Of a stretch of DNA of 64,000 nucleotides, positions 1-64,000 are shown in pieces. Origin of the DNA: Diplonema papillatum. Its lineage: Eukaryota > Euglenozoa > Diplonemea > Diplonemida > Diplonemidae. Both the position numbers and the translations under genes were made by a program. The DNA lies in assembly GCA_030068145.1 (NCBI GenBank), contig JAPJBO010000380.1:141654-205653 (forward strand), read 5' to 3'. A model generated the notes under the pieces. The model ran no database searches, was not told the DNA's origin, and saw only the letters and a list, made by a program, of their open reading frames with translations. How positions within the stretch are numbered: the first letter of the stretch is position 1; every line of letters starts with the position of its first letter.

Positions 1-235
1 TGGCAATCAGTTGCCACCTGCCTGCTGGCTTCCCCGCACTCGTGCCTGTGTGCCTGCAACAAGAATTCCAGCCGCCCCCGCAAGTTCCAAGAGAAATACT
101 CGACGTAGCTGCTTCAACTCCGAATGAAATGAAGAAATATAGAGGTAAGGATACAGCCACAATCTGATTTGTTCTTCGCTTACACCGTGTGTTGTTTTCT
201 CACTCAGGACTTTTGACCTGTTGTGTTGTGTGATT

Positions 236-356
236 TGTCGTGTAGGGGTAGACCGTTCAACACGTGGTTCGGTAGTTACAGCACTTGGGATCCCTTCTGT
301 TCTTTGTCGGGCAGCATCGTCGAGAATTTCCTTCCAAGCTGGCGCTTATGTAAAAA
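236..356. repeat. Dispersed repeat, inverted copy of 23602-23736
   Basis: Reverse-complementing 23602-23736 gives about 120 bases that match this stretch closely by eye, from the TGTAGGGGTAGAC end to the CTTATGTAAAAAAA end. It is related to repeat family R1 (see 24237-24421), which also carries a CATAAGC...GGAAAT edge. No coding role is visible. The next 450 bases are A-rich with no recognisable gene. Confidence 0.7.
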
Positions 357-1019
357 AAGTCTCCACAAAAGAAAAGGAACGAAAGCAAGCAATGCAACCA
401 CGTCGCCATGCATCAGGACGGCGTAGAACGTCGACCGCAAACAATAAAGGAGAAACAGAAAAAGAGAAAGAAAAAAAAAAAAAAAAAACGAAATAGTCTG
501 AAAAAGGAAAATCTAACCCAAGCAACTTGGAGAAAACCTGCCAGAAAGGAATCAACCACCTTCAGGCAGGCCAGCCTGACAATTGCTGTCGTTCAACCGG
601 AGGAGGAGAAGCGGCAGTGCCCATTCTTTGTGTTATGTATCTGTAAATTACGGCTCCTCCGTTCTCAGCCCGAAAGAAAAATCTTCACCTTCCGATAAAG
701 ACCTCTCCGAACGTAGGAAAACGAAAGGCAAGTTTCCCTTTTGCATCCCGCCCCATACAACAAATGCGCCCTTATGTCCCGAGCCGGGAAATAAGGGCTT
801 TGTTTTTCGGAAGGATGCCTAGTGCTCCCGCTAACCTCACTTTTAGTGAGGAACCCCAAAAACCTGGATGAGGCTTTTTTTTTCTCCCCCGCTAGGCTCT
901 CGCATTTGGTGCTGGCCATTAGCTTCTGTTGCAGGGGGGCACCCGAGTCTTCCAAATGGGGAAATGGGGGGGATCCGGGGGGCAGAGCCCCTCCCGGCGA
1001 ACGGTACCAACGGGAAAAA

Positions 1020-1051
1020 GGTGAGGAATTCCTCATGAGGAATTCCTCACC
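1020..1051. repeat. Perfect 32-bp palindrome
   Basis: The half-site GGTGAGGAATTCCTCA is followed directly by its exact reverse complement. A shorter 18-bp version of the same palindrome lies at 1631-1648. Both are preceded by the same ACGGTACCAACGGGAAAAA context, so about 38 bases at 999-1037 and 1610-1647 are direct repeats. Confidence 0.85.
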
Positions 1052-1087
1052 CTCTCTTCTTCAGCCTTTTTTTTTTTTTTTGTGTGT

Positions 1088-1190
1088 TAACAATGATTGT
1101 TGGTACTAAAAATTAGTAGTTGGCAGCGTACTACATGAAACTTACCAAAGCAGGTGAGTTCCGCTAGTGCGCACAAACAAAAGAAAGCGC
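1088..1190. repeat. Direct repeat of 52985-53090
   Basis: About 95 bases, including GCGTACTACATGAAACTTAC and the following AAAGCAGGTGAGTTCCGC, recur at 52985-53090 in the same orientation with few changes. It has no coding signal. Confidence 0.7.
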
Positions 1191-1339
1191 CATACTAAAT
1201 TTTTGAGGGATTCCTCGCACTTTTTCGTTAGCGGGAGCACTGAGGATGCCGAAACAGAAATGCTTGTCGAGAGGCCGCCCGGAGAAGCACCTGGCTTTGA
1301 GGAAATACTTCGGGAGTTTGCCAGCTGCAAAATATCAAA

Positions 1340-1880
1340 GGAGGTAAATGTGCTGTAGCCCACACGAAACACAGGTGAATCTGGGTTCAGTGGCGGGCGT
1401 AAGCGTTCAACAAAAGTTTCGCTCGCTGGTCTTGGAAATACTCGAGGGACTGCCTGTGCTGCTATTCCGACGGGGGCTGGAGGAAGAGAAAACAACACAT
1501 TTGCAAAGTGGGTCGTTTTTTGTGAACACTTGAACATTTTCGCAAGATACCCAGATGTACCTGTGTTCCGTGCTGGGCTACAGCATATTGACCTCCTTCG
1601 AGATTTGGCGGACGGTACCAACGGGAAAAAGGTGAGGAATTCCTCACCCTCTTTTTTTCAGCCTCTTTTTATTTTTGAGGAATTCCTCGCACTTTTTTGT
1701 TAGCGGAAGCACTGAGGATGCCGAAAAAGAAATGTTTGTCGAGGGGCCGTCGGAATAGCAGCACAGGCAGTCCCTCGAGTATTTCCAAGACCAGCGAGCG
1801 AAACTTTTGTTGAGCGTTACGCCCGCCACTGAACCCAGATTCACCTGTGTTTCGTGTGGGCTACCGCACATTTACCTCCT
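1340..1880. repeat. Long inverted repeat made of family R1 copies
   Basis: Arms 1340-1473 and 1749-1880 are reverse complements of about 130 bases with few mismatches. Each arm is a copy of family R1 (GAGGTAAATGTGCTGTAG and CTCGAGGGACTGCC motifs). A more diverged third copy in the minus orientation lies in the spacer at about 1540-1600. Transcribed, this would form a long hairpin. Confidence 0.75.
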
Positions 1881-1966
1881 TTTTCCAACAAAGCAGGTGC
1901 TTACACAACAAAGAAAAACCGGGGGGTTCAGTGCCATTTGCGCTTAAAATTATCCTGGTCCGGCAA

Positions 1967-2115
1967 GCGAACTTTCACTCTCAAAGTTGCGCAGGTACAC
2001 AGATGTGCACGTAGCAGCGACAGTAAGAGAACTGCAAGACCGGCCCGACGAGTGAGGTTTCATTCCGAACAACTCTGCAGTTACGCGAATGCGCACGTAA
2101 AACTGACAGTAAGTA
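1967..2115. repeat. Two diverged ~75-90 bp repeats, related to 4219-4330
   Basis: Units begin GGCAAGCGAACTTTC or GCCCGACGAGTGAGG and run to GACAGTAAG. The same motif order (CCCGACAAGCGAGCTTTC ... CTCTGCAGTTTC ... GACAG) recurs in the same orientation at 4219-4330, beyond the second 31-bp array, so the two arrays are framed by related sequence. Confidence 0.6.
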
Positions 2116-2148
2116 AATAGGGCAAACTACCTTAAATGTCCGGCTATA

Positions 2149-2712
2149 GTTTCAAATCCCCCTTATATGCCCGACATATTTTCATTTTGACACCGTAGTT
2201 TCGAAATGCCCCTTATATGCCCAACACATCTTTGACCTTCCCCTTATATGTCCAACATATTTTCAAAATGCCCCTTATATGTCCGACATATTTTCAAAAT
2301 GTCCCTTATATGTCCGACATAGTTTCAATGATGTTTTCTCGCATGCCCTTATATGTCCGACATAGTTTCAGAATGCCCCTTATATGTCCGACATATTTTG
2401 GAAGCCGAAAGTATGTCCGACATATTTTCGGACAAGTCCTCAGATACTTTCAAACTTCCCCTTATATGTCCGACATACTTTCATATTGCCCCTTATATGT
2501 CCGACATATTTTCAGAATGTCCCTTACATGTCCGACATATTTTCAAAATGTCCCTTATGTGTCCGGCACATTTTCAGAATGTCCCTTATATGTCCGACAT
2601 ATTTTCAAAACGCCCCTTAAATGTCCAGCATATTTTCAGAATGTCCCTTATATGTCCAACATATTTTCGAACTTACCCTTATATGTCCGACATATTTTCA
2701 AGTAGCCCTTAC
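2149..2712. repeat. Tandem array of ~31-bp units (orientation A)
   Basis: About 16-18 imperfect copies of a unit containing CCCCTTATATGTCCGACATA and TTTTCA. The units contain TATGTCCGACATA, itself nearly palindromic. An open frame crosses the array (2217-2705), but it is a by-product of the repeat and I do not call it a gene. Confidence 0.9.
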
Positions 2713-3878
2713 ATGTTGGGATACTATTTGACTTTTATCCACCTTACCGTGCACATCTGCAAACAACATGATGATTCTGCCTCCACCAAAAAATTGAAAT
2801 CCGGCTCTGGGTAGCCTGTGGCGAGTACCGTTCACAGAAGGAACCGTGCGCCATCGTTGCGTATGCGTAACAAACCCACGGTGGGATTCGGGAGCTCATG
2901 TTGGGGTCATGTGCTTTTCGAGTAACCAAATGACATGATATAACCCCGCAAATACACACAACAGATCAAAGAAAGATGGGGAAAGGTGGAAAATGCAGGT
3001 CAAACGGAAGTAGAATGTGCACACGCTTACGTTTTCCTTGACTTACTATGCCGTGTTTTGAAAGCCGTTGAGGGGCCCCTCCATAGGTTCTCGCATGATT
3101 CGTTCGCCTCTGTAACACTATCCGTTGTAGCAAGCTTCGCAATTGTGCTCTTGCAATATCTAGCCGAATGGTGGGTGGCGGATTTCCGCGCTCGTGCGCA
3201 AGACACAATTTTACTGCAACTGCAGTGCAAGCTGAACCCGGTTCGTGGCTTTTGTCGCGGTAAAGTGTTACAAAGTCTTCAGCTTTCAGATCCGGATACT
3301 GCTCAAAGCAACCGGATAGTTAGAGGTCAAGTTCTGGATACCCGTGTGCAGCTTTCGAAAAGGTTTGCGTATCTGGCGTTGGTTAGTCTTTGTAGGGGAA
3401 GCTTTTGACCCCCATTTCTCGAAAAGACAGTTTACAACACAACCCCGATAATACTCGTCTTTTCCTGTGTCCGTCTAGCACAGCTGCCAGGGGGTTCCGA
3501 ATACATGTCTTTTATGTCGAGTGCACAACGCAGTTTGATGTGTCCGGGTCGTCTACATGTACTTGCTGACCGGACTTCCGCCTGAGTTCAGCTCCAAAAG
3601 GTTGTTTCGAACCGGCAACCTGTGATCCTTCGATGAGTGCGGACTGGCCGCCCGCTCTGTAGCGCGGCCTTGCGTTCGGTTCAAGTTACTGACTTCAAGG
3701 AATCATCCACCCTTGCACGATGCAATGTCAGGAGGCACCCACATATTGGACCCAAATGGTGAACCCAAATGTTGGACCCAAATGTTGGACCCAAATGCTG
3801 GACCCAAATGTTGGAGAAATGTTGGACCCAAGTTTGGACCCCAAGTTTGGACCGAAATGACCGGCATTACACCTTGGA
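2713..3878. other. 1.2-kb spacer between the two opposed arrays; weak ORF only
   Basis: The longest open frame is 2986-3408 on the + strand (140 codons, non-ATG first codon). It resembles no family I know and has no visible motif beyond one hydrophobic stretch. There is no inverted repeat of transposon type at its ends. At 3745-3858 there is a 13-bp tandem repeat of TTGGACCCAAATG, about eight imperfect copies. I cannot assign a function. Confidence 0.4.
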
Positions 3879-4193
3879 CATATAAGGGTAACTTGAAAAT
3901 ATGTCGGACATATAAGGGTAATCCTGAAAATATGTCGGACATCATCCGCGAAAATATGTCGGACATATAAGGGACATTTTGAAATTATGTCGGACATATA
4001 AGGGACATTTTGAAACTATGTCGGACATATAAGGGACATTTTGAAATTATGTCGGACATATAAGGGACATTTTGAAACTATGTCGGACATATAAGGGACA
4101 TTTTGAAACTATGTCGGACATATAAGGGACATTTTGAAACTATGTCGGACATATAAGGGACATTTTGAAATTATGTCGGACATATAAGGGAAT
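3879..4193. repeat. Tandem array of 31-bp units (orientation B, reverse of 2149-2712)
   Basis: About ten copies of a 31-bp unit containing TATGTCGGACATATAAGGG and ACATTTTGAAA. This is the reverse complement of the unit in the first array. From 3960 the copies are nearly identical at an exact 31-bp period, so this array looks younger or more homogenised than the first. Confidence 0.9.
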
Positions 4194-4543
4194 TTACCCA
4201 AGTAAATAATAACACAAGAACAGCCCGACAAGCGAGCTTTCCCACCTAAAACTCTGCAGTTTCACGAATGTGCACGGAACACTGACAGCATGCAAGAACG
4301 ACCGACAAGCGAGCTTCGGCTCTTCAACCTGTGCTGTTGCATGGTTGTTGTACACGTAAAAAGCGACAGTAACCAGAAAAATCAAGAACGACCCGACCGA
4401 CGGAGGGCACCACATGCAACCTTGCTACCCACTCCCCCTCCCCTTGTGCCCAGGCTCTGACCTAACTTATCAAAGGGCCCCACCCCCGCCGCACAGGCCG
4501 TTGGGAGACTTGAGAGCACCGACTTCTGAACGCAAGAACTAGT

Positions 4544-4564
4544 CCCCCCCCCCCCCCCCCCCCC
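4544..4564. repeat. Homopolymer of 21 C
   Basis: A run of 21 C bases. Similar long C or G runs occur at 9683-9707, 43362-43380 and in the ends of several elements. Confidence 0.95.
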
Positions 4565-4760
4565 AGTGCTGATGCTACGGCCCCTAAACTCGGCATCGTT
4601 GTCAGCCGGACGGCAACGAGGGGTGGGTGGGTACCCCCCCCCTAAACACCCCCCCCCCCTCCTGCAGGGCCTGTGTGCAGCAGGGTGGTGACCGCTCTAA
4701 GGTGGTTTCCTCAGCAGCGACCAAGAAAAAAATAGCTATTTATTCACCGAGAGAAAAGTC

Positions 4761-4843
4761 GGTTTCTTGCACGAGGTTTTCCAGATTGCCACGAGAGCCC
4801 GCAGGGCTCGAGTGGCAATCTGGAAAACCGAGTGCAAGAAAAC
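4761..4843. repeat. Near-perfect hairpin, ~40-bp arms, almost no loop
   Basis: The arm reading TTTCTTGCACGAGGTTTTCC and onward through AGATTGCCACGAGAGCCC is followed at once by its reverse complement, with only a few mismatches. It could be a short foldback element or a structured RNA precursor; the sequence alone does not decide. Confidence 0.8.
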
Positions 4844-4866
4844 GACGTCTCGAGGTAAGAAGATTG

Positions 4867-5384
4867 CTTTACTGCCGCATCACCTGACTTTTCTGCGTCC
4901 GAGAGAGCTACACACAGGGTGTGGGGGACGCCGAAGGCCAAGAAAGATGGCGTGCCACACACCAGCTACTGGCCAAGTTCCTGTCGTGTACAACAGCACA
5001 GTCGGCTCACACAATGTACGCTGCACGTCAGCTTCCCAAGTTTCCATGGCACTGGCGGTCTCCGACTCCTGCTCCGCATCCTGCAACGAATGAGCTGGTC
5101 CTGCCATTCGAATCATTCTTCCGTTCGCTCAGTAGTGTCAGATCATGCGCGTCAACCTTGTCCCTTGCTGTTCTTTGGCACTGTGACTTCCACAGGAGTG
5201 CACCTGAATTGCCCACGAAGACACCGGATTGCCCACGAATGCACCTGCATTGCCCACAAATGCACCTGGAAACCAAAACTGCTATGCGTGCAAGAAAAGT
5301 AGTTATGCGTGCAAGAAAAGTAGCTATGCGTGTAAGAAAAGTAGCTCTCAAGGATGCAGAAAAGTCAGGTGACAGGCAGTAAAA
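4867..5384. mobile_element. MITE-like element, ~40-bp terminal inverted repeats
   Basis: The left arm 4867-4909 contains CACCTGACTTTTCTGC; the right arm 5343-5384 is its reverse complement (GCAGAAAAGTCAGGTG) with a few changes. The interior has two 21-bp tandem repeats: three copies of ATTGCCCACRAATGCACCTG at about 5201-5270 and three of ATGCGTGCAAGAAAAGTAG at 5283-5345. No target-site duplication was resolved and no transposase is encoded. Confidence 0.65.
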
Positions 5385-5510
5385 ATTTTTGTTTGGCCCA
5401 CTTTTTTCCACCATTTCACCTTAGAGAATTTAGCTAAGGTGGGTCCCACAGTAGGTCCACAGTGGGTTGCACCAGGAGGGGGGGGGGTAGGGGGGGGGTA
5501 CCCACCCCCA

Positions 5511-5570
5511 CCCAGGGTTAGCAACTTCGTTTTGGGTCTCAGGCTTAGTATCAGCACTGCCCCCCCCCCC
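5511..5570. repeat. 60-bp direct repeat of 43311-43361 ending in poly-C
   Basis: The segment CAGGGTTAGCAACTTCGTTT through TTAGTATCAGCACTGC and then a C run occurs here and at 43311-43380 in the same orientation, almost without change. In the second place it abuts the first ion-channel gene. Confidence 0.8.
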
Positions 5571-6327
5571 CTTTAAACGTGAAGCCCCCAGTGCAGTCAC
5601 CGGCCGGTCGAATTGACAAAAAAAAAAAATTATTGCTCTCGGATTGACATTCGACCGGTCAAGGCGGTCGAATGGATTCCCAACTCCACTCACCAGCTCC
5701 CAGATTGCAGTGTGTTCGGCTGCAGCCAGAATACAGAGACTACTAGGATGGATTTCGACCTGTATTCGCCAGTGCAAAAAAAGTTGTGGCAAATTCAGGG
5801 GATTAGTTTCTGTTGCAGATTTAGACCGACGGTATAAATCTGCAAACCGGACTTGGCCGGGGGAAAAAAAAAAAATGTGCAAAAAACGGTGTTCAAAGTA
5901 AATATAGGCGGGGGGTGTGGTATTTGTAGCGGAAGGCTGCTGAGCCTCCGCTGCTGAGACCCAGCCGCAGCTGCCACTGTGCACCAGGCCAAGGTCCTGT
6001 TTGACAGTTGAGTATCCCACACGAGCTAAGAGTTGCCCACACATGATAAAGGGGGGGCGGAGTTATTTTTGCCCAAATCTTCCGTCGCGCCTTCGGCACG
6101 ATGTTGCTAAAAATAACGCTAAAAATGTTGTTGTAAGCACGGCGGTGCACACCAAAACCGTGGACCTATTATCATAGGAATCATAGGAAAATAGGTCCCA
6201 GGTCCACCCCTTCAGCTGCCTGACGACAGTCTGTTTTTGTTTTTGGAGCGCGTCCCCATAATTATGGCACCCAACCCCACAGGGAACCCAGAAGCATTCG
6301 GAAACCCCCGAAAAGCTTGATCCAGAC
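5571..6327. other. Non-coding stretch with A-runs and minor repeats
   Basis: I see no gene here. The CCAGTGCAGTCACCGG / CGGTCGAATTGAC sequence near 5590 has a diverged reverse-complement counterpart near 17060-17100. Open frames are short and carry no motif. Confidence 0.4.
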
Positions 6328-6716
6328 CAGGGGACTTTGGAAACCCGGTTTCCCGGTTTCAGGAACCGGGTTTTTCCGGTTTCGGTTTTTCAAAAAAATA
6401 AAAATAATTTATATATATATGATTTCAAGTGGCCCCTGTACTGTACTGTACTGTACAGTGACTGCAGATACATGGCGCGTCACGGTGTGTCACTGCAATT
6501 CGAAGCTTTTCACTTACCACTCCGTAGTTTGATAGACGTGCACACCACCACCACCGCAAGCTTATATCTCACCACCCCCCTCCGTCCCCTTGTTTACGTG
6601 CGCGGGGCGACGGTTCCAGGCACTCAGACACCCACAGGCACCGCAGAGCCCCAAAACCGGGTTTTTGGCTGAAACCGGCTTTTTTGCTCGGTCAGACAAA
6701 GAGCTAAAGTCCCCTG
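6328..6716. mobile_element. hAT-type MITE with perfect 8-bp target-site duplication
   Basis: The termini are CAGGGGACTTTGG (left) and the reverse complement of CAGGGGACTTTAG (right). They are flanked on both sides by ATCCAGAC (6320-6327 and 6717-6724), a perfect 8-bp duplication as produced by hAT transposases. The CAGGG start fits the hAT terminal consensus. Subterminal copies of AAACCGGGTTT-like motifs lie at both ends, and a GTACT microsatellite near 6440. It is non-autonomous at 389 bp. Confidence 0.85.
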
Positions 6717-6959
6717 ATCCAGACTGGTGTAGGTTGAAAAAACGCCCGCAAAATGTGTCGCCAAACTGACGGGGTGACCGTAATTGACCCATAAAGGACC
6801 CATGAAGACCCCTCTTTTGCCGAACGAAGTTGTGGAGATGTGTCGGCTCCGCCTCAGGACACCGTACATCGGCGAAAACGGCACCGAAACACCGCCCAAA
6901 ACCACCCCATAGTAACAGTCTAAATCTGCAAACCCCGGAAGCCTTCAAACTAATACCCT

Positions 6960-7174
6960 GGGCAAATTCCCAGGGCTCTCGCGGGGGGGTGATTTAGCCC
7001 TAAAATCACCCCAAAAAAAAAACCCAAAAAAAATGGGGGGGTGATTTTTTAAAAAATCACCCCCCCCCCCGAAAAAAAAAAATGGTCCGGGGTAGGGCTG
7101 GGGGGTGTACTACACCGTGTAGCGTACACGTGTTGATCCAGGGCTGGGGGGTGTGGCTGTCCAGGGGGGGGGGG
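6960..7174. other. Low-complexity GC/A-run block
   Basis: Runs of G, C and A with inverted copies of GGGGGTGATTTT and AAAATCACCCC at 6985-7070. No gene is visible. Confidence 0.5.
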
Positions 7175-8381
7175 TAGGGGGGGTCAAAAGCTGTCAAAAT
7201 AGGTCATTTTTTTGGGAACCACATAGGGGCTCCTAGAAGGCAATAAAATTTGGTAAACCGCCCCAGAACCGTATAGAAATGCCTAAAACATGCTTTTTGG
7301 CTGCTGAAGTGCCCCGAAAAGGCCTTTTTACGAGTGCCCAATTTTTGGACTCAGGGTGGACACCGTTTGGTACCGGTGTTCTTCTTTTTAGGTGACAACC
7401 CCAAAAATAGTGACAGCATGAACCGAAGAAGGAAAACAACACTGCCCAAACCTATGTATTTTTACTCAAACGACTTTCCTGAGAGTTGGGGATGGTGGGC
7501 TTCGTAGGAGGCATTGACAAGCGACTCAATGAGGTACGGCTTCGTAACGTGCCGCCCCCTCGAGTCCTTGACGTCAGCGCCAGCTTTCGTAGTGGCCTGT
7601 GTCGTGTAGCGTGCTACCGCAAGCTGCAGATACCCTGCCCTGAGCTGCTATGTCGTGGCAGTCCTATAAATCCACCGCCGAACCTTTTCGTTCAAGTCCA
7701 GTTTTCTATTTTTGTTCAAGCTCAACGTGCGTTGGGGTTAGGTACCAGAGATACACCCCGGTGACCAGTATTGTCTTCCGTGCGTGTGCAATGCGACCCT
7801 TTCGGGGTGGTGTACGAAAGGCGAACTTGAATAAAAGACACTGTCGCGTGCATCCCTTCAACAAAAACGTTGGGATCTGGAAAATCCCACTACGGATGAG
7901 CTCATTGTTTTTCTCGGAAAGACATCGAACTTTGTGAATATCGCTCCAGCAGCAGTTCGGGGAAGAGCTGCTGCCTGCGGTGTCAACAACACCTCAGCTT
8001 GCGCAAGACTCAGAGAGCCTTTTGGGACGTTGTTAACCATCCAGACGAGCAACGTTCATAGCTGCCTTCCTCCTGGGTGTCGTTTGCCCTTTTGTTGCTT
8101 CCATTTGTGGCTGCCTGCACGTGATTGTAGCCTCATCTTTGCATGGTATGAACAGTGAAGCACACACACAGGCTGCTAGCCGGTACCAAACGGTGTCCAC
8201 CCTAAAACCATCAACTAATACACCCCCCCCTGGGCCATTTTCCATGAAACTTCCCCCAAAAACACGTTTCCGGGCATTTCTAAGGCGGGTTGCATGTTTT
8301 TTTAGCCTTAAACTGCCGTTAAGTCTACAGGCTGAAAATGTCACCATTTTGACGCAAAAAAAGACCTTTTGACCCCCCCTA
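7175..8381. mobile_element. TIR element (family T1), full copy with damaged ORF
   Basis: A perfect 16-bp terminal inverted repeat, TAGGGGGGGTCAAAAG at 7175-7190 and its reverse complement at 8366-8381, delimits 1207 bp. Subterminal similarity continues (GTCAAAATAGGTCA against GTCAAAATGGTGACA reversed). If the terminal TA is counted as target duplication, the element is flanked by TA on both sides. A second copy starts at 63016. Its interior encodes a possible 215-residue protein there, but here a missing G near 7500 and other small indels break that frame. Confidence 0.75.
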
Positions 8382-9682
8382 GGGCTATGTAGGATGGAAA
8401 CGTTGGAAACGTTTCCGTTTCCGTTTCCGTTTCCGTTTCCTTCTTTTTGGCGGCGGATGGAAACGCCGTTTCTTTTCAAAAGAAACGGCTGGTATGCCAC
8501 TAGTATACTGGCTGAAGGTCCGACCGGAAATGTGTTCCGAACGGCGGACCCCGCAATCCAGTGGGAAACCATGGACAAGGTGGCTCCGAAAAAGAGGGAG
8601 GAAAGAAGCATAAGAGTTGCGACCGCGTGGAGCAGACGCAACCACACGCATCCGGTTGTGATGACTTTGAGGTCTGCAGCTCTTTATACCAATGGCTGTT
8701 GTGGCGACGATGCTCTGTTATGCGAGGCCGTTGGCCAACGCGCTGAAGACGATCGGGAAAGCACATCCGCTTCCAATAATAGGCTATACAGATACGGTCG
8801 TTCAGGACAGCGGGAGCACCGCCGCGCCACAGGGGGTTTTTCGGCGGCGTAAGACAAAGAGGGAGTGCAATCAGCATCAGGAGGTGAGAAGGGCACACGT
8901 ATGCCGGGGCAATGTTGAACCCGCCAGAAAAGCGATGGCCACGCAGTAACGTGTGCGTTAAACATCGCTTGCCACTGTGCACCTTGCATACGACGACGGG
9001 TGGCAACCGTCACCGGAAGGGGCACCATCGGGCGGTGTTGTCGGAGCATAGACAGCGACGGCAGGAAGAACCCCACCGACAATGCAGAAGAGGACGGCAG
9101 ATTCAAAAAGCCCCACTCGGCACGGCCGCCGATACAAGTAAACATGAGAACGTGGGTTGGAAGCAGCAGAGGACGAAGTGGTAGGCACAGAAGAGTGGAA
9201 CCTGGTGTCAGAAAACCTCAGCATCCGCATGTGACGACATTCTGCATCATTAGCTTGTGGTTACCTATTTGCTCGTGTCAGATCGCCGATGAAAGAAAGC
9301 GGTGAGCATCAGCGACTGCTCTGCACAAACGAGACCGCGACGACACACAAGAAGGGGCCGAGCCAAGTCGAAGAACAGCCCAGGAAGGGCCCTGAAGAGT
9401 CAGAGAGCCCGCCAGAAGACGGAGGAAGAGAAGTGCCCGCTGGTAGATCAAAAGAAGAAGGTGATCCCGCCCTGAAAGGAAAGCCAAAGTTTGGCTGGAA
9501 ACGGACACCCGACGGACACACAGAAGGACCCGCGAAGTGGTATCCTATAGGGCCCCTCAGCACGAGGAGCCTTCTGGCGTTTCTTTTAAAAGAAACGGAA
9601 ACGTTTCCGTTTCCGTTTCCGTTTCCGTTTCCATATTTCGAAAAAACTAAAAGAAACGGCGTTTCCATCCAACTTAGCCCTA
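8380..9682. mobile_element. TIR element (family T2) with GTTTCC subterminal repeats
   Basis: The 23-bp ends (8380-8402 and 9660-9682) match at 21 positions and start TAGGGCTA; both continue GGATGGAAACG. Just inside, arrays of GTTTCC hexamers lie in inverted orientation (8406-8440 and 9600-9632). The TA at 8380-8381 is shared with the end of element T1, so the two elements abut. The interior (8500-9300) has open frames on both strands but none I recognise; 8692-8949 (+, 85 codons) is the most protein-like. Confidence 0.75.
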
Positions 9683-9707
9683 GGGGGGGGGGGGGGGGGG
9701 GGGGGGG
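9683..9707. repeat. Homopolymer of 25 G
   Basis: A run of 25 G immediately after the right end of element T2. The left end of T2 is preceded by a run of seven C. Confidence 0.9.
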
Positions 9708-9840
9708 CTGTCAGGCGCTGTCGGGTAGGGCTGTGTCGAAGAGGTGCCCACGGCCAGTAGGTAAGTGACAAGGAATCCATATCCATACCTCCAGGGACGA
9801 AGAAAGGAAGAGGAGTACACCGCAAGAAAAGGCACTAACC

Positions 9841-12597
9841 ATGTCTCAAATAGCTCCTCTGTTCACACAAAAAACGGTGAAGCGTCGAGCACCTGAGTCG
9901 TACAAAGTCGCTTACAAGAAGAAGAAGCACACGGTCACGGTGTCGTATGACTATACGAGCTGGAAGACCGACGACATCCTGCTGCAGGCCCTGGCGCGGC
10001 AACGACAAACACCGCCCTTCCAAAACGTGATCGGTCAAGGACCTGCTTGGCCGGGGAAGGAAAAGGCTCTCGCGCTCATCAAAGCTCACGACAAGAAGCG
10101 GGACGGGGTCGTGGCAACAGGGGCTGCGGTGGCCGCAACCGGTTCGCAATCAGCACTTGTTCTCGGGGGCACTGCTACCGGTGCAGTTCCGCGTCTGAAG
10201 CCGCCTGACGAAGCTGGGATCGTCTTCCACCCGCACCGTTTGATGCACGAGTCAGACGAAGAGTCGTGCAGCAGCAACGATTCGTTCGTGAGAGCACAAC
10301 GGGAACGTGTTGCAGTTGTTCGTCCAGCCATCATCGTTGAAGATGCGCAAGAGGCGGATGCGGACGTGCACGATGTTGATGCTTCTGATGACGAGGAAAG
10401 TCCGGATGAAGACCAGCTAGGGTTTGTGGAGTTCCAGAGCTCATCGGGAAAAACTGGCAAAGTCAAGAAGCAAACCCTGCTCCGACACCAAGGGAACCAT
10501 CCGTGGCTGGAGATACGCAGTGATGGACTGAGGTGCGGGCTGTGCCAATGGTCGGATTCCAACCAGATCTTCGTGCAAACGAGCTTTGTTCAGCTCAGGA
10601 AGTTGAAAGCTGCATTGCAGAACCACACGAAGTCGAAGATTCACGCGACATCCGTCGGTCGTGCACCTGCCGCCATCCTGGAACACCTCAACACGAGTCG
10701 CACCTACAACACCGACCAGCTCAAGAAAATCATCGACTCTATGTTCTTCGAGCTATCGCACAACCGCCCCCTCTCTCACCTTCGCCCAGCTATGCAACAC
10801 TATGCGCACTGCATGGGTGATTCCGCATTCATGAAGTGGATGCAACAGGACATCACGTATCTCTCAGCTCAAGCTCTGCTCCAGCTTCTCCATTGCATTG
10901 GCGAAGTCTTGAAAGAGGACATCACAATGCACTTGAGCAACGCTGCGTTTTGGGCTGTTTGTGCAGACGGAAGCGACGACATCTCCAGGGAGCACAAAAT
11001 TGCTGTCACCGTTCGGATGGTGACCGAGCAGGGAGAGGTCACAGAGCGGTTTTGGTCCATGACCAACCTGTACGATCGGACCGGACGCGGGCACGCTGAG
11101 GCTGTGATCAAGGAACTGCAAATCGACGGAGAAAACAAGAATCTGAAAACCACGTTTGTGGGGTGCTCGCTTGACGGCACAACAAGCATGTCGTCGGACA
11201 ATCTAGGAGCGCAGCAGCGCCTCCGCGCTAGGACGAATTGTTCTTCGTTGTTCAGCTGGTGCTGCGCGCATCTGCTTTCACTCGCGAGTGTCGACAGCTC
11301 GACTGCGATCCCAGTGATGAAGCAGTTCTTCCAGGTGCTGCGCCAACTGTGGGTCTTCTTCTCGGCCTCTCAAAAGCGTCTTTGTGAGATCGACCGTGCG
11401 TTTGAGGAACTCGCCGACCGCTGCGAAGGACCCCAAAGGTCTATTGTCGAACCGTCTGAAACTCGCTGGTTGGCTTTCACTGCGTGCACAGATGCCGTGC
11501 GTACCATTTATCCGGCTATTGTTCGGGCACTGGCGAAGCTTGCATCTGAGCTGAGTACAGCGCGCTTCCTACACGTCCACCTGATGTCTGTGCAGTTTGT
11601 TGCCTCCCTCTGTCTCGGAAGCGATGTTCTGAGCGACCTCAGCGCGCTGAGTCTTGCGTTCCAAACGCGGGACTACAACATCATGGATTGTGTCAAAGGG
11701 ATCGACTTGACAATCAGCTCCATCCGGAGCAGAAGCAACGCTCCTCACCGCAGTCTCCACTATAGCGGATTTTTGCAGCTGTATGCATCGGCAACGGGGG
11801 ACGCTTACATCGGGAGAGCGACCTTTGACAAGTTCCACGAAGAGGTCGGAAAGCCGTACCTGGCATACGTGGTTGCTGAACTCGAACGCAGGTTTGCATC
11901 CCGCACGTTCGTCAACTCGTTCAGCATTTTCGACGTGCGGAACCACCCGAGCGATAAGAGATTGCAGCTGACCTACGGGGATGTTGAAGTCTGTGCTCTG
12001 TGCGACCACTACGGACGCGAATCGGTCCTGTCGTATGCAGAGAAGCCCGTCCTGGAGGAGAGGCTTGTCCCTCGCAGAAGAAACCACGAGTCTACTTCGC
12101 GGTATGTAGAGGTGGTGTACAATGATGACCCCTCGACGACCACGAAAGTCACCAAGCGTGATGTGCCGTTTCTCGTGCTGACACGTGACGATGTGCTGCG
12201 GGAGTGGACAGGGCTTCGACAGGCCGTCAGTGACATGAGTTTCGCTGCACGTCAGGACGCAGGTTCCAAGACTCTGTTCAACCTTGCAAACACCGTTACC
12301 GGGAAGTTGCGGTACCCAACCCTACGAAAACTAATGCTCATTGGCCTCTGTTTACCCTTGGTGTCTGTTGAGTGCGAGCGGGTGTTCAGCCGTCTTAAAC
12401 TGATCAAGACGAGCCTGCGCAACAGCTTAAGCGACAAGAGCCTATCAGCAATCCTCATGATGTGCACTTGTGGGCAGGAGACATTGACCGCAGACCAGTC
12501 CACACGCGTCCTTCAGAAGTTCAAGTCGTTGCAAAACCGCCAGGTGGACTTCTGCGACTTGGCTGCATTCAAGGGGGCATTGTGTGATACAAACTAG
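9841..12597 (+). CDS. hAT-superfamily transposase 1 (918 aa)
   Basis: Predicted DNA transposase acting on the terminal repeats of hAT elements in the nucleus. Residues 222-268 hold a BED-like zinc finger (C232, C235, H262, H268). The RNase H-like core follows: first acidic motif ADGSDD (D376), second in CSLDGTTSM (D445), then the CCAHLLSLA segment that matches the usual H-x-L-x-L stretch. The C-terminal hAT dimerisation region is at about 835-885, with SVECERVFSRLK (E844 or E846 as the last catalytic acid candidate). The first 215 residues are acidic and low-complexity. The ATG is the first in frame after a G-run and the frame is undamaged. I could not find matching inverted repeats around it, so the limits of its transposon are unknown. 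It differs strongly from the other two transposases here. It may be an active or a domesticated copy. Confidence 0.93.
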   Translation: MSQIAPLFTQKTVKRRAPESYKVAYKKKKHTVTVSYDYTSWKTDDILLQALARQRQTPPFQNVIGQGPAWPGKEKALALIKAHDKKRDGVVATGAAVAATGSQSALVLGGTATGAVPRLKPPDEAGIVFHPHRLMHESDEESCSSNDSFVRAQRERVAVVRPAIIVEDAQEADADVHDVDASDDEESPDEDQLGFVEFQSSSGKTGKVKKQTLLRHQGNHPWLEIRSDGLRCGLCQWSDSNQIFVQTSFVQLRKLKAALQNHTKSKIHATSVGRAPAAILEHLNTSRTYNTDQLKKIIDSMFFELSHNRPLSHLRPAMQHYAHCMGDSAFMKWMQQDITYLSAQALLQLLHCIGEVLKEDITMHLSNAAFWAVCADGSDDISREHKIAVTVRMVTEQGEVTERFWSMTNLYDRTGRGHAEAVIKELQIDGENKNLKTTFVGCSLDGTTSMSSDNLGAQQRLRARTNCSSLFSWCCAHLLSLASVDSSTAIPVMKQFFQVLRQLWVFFSASQKRLCEIDRAFEELADRCEGPQRSIVEPSETRWLAFTACTDAVRTIYPAIVRALAKLASELSTARFLHVHLMSVQFVASLCLGSDVLSDLSALSLAFQTRDYNIMDCVKGIDLTISSIRSRSNAPHRSLHYSGFLQLYASATGDAYIGRATFDKFHEEVGKPYLAYVVAELERRFASRTFVNSFSIFDVRNHPSDKRLQLTYGDVEVCALCDHYGRESVLSYAEKPVLEERLVPRRRNHESTSRYVEVVYNDDPSTTTKVTKRDVPFLVLTRDDVLREWTGLRQAVSDMSFAARQDAGSKTLFNLANTVTGKLRYPTLRKLMLIGLCLPLVSVECERVFSRLKLIKTSLRNSLSDKSLSAILMMCTCGQETLTADQSTRVLQKFKSLQNRQVDFCDLAAFKGALCDTN

Positions 12598-12958
12598 GGG
12601 GGCTTTCAAGGTGTCCTTTCAAGCGCACCACGCCCCAATGGCCTTCTCTTTCCGGTATTCTTCTTTTTTTGCTTCTTCATACGGGTCTCTGCAGCGTTGG
12701 TAGAGATTGTGGGGGACCCGAAATCACCCCCTTTTTGGGCCTCTAGGGGTGGAGCGCGAGAGCCCTGCAAATTCCTGCAGGGGGTTATGCACCTGTACAG
12801 TTGGGTGAGGTAAAAAACCGAAAAAAAAAAAAAAAAGGAAATCGGGGGCGGGCTTGGGGAGGGGTACACTACCTCGGATTGGGTTTTGGCAGGTCTATAC
12901 TGGGTCTGCCTCAGTAGAGCTACGGACAGAGGCCTGTCGTGGCTGCAGGGCAGCCGTA
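12598..12958. other. Spacer between two transposase genes
   Basis: No gene is visible. It contains poly-T and poly-A runs and GC-rich simple sequence. No inverted repeat pairs it with the region upstream of 9841. Confidence 0.4.
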
Positions 12959-13030
12959 GTCGCAGGATGGGCTTTTGTCGCAGGATGGGCCTTTGTCGCA
13001 GGATAGGCCTTTGTCGCAGGATGGGCCTTT
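12959..13030. repeat. 18-bp tandem repeat, four copies
   Basis: Four consecutive copies of GTCGCAGGATGGGCCTTT with one or two substitutions, lying 180 bases upstream of the second transposase start. Placed there it might contain transposase-binding sites, but that is inference. Confidence 0.9.
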
Positions 13031-13207
13031 GCAGGGTTTTGCCAACACCCCGAAAAAGAGAAACCAACTTTTGGAGAAACCCCCGGACAACCCGATTCTT
13101 GCTAGAAAATCCCTCACACACATTGGAAAAACAATCGGCTTTCGGACTCTGGCAGCATTTTCATACTCAACCAGGAATACCCGAAAGAAAGAGCAAGCAA
13201 TGAAAAA

Positions 13208-16200
13208 ATGAACGCACTCTTTGGGGGATGCTCGCGAAAACCTGGAGTTACAGGTCCAGGAGGCCAGATTCCATCCCTGGCCTACCACACAGAGTATGAG
13301 CTATGGACCGCAGCGGACTTCAAGACCATTCCTGTGGTGCATCGCTCGTACCCCAAACCATGGCCTGGAAAGAATACCCTCTTCTCCGTCAAGCCCGCAA
13401 AAGTCGGCACTGAAGTTGCAGACGTGAAGGAGTTCTTGAGCCTTCAACTTCTAGTTCGTGGGTTTTCCAGTTCCCAGAACTTCCCTCAGCCCAAGAAGGT
13501 GTGGTTGCTGAAGAAGGCGGACGAGCTTGCTTCAAGTGATACCGGCGGCAAAAAGACATGGGTGCAACTTGTGGGAGAGACGGGGAAAGCCTGGGTGGCT
13601 GAGGAGAAAAGGATTGCGGCGGAGAAGAAGGAAGCGGTTGAAGCTGCAGCAAGAGCAAAGGCGGCGCAAGAAGAGCTGGAAAAGCAGATGGCCGCAGAAG
13701 TAACTGCACGTAGGCTGTCAGAGGGAGAGGTACAAACAGCCATGGAAGTCGAAGCCGAAACACCGAACGCTGTATCTACTCAGGCAGCTCTTCCTAGCTT
13801 CCCCACAAGTGGACCTCAGGAACCAAAGAACCTGTACCTGAGTGATGCCTACCTCCGTCAGCTGGTGCTTCTGGTAAAGGAGCAGTTCACCCGTGAAACC
13901 CTGGAAGAGAGGATAGCGCTGCGTGAGATACTGGCGAGCAGGTCGGCTGGAAAGCGCAAGCAGGCAACGAAGCCCCGGGAGTACAAGCGCATTGCAGGTC
14001 CTGCGCCATATGTGTCGTTGCTGGACTACGAAGTAAGCGCCTTCTTACGGTCCAAGTACGGACTAGACGATGGTGCTTGTGTTCCGCAATTTGGTGGTAC
14101 TGGCTCGATGTTTCCCACTGACTTCGAGCTTTTGTGCATCCCTCCCGACTTGTTCTCCAACAAGCGTTTCCGAGGGGTCTTGAAAGCGAATCCGTGGATT
14201 CTGTGCACAAGTCAAGGAATGTATTGTCGATGCTGTCGTAGACAGACAGCGGGTAAGAAAAAGCGTGCCTTCATTAATCTGTGCATTCCTTTTGAAGTCT
14301 TCAAAAAGGGGCTCCTACCACAGTACATCGAAAAGCACCGGAAGAAGACCGTGGGTCATAACAAGGCCTGGAGTTCATTTCTGAACTTGTTGGAAGATCA
14401 GATGCGTCTTCCGTCTTCTTGCCAGCTGCCTTCCACTTTGGAAGACCTCAAACAGCGCCTTATGAACACACAACACCTGGTCTTCGTCATCCAGACAATT
14501 GTTGATACCATCAAGCGCGACCTGCCCATGTCCAGCATTCGTGACACGTTCAGTCTGGTATCCCTGTTTGACGATTCAATTCGTTCGTTCTGCAAGACGC
14601 GTTTGAATATGTCGTCACCGTACTTCCTAGAAGTAATTGTGGATTCTTTGTACTCGTGGTGCAAATCCCATGTGCTGGAGAAAATTCAAGCGTCAGAGTT
14701 CACGAGCATCATGTTTGACGAAGCAGAGGACGTAAAGCGCTCAAAACAACATGCACTGTTTTTCAAAATACTGTCGGAAGAGGGGGTTGAAGAAGTCTTT
14801 TGGGACATACTTCCTTTGCGCAAATCAGCGACTGGGGAAAACGTCGCAGCTCACATTGCGGGCATGGCAGATAATGTTCAAACGTGGACAACAACTATGG
14901 GCATCGCAACTGATGGCTGCAGTACAATGAAAGGCGACTACAAGGGTGTACAGACACGCCTGCGCGAACAGTTGGTACCATTTGCCATTTGGATTTGGTG
15001 CTTGGGGCACAAACTCAACCTCGCCTGCATTGAGGCGTGTCGTAGTGCTCCGCAGATACAGGCATCAGTCACTGCAACTGAAGAAATCTTTTCGTTGTTT
15101 CGGAAAGGACAGGGTGATATTTCGTACAAGACACGAAAGTTTAAAGAGTGTAAGGAAGCCTGTTCTGTGACCGACAACTTCTTTGTCTTCCGAGATTTGG
15201 AACTTGTGGAACCTGGCGACACAAGATGGGTTTCCCATGAACGCGCCGCTCAAACAATAGCAGAGTGCATCAAGCCCATTCTGCTTGCGATTGCCCGGCT
15301 TTGCGAAGAGAAAGACATACCACAAGCCCTGCATCTTCGCGAGAAACTGAATCACACTGTTTGCTTATCGTTCAGCCTGCTCGCACAAGCAACTCCCATT
15401 CTTTCGAAACTGAGCCAATCCCTGCAAAGGTCGGACACGTGTTGGACAGAAGTGCTGAAGCTAAAGGAGTATTACCTGAGCTGGCTTCGGCGTCTGCGTG
15501 ATATTCCTCTGACGGACGAGCAGATAGCGGAAGATCCTGAAGAAAGACTGCACTTTGTTGAGTACATAACCTTCTGGGAAAAACTCAAGGATGCAGTGCC
15601 ACCTTCCTGGAATCGCCAGCCTCTAGATTACGCCTTTTTTGTCGCTTTCCATCGCGAGTTTGCGACGCCGTTCTTGGATCGGCTCATTTCGTTGGTTGAA
15701 GAGAGACTCGGGGATCTACCTGTGCTGTCATCTTTGGGTGTGTACGATCCAAACGGCCCCTTAGTGGAAAGCCTTTTCCATGATGTGGATCTGACGTGCG
15801 GAACTCCGAGTGATGTTGCATCGCGATTGTTGCCACAGAGGCTTGACCCGCTGCTCAAGAAACTCAACCCGTTTTTTGCCCACTTTTGCTGTACCAGGAA
15901 AGAGAAGAAGACCGTGCACCCAACAGGCGCGACCACGTGGACCGTTCAGCCTCCTTTTTACAGCCAGGCCTTTGAGGCAACGGTGCGTGAGCAGTTGCCT
16001 GAAGCACTGGTGCGCATGAAGCAAATGACGAATGTGAACAAGAAATGTTCATTCACAGAGAACACCCTTGATTTCCTTCGCGACACCCACTGCCAGCTCC
16101 GATTCCCGGAGACATGCCAAGTCTTGAAAATGGCACTGGTCTTCCCACTTGGAAGTGCTGGCGTTGAGCGGCTTTTCTCCAGAGTAAAGCTGATCAGAAC

Positions 16201-16678
16201 CTACCTCAGGAAAGGCATGAGCGAAACAACATTGCGCAAGCTGTTGTTTATTGCTCTCAACATGCCATCTACTGGGGAAGGGAATACGGTTCCTTCTGCT
16301 GTGATGGAACACGTGTTAACAACCTTTGTCGTGGACGGGGTTTCTGTTCGAGCCAGAAAGCAGCTGACACGGCCAGGGAATCCTGACGATGAGGGCGACT
16401 CTGATGACGACTCGGCTGGCCTTGCTGGTGAGTTTGAAGATGCAAAAGCTTCCAGTGACACCGATTCAAGTACGGGGTCTGAAGACGAGCGTTCCGTTCT
16501 ACTTCACTCTGACAATCGCAAGCTGAAGTACGCGTCCTATCCTTTTTACACAGAGGCCAAAGACATCATTTCGTCTTGGCGAAGGGCTTTTTCCTCCAAT
16601 CCTTCTCTCTACTTCAATCCGACGGAGGCCCAAGAACACGTGACAAGCGCACGCAACGTGCGCCAGCGTGTTCGATGA
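13208..16678 (+). CDS. hAT-superfamily transposase 2 (1156 aa)
   Basis: A long hAT-type transposase. The N-terminal third has an Ala/Glu/Lys-rich segment likely to form a coiled coil (about residues 135-185). A zinc-finger-like cluster follows (C340, C343, H377, H384). The catalytic core has D504 in IMFDEAEDVKRSKQHALFF, D569 in ATDGCSTMKGDYKGVQTRL and the CLGHKLNLA segment. The dimerisation region at about 980-1030 contains GSAGVERLFSRVKLIRTYL (E987). The tail is rich in Asp and Ser. The ATG at 13208 follows an A-run and fits the start of the conserved frame. The layout resembles the host-gene-like hAT proteins with DUF4371-type cores. The frame is intact over 3.4 kb. No flanking inverted repeats were resolved, so it could be a transposon or a stabilised gene. 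Confidence 0.92.
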   Translation: MNALFGGCSRKPGVTGPGGQIPSLAYHTEYELWTAADFKTIPVVHRSYPKPWPGKNTLFSVKPAKVGTEVADVKEFLSLQLLVRGFSSSQNFPQPKKVWLLKKADELASSDTGGKKTWVQLVGETGKAWVAEEKRIAAEKKEAVEAAARAKAAQEELEKQMAAEVTARRLSEGEVQTAMEVEAETPNAVSTQAALPSFPTSGPQEPKNLYLSDAYLRQLVLLVKEQFTRETLEERIALREILASRSAGKRKQATKPREYKRIAGPAPYVSLLDYEVSAFLRSKYGLDDGACVPQFGGTGSMFPTDFELLCIPPDLFSNKRFRGVLKANPWILCTSQGMYCRCCRRQTAGKKKRAFINLCIPFEVFKKGLLPQYIEKHRKKTVGHNKAWSSFLNLLEDQMRLPSSCQLPSTLEDLKQRLMNTQHLVFVIQTIVDTIKRDLPMSSIRDTFSLVSLFDDSIRSFCKTRLNMSSPYFLEVIVDSLYSWCKSHVLEKIQASEFTSIMFDEAEDVKRSKQHALFFKILSEEGVEEVFWDILPLRKSATGENVAAHIAGMADNVQTWTTTMGIATDGCSTMKGDYKGVQTRLREQLVPFAIWIWCLGHKLNLACIEACRSAPQIQASVTATEEIFSLFRKGQGDISYKTRKFKECKEACSVTDNFFVFRDLELVEPGDTRWVSHERAAQTIAECIKPILLAIARLCEEKDIPQALHLREKLNHTVCLSFSLLAQATPILSKLSQSLQRSDTCWTEVLKLKEYYLSWLRRLRDIPLTDEQIAEDPEERLHFVEYITFWEKLKDAVPPSWNRQPLDYAFFVAFHREFATPFLDRLISLVEERLGDLPVLSSLGVYDPNGPLVESLFHDVDLTCGTPSDVASRLLPQRLDPLLKKLNPFFAHFCCTRKEKKTVHPTGATTWTVQPPFYSQAFEATVREQLPEALVRMKQMTNVNKKCSFTENTLDFLRDTHCQLRFPETCQVLKMALVFPLGSAGVERLFSRVKLIRTYLRKGMSETTLRKLLFIALNMPSTGEGNTVPSAVMEHVLTTFVVDGVSVRARKQLTRPGNPDDEGDSDDDSAGLAGEFEDAKASSDTDSSTGSEDERSVLLHSDNRKLKYASYPFYTEAKDIISSWRRAFSSNPSLYFNPTEAQEHVTSARNVRQRVR

Positions 16679-16757
16679 GCGTTCTTTGAGTGTTCAGAAA
16701 TACTTGTGCTTTCATTTATTTCTTGTTTTCGATTTTGTTTTGAGTAATTTTCTTTTA

Positions 16758-16878
16758 GCGCCTGCGCGACCAGTTGGTACCATTTGCCATTTGGATTTGG
16801 TGCTTGGGGCACAAACTCAACTTCGCCTGCATTGAGGCGTGTCGTAGTGCTCCGCAGATACAGGCATCTGTCACTGCA
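16758..16878 (+). pseudogene. Duplicated 120-bp piece of transposase 2
   Basis: Matches 14956-15076 of the transposase 2 gene with about four substitutions. It covers the codons around the HKLNLA segment and starts 80 bases after the parent stop codon. The offset is 1802 bp. The sequence on either side does not match, so this is an isolated copied piece and not the edge of a longer duplication. Confidence 0.9.
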
Positions 16879-17179
16879 CGGCTCAAAACGGACTAGTGAC
16901 GTAAATCTGCGTCGGTGCTCGCGCCCCCCAGGCAGGCTCTTGGTGGAACCCCAAACGGGGGGGTTCTCCCGTTGAACAAGCGTGGCGCAAAGAACGCATG
17001 TCTGCATAATGACCTGAATTCCTGTCCAAAAAAAAAAAAAAAAAGGTTTTTTCGGAAAGTGACTTGACCGGTCGAGCGGTCGAGCCTGACTGCACTGGAG
17101 GCCCCAAACAAAAAAAAAAAAAATGTGACCTCGGTGCCAGACGCTAGGACCCTGGATGACTATTCACCACCGGAGATGG

Positions 17180-18080
17180 GAGCGCAATGGGCTATATTCC
17201 GCGCAGGGATTGCCCACAACTGAGATCTAATACACATACACACGGGAAATAAGAAAGCGAAGTGTTCGAAACACGACGCAGCTTGCTCCGTGCGTACAAG
17301 AAGATGTCACCCCCCGGATACATGTTGCAGCCAACAGCACACGGGACACGAAGCATACGGGCAGCAAGAAGGAGCGTCAGCTGTGACGTGAGGAAGCCTA
17401 CGGCCTGGGCCATACCCCGCAACAGGGGTTATCCATACACGAATTCTAACACACATACACACGGCCAGCGGTCGCAGCCGGCAAGGCAAACTGGAAATCG
17501 AACGCTGAGGTGCGCGAAACATGATGCACCCCGCTGCGCATCGTGTAAGAGATAACCGCTGCTCCCGGAAAGATGCTGTGACCAGCAACATGTAAACCAT
17601 GCGGCAAAACGCCCGTGCCAGACAAAGCTCCGCACAATTGAGCAATCAATCACGAGCGAGCGGCCGGAGCCTCGGCAGTAGCGTAAAAAGGTCGGAAGAA
17701 TGGGCTATATTCCGCGCAGGGATTACCCACAACCGAGTTTTATCACACATACACACACCCACATACACGGCGCAAGATGCACCCCGCTGCCCATCGTGTA
17801 AGAGAACTACAAGAAACAGTCTAGAAATGTAGGAGAAAATGCATGCGCGTGGGGGGCCCAAGACTAAATTCTAAGCGAGCTTCTTCTTGGTGTCAGTCGC
17901 AACACTTACAAACTTGGCTAGCCTAATTAAAATGTGTGGAATCATGCCTACATCCCTCATACTACCCGCCTCACGGCCTCAATGGTCAACCGGAGACCCT
18001 AAAACACCGAACCTCTAAACCACAAGAAACGCTAGAAAGCGGTTGCTTCCGGAAATCTGCTGCGACCGGCAACATGTGAA
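17180..18080. repeat. Degenerate dispersed repeats; part copied at 53096-53285
   Basis: GGGCTATATTCCGCGCAGGG followed by ATTRCCCACAAC occurs at 17189 and 17700, with a diverged version near 17405. CCGGAAA-GATGCTG-GACCAGCAACATGT at about 17565 recurs at 18050. The block 17850-18010 (GGGGGGCCCAAGACTAAATT and on) is repeated in the same orientation at 53096-53285. No gene is visible. Confidence 0.65.
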
Positions 18081-18282
18081 ACATGTAGCAAGACGCCCTT
18101 GCGTGGTCGTAAACGGCGGGTGCCTCCAATCTGGCAGCAGACTGGCTTTCCTCTGACTCAGCTTGCGCTGAATGATTAGGTCTGCTTGCACGGCAGATGT
18201 TGACAGTGGTAGCATCCCACTCGTTTTGCAGTGGGCGACTACTGGCTAGACAGTGCTTTCAGTCTGACACCACTATTTTTTT

Positions 18283-18425
18283 CGTCGTATAAGATCGCAG
18301 ATCTTAGAAGATTAATATATCCGACGAATACCTAACACTCGTACAAGGGTAAATAATCCCGAAAACATCGTAACTTCACCCCTCGCTTGCCCACGACGAT
18401 TGTGACAAACACACCGAATCACTGC
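18283..18425. repeat. Uninterrupted copy of the 56936-57765 sequence (empty site)
   Basis: GATCGCAGATCTTAGAAGAT and CCGACGAATACCTA are contiguous here. At 56.9-57.7 kb the same sequence is split after ATCTTA by a 697-bp element. The flanks stay similar through AACATCGTAACTTCACC. Confidence 0.85.
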
Positions 18426-18534
18426 CTGACCTTTCTACTTTCGATTTATGCATCATCCGGCTCCTGGTAAGTTCCCTGAAACTCCCCGAAACTCCCCGAT
18501 ACTCAGCCCGATTTTTGTGGGAAAAAGTGGGGCT

Positions 18535-18680
18535 GCCGGTGGGTGGGCAGGTGTACAGGCTGGTAGTTGAGTGGACAGATGGGTGGATGGGGGTGGGCAG
18601 GTCGGTGGATGGATGAACATAGACGGGTGGGTGGATGGGCGGGCAAGTGGGTGTGCAGGTAGGTGTGCTAGTGTGCTTCG
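18535..18680. repeat. G-rich minisatellite
   Basis: Imperfect copies of GGTGGGTGGATGG / GGGTGGGCAGGT in a 145-bp stretch with strong strand asymmetry (G on the + strand). Confidence 0.7.
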
Positions 18681-19234
18681 GACGCGGCTCTGTTGAGCCG
18701 TCCGTGTTCCTCCTCCTCCGATCCTCTTCCTTGGCCCCACCTCGAAAGCTCGCAGGGCGTTTCTTAACACCGTGCGAGAGAACTCGGATGCATCTGCCAA
18801 CTGTAGCTTAGGACCTGCCTTTGAGTCCTTGGACACAGGGAGGAGTCTGGAACAGGACGCGTCTTGTGCATGTGCGCAGATTCAACCATCATCTGACTCC
18901 TGTTTGCGGTTGCAACCTTCGGTACCACGAGTTTGCCATCCTTATGTCAAACTCTTCAATTCCAAGAAGTATTCGCGCCCGCCATCTCCCGATGACCTTC
19001 CCACTTCTGACCACGCTGCAGCAGTCACGTGTAAACCGGGCAGACCCAGTCGTCCCCCATCTGGTCCCGAACGACGAGCACCGCTCCTGCACCCGAGTTT
19101 AGCCTTCGATGATTGGAAGCCGTATCGGAAACAGTGAGTCAACCCATCCCGGAATTCTGAATTCGTGCACCCGGTTGAAAGGAGTGTCCACTTCGGAGTC
19201 CACGTTCACTTATGTGAAAAGTTGTAGAGTACGG

Positions 19235-19420
19235 GAGGAACCGGAAATCTCCGGAAAGATGGTACCCGCATTCCAACTCGTCTCGGGAAAGGTCAGTCGA
19301 CGACCGTATGCAGGTCCTGGGACTGCGAAGGCGTGACCACCCCATAAGGAGGACTCTCTATCTTGCGTTATCTCTCCCAGTCGCCATAGCAACCTTATCC
19401 TCGGCCAAGCATCATCCTGC
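19235..19420. repeat. Inverted counterpart of 38550-38790
   Basis: Shared in opposite orientation: CATTCCAACTCGTC, the GTCAGTCGACGAC region, CTGGGACTGCGAAGGCGTGA, and CTTATCCTCGGCCAAGCA. The two copies are about 19 kb apart. No coding meaning is visible. Confidence 0.7.
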
Positions 19421-20876
19421 AACCCTGCTTTCAGGACGGCCATCGTGCCTCTCATTTTGGTTATCATCTTCGACCGTAGCTGCCCCTGGTCCTGGTGGTT
19501 AGGGTTAGCTTGCAAAGAGCCTGTGGCGATAATCTGCATCTGCTCTCTTTCGTGACCTCTTCGTGCTACCTCTCTTCGTCACTGGCACTTTATCTTGTAC
19601 CTCTGCCCGCCGCGGAGTGCACGTCTCTGTCTTCGATAATGGCGAGTCCTTACGCCGCCGCTTCGTTGCCAGCGGCCGTCCTAGTGTCGTCGCCTTCTGC
19701 GGCGTTCTCGATGGCGGTGTTGGCGCCGGCATCCGCCGCTTCCCTTGTGGCGCTTTGGGGGCCGATGGTCGCAGCTTGCGTCTCGACTTCGGTGTCGCTT
19801 CGGGCGTCCCCGGGGCGCGCTACTGTCTCTTCGCCGCCGACTCCGCACATCGGCTTCCCACACGGGAAATTACGCCGCGTTCGGCGACCGCAGCTTGCTC
19901 CCTCCGCAGGCTGCCCTGCAGGGAGGCATCGTGTCCGGAGCGTTTTCCCCAGCAGCTTCCCCGCGGACCATTTTGGTCGTATAAGACGCTAGCCGTGGAT
20001 TTGCAAGGAAAATGCGACAGGGGCAGCGACGGCGAAAGAGCGAAAAGAACACGACGGACTGCCTTGCTTGCAGAGGTTGATTGCGACACTGCAACTTGGG
20101 CAAAACTGCTTCTGGAGCAGGCCCTTTCGCTAGGCTTGACATCATGTCCATCTTGGCCGAAGTCAAAGTTAGTGGCGACCACTGAAGAATCAGACAAAAG
20201 GCTGATTGGATGAGCTGAAGCTGCACGCTGAGAAGCAACATATGCGAGGTGCTTCTACTAGGCTTCTATATCGTGCTGCAGGCATCCGTGGTACCGGCCT
20301 GGGCACACCTACCTCCATGCGCTGGTCTCCGCCGCCCACTAAATTTATCCTCTTCTGCCCCTTCTTGCCGGAGGTGCCGTCTTCGAAGGCGTCCCACCAG
20401 CACGTCCATTCCTACCTCCATCCCCCAGACCTCATCATTGAAGGCGTGCCTGTTCGTCCCAGCTGCGACTCGAGCACGAGCATCGTCTCTGTACCCGCAC
20501 GACCTCTGGTGGAACGGTTCCTGCTCCCCTTGCCGCGGATCCTGTCGCTACCTGTGTCAGACCGTGTCAACCTGTACCTCCCAGTCTGTCCTTCCTTCTC
20601 AGCCTCTATCTTCGTCTTCGGGGCATAGCCAAACACGGGACCGCTTTGCGCAAGGTAGGGCCATAATAGCGTAGCCCCCTCCCCGCGGCCGGCTGCAGAG
20701 AAAGTGGTCGCCACAAAGGAAATACCCCGAAACTTCCCGATATTTTCGTCTGGACCAGGTGGAATCATCCGCGACGGTGAAGACGAAGCAGCAGACGGAG
20801 CCAGTATACGCAGTAGGAGGAGGATGTATTATGAGGCCGACAGCTCTAGCCTTTTGTGAGGTTTGAAAACGGCCGG
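19421..20876. other. GC-rich stretch without a supported gene
   Basis: Open frames of 216 codons (19563-20213, +) and 125 codons (19820-20197, -) overlap here, but both look like GC-driven open frames and neither has a recognisable domain. A single GGTTAGGGTTAGC at 19497 resembles telomere repeat but is only two units. Confidence 0.4.
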
Positions 20877-20884
20877 CCTGACAG

Positions 20885-21051
20885 TGAGCCGGTCCGTCCC
20901 TATCTCTTGAAACTGCATCGAACCTGCCGCTGTTGATCACAGTGAATCACGGTACACCACGGTCTATCAGGTCCATCCCTAGTCCCCAGAGCTGCATCGA
21001 GTTGTCCGGTGCTGTATTCTTCGGTCTATCAAGAGGGGATGGACCGGCTCA
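20885..21051. mobile_element. 167-bp MITE with 8-bp target-site duplication
   Basis: Its inverted ends are TGAGCCGGTCCGTCCC and the reverse complement of TGAGCCGGTCCATCCC. CCTGACAG flanks it on both sides (20877-20884 and 21052-21059), a perfect 8-bp duplication. A sister copy lies at 22548-22711. Confidence 0.88.
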
Positions 21052-21995
21052 CCTGACAGCAGTCTGGCAGGCCGGTGCACTCGGCGAGTGACTTGTGACA
21101 CAGTAGGCACCACCCTCCATGGCCCCTGTCTTGTTGAGATGAACGGGTCCTGATACCTACGTTTGCATCATTCACCCCAATAGTCCTCCCTACCTTCTCA
21201 AGGCGCTGCCGCGTCAGTTCTGGGCCTGTGCGGCCCTTCCGCGTCAGCGCCGTGCCAAAACATTAGTCGTTTTTTTGTTTCGAGTTAGCCGCCGATCTGC
21301 AAAGGAACCTCGTTGTAGGGTCTGATGCGATTCCTGAGACCGAGTCAGCTAGCTATCCTGAGGGCAACCTCAGAGTGATGATACATGTCGTTGGGTATTT
21401 TGTACCCAGCGTGTTTCTCATTGGCCAACATGAGCCCAGCAGAACAGGTGCAACTTGGGTGATGGCAAAATGGCCCGAATGCTAGCCTTCCCTGCAACCA
21501 AGACCGAAACGAGAGAAAACAAGTGTTGGGGTACGATATCACTCATTCCACGAAAACGTGTCACAGATTTTGCTTCCTCATTTCCGCCATGTTTAGGGTC
21601 AATTCTTGAGCAAAGTTTGAAATTTCTTTCGTAGTAACTATGCTTTGTAAACACGAAAGAGAACGCTGGCAGCGTGTTTGGGAGAAGATTAGCCTAACGA
21701 TCATATTCACTCACTACCAATCACGAACAGGCGAATCCTCCCCCGGCACGTACAAACAAAAGGAAAGAGCTATCCACGGCAAGCAGCGGCACCCTTTTGG
21801 AACTCGATGTAGCCAAAGATCTGACCCCCCAGATGGCACTTCAGACGTTTTTGGGTTTTCGTAGAATGAGTGATATATGTTTGCGATCGTCCTGCACTAC
21901 TTCCGGTGTACTTTCCATCGCGTGTTTATCCCCTTTTGAACGAGAGTGCATGGTTCTCTGGATATGAAAGGACGCCTTCGTCCACACCGCTCGTG

Positions 21996-22240
21996 TACAC
22001 GGCGGACCCCCACCGGATGGAGAGTGATTGTGCGGTCGTTTGTGCGATCGGGGTTACTCCCGCATTGCGGGAGTCCACTCCCGCATTTACATCATTTTCA
22101 TTGTATTTTGCCTCGGAAATGCGGGAGAGGCTCCCGCAATGCGGGAGTCCACTCCCGCATTTATATCATGTTCCTTGTATTTTGCCTAGGAAATGCGGGA
22201 GTGGAACTCCCGCAATGCGGGAGTGGGAGTCCGCCGTGTA
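21996..22240. mobile_element. 245-bp foldback element rich in CTCCCGCA palindromes
   Basis: The ends TACACGGCGGACCCCCAC and the reverse complement of TACACGGCGGACTCCCAC match at 17 of 18 positions. Inside, ACTCCCGCATTGCGGGAGT palindromes recur at 22057, 22131 and 22207 (period 74-76 bp). A 109-bp relative with ends TACACCCCGGACT lies at 29723-29831. No target-site duplication was resolved. Confidence 0.75.
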
Positions 22241-22547
22241 CTTTCCATTGCAACCCACACTTTCTCAAGCAACTCCCGAACGAGTAATGTCCTGTCCATT
22301 GCATGTTTATCCCTTCTGAACAAAAGTGTATGTTTCCTGGTACAAGCCCCTTAGTAAGGGACGCGGCCGCCCGTGCCGCTCGTGTACTTTTCATTGCAAT
22401 TCCCGCACTTCATCAAGCAACTCCCCCAGAATGAGAGTGTGCGCGATTGGCTATCGGTATCAAAAGGATGCGGTGAACAGCACACCGCTTCCTTCCGGGC
22501 GTTCTAACCCATTGCTTACGCCCTTTCTGAACGCGAGTGTCTCTTTC

Positions 22548-22711
22548 TGAGCCGGTCCGTCCCTATCTCTTGAACCTGCATCGAAGTGCCTGCCGCTGTT
22601 TATCACAGTGAATCCACCACAGTCTATCAGGTCCATCCCTAGTCCCTAGAGCTGCATCGGATTGCCCAGTGCTGAATTCTTCGGTCTAGCAAGAGGGGAT
22701 CGACCGGCTCA
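22548..22711. mobile_element. Second copy of the 20885-21051 MITE
   Basis: The same TGAGCCGGTCC ends and the same interior (TATCTCTTGAA, CATCCCTAGTCC, ATTCTTCGGTCTA) with scattered changes. CTTTC occurs on both sides (22543-22547 and 22712-22716); an 8-bp duplication as at the sister copy is not preserved. Confidence 0.8.
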
Positions 22712-23398
22712 CTTTCGGACTAGGCGGTTCGCACCGCTTCATGTGTACTTTCCATTACAAATTCCTGCACTTTCTCAAGCAACTCCTCAGAACGAGTATA
22801 TATGCGTCTGGGTATCGAAGCATGTATGCAGTAGTCTCACTCAGTTTCACTGAGGGAGTTGATGCGCCACGAAAGTCGACTAGATACTTTCACACAGCCT
22901 TCAGGGTGTGGTTGGTTCAAAGAAAAAAAAGTCAAGTTTCTGCTTCCGGGCGACGTCCCACAGCTTCTGTGCCGGTGCTGAGTGCGGTGTTTGCGCACCC
23001 GCTTTTGAGGAAACGCGTTTCGAGTGAGGCACGCTGCGTGCTTGCAACTTCACTTTTCTGGATGGTCCGCCCCGTTAGCGTACTTTCCACAGCGTGCTTG
23101 TCCTTCTGAACACGAGTGTATGTTTTGTTGGAGAGGACGCGATCTGTGTGTCACAACAAACTACGCATGTCTTTCCGTTGCCCCACAAGCGGTCCCAGAT
23201 GGGCAGTATGGAGTGACGTCGAAAAGTATTTTATTAGCGCAACGGGGAGGGTTTTTTGTTTTTGGCATCGTCTCATATGAAAGGTCCTCTGCACGGCGGA
23301 GTCAAGCCTCGCGGAGCTAGAGCTAGACCTGGAGCGAAACCTCGCGTCACGCCCGCTGGGGATTGGTGTCTTTTTTTTTTTTTTTGTATAAGCACCTG

Positions 23399-23600
23399 CT
23401 TTGTAGGAAATGCTTGAGGAGACTGCCAGTTGCGATAGATCAAAGGAGGTAAATGTGCTGTAGCCCACACGAAACACAGGTAAATCTGGGTTTAGTGGCG
23501 GGCGTAAGCGTTCAACAATAAGCGACCCACGTTGTAGTTGTATTGTTTCTCCCCCTCTAGCCTCCGTCGAAAAATATGCACAAGGCAGTCCCCCGAGTTT
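23399..23600. repeat. Family R1 copy
   Basis: It aligns with 24222-24425: GCATAAGCACCTGCTTTGTAG, then GGAAATGCTTGAGGAGACTG, then ATCAAAGGAGGTAAATGTGC, ending in CACAAGGCAGTCCCCCGAG. Other copies are at 1280-1475, 1745-1900, 26540-26590 (part), 36325-36600 (minus orientation) and 58133-58195 (one end). Confidence 0.8.
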
Positions 23601-24082
23601 TTTTTACATAAGCGTCAGCTTGAAAGGAAATGCTCGACGATGCTGCCCGATAAAGAACAGAAGGGATCCCAAGTGCTCTGCAACTACCGAACCACGTGAT
23701 GAACGGACGTGAGGTCATGCGGGTCTACCCCTACACAAAAAACCACACAAACACAACAGGTCAAAGTCCTGAGTGAGAAAACAACACACGGTGGTGTAAG
23801 CGAAGAACAAAAGGTGATGAAGTGGAGCAAGGGAGGCCGCCGTGGAGTGGGTGTTTGCCCCTTACCTCTATGTTTCCCCCCTTCCATTCGGAGTCGAAGC
23901 AGCTGCGCGTTTGGATGTGGCACACCCGCTTTTCGATCTCGGGCGCACCCTTGTTGTCTCCAGGCTTCTGGGAGCTGCATCCACAGTGCGGGCGTACTCT
24001 CCACAACATGCTTTATCCCTTCTGAACGAGAGTGTTATGTTTCTTTGGATCAGCCGAGCTCGCCGCCTTATACCCCTCCCGG

Positions 24083-24499
24083 GGGCAGGGCTTACGCTCC
24101 ACTTCGGAGTCTAGGCCCACCAGCGGATAAGGCCGCACAGCCAGGTGTTGCCAAGTCCAGTAGCGACGCTATTTTCTTTTGCCGTCGCACATGAGGAGAA
24201 AGGGGGTTTTTTTTTGCATAAGCACCTGCTTTGTAGGAAATACTTGAGGAGGCTGCCAGCTGCAAAAGATCAAAGGAGGTAAATGTGCTGTAGCACACAG
24301 GTGGATCTGGGTTCAGTGACGGGCGTAAGCGTTCAACAAAAAAGACCAATTTTGTAGTTGTATTGTTTCTCCCCCTCTAGCCTCCTTCGAAGTAAGCACA
24401 AGGCAGCCCGTCGAGTATTTCCCCTCGAACCTTAAGCGCCCACGTGTGGGCCACACGTATTTTCTCTGAGACCGAAAACGGAGCGTAACGTAAGCCCTG
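24083..24499. mobile_element. hAT-type MITE M1 carrying an R1 insertion; near-perfect 8-bp TSD
   Basis: Inverted ends CAGGGCTTACGCTCC and the reverse complement of CAGGGCTTACGTTACGCTCC. They are flanked by CCCGGGGG (24075-24082) and CCCAGGGG (24500-24507), 7 of 8 matching. Inside, GCCGTCGCACAT at 24181-24192 is uninterrupted; in the sister copy (58337-62505) a complete hAT transposon sits at exactly this point. An R1 element fills 24222-24425, and the sister copy lacks it. Confidence 0.85.
24237..24421. mobile_element. Reference copy of family R1, 185-bp inverted-repeat element
   Basis: Its ends GGAAATACTTGAGGAGGCTG and (reversed) GGAAATACTCGACGGGCTGC form an inverted repeat with few mismatches. 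The interior has the conserved GGAGGTAAATGTGCTGTAG and TGTTTCTCCCCCTCTAGCCT segments. Because M1 at 58 kb lacks this stretch, R1 behaves as an insertion. Confidence 0.7.
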
Positions 24500-24601
24500 C
24501 CCAGGGGTGTGCAGCAGGGAAACCAGTTGTCCGGCGGGTCGGACGTTCATCATTTTGCGGAGTTACGGTTTCATAGTCTTCCGTTTTTTTTCTCTTTCGT
24601 T

Positions 24602-24603
<2 letters not shown>

Positions 24604-24634
<31 letters not shown>

Positions 24635-24635
24635 A
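24604..24635. repeat. (CT)n microsatellite
   Basis: An almost pure CT dinucleotide run of about 32 bases with one G interruption. Confidence 0.95.
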
Positions 24636-25009
24636 TACCGTCAATGGATTAATGTTGAACCGGGTAAACGGGGCTGGTTCGGCATTTTTCTTCGGGGTTG
24701 CGACTTTGCGTACTTTGCACAACACCGCGACCCTGGTGCTTGCCCGCGCCTTGGGGTGCTCATTATACTCAGCTCGCCCCCTAGACGCCGCTGTCACAGG
24801 AGGCTGCAGGACCACCACTGGTCCAGTCACGCAGGAGACTATACCTGGGAGACCCCCTCGGTGTCCCAGGTTTCCGGTCTGTCATCTACCCGTCCCAGAT
24901 TTAGTCCAGTTCAACATTATTCCAATTACGGTAACAAAACTACACGGCGAGGTCCCGCCTCAGAAACGTGCGTTAAAAATGTTCGAGTCACAGAAAAGGG
25001 CGTGCTGCA

Positions 25010-25098
25010 ATTAAAACGCGCGTAAATCCCCACGAAAGCGGGGGTGACACTCGCTGTTTTAACTCCAGCTTGAACTCCAGCTTCTGGGGCTGGACCGT
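25010..25098. repeat. Half copy of foldback family F1 (see 62584-62758)
   Basis: ACGCGCGTAAATCC, then AGCGGGGGTGACAC, then TTTTAACTCCAGCTT and CAGCTTCTGGGGCTGGAC match the reverse complement of 62588-62675. A shorter piece of the same end is at 31348-31383. Confidence 0.7.
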
Positions 25099-25275
25099 GT
25101 TCGTATCTCTTTCTCCCTCTTTCCATGCAGAAAAGCTAAACGAAACGTGTGCATGTGACGGGAAACAGAATAGCAAGCGCACGTCCACACGAGCTTGGCT
25201 TCTGCTTTCTGTCACCATGACAAAAAAAGAACCCACTAGCCAACGCCACTTCCGCCGGTAGAAACCACTTGTGCC

Positions 25276-25276
<1 letters not shown>

Positions 25277-25307
<31 letters not shown>

Positions 25308-25310
25308 AAC
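25277..25310. repeat. Poly-A tract
   Basis: About 34 bases of A interrupted by one G. It could be the tail of an old retroposed copy, but no target duplication was found. Confidence 0.85.
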
Positions 25311-25619
25311 TGGGGCTAGCCTCAGGCACTTGCCGTCGTTGGGACCAGAAGTAGAGAAAACCTGCCAACAAAGAAATCAGCCACCCCCTGGGTAGGTTAG
25401 TCGTCGACACTTGCTGTCGTTGTGAAGGGCGGGAGAAAGGAAAATGAGAAAAGACAGAATGCATGGGAAAAAGTAGGATGCGCGTCACCCTGTCTCATTT
25501 CATCCGTTCACTTTGTACTCGGACGACAAGTTCAGAGCGCCCGAATCAAAGCAATGTTTATCGGGGGGAGCAAAAGTCGTAGCAAGGTTGGTGAACCCGC
25601 AGCCGCGGCATCAAATGGA

Positions 25620-27055
25620 CGTTAAATGCGCGGGACGAGTGGGAGCAACGGCTCCGAGTGACCCCTCGAAGGAGCGGAATTTAACTCAAGCTAACACGGT
25701 TCGTGACATTGCACCAACCCGTCCACGAAAGCAGCAGCGTGACAGCCGATGCCGGCGTTGTTAACACGCAGCACCAGCAGCATAGCGGCTTGTTCGTATC
25801 ACCTGATGATGGTATGGCTGCTTCCGTGCCCAGCACTGCGTGCTCAGCAGCTCTGCGCACAACACTGCTGCCCACGGCTTGCCAGCTGCTCTAGTTTGGC
25901 TCGGACCGTTCAGGATAGGAAAGAGTTGAGAGGCCCACACAGCACCGTGCTCCTTACGGGCGAAAAACAGTGGTTCGGGGAGCTTCAGGGCTCGTGGCTC
26001 CGAGCTGGTGTCAGTCCCTGCGCAGGGGGTACCTTTCTCGCGACGCGGTAGCGGTGCTTTGGTGACGGAAGAAAGCGATGCGTCATCGGGTAGTACCCTT
26101 TCGGAAGTCGGGGAGGACGATGCCATGCACTTGGCCTCGACGAGCGCGTCCGAGGGATACGATGACCGCAAATGTCAAGAGTGCGACCGACGGGCGCTTG
26201 ACACTGCCGAGCAAGGAAGATCTGACAGCGCACCGAAGGGACGGGTTTCCCTATGCCTGTGTGTTGTCCTGTGACGCTACCTGCGAGAGAAGGCATCGAC
26301 CAGTCCTCACCAGAGTCTTGGCGAAAGCGTCGTAGTGGACGACACTCGCTGACTCACCGAAAGAGCTTTTGCAGCTCGAAGAACCTTACCGCACCGAAAA
26401 GGTATTCTACCACCACTCCTCCAAGGGTGACCGTCTGTGCCGAAACCGTCTGGCTAGGTCGACGACGCCACGCCGGAAACGACGATGGTGCTCCAAAGCT
26501 ACGGCGGGGGCTGAAACAATTGCAATGTGCGATTTTATTTTGTAGAAGCACCAGCTGCATAAGATCAAAGGAGGTGAATGTGCTGTAGCAGGTCACGATG
26601 GCCGTCGTGCGCATGCGTGCACGGCGTCGTTGTGAAAGGGATGGCGGTTGACGCGACCGCGGATGATGGGCGCGGTGGGTTTCCGGCCCGGCAGGACGAT
26701 TGAGAGGAGGCGGTACAACGCGCTGCACCGCCCGTACACGCTTCGATGCTTGCTGCCACGTTTCGGGCTGGTGCGCACGACTTCGACTTTGCCCGTCTGC
26801 CTGATGCGCCGCCGCACTGGGAATACGAGGGCTGGATGATGCGCGCGTTGAAGGGTGGGCTGAAGGCCCTGGGGCGGACTGTCGTCGCGACCGGCAGGAC
26901 TAGAGACGTGTGGCGTGCTGGAGGCCTGTCTTCCGCGGGCCGTACGCACAGCGGGCGTGTCGGATCGCGGTATAGCAGGTTCATTACCAACGGTTTCGGT
27001 TCTGGAGCGAGGAAACGCATTCTCTGCCGAAGGAACCCGAGGATTCAAACGACAT
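25620..27055. other. GC-rich stretch with possible decayed coding remains
   Basis: Short open frames on the + strand near 26008-26340 include KCQECDRR in one frame and LTLPSKEDLTAHRRDGFPY in the next. Read across a one-base shift they resemble a C2H2 finger of the type found in some retroelement first ORFs. The stretch 26600-27000 is open on both strands but resembles nothing I know. This is weak evidence of a degraded retroelement only. Confidence 0.3.
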
Positions 27056-27197
27056 GGTCGTGAAGGGAATCGAGAGTCCCGAGCCCGGAAAGATCGTGAA
27101 GGGAATCGAGAGTCCCGAGCCCGGAAAGGTCGTGAAGGGAATCGAAAGTCCCATCCGGAAAGGTCGTGAAGGGAATCGAAAGTCCCGAGCATCCGGA
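27056..27197. repeat. 36-bp tandem repeat, four copies
   Basis: Copies of TCGTGAAGGGAATCGAGAGT followed by CCCGAGCCCGGAAAG at 27058, 27094, 27130 and 27164. The last two units carry small deletions. Confidence 0.92.
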
Positions 27198-27793
27198 ACT
27201 ATCCCCTCGGCTCATCTGCGGTTGATCGAGGGTGGGCGTTCTATGAACCCACACCGGTGTGGATCAAACTTTCCTGGGGGTTCCGATTGTTTTTGGGTTC
27301 CCTGCGTGGTTGTGTCCTAGTCGGGCTGTTTTTTGTGGCTGCGGTTTGGGTTTTGATGTTTTTCCTGAAGGAATCGCCTAGGAATTGGCTTGTGGGGGTG
27401 ATTGTGGGCCTTGCTTTCGCATCCTGCAGCCGTTGTTTCAGCCTAAACGAGCGTCCGACCACTTTTGCCGCCCTTTCGGAGCATTTCACGGGCACCTGAG
27501 TGGTAGGTTTCAAGTTTTGGATTTCTGGTGACGCCCCGTTTGGGTTTCTGATGATTTTCCTTAAGCGTCAACGTTGCACGCATCGGGGTGTATACCATGC
27601 AGGGTCAAAACCTTGTGTCTTTTTAAAACGCTCCCGCGGGGCCGATGGACCCCAAAAAAAAATCAGTGATTTATATATGGGTCTGGGGCTCGGGGCCACC
27701 CCGAGCGCGAAAAAAAAAAATTGACTTAATTTTGGGCTGGGGGTTGGGGTAAGGCCGGGTCACTACCAACCGGGATCAGCGGGGGTGAGGGAC

Positions 27794-27838
27794 GAAGCCA
27801 TGGCGAAAGCCATGGCGAAAGCCATGGCGAAGCCATGG
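27794..27838. repeat. 12-bp tandem repeat
   Basis: Almost four copies of GCCATGGCGAAA. Confidence 0.95.
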
Positions 27839-27910
27839 GGGCAGGAAGAGTAAAACGGAGGCGGGGAAAGAGGAGGCAGGAGGGCCAGGGGCGGAGGTGG
27901 TGGGAGGCGA

Positions 27911-29170
27911 GACGTTGACTACCAAGTCTAATTAAATTTGGGATCGGAAATTGAACGTTGACTACCAATTCTAATTAAATTTGGGATCGGAAATTGGACG
28001 TTGACTACCAATTCTAATTAAATTTGGATTCAAAATTGAACGTTGACTACCAATTCTAATTAAATTTGGATTCAAAATTGGACGTTGACTACCAATTCTA
28101 ATTAAATTTGGGATCGGAAATTGGACGTTGACTACCAATTCTAATTAAATTTGAGATCGGAAATTGGACGTTGACTACCAATTCTAATTAAATTTGGATT
28201 CAAAATTGAACGTTGACTACCAATTCTAATTAAATTTGAGATCGGAAATTGGACGTTGACTACCAATTCTAATTAAATTTGGATTCAAAATTGAACGTTG
28301 ACTACCAATTCTAATTAAATTTGAGATCGGAAATTGGACGTTGACTACCAATTCTAATTAAATTTGGATCGAAAATTGGACGTTGACTACCAATTCTAAT
28401 TAAATTTGTATTCAAAATTGAACGTTGACTACCAATTCTAATTAAATTTGTGTTCAAAATTGAACGTTGACTACCAATTCTAATTAAATCGGATTCAAAA
28501 TTGACGTTGACTACCAATTCTAATTAAATTTGGATTCAAAATTGGACGTTGACTACCAATTCTAATTAAATTTGGGATCGGAAATTGGACGTTGACTACC
28601 AATTCTAATTAAATTTGGATCCGACAATAGACGTTGACTACCACTTCTAATTAAATTTGGGATCCGACATACTACCAATTCTAATTAAATTCAGAATCGG
28701 AAGTTGGACGTTGACTACCAATTCTAATTAAATTTGGGATCCGAATTTGGACGTTGACTACCACTTCTAATTAAATTTTGGATACGACATCAGACGTTGA
28801 CTACGGATTGTAATTAAATTTGGAATCCGAAACTGGACGTTGACTACCAATTGTAATTAAATTTGGGATCCGAAACTGGACGTTGCCTAGCAATTCTAAT
28901 TAAATTTTGGATTTGGCATCAGACGTTGACTACCAAGTCTAATTGGTTGTGGATCCGAACCTAGACGTTGACTACCAATTTTAATTAAATTTGGAGCCAA
29001 ACCTGAACGTTGACTACCAATTCTATTTAAATTTGGAATCGGAAATTGGACGTTGACTACCAATTCTAATTAAATTCAGGATCGGAAATTGGACGTTGAG
29101 TACCGATTCTAATTAGATTTGGGGTTCGGCATCAGACGTTGAATACCGGTTCTAACTGAATTTGGATTCA
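27911..29170. repeat. 42/43-bp satellite array, about 29 units
   Basis: Each unit reads ACGTTGACTACCAATTCTAA followed by TTAAATTTGG and a variable GGATCGGAAATTGG or ATTCAAAATTG end. The period is 42 or 43 bp depending on which end variant is present. Units after about 28600 are more diverged. One further unit lies at 29334-29363, separated from the array by about 160 bases of unrelated GC-rich sequence. There are no unique spacers, so this is not a CRISPR. Confidence 0.95.
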
Positions 29171-29503
29171 ATACTAGGAGTTGACCGGCGCGGAAATTCT
29201 TCGCTGTACCGTACCGTGCGCTGGGGGGCGCTGCCCCCCAGACCCCCCCTGTCTTACAAATTAGCTTAACCATTTCGTCTGATTCTTGTTCCAACACTGG
29301 GTTGGGCTGGGCTGCCCTGGTAGTGCTTGCCTCTTGACTACCAATTCTAATTAATTTTGGATCCACCACAGGACCCCGAGGGCGAAAAGGACTTTTCTGC
29401 AGAGGAGGAAAAGCTATATAAATCCCTGAAAAAATTGTGGAAAAAAAAAAAAAAATTGCTCAACTTCTGCAAAAATTACCGCAGTTTTTGTTCCAAAATT
29501 TTT

Positions 29504-31088
29504 AAACCGTCTTCGGAAAAGTATTGGATAGGAAAATATTTGGATAGGAATAATATTTGGATATGAAATATTTTGGATAAAACGGCCTTCCGCGGAAAGG
29601 CCTTCCGGAAAAAATTGGATATTTTTCCGGAACTTTTGTTTTTGAATTTATGTCTTCTCTGATTGCCCGCACAGCAGTAGCTGCTTTACCCGGACGGGAT
29701 TTTCTGCTCGGCTCTCTTGATGTACACCCCGGACTCCCACTCCGGATTGCGGGAGTGGGTTTGCGGTCATTTGCGCGGTCGGCCTCACTCCCGCGTTGAC
29801 TTAGTATATGGCTGCTGAAGTCCGGGGTGTAAGAAATGATCAAATAAGAAGAAAACGAACCAGGGATATCAATCAGATATACCGCACGAGGAACACCGCA
29901 GAACGCTCCGCAGAAAAGCGCGGGAGTACAGCTCGTGGGAGGAAAGAGACCTTGAAATAGGTGGAATAGGTGAGCTTGTTGCCGTCTAGGACTACAGGAG
30001 GGATGCAGAAGCGGAACAGCATGCCAGGCAAAAAGGTTTCGCATGCAACGGCCACTCGCGCTCGTACGCTGTACGGGAAAAACAACTCCATTGCACACGC
30101 TCTAGGCGGAAGTCGGAGTGAACCGATCGACGTTGACGAACAAAAGGCCAAGAGAGGCCGTCCATTGTCATTACGAAAAAAGGAGACCGTGATCCCTTTA
30201 GAACTGATCGAGCGAAAACGAACGAACGGGGCCGCTGTCACTTACTCGCTCGTGAGCGTGCTTGCGCCCGAACTACTGGGTTGCCAGTCATCTAATCAGA
30301 ACTTAGCACAGAATGGGCTCGGAAGTGGTGTCGGAAGCACAACTACGTACAGACGACTAAGACAAGCAGAGTACTGGATGAAACCCAGACGAAACAAAAG
30401 AAAGAAGAGATGCGGCCAGCTGTTCATGCTTTAATGGAGTAACGATATCCCACAAAGCTGCGTCTTGAACTGCGACCATGCTGCGGCGCTTTTCACGCCC
30501 AGCCCGACTGCGACACTCGCCCCGAAAGGTACTCGTGATGTGCGCATTGACTATGGGCGACAAGCGAAGCGTTACTGTTGTGACGGGTGGGGCTGCGGAT
30601 GGGATACCCATCCCCTACCAAGTGATCTTGGCGGGGAAAACGAGCCGGATCATTCCCCAGGTCGCAGACACGAAGGGGTTCCACTTGACCTAGACCCGGC
30701 CAACACCGCGACAACAAAGCATTACATCGACTGGTGGGCGAAAGATGGTGAGGGCGCAAGAAACGGTTCCATCAGTAAGCGCTTTTTCCTTCTGCGAATC
30801 GAACGTTGCTTCCGGACCGGCCGCGAACCGACCCAGACCCGCTGGGTCGGAGCGTCCAAAGCGGTCTCAGCCTAGGATTTCGTGGCATGAGGCGCGGGGG
30901 GGAAACCAGAGTTAGAGGGCGGGGGAATACGTTCTAAACTTAACAACCGGAAAATCGCCTTGAACTTTGATCGGACCGGAAAAATACTTGGATAGGAAAA
31001 ATGTTTGGATAGGAAATATTTTGCATAAAATGACCATCCCAGAAAAATGTGGATATTTTTCCTATCCAATATTTTTCCGAAGACGGAA
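29504..31088. mobile_element. Element T4 inserted in T3
   Basis: Inverted ends CCGTCTTCGGAAAAGTATTG (left) and the reverse complement of CCGTCTTCGGAAAAATATTG (right), each followed by several TTGGATAGGAAA copies. The T3 derivative at 54.1 kb lacks this segment and joins the two flanks directly, so 29504-31088 was inserted or was precisely lost. The interior includes a small foldback (29723-29831). Its open frames at 29970-30434 and 30465-30875 (+) are Arg/Lys- and Cys-containing but unrecognised. Confidence 0.75.
29723..29831. mobile_element. 109-bp foldback related to 21996-22240
   Basis: Ends TACACCCCGGACT and the reverse complement of the same. The interior GCGGTCATTTGCGCGGTCGG resembles GCGGTCGTTTGTGCGATCGG of the larger relative. 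Confidence 0.75.
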
Positions 31089-31164
31089 TTCAAAAAAACC
31101 ATTTTTTTTCTGGAAATAAAATTTTGGCCATTTCCAAAAAGACACAAGGTTTTGACCCTGCATG

Positions 31165-31841
31165 ATAACCCCGTTTCTTTGGGTTTAGCAGTCCCTGTCG
31201 GATACAGAGGTCGCATACCCCGTGCGCCCAGTATCGTTCGTCGCCAGGATCTTTCTGCCTAAACCCGGAGACCCTAAAAACCCGAACCATCAAGCCACAT
31301 TACACGCCAAAACCTCCCTCCCCCTTCTGGCATCGTCTCCTGTGTACACGGTGAGGTCCAGCCTCAGAAGCTGGAATTGCGGGTACAAGAGAAACACATC
31401 GCCCTTACTTACTCTAAGGAACCCCGGTCAAGAAAGGTCACCCGCTAAAGGTTCCGGCATCTCAAGCGAATCCTCTGCCAACACTAAGCGTTTCGTATAT
31501 CCACGAGAATTTCTGATTCTGGTTCCGACCCTCCACGGGTCGCGCAACGATCGCGCCCTCCCGCCGGCTCTTCCCGGCTTCTTGCGTCCTCCGCATCGCG
31601 GCGTGCCTATCGGCGCAAGCGAGAAAGCGAAGATTCCGATTCCTTTTCGGATTACGAACTCGTGAGCAACTGCCAACAACAGTTGCAACCGACTAGAGTT
31701 GCGCCGCGCCGAAAGCGCGGAAAAGGTGACCCTTCTGGAGTCACGTAGCGAAAAGCTGGCATAGTGTGGTACTCATTTGCATGCAAATGACTCCCCACTA
31801 GCGCAACAAGAAGTGCAGGAGTACCCGAAGACGAGCAGCAC
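31165..31841. other. Stretch without a supported gene
   Basis: An open frame ending at 31749 encodes an acidic/serine segment (RKRESEDSDSFSDYELVSN) that could be the tail of a lost upstream ORF of the retroelement that follows. Otherwise nothing is recognised. A 48-bp foldback lies at 31760-31807. Confidence 0.35.
31760..31807. repeat. 48-bp foldback, second copy at 36495-36542
   Basis: CATAGTGTGGTACTCA, TTTGCATGCAAA and TGACTCCCCACTA form an imperfect palindrome. The reverse-complement copy at 36495-36542 interrupts an R1 repeat, so the unit looks mobile. Confidence 0.65.
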
Positions 31842-33373
31842 ATGTGGCGGGAATGCACCAGATGGGCCGCGGTGAGGAGCGAGTATTCACACCTTCTCGC
31901 AAGCCGCCCGAACATGCCAAAATGTCTTGCTCTCTGTGGCGTCGTGCCGAAGCAGACACACCAAGACGGGGAAGCAGGCATGGCAGGCCCGATCCAGCTT
32001 ATGTGTGCGCGCATATTGCTTGAGCGACAACGGGTGGAGGGATTGGTTGAGAAGAACTGCCGGCGAAAAGAGTTTCGTGTCGACGACTACCCGTGGGGGT
32101 GGAACCCGAAGCCCCCGACGGCCGTGTACCCAATCGACGTGCAGAGAACCCGACCGAGCACTACGGCCTGGCCCGACTCCCACGAGATGCTCTTGGCGAT
32201 GGCAAAGTGGAGCTCTTCGAAGCGATGGGCGGAACAAGGAGGCGATGTCTCGACGACATTTTTTGAGCTTGCGATCGACTTCGAGCTGTTCAGCGGGCTG
32301 ACGCTGACACCTGTCAAAACTCGGTGGCGAGAGAAACGCAATCCGGGAGAGAAGGAGAAACGGTGGGTGGCGAGGGACGAACTACCATCGCCGCAGACGG
32401 CAGTCTTCTTCGACGGCGGCTCGCGGAACAACGGGACGCGAGGGGCCGTATCGGGTGCAGGAGCTGTGTACTACCTCGAGGGAAAGAAACAGTGGGAAAT
32501 CTGCGCTCCGATCGAGGAGCGAGCGACGAACAACATCGCAGAGTACACGGCTCTAGTCAAGGCACTACACCGACTGCAGGACCAACCGGGGCTGAGCGGA
32601 GAGCTGGTAGTACGGGGGGACAGCGAACTTGTCGTTTCCCAAATGACAGGGAACGCGCGCTGCTCCGAAGCGTTACGCCCACAAGGCGAGAGCGCAGGCG
32701 GAGGAAGCGGAGCTGCGGCAGAGAGGCGTCTTCGTGAAATTAGAGCACGTGCCACGTAGACGCCGACGCTCTGTCGAACCGCGCGATGGACGAGGTTCAA
32801 AGACGAGCGACGGCGGAATATCGCGACTCGGTGACCGCGAAGTCATACGCGATGAAGAGCGCGATGCGACGCCTGGCAAAGATTGTGCAGAAGCCAGTGC
32901 ATCCGGCACTTGAGATGCACGTCAACGTCCTGACATCTCTTGGAGGCGGAAACATGGCCGGCCTCAATAAGAGGCCGCAGATGTCGAACCAGCAGGCCTT
33001 CGAAGACGTGATGCGCGCGTATGAGGCAGCCGCACGAGAGCAGACGGCGAAGAAGGCCGGCGACAAGGTGCGAGCCGTACCGCAAGCAGGACTCCGCAAG
33101 GCTGCGACGCTGAACGGCAGCTTTCGTCCCCAGAGGCATTACCCGTCGGGATGGGAACGCAAGCAGTCCCGATGGAAACACGAAGCCATGCAGGAGAGAC
33201 GAGCAGCGCAGAATGAGCGCAAGACAGGCGCCAAGAGCAGATCAGGACGTTGGGACCGTCCCAAGCCGAAGAAGGAGTCCAAAAGCGAAGCAACAACACC
33301 AACACGGAGACGCAAACCGAAGGCAGCCAAGCAGACCTCCCAGGGCAGGGGGGAACCTGCGGCGGTGAAGTAA
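31842..33373 (+). pseudogene. Retroelement ORF with RNase H domain, two frameshifts
   Basis: Probable C-terminal part of a retrotransposon polyprotein. The first frame (31842-32759) contains WAEQGGDVSTTFFELAIDFE, a segment typical of the region after reverse transcriptase in protist LINE-like elements. An RNase H domain follows: AVFFDGGSRNN (catalytic D), NNIAEYTALVKAL (catalytic E), VVRGDSELVVSQMTG (catalytic D). After MTGNARC the expected sequence continues one frame over (APKRYAHKARAQAEE ... VFVKLEHVPR). It shifts again just before ADALSNRAMDEVQRR, where frame 32786-33373 carries it on as a basic 195-residue tail. Neither shift leaves room for an intron. No reverse transcriptase was found upstream. 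It is most likely a decayed element; assembly error at the two points is the alternative. Confidence 0.75.
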
Positions 33374-33542
33374 CGAAGCTCATCCGAGTGTCCGATGAAA
33401 CCCCTTGTCAATACCACCCAACGACTGCGACGCGCGTGCGAAATGTCGGACGCTAGCGTCTGTCAAGAGCATGCGTGACTCAGCCGTGTTTTAAAGGTGA
33501 GATGAGAGGCATCGGCCAACTCTGAAACATAAGACCTTTACA

Positions 33543-33858
33543 CCTCAAAATCACGCTAAAGCCCCCAGGACTTTCAAGCGAACTTTCACTCTACAACTCC
33601 CAGGACGATCAGTAAGAACGGAGTGCAGGGGTGGATGGAACAGCTTTAAACCTCAAAATCACGCTAACACCCCCAGGACTTTCAAGCGAACTTTCACTCT
33701 ACAACCCCCATGACGATCAGTAAGAACGGAGTGCAGGGGTGGAGGGAACAGCTTTAAACCTCAAAATCACGCTAAAACCCCCAGGACTTTCAAGCGAACT
33801 TTCACTCTAAAACCCCCAGGACGATCAGTAAGAACGGAGTGCAGGGGTGGAGGGAACA
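33543..33858. repeat. 108-bp tandem repeat, three copies, leading into the kinase start
   Basis: Unit starts (CCTCAAAATCACGCTAA) are at 33543, 33651 and 33759. All contain GGACTTTCAAGCGAACTTTC and GATCAGTAAGAACGGAGTGC. The third copy runs to GGGAACA, whose last A is the first base of the kinase ATG; other copies continue GCTTTAAA. The promoter or 5' leader of the gene is therefore built from this repeat. Confidence 0.92.
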
Positions 33859-34964
33859 TGGTTGTTTACCGCAACAACGACGATGCTGTGTGCGACATCG
33901 AGATCCCGGAGAGCGAAGCAGCTGAGCACGCGGGGAAGGCGGTCGCGGCCGTGGTGCCCGGGTGGAAGGGGGAGGATGTCAGCGTGAGCCCCGTGGGCGG
34001 CGGGATCACGAACCTCCTGTTCAAAGTCACCAGCAAGGGCGAGCCGAGCTACTTGGTGCGCCTTTACGGCACGAACACGGAGGTCGTCATCGACCGGGAG
34101 GAGGACAACCGCCTCTTCGCGAAGCTGAGCGAGCTTGGGTTCGCGCCCACGTTCCACGGCCGCTTCAAGAACGGGCGCGTCGAAGCGTTCCTCTCCTGCA
34201 GGGCGCTCGAGCCGGCGGAGATGTGCAGCGCGGACTTCTTCCCGCGCATCGCGCGCAAGCTCCGCCAGATGCACGACACGCAGCTGCCGCCGGCGAAGCC
34301 GCCGCTGCTCCTGTCCCGCATCGAGAACTTCCTCGCCATGGCCGGCAACGTCCAGTTTCCGGAGAAGCCGAGAGCCGCCTTGCTCGACGCCCTCGACATC
34401 CCGAAGATCGCGTCCGAATTCGCGTGGTTCCGCCGCGAAATGGAGGGCCGCGTGCACCCTTTCTTCCTCGACAACGTCCTCTCGCACCAAGACCTGCTCT
34501 CGGGCAACGTTCTCGTAGACCCAGTCGACCCGAAATCGGGCGAACTGCACTTCATCGACTTCGAGTACGGAGGGTACAACTACAGGGGATATGACTTCGG
34601 AAACCACTTTTGCGAGTACGCTGGATTCGAGTGCGACTACAGCAGGTACCCGGGGAAGGAGCAGAAGAAGGCATTCATCAAAGCGTACTTGCGGGACGGC
34701 GACCGGAAAGCCGACGAAACGGAGGACTCGTTCCTGAACCGGCTGGCGGACAGCGCGGACGTGTTCGCGTGCGCATCGGACCTGCTGTGGGGCGTCTGGT
34801 CCGTGCTGCAGGCGAAGCACTCGCCGATCGACTTCGACTTCCTCGACTACGCGAGGCTGCGCCTCGGCGCGTACTACTACCACAAGGCACTCTTCCTTGA
34901 ACCGCGAAGTGGCCCGTTCTCGTACGAGGATGCTCTCCGGTTGGTGACGCCTGCTTCTAGCTGA
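33858..34964 (+). CDS. EKI1: Ethanolamine kinase (choline/ethanolamine kinase family)
   Basis: Phosphorylates ethanolamine (possibly also choline) with ATP, the first cytosolic step of the Kennedy pathway to phosphatidylethanolamine. The 368-residue length is normal for the family. GGGITN (47-52) is the nucleotide-loop region. VRLYGTNTEVVIDRE (67-81) and GRFKNGRVEAFL (101-112) are family segments. LSHQDLLSGNVLV (208-220) is the kinase Brenner motif, with D212 as catalytic base and N217 binding metal. FIDFEYGGYNYRGYDFGNHF (232-251) is the choline/ethanolamine kinase signature, with D234 for magnesium. The DLLSGN and EYAG-C-YS-YP spacing matches plant-type ethanolamine kinases best. It is a single exon. 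The ATG coincides with the end of a 108-bp repeat. Its own 3' end has a decayed duplicate downstream. Confidence 0.93.
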   Translation: MVVYRNNDDAVCDIEIPESEAAEHAGKAVAAVVPGWKGEDVSVSPVGGGITNLLFKVTSKGEPSYLVRLYGTNTEVVIDREEDNRLFAKLSELGFAPTFHGRFKNGRVEAFLSCRALEPAEMCSADFFPRIARKLRQMHDTQLPPAKPPLLLSRIENFLAMAGNVQFPEKPRAALLDALDIPKIASEFAWFRREMEGRVHPFFLDNVLSHQDLLSGNVLVDPVDPKSGELHFIDFEYGGYNYRGYDFGNHFCEYAGFECDYSRYPGKEQKKAFIKAYLRDGDRKADETEDSFLNRLADSADVFACASDLLWGVWSVLQAKHSPIDFDFLDYARLRLGAYYYHKALFLEPRSGPFSYEDALRLVTPASS

Positions 34965-35100
34965 GGCGCGCGTTTTCGGGGACTTGTGTCTAGCTCCACG
35001 TCTTCAACAAGACTCATCCTTGAACTCCGGCGTGAGCATCCATCCATTGTACGCACGCGTGTAGGATGATCGGCACTTGGCTTGTGAATGCGAAGATGTG

Positions 35101-35250
35101 CACCGGCTGCCCGACAGCGCGGCGTGTTCGTGTGCGCGTCGGACCTGCTGTGGGGCGTCTGGTACGCACCGATCGATTTCGGCTTCCTCGACTGCATAAG
35201 CGCCTCGGTGCCTAATTCTACCACACGCACTTTCCCGTGAACCTCGAAGT
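35101..35250 (+). pseudogene. Decayed copy of the ethanolamine kinase 3' end
   Basis: CCGGCTGCCCGACAGCGCGG, then GGACCTGCTGTGGGGCGTCT and ATCGATTTCGGCTTCCTCGA correspond to kinase codons in 34739-34905. A deletion of about 25 bases and many substitutions break the frame. It is in the same orientation, 140 bases after the gene's stop codon. Confidence 0.85.
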
Positions 35251-35286
35251 GTCCGCATGTTGAAAGGCACGTATCTTGCGTTTGAA

Positions 35287-35840
35287 GAGTGACCAGCTCT
35301 CTTGCGGCGAGAAAGCTCTGCAGTTGATCCCGCTAGCTTTGACAGCGCTGGTTGCATTTTCGAAAGCTATTATCCGCCCCGCATGCTGAAAGACACTCTT
35401 CCTTGCGTTCCCGAGAGTGACCAGCTCTCTTGTGACGCGAAAACTCTGCAGTTGGTTCCGCTAGCTTTGGCAGCATTGGTTGTCTCCGAAAGATATTGGT
35501 TCCCGAGAGTGACCAGCTCTCTTGTGACGCGAAGGTTCTGCAGCTGGTTCCGCTAGCTTTGGCAGCGCTGGTTGCGTTTTCGAAAGGTAGTGTATGCCCC
35601 GCATGTTGAAAGACACTCTTCCTTGCGTTCCCAAGAGTGACCAGCTCTCTTGCGACGCGAAAGTTCTGCAGCTGGTTCCGCTAGCTTTGGCAGCACTGGT
35701 TGCGTTTCAGAAAGCTATTGTCCACCCCGCATGATGAAAGACACTCTTCCTTGTGTTCCCGAGAGTGACCAGCTCTCTTGTGACGCGAAACCTCTGCAGT
35801 TGGTTCCGCTCGCTTTGGCAGCACTGGCCGATCAGCAGAG
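35287..35840. repeat. 127/128-bp tandem repeat, about 4.5 copies
   Basis: GAGTGACCAGCTCTCTTG recurs at 35287, 35414, 35507, 35635 and 35763. Spacing is 127, 93, 128 and 128, so one unit has lost 34 bases. Each full unit ends with GCATG-TGAAAGACACTCTTCCTTGCG, which resembles the GGCACTCTTCCTTGAACCGCG near the kinase stop codon. The array may have grown from the decayed gene copy next to it. Confidence 0.9.
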
Positions 35841-36224
35841 CTAGTTACTCGTCTCAAATTTCACCGGCACGAAGTCGAGAGCACAGGGGAGGGCTGTCGG
35901 GCGGCTGGACGTTCATCTAGCCAATGGAAAAAAAAAAATACTCGAGCCAGGGCCAAAGGAGTCTCATCTCATTGGTCCATTCATGCGCGTCTTTAGTTGG
36001 TAGTTGTGGCATAGTGACACAGGCCCACATGGGACTGTACACCACCCGGTAAGATTTGAACATCCCCATTTTTCTCCTAGGAAAACCGTGGACCTGTTGT
36101 TCCTTCATCTCCTCGTTTAGACGCGATGCTCGCAACAGAATCACCGCTTGGCCTTTCTACGTTTGATTTTTGCATCGCACGACGGTGATGGGATGAAGCA
36201 GGGGACGAGACCAAACGTGCCGCA

Positions 36225-36302
36225 GCTCGTGGGGCGCAGCCGATGTATCCGCAGCCGCCACCCAGTCACTTTCCGGCGGCAGCAGCGTCCTGGTCGTGTA
36301 TG
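36225..36302 (+). pseudogene. 78-bp relic of the ion-channel gene
   Basis: Translates as SWGAADVSAAATQSLSGGSS then VLVVY, against SWDAAELSAAVNQSLSGDDN then VLVVS in channel copies 1 and 2. The frame is open over the matching part. Flanking sequence does not match. It is more diverged than the three tandem copies are from each other. Confidence 0.85.
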
Positions 36303-36324
36303 AATCCTTGAGCTCAACGTAGCA

Positions 36325-36600
36325 CAGTGAAAATACTCGAGTGACTGCCTGGTGCTCATTTTGACGGAGGCTAGAGGGGGAGAAAACCAATGCAACTGCA
36401 AAGAGGGTCTTTTTGTTGAACGCTTACGCCCGCCACTAACCCCAGATTTACCTGCTTCGTGTGGGCACATTTCCTCCTTTGATATTGAAATATTGTTGCG
36501 ATAGTGGGGAGTCATCAGCATGCTGTTGAGTACCACACTATGATTTGAGAGTTCGCAACTGGCAGTCTTCTCAAGTATTTCCTACAAAGCAGGTGCTCAT
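36325..36600. repeat. Family R1 copy (minus orientation) split by a 48-bp foldback
   Basis: CTCGAGTGACTGCC ... GAGGCTAGAGGGGGAGAAA ... TTGAACGCTTACGCCCGCCA ... CCTCCTTTGAT, then the 48-bp foldback at 36495-36542, then GGCAGTCTTCTCAAGTATTTCC and CAAAGCAGGTGCT. This is the full R1 order in reverse. Confidence 0.75.
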
Positions 36601-37258
36601 ACAAAAAAAATACGGGATCGTCGGAAACACAAAGACCACTGCGTTCAACACAGAAAACTCTGGATGGTGTGGTCGGTGGGCCAGTTCTCCGTAGTTCCCC
36701 CGTTGTTAGGGGGGGGTGTCTTTTCTTTCTTTTTTTTTCGTTTCTTGTTTTTTTGCTGAGTGCTTCAGGGATGCAGCCTTGGGTCCTGGAGAGCATTTCT
36801 AAGCTACCTTGCACTTTTTTTGTCACAAAATATGGACAATTTCGGGTAATTCGAGCGTCTCAAGATCAGAAACCCCAGGAGACAAGCTACCTGGTCCAGG
36901 CCAAAATCGGTGAATTTCGGGGGGGAACTCCTTTGTGGAGACCACTTCCCCTGCAGTCGGCCCTGGTGAAGGTGGGACGGAAGAGCTACAACGGCTCCAG
37001 CTTGCGCAGAGCGGCCCTGTGCTATGCGTGCCCCGAAGAGGAACGCATAGGATGAGAAGGAAGGACAGACTGGGAGTCACGGTTTGACAGGTAGTGACAG
37101 GATTAGCTGCGGCAAAAAGGAGAGCAGGAACGGCTCTATCAGAGGCCCCGCGCCAGCCGGGTTTCGAAGCGATCGCGGGACCGGAGACCTTCGCGGCGGT
37201 CGGAGGAGAGAGGTAGTTCCGGGCGCTGCAGTATTGACTGGATGGGAAGTGCTGGTCG

Positions 37259-38263
37259 GTGGCGGGTGACGTCTCGACGGCGGAGCTCGCCGTCGACTTT
37301 GAAGTGTGCACCGGACTGGATCTTCCGGGCAGTGTCGTAGCGACGACGGACGGGACACATGCGTGCGAGGGTACTCGGAAAACTTTTAAAAACCGTTTCA
37401 CTCTAAAAACCGTCGGGGATGCGCTGGAGCGAAACGGCGACGGACAGCTTCTGCCATGCAGGAAACTGGAGAAGACAGGGTCGCTGAGAACGGTGGGAGC
37501 CCCGCCGTGCCTCACGGGGTACGAGATGAGGCCGATCTTCCGTGGTGGTACGGAGACAATGGAAGTGCTCGAGACACAGATGACACGAGTTCAGCGGCGA
37601 GGCGCGGGGATGGATCTTTTCCCGACGTACGGAGGTGGAAGGGCGAAGCGTGCGGCGAGATGGGCGGTGTTCAACGACGCTACGGAACACGAAAAGTGGA
37701 GTGAGCGGGTGTGCCACGAGCACCAGAAAGTGAAGTGCGGCGTGTGAAAGCGCCGGGGCAAGTCGGCGTGGTGCTGTGAGGTCCACCACAAGGATGACGA
37801 CGGCCTACCGGTGAAGTTCTGCCGGCAACACCGCATGACGCAATGCGCGACGTGTAAGACGATAGCAGAGTGCTGCCGCAACGGACACCTGACCATGGCA
37901 CGCCGACGTGAGCACTTTGCGAAGTCGAAGGCCCAAACTGTGCTGTCGGAAGGGGCACCACCGGGCGGCCTTGGCGAGAGGAGAAGACAGCAAAGAAGAA
38001 GAAGGCGGAGAGCCCCGTGTCTGCACCGAAGGTGGCGACGAGGGAAAACGCTCCCAGAAGCAGCGGGAGAAGATGGGACCGAAGAGCGGGAAAAACCTCA
38101 TCGCCACCGAGAGCGAAGGTCGAGAAGACGGCGCCAACGCGAGCGAAGAAGCGGACTCCGCGGCGGAGCCGGTATCAAAAGGCGCAAAGGACGCATCGAA
38201 GCGCAAGCGAAGAAGTTGAGCGGGCAGACGACCCCACAGAAGGCAACACAGTCATCGCCCTAA
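37259..38263 (+). pseudogene. Retroelement C-terminal remnant with in-frame TGA
   Basis: Begins AGDVSTAELAVDFEVCTGLD, the same motif as GDVSTTFFELAIDFELFSGL in the RNase H ORF at 32.2 kb. The frame continues to a TGA at 37746-37748 and then runs on in the same frame to 38263. The part after the stop holds a Cys/His-rich cluster (WCCEVHHKDDD, FCRQHRMTQCATC, ECCRNGHL) and a long Arg/Lys-rich tail. The cluster looks like a nucleic-acid-binding zinc domain. One stop in an otherwise continuous 335-codon frame suggests a recently disabled element, or a real second ORF that starts after the stop. Confidence 0.55.
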
Positions 38264-38820
38264 CGCCGTGAAGAAGCAGAAATCGACGCGCAACCGATGA
38301 ACCTGGACGAGCAATCGAAGAAGAAGCGAGGCACCAAACGCGCGCCTGAGCGCGACGATCAAGACGAGCTAAAGAGGCGAAACCATGACACATCACCTAC
38401 GAAGAGATAACCGCGACACCGGCGATGCAAATTATCGCCACAGATTATTTGCATTCTAACCCAAACTATCAGAGGCGGTCGCGGTCGAAGACGGCAACCC
38501 GAGCGAGGAGTAAGGTTGATAACCAGCATGACAGTCAGAATGGCCTTGCTGAAGACAAGGTTGCGTTGCAGGAGGAGAAACCGGTGCTTGGCCGAGGATA
38601 AGATGGCTATGGCGGCAGGGACAGAACAGAGAGAACAGCGAGTCCTTCTTGTGTGGGGTAGTCACGCCTTCGCAGTCCCAGGACCTCCACCCACTTGCGA
38701 ACAGCCGTCGACTGACCTTTCCGGGGAGGGACGAGTTGGAATGCAGGTACCATCTCCGGAGAGCTTCCGGTTTCTCCCATAGTAGAGGAGCTGAAGCAAA
38801 CGCCACCTGGGCCTCTGAAC
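38264..38820. repeat. Non-coding; includes inverted partner of 19235-19420
   Basis: 38550-38790 is the reverse counterpart of 19235-19420 (CTTGGCCGAGGATAAGATGG, TCACGCCTTCGCAGTCCCAG, GGACGAGTTGGAATGCAGGT). No gene is visible. Confidence 0.6.
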
Positions 38821-39162
38821 GTGAATGCAGATCACCTTCTTGCCCAAACCCAAGAGGGATTGGAGTGTCGGAATGGCGCGCAAGGAGAGGCTCTTGGCTT
38901 ATTTGCTTCTTTCGCTGGCGGGAGGGAGATTTCGGACGCGGGAAAGCCTTGGGTTCTTCGGGCTCTGCATCCTTCTGTTCCAGAGACCGTAGAGCAGTTT
39001 GTCCACAACAACATTAGCCTTAAATCGCATGCTTCGGGTGAGGACATGCAGTTTATCAAGAAGTTACTTCTTATCAGCTTCCCTTGCAGACACAAGTTTG
39101 ATCTGAGCAAGCACATCCTTTCGTCTATGACTGTCCACACCAAATCACCATGGGACTCTTGA
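38821..39162 (+). CDS. Hypothetical 113-residue ORF, unrecognised
   Basis: An ATG-initiated frame with balanced composition and no homopolymer artefacts, ending in SLKSHASGEDMQFIKKLLLI and CRHKFDLSKHILSSMTVHTK. I recognise no family. A further + frame at 39279-39524 contains YDSGRVFFFNKSFMRI, faintly like a WW-domain strand, and could be another exon. The evidence for a gene is weak. Confidence 0.25.
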   Translation: MNADHLLAQTQEGLECRNGAQGEALGLFASFAGGREISDAGKPWVLRALHPSVPETVEQFVHNNISLKSHASGEDMQFIKKLLLISFPCRHKFDLSKHILSSMTVHTKSPWDS

Positions 39163-39798
39163 TTGCGTGCTGCCGACCAATTTTACCTGTGGGCTGTCCA
39201 AGATAACCTAGATCTTGATCGGCCTCTGCCATCCGTCACGATAACGCGATTGTTTTCAAGGATCTGTACAAGCACGCAATGGTCGTAACTGAGCTTTTCC
39301 TTCAGTCCTCCTGGCGAACGTTGAAGGGTTCCTGCAAGCGTGAGCCAACCGACTTTTGCGAGTCCTACGATAGCGGTCGAGTCTTCTTTTTCAACAAATC
39401 CTTCATGCGCATTCCACGGCGGCACGAAAACACCACCCCCGACGCCCCCTGTCCACCGCCAATCAAGAGGAACCGTTTTGGTCACTCCAAAGCTCCGGGT
39501 TTTGCGCCGGTGCGTGGCGTTTGAAAAATTTCCCCTACAAAAAAAAAAGAACACCCCAAGGTCAGTTCCCCGTTGTTCCCCCGTAGTTCCCTTTGGCTAT
39601 ACCGACCACACCATCTGGAATTCCTTTTGTTCTTCGCTATTCCTGGGAAATCGATAGAACAAGAGCATGTGGCTCCTTTCTTAGCTGTTCCGCTATCTCC
39701 CAGCTGTTCATTGCAGCAGAGCAAAAGGAGAGGCATCCGTCGAAGTCACGGGGAAAAGGTGGGACAGATGAATGGGTTAGAACATATACCTGACCCCC

Positions 39799-40478
39799 CC
39801 CGTGTTAGTGTCCGTTTAGCCCTTGTCAGCGTCGCCTTTCTGCCTGAAAACGCGAGGCGACACTAACACGGGAAGACGGTTCTCAATACGGTTCCCTGTA
39901 TTTGCATCAGTATAATTCGTTGTCATTTACCCCCCCCCCCCCCCTGAGGCCTAAATTTTGGCCGAGGGGGGTAATTTCCAGGGGGGGGGGGGGGGTAAAG
40001 GAGGCTCCAGGGGGGGGTAAAGGACACTGTCCTGGGGCTCCTGCAGGGTTCCTTTATGATCGCCACCTCTAACCAGGGAGACTACCTGGGGGGCCGGACA
40101 GTGTGAAGCTAGGGGCATAAAAGTGGATGCTGGGCCATGGCAAGACCCTGAATCCTGCTGCTACTTCTGCCTGCTCAGCACTCTAGCTTTTCCTTTTGCA
40201 TTAGAACAGCGGTGGTGGAACTCCACAGCGGCTGTGGAACTCCTGTGAAAGAGCCCCGGACCCCTTGTGAACACTGCAGACCCCATTTCACAGGCAGTTC
40301 CGTGACCGTTCCAGGGGGGGGGGGGACACTGTTTTTCCCAGTGTACATCGAAAATCCCAAAAAAGTGGTAAATTTCAGGGGGGGGGGGTAAAGTCTAGGG
40401 GGGGGTAAATGACAACGAATTATACTGATGGAGAATGTCTCATCCTCACCAACGGCTTCCCGTGTTAGTGTCGCCTTT
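39799..40478. mobile_element. Nested inverted-repeat elements
   Basis: Inner element 39905-40430: a perfect ~31-bp inverted repeat starting CATCAGTATAATTCGTTGTC and running into a C/G run, enclosing 526 bp rich in G homopolymers. Outer inverted repeat: AGGCGACACTAACACGGGAAG-type sequence at 39855-39875 against 40456-40478. A 74-bp hairpin of the same CCCGTGTTAGTGTC end lies at 39799-39872. No transposase is encoded. Confidence 0.75.
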
Positions 40479-40528
40479 TAGGAAAAGGTGCCTTCAGGTA
40501 CACGGTGCACTCGTCAAGGACTTTTTTG

Positions 40529-43300
40529 ACTTTGACTAGTGGATTACAATTTGACTAGTAAAATGACTAGTACCACTAGTAAAAAAGACTACTGCACTAG
40601 TAAAAATGACTAGTGATTTAGCCAAAATCCACCTGATCTGGACCCAAGCCTGGGTGTTTCGAGAGTTTTCGAGGGGTCTCACGGCACTGCCGTGGCCACC
40701 GGTGCCCAAACTACAAACCACCCAGTTTGCGAGAGACAGGCGGAGTTGTGAGGTTTTTGGTTGGTTTCTTGGGAAAGTCCCTTGTATCCCTACGGTGAGG
40801 TCAGAAACATGTCGTGACAGGTCTCAGACACTTCGGCTTCCGATCACAGTCAAACTCTGATCCGTAGATTCGGCTTGTCGCTCATGGCGCTCCTATCGCC
40901 TTGACATCGCACCGGACTGCATTTACAGTAGTGGGTTCCCTAAAACCCACGAAGAAATGAGAGATGGTCGGCAGGTCTTCTTGTCGAGTTTCCCAACATG
41001 AATGAGGGACAGGTGCTGGCTTTGTCCGCCTGTGAACTGTTTGCACACAGAGCTTTGTGTTGCGCACATTCCACGAGTAGTGCCCCGTTGCTCACTGCTA
41101 TGTGCTCCGCTTTCTGGTGTTGGAGGCACTCTCCCATTTCGTGCTTGGACTTCCTCTTTCACACCGCCGCACCAGTCTTGTAGCCTGTGGCGCACGCGTT
41201 GCGTTGTGTGCTAGTTAACAGGGCATTTCGAATGCCTGGAAGTCATGTTTCTTTGTCTTTTCGGGACATGCTTTCGTCGGGTGGGACACCAGCAGGTTCT
41301 GCGTTGGGTCTACCGCACAGTACGGTAAATCGCGTAGCCAACAGCTTCTTTCGCATCTTCGGTTGTTCGCATACGACGATAGAAATCACCGCCTCGGATT
41401 AGCTTGAATTCACAACGCACTGTCTATCGGGCATTGGGAGCTAGTAAGTGGCAACAAGTTCATAGAAACTCCCCGTACTCAGCCGGAGTGCTCGCTTGCC
41501 TTCATGTCACTTGCACTTTGCAGAACTCAATACTCAGCCCAGTTCCTGTGGGGGAAGAGTCGGGGTGAGTGGCCCGCCAAAAAAGCGACCACAGTTCTGC
41601 ATGTTCAGCCGCCAAACACAAACCGACGAGTAATCGTAACTTATTCCTGCAGAACTGGCTTTGTTGAATGACCCCAGCTTTCGTCTATCGCACAGTAAGG
41701 AATCGCGTTGGGAACCGCGTTCCGAATAATGTTGGACCGGGATTTTTCTTGGACTTTTTGGAGGCTCTGAAAATTCTGGACTTTCCCTGCAGGGACCAAG
41801 TTTGGGGGTCTCACTTTTTGGCGGTATTTTGAAGTCTGCAACTTCTGCCACTCGTTTCATGTCCCCGTTACACAAATGATGGGACCGGCAGACTGGTGCG
41901 AACATTCCAAAGTTTCCCGAATTCCTGGCCGAAACGCGTCCAAATTGGTTCAGGTTACCTTTAGTTTCTGTTTGTCCTTGAAAATGGTTGTTGCACGATC
42001 ATGACTATGGGCGTAGCCTGAGTCGGCATAGACAAACAGCTCAGTGAGCATGGCGGGGGCGACTCATGAGATTGCCGTCGCCGACCGTGCCGGAACACGA
42101 CGTCCGGGACCGGCGGTATTGATCAACTCCTTGAACGTCAGCAGCCCGCTGTCGTCGGCATCCACCGCGTCAAAAACGCGCGTGACCGCCACTCGGCGGC
42201 CAGGCCGTCGCCTTCACTCAGCGACGCTCGCTTCACCGCGAGCTCGCCGGTCGTGTCCTTCCGCGGCATGCCGCCGGCCCTGCTCCGTATGGCCCGGCGA
42301 AGCCGCGTGCCGACTACGCGCAGCAACTCGCCACCTTCTGAGTCTGGCTACAGTAGCTCTCCAAGTTGTAGGTGCTGTTAACGGGCTTGGGCGCCCTTGA
42401 CTAGACACCACAGGTGTATCATATCCTATCGTATTCTTGGATTCTAAACTTCGTTATGGGCGTGAACCCTACTGAAAAATGTTTGGACCGGAACTATTTT
42501 GGACTTTTGGGGGGTTTGGAAAGTATTTCGCCTTTTCAGGCCTTACGTTCAGCATGCTGAACGTACTGATTTCAGCACGTTACTTTTTTTTGTTTTTTTT
42601 GTACACATGCTGAATCAGTACGCGTACACATGCTGAAATCAGTACGTTATCAGCACGTACTACTTTTTTTCTCTCCAGACACCGGTAGTACGGTCCGGTA
42701 TCATGCAGGATCAAAACCTTGTGTCTTTTTGGTAAGTGGGATTTAGACCGAACAAAAACTGCGGTGATTTTTGATCTAGCTCGCTGTGCTCACCACAAAA
42801 TTAATTGCTGGAAAGACGTGGAACCGGGCTTACACAGCTCTCCGTATGACCCGAGCACCCTGTACACCATTGCAATGTCGGTACTCTAGTTCTCGTTGCA
42901 GGTCAGTTCGAAGACAGTGCAAGTGGAGACCCTGAAACATCGAACTCTAAACCTCAATAAACGCGCGAACATGGCCTGCAGCAAGTTCCTGTGTAGGCCC
43001 AGTTTGCAAGGCATGCTCTATATATTTTTGCCAGGGGGCTCTACGTACTGATTTTCAGTACGTATTTAGCTCCAAGACAAAAGAGCTGCGTAAGCCCTGC
43101 GCCTTTTTCCCAGTCCAACATTTCTCCGAACACGGTAGTAAGCGCAACGGTAGGGTACCCTCTGAAATTTACAAAACCGCCCAGATTTCGGTCCGGAACA
43201 GGTGGATTTCTACTAGGACACTAGTCATTTTTACTAGTGTTTTTACTAGTGCACTAGTATTTTTACTTGTGCACTAGTCATGCTTTTTCACTAGTAAAAT
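40529..43300. mobile_element. 2.8-kb element with ACTAGT-rich ~110-bp inverted ends
   Basis: The left end (40529-40645) carries repeated TGACTAGTAAAAATGACTAG-like motifs and then AAATCCACCTGATCTGGACC. The right end (43190-43300) is its reverse complement with changes (GGTCCGGAACAGGTGGATTT, then CACTAGTCATTTTTACTAGT). The interior is about 40% uninformative; the longest frame (42044-42400, +) matches nothing known. Short palindromes built from ATGCTGAAATCAGTACGT lie at 42545-42660. The right end stops about 85 bases before the ion-channel repeat unit. Confidence 0.65.
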
Positions 43301-43361
43301 GCCACCCCCCCAACCAGGGTTAGCAACTTCGTTTTGGGTCTCAGGCTTAGTATCAGCACTG

Positions 43362-43380
43362 CCCCCCCCCCCCCCCCCCC
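43362..43380. repeat. Homopolymer of 19 C next to the channel array
   Basis: A C-run that ends the 60-bp segment also found at 5511-5570 and directly precedes the left edge of the ion-channel duplication unit (about 43384). Confidence 0.9.
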
Positions 43381-43498
43381 TAATTATTGACCCCAAGTAG
43401 TGCCGAAAAAGCAGGCGGTAAACCAAAAAAAGAGTATCAAAGGAAGTCTTTCGCAAACCGGTTGTCAGTGGGGGTGCACCCGCCCCGTGTCGCGAGCC

Positions 43499-46018
43499 AT
43501 GCGTGCGCTGGTGCTTGCGAGCTGGCTGGCCTTGTCAGCTGGCGCGCTTCGCGTGGTGCTGGTCGCTGACGCGCCGGACGTCGTCAACTACCGACATACA
43601 CGCGGCGTGTCGGCGGCGGTGCCGCAGCTGCGAATTGCGCATCCAGCGGTCGACTGGCGGTTCGTCCACCCGGCCTGCGCGGCTTGCTCAACTCTCGACC
43701 GCGCAACGCCGGAGCGTGCCGTCCAAACCCTCCTCGAGAACTCGTGGGACGCAGCCGAGTTGTCCGCAGCCGTCAACCAGTCGCTTTCCGGCGACGACAA
43801 CGTCCTGGTCGTGTCCATCGACACGGCGATCCCCCCTTCCCTTGCATTCCAGCACCCGTCCGCCAGCTTCGTCGAGCTGAACCCGGACTCCAACGCCGGT
43901 TCGAAGCTCCGCAAGGCGCCGAACCTCGCGTCCTTCAACGTTCCCACCGCCAAAGGTGCGTACACAAACGGCGTCGTCAGCGCGATGGTAGCCCGCAGCG
44001 CCGGCGGGAAAGTGGCGGTGTTCACGCCGTCGAATCCGGGGCTGCTCGGGAAGGACTACACAGACGTGGTCAGAGCGTACCGGCAGGGCGCGTCGGATGC
44101 GAGCGCCGAATTGTGCTCGATTGTGGTGCCGGTGCCCATCGCCGTGTCTACGGAGTGGAACCCTACCGTGTTCAACGAAGTCGAACGAGTGGCGATGGAC
44201 GCGCTGTGGGCGGGATACGCGGTGGTGCAGGCGGAGCTGGGCCCGTACAACGCGGCGGTACTTTCGGGGTTGGTCGAATACAACGCGTTGACCAATCGAA
44301 GCACGCCGGCCTACGCGACCACCGGAGTGTCGATGGGCGCGTTCGAGACGTCCGGCACGCCTTTGAACACGCGATGGCTGTCCTCTGTGACAGTGGACTG
44401 GCAGGCGGCCATCAGTAAAATAGTCTCCGACTTCTCCGGTGGCCTTGGTGCGGTTGAGTCTCTTCGGGACCCGAGCGACACGTTCTGGACGCCGGCGGCC
44501 TCGCAACTTGACACCTTCGACACCTCCGCCGAAGTGTCGCGAGTGCAAGCGCGGCCGTGCTCCGCCCCGGTGAAGTCGCTGGAGACGATAGTAGCCGCGG
44601 TTGCGGACACTCTCGACGAGGCGTTCGCGCTGTCGGACATCCCGACGACGACACCCTCCTGCCGAGACCTGCCCCTCTCAAAGCTCAAGAGCACGCGGCG
44701 GCTGGTCAGCGGGTGTTTCCGGGGGACTAAAGTGCGGTTGGTAGGCGTGGGAATCAACGTGAACATCATCGGGGCGGTGGACGTGATGATGGGCGCGTTT
44801 TACGCGGACTACCACCTGTATCTGAAGGAGAGCGTGCTCCAGTACGACAATGCGGTCGCCGCGTATGACGCCATGCGGCATGGTGACGAGTGTCAAGACG
44901 AGAGTATCAAGTGCCTCTGCCCGGATTTCGCGGAAGGGACGATTCCGTTCATCTCCCCGGCGCGCGTCGAGAACTTTACGCGGATCGTCAGCCTGATGAA
45001 TGTGTTCCCGCCTGAGGTGCGCACCATTTACGTCAGGCGCTCGCGGCGCCGCATCATCGACCACTTCCGCATCACCGGCACGCACCACTTCAAACTTGAC
45101 CTCACTGAGTGGCCGCTCGACACGCAGCATCTGTCCATTGTTCTCTCGCACACGTCCGACAGCACGACAGACGGCTACGAGGTGCAGTTTTGTCACATGC
45201 CCGGGTACGCAGGGCTGTCGCCGACGAGCCGGTATTTTCCGGGGATGGAGCTGAAGATGAACCAGCGGGCGTGGAACGTGGGGCTGAACACGACGTGCTG
45301 GCCGGAGCTGGAGTACACGGCCGCGTACCAGACGGGGGAGTGCAACCCGGACGGGACCACGTCCCGGCCTGTCTGGTACACCAAGCGCGAGCTGCCCTTG
45401 GCGGATGTCAGCTGTACGTGCCTGGGAGGGACGAACCCGGCATCTCGGTACATTTTCACGCCGATCTTCCAGAGGCCGCGGTTGCCGAGCTTCTTCAGGA
45501 TGTTTCTCCCACCGATTTTCATCAGCATGGTGGTGCAGGGGGCTTGGTTCCTGTACCCGCGAGTGTTCGCCACCCGGCTGTCGGTCTGCGGCTCGTCTCT
45601 GGTCACCTCCGTGCTGTTCCACGTCAACATCGCGCGTTCCTTCCCCGACACTTCGACTCTAACCCGCGCCGACAGGTTCATGGCTGTCACCTACTGGAAC
45701 ATCCTGGTCGTGTTCATCTTCGTCTACTACCAAACCCTCCTCCACCAAGGCGACATGCCCCGTCTAGCATGGCACAGCTTCCGCACGTCGCGCGTGTGGG
45801 GCCCTGCCACCGCTGTGCTCAACGCGTGCGGGATGTTTGTAACGGACGACATCAAAGACCTGGTGGGCTGGGTGCTCATCATGAACTGCTTCACGGGCCT
45901 CATCGTGTTCTACATCATCAGCGAGCTCCTGCGTAAGTACGGGGAGCAGTACCTTGAGTATCTCGACATCCAGAACACGAAGGCGGAGTTCGAAAGCTGG
46001 CATGATACCCTCGAGTGA
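43499..46018 (+). CDS. BMP-domain pentameric ligand-gated ion channel, copy 1 (839 aa)
   Basis: Predicted plasma- or endomembrane ligand-gated channel. MRALVLASWLALSAGA is a signal peptide; the ATG at 43499 is chosen because it starts this peptide and is shared by all three copies. Residues 17-312 resemble the BMP/PnrA branch of type-I periplasmic-binding proteins: NLASFNVPTAKGAYTNG (142-158), GGKVAVFTPSNPGLLG (169-184), YATTGVSMGAF (272-282), WLSSVTVDWQAAISKIVSDF (293-312). Residues 410-660 are the channel ligand domain: VGVGINVNIIGAVDV (415-429) and the loop KLDLTEWPLDTQHL (532-545). That loop keeps W-P-x-D-x-Q but has Lys and Leu where Cys-loop receptors have cysteines. Four membrane helices follow at about 664-686, 690-712, 726-746 and 787-811. 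The M3-M4 loop is about 40 residues, short as in prokaryotic channels. It is a single exon. Ligand and ion selectivity are unknown. Confidence 0.88.
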   Translation: MRALVLASWLALSAGALRVVLVADAPDVVNYRHTRGVSAAVPQLRIAHPAVDWRFVHPACAACSTLDRATPERAVQTLLENSWDAAELSAAVNQSLSGDDNVLVVSIDTAIPPSLAFQHPSASFVELNPDSNAGSKLRKAPNLASFNVPTAKGAYTNGVVSAMVARSAGGKVAVFTPSNPGLLGKDYTDVVRAYRQGASDASAELCSIVVPVPIAVSTEWNPTVFNEVERVAMDALWAGYAVVQAELGPYNAAVLSGLVEYNALTNRSTPAYATTGVSMGAFETSGTPLNTRWLSSVTVDWQAAISKIVSDFSGGLGAVESLRDPSDTFWTPAASQLDTFDTSAEVSRVQARPCSAPVKSLETIVAAVADTLDEAFALSDIPTTTPSCRDLPLSKLKSTRRLVSGCFRGTKVRLVGVGINVNIIGAVDVMMGAFYADYHLYLKESVLQYDNAVAAYDAMRHGDECQDESIKCLCPDFAEGTIPFISPARVENFTRIVSLMNVFPPEVRTIYVRRSRRRIIDHFRITGTHHFKLDLTEWPLDTQHLSIVLSHTSDSTTDGYEVQFCHMPGYAGLSPTSRYFPGMELKMNQRAWNVGLNTTCWPELEYTAAYQTGECNPDGTTSRPVWYTKRELPLADVSCTCLGGTNPASRYIFTPIFQRPRLPSFFRMFLPPIFISMVVQGAWFLYPRVFATRLSVCGSSLVTSVLFHVNIARSFPDTSTLTRADRFMAVTYWNILVVFIFVYYQTLLHQGDMPRLAWHSFRTSRVWGPATAVLNACGMFVTDDIKDLVGWVLIMNCFTGLIVFYIISELLRKYGEQYLEYLDIQNTKAEFESWHDTLE

Positions 46019-46384
46019 CAGAAGCAGCTTTTCTCATACCCGGGGTGGACGTCCTCAGTAGCATAGAGTGCACCCCAGGAGCTGCAGGGCCCGATACCAG
46101 AAGGCCCAGACGAAACCTGATCGCCTCGCGCCACTCGTTGGCCGAGAAGGAGCTCTCCAAGTGGGCAATGCCGTCTATTTTCTGGGGCCAGGCGGGTGGG
46201 AGGAAAATTCGTGTCCTGTTCGGTGGGTGTCGTTCTCTGCCGGGGCTTTGCACGAAATTAGCTGGTTCCCATTTTAGTCCCAACGATTTGCAGCTATTGA
46301 CCCGAAGTAGGCGGAAACACAAGAAAAAGAGCATCAAAGGAAGTCTTTCGCAAACCGTCAGTGGGGGTGCTCCCACCCCCTGCC
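46019..46384. promoter_or_regulatory. Spacer between channel copies 1 and 2
   Basis: Highly similar to 48908-49287 along its whole length (TGATCGCCTCGCGCCACTCG, CGTCTATTTTCTGGGGCCAG, GCATCAAAGGAAGTCTTTYG). It must hold both the 3' signals of the upstream gene and the promoter of the next. The last 115 bases are also upstream of copy 1, where the similarity stops at about 43384. Confidence 0.6.
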
Positions 46385-48904
46385 ATGCGCGCGCTGGTGC
46401 TTGCGAGCTGGCTGGCCTTGTCAGCTGGCGCGCTTCGCGTGGTGCTGGTCGCTGACGCGCCGGACGTCGTCAACTACCGACATACACGCGGCGTGTCGGC
46501 GGCGGTGCCGCAGCTGCGAATTGCGCATCCAGCGGTCGACTGGCGGTTCGTCCACCCGGCCTGCGCGGCTTGCTCAACTCTCGACCGCGCAACGCCGGAG
46601 CGCGCCGTCCAAACCCTCCTCGAGAACTCGTGGGACGCAGCCGAGTTGTCCGCAGCCGTCAACCAGTCGCTTTCCGGCGACGACAACGTCCTGGTCGTGT
46701 CCATCGACACGGCGATCCCCCCTTTCCTTGCATTCCAGCACCCGTCCGCCAGCTTCGTCGAGCTGAACTCGGACTCCAACGCCGGTTCGAAGCTCCGCAA
46801 GGCGCCGAACCTCGCGTCCTTCAACGTTCCCACCGCCAAAGGTGCGTACACAAACGGCGTCGTCAGCGCGATGGTAGCCCGCAGCGCCGGCGGGAAAGTG
46901 GCGGTGTTCACGCCGTCGAATCCGGGGCTGCTCGGGAAGGACTACACAGACGTGGTCAGAGCGTACCGGCAGGGCGCGTCGGATGCGAGCGCCGAATTGT
47001 GCTCGATTGTGGTGCCGGTGCCCATCGCCGTGTCTACGGAGTGGAACCCTACCGTGTTCAACGAAGTCGAACGAGTGGCGATGGACGCGCTGTGGGCGGG
47101 ATACGCGGTGGTGCAGGCGGAGCTGGGCCCGTACAACGCGGCGGTACTTTCGGGGTTGGTCGAATACAACGCGTTGACCAATCGAAGCACGCCGGCCTAC
47201 GCGACCACCGGAGTGTCGATGGGCGCGTTCGAGACGTCCGGCACGCCTTTGAACACGCGATGGCTGTCCTCTGTGACAGTGGACTGGCAGGCGGCCATCA
47301 GTAAAATAGTCTCCGACTTCTCCGGTGGCCTTGGTGCGGTTGAGTCTCTTCGGGACCCGAGCGACACGTTCTGGACGCCGGCGGCCTCGCAACTTGACAC
47401 CTTCGACACCTCCGCCGAAGTGTCGCGAGTGCAAGCGCGGCCGTGCTCCGCCCCGGTGAAGTCGCTGGAGACGATAGTAGCCGCGGTTGCGGACACTCTC
47501 GACGAGGCGTTCGCGCTGTCGGACATCCCGACGACGACACCCTCCTGCCGAGACCTGCCCCTCTCAAAGCTCAAGAGCACGCGGCGGCTGGTCAGCGGGT
47601 GTTTCCGGGGGACTAAAGTGCGGTTGGTAGGCGTGGGAATCAACGTGAACATCATCGGGGCGGTGGACGTGATGATGGGCGCGTTTTACGCGGACTACCA
47701 CCTGTATCTGAAGGAGAGCGTGCTCCAGTACGACAATGCGGTCGCCGCGTATGACGCCATGCGGCATGGTGACGAGTGTCAAGACGAGAGTATAAAGTGC
47801 CTCTGCCCGGATTTCGCGGAAGGGACGATTCCGTTCATCTCCCCGGCGCGCGTCGAGAACTTTACGCGGATCGTCAGCCTGATGAATGTGTTCCTGCCTG
47901 AGGTGCGCACCATTTACGTCAGGCGCTCGCGGCGCCGCATCATCGACCACTTCCGCATCGCCGGTACGCACTACTTCAAACTTGACCTCACTGAGTGGCC
48001 TCTCGACACGCAGCATCTGTCCATTGCTCTCTCGCACACCTCTGACAGCACGACAGACGGCTACGAGGTGCAGTTTTGCCACATGCCCGGGTACGCAGGG
48101 CTGTCTCCGACGGCCCGGTATTTCCCGGGGATGGAGCTGAAGATGAACCAGCGGGCGTGGAACGTGGGGCTGAACACGACGTGCTGGCCGGAGCTGGAGT
48201 ACACGGCCGCATACCAGACGGGGGAGTGCAACCCGGACGGGACCACGTCCCGGCCTGTCTGGTACACCAAGCGCGAGCTGCCCTTGGCGGATGTCAGCTG
48301 TACGTGCCTGGGAGGGACGAACCCGGCATCTCGGTACATTTTCACGCCGATCTTCCAGAGGCCGCGGTTGCCGATCTTCTTCAGGATGTTTCTCCCGCCG
48401 ATTTTTATCAGCATGGTGGTGCAGGGGGCTTGGTTCCTGTACCCGCAAGTGGTCTCCACACGGCTGTCGGTCTGCGGCTCGTCTCTGGTCACCTCCGTGC
48501 TGTTCCACGTCAACATCGCGCGGTCCTTCCCCGACACTTCGTCTCTAACACGCGCCGACAGGTTCATGGCTGTCACCTACTGGAACATCCTGGTCGTGTT
48601 CATCTTCGTCTACTACCAGTCCCTCCTCCACCAAGGCGACATGCCCCGTCTAGCATGGCACAGCTTCCGCACGTCACGCGTGTGGGGCCCTGCCACCGCT
48701 GTGCTCAACGCATGCGGGATGTTTGTGACGGACGACATCAAAGACCTGGTGGGCTGGGTGCTCATCATGAACTGCTTCACGGGCCTCATCGTGTATAACA
48801 TCATCAGCGAGCTCCTGCGTAAGTACGGGGCGCAGTACCTTGAGTACCTCGACGTCATGAACTTGACGGCAGAGCTCGAAAGCTTGGAAGACAGCAACGA
48901 GATA
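46385..48904 (+). CDS. BMP-domain pentameric ligand-gated ion channel, copy 2 (840 aa)
   Basis: Same architecture as copy 1: signal peptide, BMP/PnrA-like domain, Cys-less ligand domain, four membrane helices. The stop codon is TAG at 48905-48907. Over the first 500 residues it differs from copy 1 at only two positions (PPFLAF for PPSLAF; ELNSDS for ELNPDS). From about 500 on it diverges more (NVFLPEV, IAGTHYF, SIALSHT, SPTARYF). Its cytoplasmic tail is unique (YLDVMNLTAELESLEDSNEI). The WPLDTQ loop and the helices are kept, so it is probably functional. The ATG at 46385 starts the signal peptide; an upstream GTG in frame is not needed. Confidence 0.87.
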
Positions 48905-48907
48905 TAG

Positions 48908-49287
48908 GAGCAGCTTATCTCATACCAGGCGTGAAGGTCTTCAGGAGCGTCGAGTGCTCCACCAGCAGCTGCAGGGCCCGACACCGGAAGGCCCGCACGA
49001 AACCTGATCGCCTCGCGCCACTCGTTGGCCGAGAAGGAACTCTCCAAGTGGGCAACGCCGTCTATTTTCTGGGGCCAGGCGAGTGGGAGGAAAATTCGTG
49101 TCCTGTTCGGTGGGTTTCGTTCTCTGCCGGGGCTTTTGCACGAAATTAGCTGGCATTAAGTTCCCATTTTAGTCCCAACGACTTGCAACTATTGACCCCA
49201 AGCAGGCGGAAACACAAGAAAAAAGAGCATCAAAGGAAGTCTTTTGCAAACCGTCAGTGGGGGTGCTCCCGCCCCCTGTCGCGAGCC
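48908..49287. promoter_or_regulatory. Spacer between channel copies 2 and 3
   Basis: Near-duplicate of 46019-46384, including the poly-purine AAACACAAGAAAAAAGAGC shortly before the ATG. The repeat unit (ATG to ATG) is 2886 bp for copies 1-2 and 2903 bp for copies 2-3. Confidence 0.6.
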
Positions 49288-58565: not shown

Positions 58566-61500
58566 CAGGGTTTTTTCTAGGATTTCAAATTTTCGAGCTG
58601 GAGTGGGGAAACTTTTCGACGCGTTTCAGAGCCGAATTGCCAAGCAATCCACGCAAATTGCGCTTTGTGGTGCTGGCTGCGGGCTTTTCCCCCAAGGCAG
58701 CTTAGTTCGACGTTCTCCTGGTGCCTATTAGGCCGGTTAGTTCGTTGTCTTCACATGGGTTCAGTTGCCACAGCAGGAAGGGAGTGAACGAGGGTTGTGT
58801 CACAAAAAAAACGGGTGCTGCATTTAGGAATGATAGTCGTGGAACAACCTGGGACAGATCCCACTATGCAGAATTGGCCTTCGCCTGCACAAAGTTTAGG
58901 CGACGGCTCGGGACCATCTCGACAAAACGGTCAACAACCTTCTCCAAAAAGACCATCGAAAGCTCTGGTGGACCCTCGATACGGATGCGCAGGATCATAT
59001 CCAAATGTCCGCTCGTGAGCCGGTTCCTTAAAAGATCCAGGGTGTCTTTGAGAACACTGAATGATCGCTCAACAGCACTCGTCCCTGAGGGATAAGTGGC
59101 GACCAACCGCATGGCGGAGACTGCACGTGGGAGTGCTTGCGCCTCGTGCTTCATGGCATAAAGCAAGGCATCCTGAAAGCTGAAAGCCTCGGGATCTGTG
59201 CACCTTTCCTTGGTCATCTGAATGGTCTTGAGCAATTGGGGTAGCTCGTGCTTCACACCCCGACCCTGGGCAGCACTCCACATCGGCTGGAAATGTCTGT
59301 CCTCTTTTCCTGTCACTTGGACCGTTTTGCACGTTGTGAAGTGTTCAACGAAAGTGTCGATCAATGCTGCATCACTATCGCAGTCGTGTCCGAACGCGTA
59401 CTTTGGGTCAAAGAGAGCCAGCACACTCACGATACCGTAATCCTTGAACCGGGTTTTGAGCTGCTCGACTAGCTTCTCACAGTAAACCTTTCCAGTCGCA
59501 GCATGGTAAAGGGACCACGATTGCTTGCCGACTGTCTTCCCGCTTGCGTGCTCGGATATGTACCAATTGTAGTACAGCGGCCACGTGTGGTAGCCAATGT
59601 CGGCAGGCTGGATGGACTGGGGGTCCAGGGTCGGGGGAGCGAGGTCTTTGATGGCAGTGATGGAACTGATTACAACTTCAACTTGTCGGGAAACACCGAT
59701 GAGAGCGGAGGCCCCCTTTTGTAGCTGCAGGGAAAGAGGACAGACAATCCCAAAGATTTCACGCAAGAGGAAGAGGGACGCAATGAATGCCGGGGACAGC
59801 AACCGTGTGACAAGCCCAGTCGAAAGAGCGTCTCCGGACTCTGCCCGGAGGTCTTCGATTGTTTCGTAAATGGCTGGCCACGTGCGAAGGGTCACAGCAG
59901 CCGATCTCTCGTTAGTCAACCATCTTGTATCACCGCTTTTAACCAAGACTTTGTTCGGCATTCGGCTGAACCTTTCCTTTTCCCTCACCTCCTGGATGGT
60001 GTCGCGGTACCGTCCCATCCTTTGTGTACTCGCCCTGAGGAAGAAGAACAAGTCCCTCAGGCTGTTGACACAACTGAGAACGTCAAAGGTGAGCATGGCA
60101 GCCCAGACAACTGCCAGTTGCAGTTTGTGAGAACTGCACCACACGTACACAGCGAAGGCATTGTACTCCCACTTCAGCCTTGCCTGAACCCCTCCAAACT
60201 CACCGCTCATGGTATTCGTGCCATCAAGTGCAATCGCCACGAACTTTTCTGCGGGAACAGGGGCCCCCAAGGGCGGCACCGCCGCGTCCTGAGCGAGTTC
60301 CTCTGGTGGGAGACGGTACCGCAGGCGCTTGATGAGCTGCTTAGTGACACTTGCGGCATCCTTGCCAGCATCTAATGGAAGCATGCACCAAAAGACGTCC
60401 CACACCCCGCGCTCCGATGTTCCACGAAGGAAGATGGAGAGTTCCTCTTGGTGCTTCACATTCTCCGTCTCATCAGCCAAAATTGCGAGATACGGCGATT
60501 TCTTCACTCGCTCTTCAATTTCGGTCCTCAGGACCCAGTCGATTGCCTCCAGGATTTGAGTGGCAATGTTGGTGCTCGTGTAGGTTGCATTACGGGTGGA
60601 AGACACAAAGCTCCGGAGATCTGTGTCGGTTCGGGTGATGAGACGGATCAGGGGCTCGTAGTTGGTTGTGTGGGCTATCCCCTCCTTGACGAGAAAATAG
60701 AGCTTCATGAGCTGGAGACGGTTTTCCTGCACTGCGGCCTTTCGCAAACCCCCCAAACCCACGCCGGTCAATCGGTGCATTTCTGCCTCTGCAGCTGCCT
60801 TGTGAGAGGCGGTGTTCCCATGGGACGTAGATCGTTCCCCGAGTTTGTCCATGTTCACAAACGGGGTTTCAATCCACTTTTCTGCAGCACTCCCGGTCTT
60901 CTTTCCCCCCATTCCTCGGAGAAGCATCCGGTGGTGCCGGCACAGCGCACAGTAGTAGCCGTGCCGCCCCGCGACAAGCCACGAATAGCGAGCTTTGACT
61001 TTTGCAAACCGTTCGTCGTTGGCCCAGTCATCGCTCGCATCGGAATCCTCATCCTTCTCATCGACGCAGCTTTCGAGGTCTTCAACGACAACGCTCTGAT
61101 CCAATAACCGCGAGACCTCAAGATCCCACTGCTCATACGAAGCGATAGGTTGAACAGGGTCCTTCGTCTCTTTCTTCTTTCTTGCTGCCGCTCTTTCGTG
61201 CGGAGGCACAGTTCGTTCCGACACCGGTATGAATGTCTTCGGTTCTGCACTCCACTCAAAACCCTCCTCTCCTTCTGCTTTTCCCGCCCAAAGAACGTCG
61301 TCAGTGACCCCTGGAAACTGACACCGCAGCTGCTTTTTGCTCACCTTCGTGTGCCACTTCTTTGAGCTCTGCGACGTTCTCGAAGCCTGCGAGGCGGCGG
61401 AGTCGTAGCCCTCGGATGCTTTGTCGGCGTCGGGCAGTGGTGCTTGCTGCGTGGCCTGCTGCTGACGTTTCGGTCCTTTGTCGTGTTCCTGGACTCGAGC

Positions 61501-62403
61501 CATGAAATCAGCTTTCTTGAGGTACCCGATCCCTGTTCTCTTCCACGTCAAACCCCGCAGTTTTCCTTGCTCTTCCAACAACACTGCCGACCAAGCCATG
61601 TAGTTATGGAGGATCTGCTGGTTTGCTGGGACTTGGCGTTCAGAGGCAGGTGGCTGAGCTTGAAGTGGTCCAGGAGGGGGTTGTGTCGGTGGCTGTACTT
61701 CAGGTGTCGGCTGAGAAGGTGGATCACCTTGTTGGGTTGGTGGTGTCTCTGTGGCCTCATCGCCTGTCGAGTCCTCGCGCTTACGTTTGAGTGGCGTAAA
61801 AAACCCTGCAAGTGTTCCCTGCCGCGACATTGTTTGTGTTTCCGACGATGAACGTCAGTCCGTCGTTTTTTATGTTGTTATTGTTTGTCTTCACACCCGC
61901 ACCATTTCTTTTCCTTTATGTTGGTAGTTTCGGCTGATGCCCACCCTTTTGACAAGGTGTGGTGGGATGGCGATTTTGCGTAGTCGTCGGGTACCGATTT
62001 GCAGGTCTTTGTTGGTTGCCACGATGCCCGTTCTGCCGCCTTGTCATCCCGGTTCCTGGTACCTATTACGAAGCCGTTGAGAACCTCCTCCAGTGTCATC
62101 TCGTTTTCGTCGGCGCCGCACAGGGGCTCGTTCTGTACTCTCTCAGGTGGGTCTCGTCGTTGGTTGTCAACACGTGCTGCATTTCCTGCCTGTCTCGTCT
62201 TTTTTTCTTTCTTCCTTTCTCTTCTTTTTTCTGCCCCTTTTTTTGCACTTCTGGAGCGATTGCGTTGCGATGTGGGGTCGCAGCTTTTCTGGCGATGCTG
62301 CAATGAACAGAAAAAAAAAAACCCACTCCAGCCCACTCAGATTTTCGCCAAGAATCTGGAGTGGGGAAAATCCCCACTCCAGCCCACCCCAGAAAAAACC
62401 CTG
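58566..62403 (-). mobile_element. Complete hAT transposon with 6-bp target-site duplication
   Basis: The terminal repeats are CAGGGTTTTTTCTAGG (left) and CAGGGTTTTTTCTGGGG (right, reversed). Subterminal CTGGAGTGGGGAAA motifs lie on both sides, and one forms a 27-bp palindrome at 62356-62382. The flank CGTCGC stands at 58560-58565 and at 62404-62409, and once only in the uninserted M1 copy (24183-24188). The CAGGG start is hAT-like; a 6-bp duplication is shorter than the usual 8 bp. It encodes the intact transposase at 58864-61830, so it may be autonomous. Confidence 0.9.
58864..61830 (-). CDS. hAT-superfamily transposase 3 (988 aa) with N-terminal PIP-box-like motif
   Basis: Transposase of the surrounding element. 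Residues 4-11, QGTLAGFF, fit the PCNA-binding PIP-box pattern (Q-x-x-L-x-x-F-F). A Pro/Gln-rich linker follows to about residue 72. A BED-like finger lies at 288-343 (C294, C297, H337, H343). The RNase H-like core has D453 in LAILADETENVKHQEELSIF and D536 in AIALDGTNTMSGEFGGVQARL, then CSSHKLQLA. The C-terminal dimerisation block has SGTSAVERSFSVLKDTLD (E921). The ATG at 61828-61830 begins the PIP-box and no better start exists. The frame is complete, and start and stop sit about 570 and 300 bases inside the terminal repeats. It belongs to the same broad group as transposases 1 and 2 but is not a close copy of either. Confidence 0.95.
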   Translation of the reverse strand: MSRQGTLAGFFTPLKRKREDSTGDEATETPPTQQGDPPSQPTPEVQPPTQPPPGPLQAQPPASERQVPANQQILHNYMAWSAVLLEEQGKLRGLTWKRTGIGYLKKADFMARVQEHDKGPKRQQQATQQAPLPDADKASEGYDSAASQASRTSQSSKKWHTKVSKKQLRCQFPGVTDDVLWAGKAEGEEGFEWSAEPKTFIPVSERTVPPHERAAARKKKETKDPVQPIASYEQWDLEVSRLLDQSVVVEDLESCVDEKDEDSDASDDWANDERFAKVKARYSWLVAGRHGYYCALCRHHRMLLRGMGGKKTGSAAEKWIETPFVNMDKLGERSTSHGNTASHKAAAEAEMHRLTGVGLGGLRKAAVQENRLQLMKLYFLVKEGIAHTTNYEPLIRLITRTDTDLRSFVSSTRNATYTSTNIATQILEAIDWVLRTEIEERVKKSPYLAILADETENVKHQEELSIFLRGTSERGVWDVFWCMLPLDAGKDAASVTKQLIKRLRYRLPPEELAQDAAVPPLGAPVPAEKFVAIALDGTNTMSGEFGGVQARLKWEYNAFAVYVWCSSHKLQLAVVWAAMLTFDVLSCVNSLRDLFFFLRASTQRMGRYRDTIQEVREKERFSRMPNKVLVKSGDTRWLTNERSAAVTLRTWPAIYETIEDLRAESGDALSTGLVTRLLSPAFIASLFLLREIFGIVCPLSLQLQKGASALIGVSRQVEVVISSITAIKDLAPPTLDPQSIQPADIGYHTWPLYYNWYISEHASGKTVGKQSWSLYHAATGKVYCEKLVEQLKTRFKDYGIVSVLALFDPKYAFGHDCDSDAALIDTFVEHFTTCKTVQVTGKEDRHFQPMWSAAQGRGVKHELPQLLKTIQMTKERCTDPEAFSFQDALLYAMKHEAQALPRAVSAMRLVATYPSGTSAVERSFSVLKDTLDLLRNRLTSGHLDMILRIRIEGPPELSMVFLEKVVDRFVEMVPSRRLNFVQAKANSA

Positions 62404-62583
62404 CGTCGCACATACGGGGAAAGATTTTTTCCCCCTCGAACCTTAAGCGCCCACATGGACCACACAGTATTATTCTCTGAGACCGAAAACGGAGCGTAAG
62501 CCCTGGTGGGAACCCTCCGCAGCATTTTCTTGGGAGTCTGCCATTCATTTTCGGGACTATCCTCAGCTCAAGCTTCGCAGTAA

Positions 62584-62758
62584 ACAGTGAAGTCCAGCCT
62601 CAGAAGCTGGTGTGAAAGCTGGAGTTAAAAAAAGCGGGTGTCACACCCGCTTTTCGGGTGTGGATTTACACGCGTTTTGATTGAAGCACACCCGCTTTTC
62701 GGGTGTGACTCGGGCACACCCTCTTTAACTCCAGCCACTGAGGCTGGACCTCACTGTG
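62584..62758. mobile_element. 175-bp foldback family F1
   Basis: CAGTGAAGTCCAGCCTCAG ... GCTGGAGTTAAAAAAAGCG pairs with the reverse of CTCTTTAACTCCAGC ... CTGAGGCTGGACCTCACTG. The centre repeats CACACCCGCTTTTCGGGTGT twice. Partial copies are at 25010-25098 and 31348-31383. No target duplication was resolved. Confidence 0.8.
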
Positions 62759-63015
62759 TAGGCGGGCTCAATTGAGCGCCTCCGAGCTCACGCCCTTTCA
62801 ACGTTTGAGAACAGGTTGGAGCATCTATTTCCCAAATGCCCTCCCAATCTCACCACAAAGGGCAGAAACCCGGCCGACATTGGACAGGTCGGCACTGCCC
62901 GATGGGGGCGGTGGGTCCCAAGCAAGACCCCCCCCCCCCCCCAGGGTGCGCACTAAGGGACGTTGCCCCCGTTGCCCGTTGCACCCCCCTTTTTTTTTTT
63001 TGGGGGGGGGGGGGG

Positions 63016-64000
63016 TAGGGGGGGTCAAAAGCTGTCAAAATAGGTCATTTTTTTGGGAACGACACATAGGGGCTCCTAAAAGGCAATAAAATTTGGTAAA
63101 CCGCCCCAGAACCGTATAGAAATGCCTAAAACATGCTTTTTGGCTGCTGAAGTGCCCCGAAAAGGCCTTTTTACGAGTGCCCAATTTTTGGACTCAGGGT
63201 GGACACCGTTTGGTACCGGTGTTCTTCTTTTTAGGTGACAACCCCAAAAATAGTGACAGCATGAACCGAAGAAGGAAAACAACACTGCCCAAACCTATGT
63301 ATTTTTACTCAAAAGACTTTCCTGAGAGTTGGGGATGGTGGGGCTTCGTAGGAGGCATTGACAAGCGACTCAATGAGGTACGGCTTCGTAACGTGCCGCC
63401 CCCTCGAGTCCTTGACGTCAGCGCCAGCTTTCGTAGTGGCCTGTGTCGTGTAGCGTGCTACCGCAAGCTGCAGATACCCTGCCCTGAGCTGCTATGTCGT
63501 GGCAGTCCTATAAATCCACCGCCGAACCTTTTCGTTCAAGTCCAGTTTTCTATTTTTGTTCAAGCTCAACGTGCGTTGGGGTTAGGTACCAGATACACCC
63601 CGGTGACCAGTATTGTCTTCCGTGCGTGTGCAATGCGACCCTTTCGGGGTGGTGTACGAAAGGCGAACTTGAATAAAAGACACTGTCGCGTGCATCCCTT
63701 CAACAAAAACGTTGGGATCTGGAAAATCCCACTACGGATGAGAGCATCTCATTGTTTTTCTCGGAAAGACATCGAACTTTGTGAATATCGCTCTAGCAGA
63801 AGTTCGGGGAAGAGCTGCTGCCTGCGGTGTCAACAACACCTCAGCTTGCGCAAGACCCAGAGAGCCTTTTGGGACGTTGTTAACCATCCAGACGAGCAAC
63901 GTTCATAGCTGCCTTCCTCCTGGGTGTCGTTTGCCCTTTTGTTGCTTCCATTTGTGGCTGCCTGTACGTGATTGTAGTCTCATCTTTGCATGGTATGAAC
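63016..64000. mobile_element. TIR element T1, second copy, cut by window end
   Basis: TAGGGGGGGTCAAAAG at 63016 and about 980 bases nearly identical to 7175-8150, in the same orientation. Differences are mostly single bases and short indels (an extra G near 63343, loss of AG near 63593, five extra bases near 63740). The right end is beyond the window. Confidence 0.9.
63261..63908 (+). CDS. Unrecognised 215-residue ORF inside T1
   Basis: An ATG-started frame beginning MNRRRKTTLPKPMYFYSKDF, continuing without stop through GGIDKRLNEVRLRNVPPPRV and ending KTQRAFWDVVNHPDEQRS. It is basic with scattered cysteines (CCLRCQQ near the end). It matches no family I know. The corresponding frame in the first T1 copy is broken by a one-base deletion and others, so this copy may be the less damaged one or the frame may be chance. 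Its place inside terminal repeats suggests an element-encoded protein. Confidence 0.35.
   Translation: MNRRRKTTLPKPMYFYSKDFPESWGWWGFVGGIDKRLNEVRLRNVPPPRVLDVSASFRSGLCRVACYRKLQIPCPELLCRGSPINPPPNLFVQVQFSIFVQAQRALGLGTRYTPVTSIVFRACAMRPFRGGVRKANLNKRHCRVHPFNKNVGIWKIPLRMRASHCFSRKDIELCEYRSSRSSGKSCCLRCQQHLSLRKTQRAFWDVVNHPDEQRS

Follow-up and report, generated by a model that had tools for sequence, protein, structure and literature searches.

Bacterial pentameric ligand-gated channels with additional N-terminal domains were described by Tasneem et al. (2004), who reported fusions to PBP-I, MCP-N and Cache domains and found eukaryotic channels of this superfamily in animals only (PMC549065). DeCLIC was referred to in 2025 as the sole one whose N-terminal domain had been partly characterised (PMC12664993). 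The survey of protist channels by Jaiteh et al. (2016) covers stramenopiles, green algae, opisthokonts and alveolates, and its main text does not contain the terms Euglenozoa, N-terminal, periplasmic or additional domain (PMC4795631). In BmpA and its relatives, binding proteins of the BMP/PnrA kind, Phe27 and Phe176 are described as stacking the base, and contacts to the sugar are ascribed to Asp98, Asp225 and Lys242 (PMC13325309). In AtzT, guanine is held between Tyr45 and Trp194, and this sandwich together with Asn218, Asn220, Glu165 and Ser97 makes up the AtzT-type purine-base site (PMC6834077). Here we describe proteins that join these two classes in a diplonemid, a member of a group of marine protists described as abundant and widespread (PMC12699882).

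Within a window of 64,000 nucleotides from Diplonema papillatum (Eukaryota, Discoba, Euglenozoa, Diplonemea; genome assembly of 271 Mb in 2910 contigs), ORF analysis confirmed three tandem genes on the forward strand, each a single open frame of 839–840 residues, repeated in a unit of ~2.89 kb. Copy 1 (43499–46018; 839 residues) combines a BMP-like domain with a pentameric channel. It begins with a signal-like hydrophobic N-terminus (residues 1–17, 43499–43549; hydropathy, with a model helix at residues 2–13), followed by the BMP/PnrA-like domain (residues 17–335, 43547–44503; profile comparisons and predicted fold), the extracellular beta-sandwich of the channel (residues 411–658, 44729–45472; predicted fold and profile alignment) and the transmembrane helices M1–M4 (residues 659–812, 45473–45934; hydropathy, models and alignment). 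Copy 2 (46385–48907; 840 residues) carries its BMP/PnrA-like domain at 46433–47389 (97.0% protein identity to copy 1) and its channel domain, comprising ECD and M1–M4, at 47615–48820 (hydropathy and alignment to copy 1). The corresponding parts of copy 3 (49288–51807; 839 residues) lie at 49336–50292 (96.9% protein identity to copy 1) and 50518–51723 (hydropathy and alignment). Protein identity among the three is 94.9–97.0%, dN/dS is 0.41 (copies 1 and 2), 0.36 (1 and 3) and 0.42 (2 and 3), and dS is 0.039, 0.042 and 0.065, respectively, from which we conclude that the copies are recent and under constraint. They vary most in the tail (residues 813–839), copy 2 above all. GC content is 61–63% across the cluster versus 49–55% downstream.

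Beyond copy 3, two degenerate, frameshifted C-terminal remnants lie on the same strand at 51942–52224 (M3–M4 and tail of a further copy) and 52431–52745. Alternative last exons or spare pore cassettes were considered and rejected because of the frameshifts, and both fragments were treated as remnants. Tandem C-terminal fragments holding membrane helices and the 3' end were seen downstream of copy 3 and of both family genes on contig C590 (L039 and L040), the three loci examined; at L039 a unit of 764 bp is present twice, with 99.3% identity between the duplicates, and its M2–M4 frame is open. A 74-bp piece at 36226–36299, 7 kb upstream of copy 1, matches the BMP region of the tandem genes with 78–85% identity. 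Elsewhere the window holds two long ORFs with matches to the hAT-transposase dimerisation domain (9769–12594, +, E = 1.8e-7; 58867–61854, −, E = 0.0063, below cut-off), an RNase H-like ORF (31791–32756, +, E = 6.1e-8), a choline/ethanolamine kinase (33714–34961, +, E = 4.5e-72) and an open frame of 1190 residues (13106–16675, +) for which Pfam gave nothing at E ≤ 0.01. Rfam returned nothing at gathering scores, and no tRNA was found.

The genome contains at least six full-length genes of this family on three contigs: the three in the window, a pair on C590 that share 45% and 38% identity with copy 1, and a single gene on C248. A protein database search, in which 7996 candidates were scored, yielded ten proteins at E up to 0.001 with the window's own protein included, and a search started from one of the relatives, P0010, recovered P0011 as a further member; a profile search of the protein database returned the window's own protein alone. 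P0003, P0005 and P0007 bear Trinity names from EukProt and so come from transcript assemblies. Two of the proteins are named from D. papillatum, both annotated as 'hypothetical protein', and are present in the assembly: P0002 (DIPPA_25409) at 100% over 844/844 residues and P0011 (DIPPA_11419) at 99.9% over 873/967 residues. The eukaryotic host named in the first-pass annotation is thus borne out, and a contaminant was ruled out by these two proteins and by the hAT-type ORFs and choline kinase of the window. The 13 rows of a family tree split into two groups, one made up of P0009, P0010 and P0011 (100/100) and the other of the remaining ten, D. papillatum being present in both subfamilies; rooting at the midpoint served for drawing only, and four of the ten inner branches are open. 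Read from these sequences, the two domain types lie in one frame and in the order BMP to channel, as first proposed, and both subfamilies keep that order. Tandem repetition can confuse assemblies, and beyond this nothing speaks for an assembly or annotation artefact as the source of the fusion; given six full-length genes spread over three contigs within one genome, further relatives from other assemblies and from transcript data, and the fusion in both subfamilies, an artefact is barely conceivable.

A viral origin was rejected, none of nine pattern matches among viral contigs being confirmed. Near relatives in prokaryotes were sought in the same manner, with 31 pattern matches and none confirmed, and a plasmid search with pieces of DeCLIC gave no match. 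The Pfam Bmp domain was found in 0 of 30 prokaryotic channel loci, DeCLIC's own included, in a sample drawn from DeCLIC-like patterns in which five frames were open at a contig edge.

The assignment of the outer domain comes from profiles and a predicted fold. Pfam Bmp (PF02608) gave the window copies no match at E up to 10, and the relatives fall below its curated score (best P0003, 19.0 bits versus 24.1). The family profile matched PnrA from the PDB at E = 3.3e-6, a level that indicates homology, and a BMP alignment at E = 2.4e-8, or 1.2e-9 once AtzT was added. The predicted model has the two-lobed type I binding-protein fold of the BMP kind; AtzT stands at the top of its Foldseek list, and some of its fold neighbours are bound to guanosine, adenosine or inosine. 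Chance or composition as the cause of the domain matches was ruled out by profile, fold and control comparisons. The BMP/PnrA type proposed by the first-pass annotation is therefore well backed, and residues 17–312, whose lack of a periplasmic-binding-protein fold would have told against it, adopt such a fold in the predicted model.

A more specific suggestion, that the ligand is a nucleoside, fared less well. Motif and spacing were used to locate the published BmpA pocket residues (PMC13325309) in L031, a BMP protein from B. turcica, and the resulting columns were compared across the 13 family rows. The Asp225 column is T275 in the window copies and Thr in 10/13 rows, the Lys242 column is V299 and holds Val, Leu or Phe in 13/13, and the Phe151 column is V190 in the window copies, all of which argues against a nucleoside; only the Phe176 column is occupied by an aromatic, W220 (aromatic in 8/13 rows, seven Trp and one Phe). 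Y31 lies in the Phe27 loop, where the register is ambiguous, and its column is aromatic in 12/13 rows, with a gap in P0009. As Phe176 alone among the placed pocket residues has an aligned aromatic, we filed the domain as BMP-like and not as a nucleoside binder. Asp does occur at the Asp225 column in two members of the other subfamily, P0009 and P0010. A nucleoside is also favoured by the ligand-bound fold neighbours and by the whole-domain profile, which scored best with the nucleoside-type BMP set (E = 5.8e-10; AtzT set 4.3e-6, or 2.3e-6 with a diplonemid member added to it). Against it, (N/D)W directly after the Lys242 place is shared by 8/13 family rows and 5/6 AtzT-type rows and is seen in 0/5 nucleoside-type rows, as judged by eye. 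Taken together, these observations make a nucleoside unlikely.

The first place of AtzT in the Foldseek list and the common (N/D)W raised the question of an AtzT-type subgroup, although the profiles favour the nucleoside type. For this comparison the AtzT gene was found on pADP-1 via its published residues. W220 corresponds to Trp194 via BMP alignments and falls on W191, three positions off, when aligned against AtzT alone; Y31 is aligned with Tyr47, two off Tyr45. Matches of the family profile to single sequences were weak (29% for AtzT alone, without a useful global alignment, and 0.5% for L045 alone, a separate BMP protein of this genome). We favour a planar heteroaromatic ligand, and consider a purine-like one more plausible than a nucleoside.

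The channel half is predicted to pair an extracellular beta-sandwich with four helices, as indicated by profile, hydropathy and a model whose best fold matches are the bacterial GLIC, sTeLIC and DeCLIC; the protein as a whole would thus pair a two-lobed fold with a beta-sandwich/four-helix fold. The Pro-loop of copy 1 is WPLDTQ (residues 538–543), and P539, D541, Q543 and R659 are invariant across 13/13 rows. Residues 524–564 of copy 1 contain no Cys, so the Cys-loop pair is absent and the channel is Cys-less and not a Cys-loop receptor in the strict sense. The complete, prokaryote-type channel of the first-pass annotation accordingly stands, and the predicted model has the pentameric-channel topology whose absence would have spoken against it. 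Loop C of copy 1 is long (CWP...C...SCTCLGG, residues 600–644), with C600, C639 and C641 in 13/13 rows and C615 in 12.

The span of M2 (~691–713 in copy 1) and its numbering were set by eye, from the alignment and general knowledge. Position 0' is an invariant Arg (R693, 13/13 rows), and the −2' residue is Ala in copy 1, Ser in copy 2 and Glu in copy 3, with Glu in 6/10 other rows. In GLIC, cation selectivity is associated with Glu at −2', and in nicotinic receptors with a Glu near this position. The unusual M2 (SVCGSSLVTSVLFHVN) and, in copies 1 and 2, the lack of Glu at −2' would suit a non-conducting surface receptor whose channel half serves as a scaffold; the invariance of R693 and the retention of the membrane helices and Pro-loop (the P0004 model ends within M2) weigh against this, and we hold it to be very improbable.

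The fused family exists beside channels of the usual kind and does not replace them, since Neur_chan_memb scored above cut-off at three other channel loci of the same genome (L046, L047 and L048). L046 and L048 have the ligand-binding domain (E = 1.6e-37 and 5.5e-35) and, by eye, the Cys-loop cysteines, with no Bmp match in their open frames; the open frame of L047 covers the membrane part only. These two Cys-loop-type channels (L046, 655–2406, +; L048, 922–2622, −) carry an EF-hand-like motif after M3 (EF-hand_6, E = 3.6e-5 and 2.3e-4, under the curated score), and direct calcium control from inside is possible for them. L045 (contig C148, 574–2169, −; Pfam Bmp E = 1.2e-27) is 31% identical to AtzT over 375 columns; its AtzT-like BMP domain is followed by an ephrin-receptor-like Cys-rich repeat, so that it looks like the outer part of a surface receptor.

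What the outer domain does in the fused proteins can be read in two main ways. The main rival to ligand sensing is that it forms a ligand-free structural or assembly cap, with gating through the channel's own extracellular site by a proton, calcium or a transmitter-like ligand. Such a cap would fit the loss of most nucleoside-contact residues, the three invariant loop C cysteines and the report that the N-terminal domain of DeCLIC appears to speed gating and binds calcium (PMC12664993). The BMP domain also diverges faster than the channel (15–35% versus 31–50% identity to copy 1), as expected if it drifts, but equally if the ligands of the paralogues differ. The invariance of P26, Y155, G158 and G197 in 13/13 rows, the aromatic at position 220 and the confident two-lobed prediction instead fit a kept binding cleft, and we consider a ligand-free cap the less likely of the two readings. 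We consider the protein likely to be a channel controlled by a small molecule from outside the cell, and judge it reasonably probable that the BMP/PnrA-like domain binds a small planar molecule and thereby opens or modulates the predicted five-part pore.

By analogy with the two families, the signal-like start would direct both the BMP domain and the ectodomain of the channel either out to the cell surface or into the lumen of a vesicle, and five subunits would assemble into a ring, in which the near-identical copies might be mixed. Closure of the clamshell on its ligand could then pull on the outer domain of the channel through the ~75-residue linker and open a pore that may be cation-selective at least in copy 3, with its Glu at −2'. 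Tentatively, these proteins could be diplonemid purine-sensing channels: the extracellular clamshell would capture a dissolved purine base, or a heteroaromatic like it, and so open a pore for cations, the copies being tuned in pore and tail. In that case a receptor that serves nutrient uptake in bacteria would have been turned into the site of agonist binding on a eukaryotic channel related to neurotransmitter receptors.

In the open-licence literature we found no published eukaryotic fusion of a BMP domain followed by a channel, in keeping with the first-pass statement that no described eukaryotic channel of this order was known to its author. In this eukaryotic family of two subfamilies, a channel related to nicotinic and GABA receptors bears the domain of a nutrient receptor. 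Should that domain gate the pore, the family would offer a natural experiment in how ligand specificity can be swapped onto channels of this class; it would also be a candidate for chemosensing in diplonemids and lend itself readily to electrophysiology and cryo-EM.

Among known systems, GLIC and sTeLIC share with the Diplonema channel the predicted fold, the Pro-loop and the absence of Cys-loop cysteines, but have no outer domain. Loop C, measured from W592 to S649, spans 56 residues here, with CWP...CxC, compared with 19–20 in the six of 12 prokaryotic rows that show these anchors. PnrA, TmpC, BmpA/BmpD, Lbp and AtzT are stand-alone proteins of bacteria and archaea, several of them lying next to ABC importers or annotated as components of them, whereas the Diplonema domain is fused to a channel in a eukaryote and has mostly lost the ribose-contact residues. 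AMPA and NMDA receptors are tetrameric and their channel is unrelated. They too place a binding-protein-type domain outside an ion channel, a convergent arrangement to which a parallel is drawn in PMC12664993. The protist channels of Jaiteh et al. (2016) belong to the same superfamily, occur in unicellular eukaryotes and are in some cases Cys-less (PMC4795631). DeCLIC likewise has a large N-terminal domain that alters gating on a prokaryotic pentameric channel (PMC12664993), and matches our family weakly in the membrane region (E = 0.0034–0.0037); its N-terminal lobes are related to calcium-binding domains (PMC12664993), whereas the Diplonema domain has a predicted binding-protein fold. The bacterial PBP-I-fused ART-LGICs, compared here by description only, are alpha-proteobacterial and their account does not state the BMP kind; like the Diplonema proteins, they place an N-terminal type I binding-protein domain before a complete channel, and a sensor role has been proposed for it (PMC549065).
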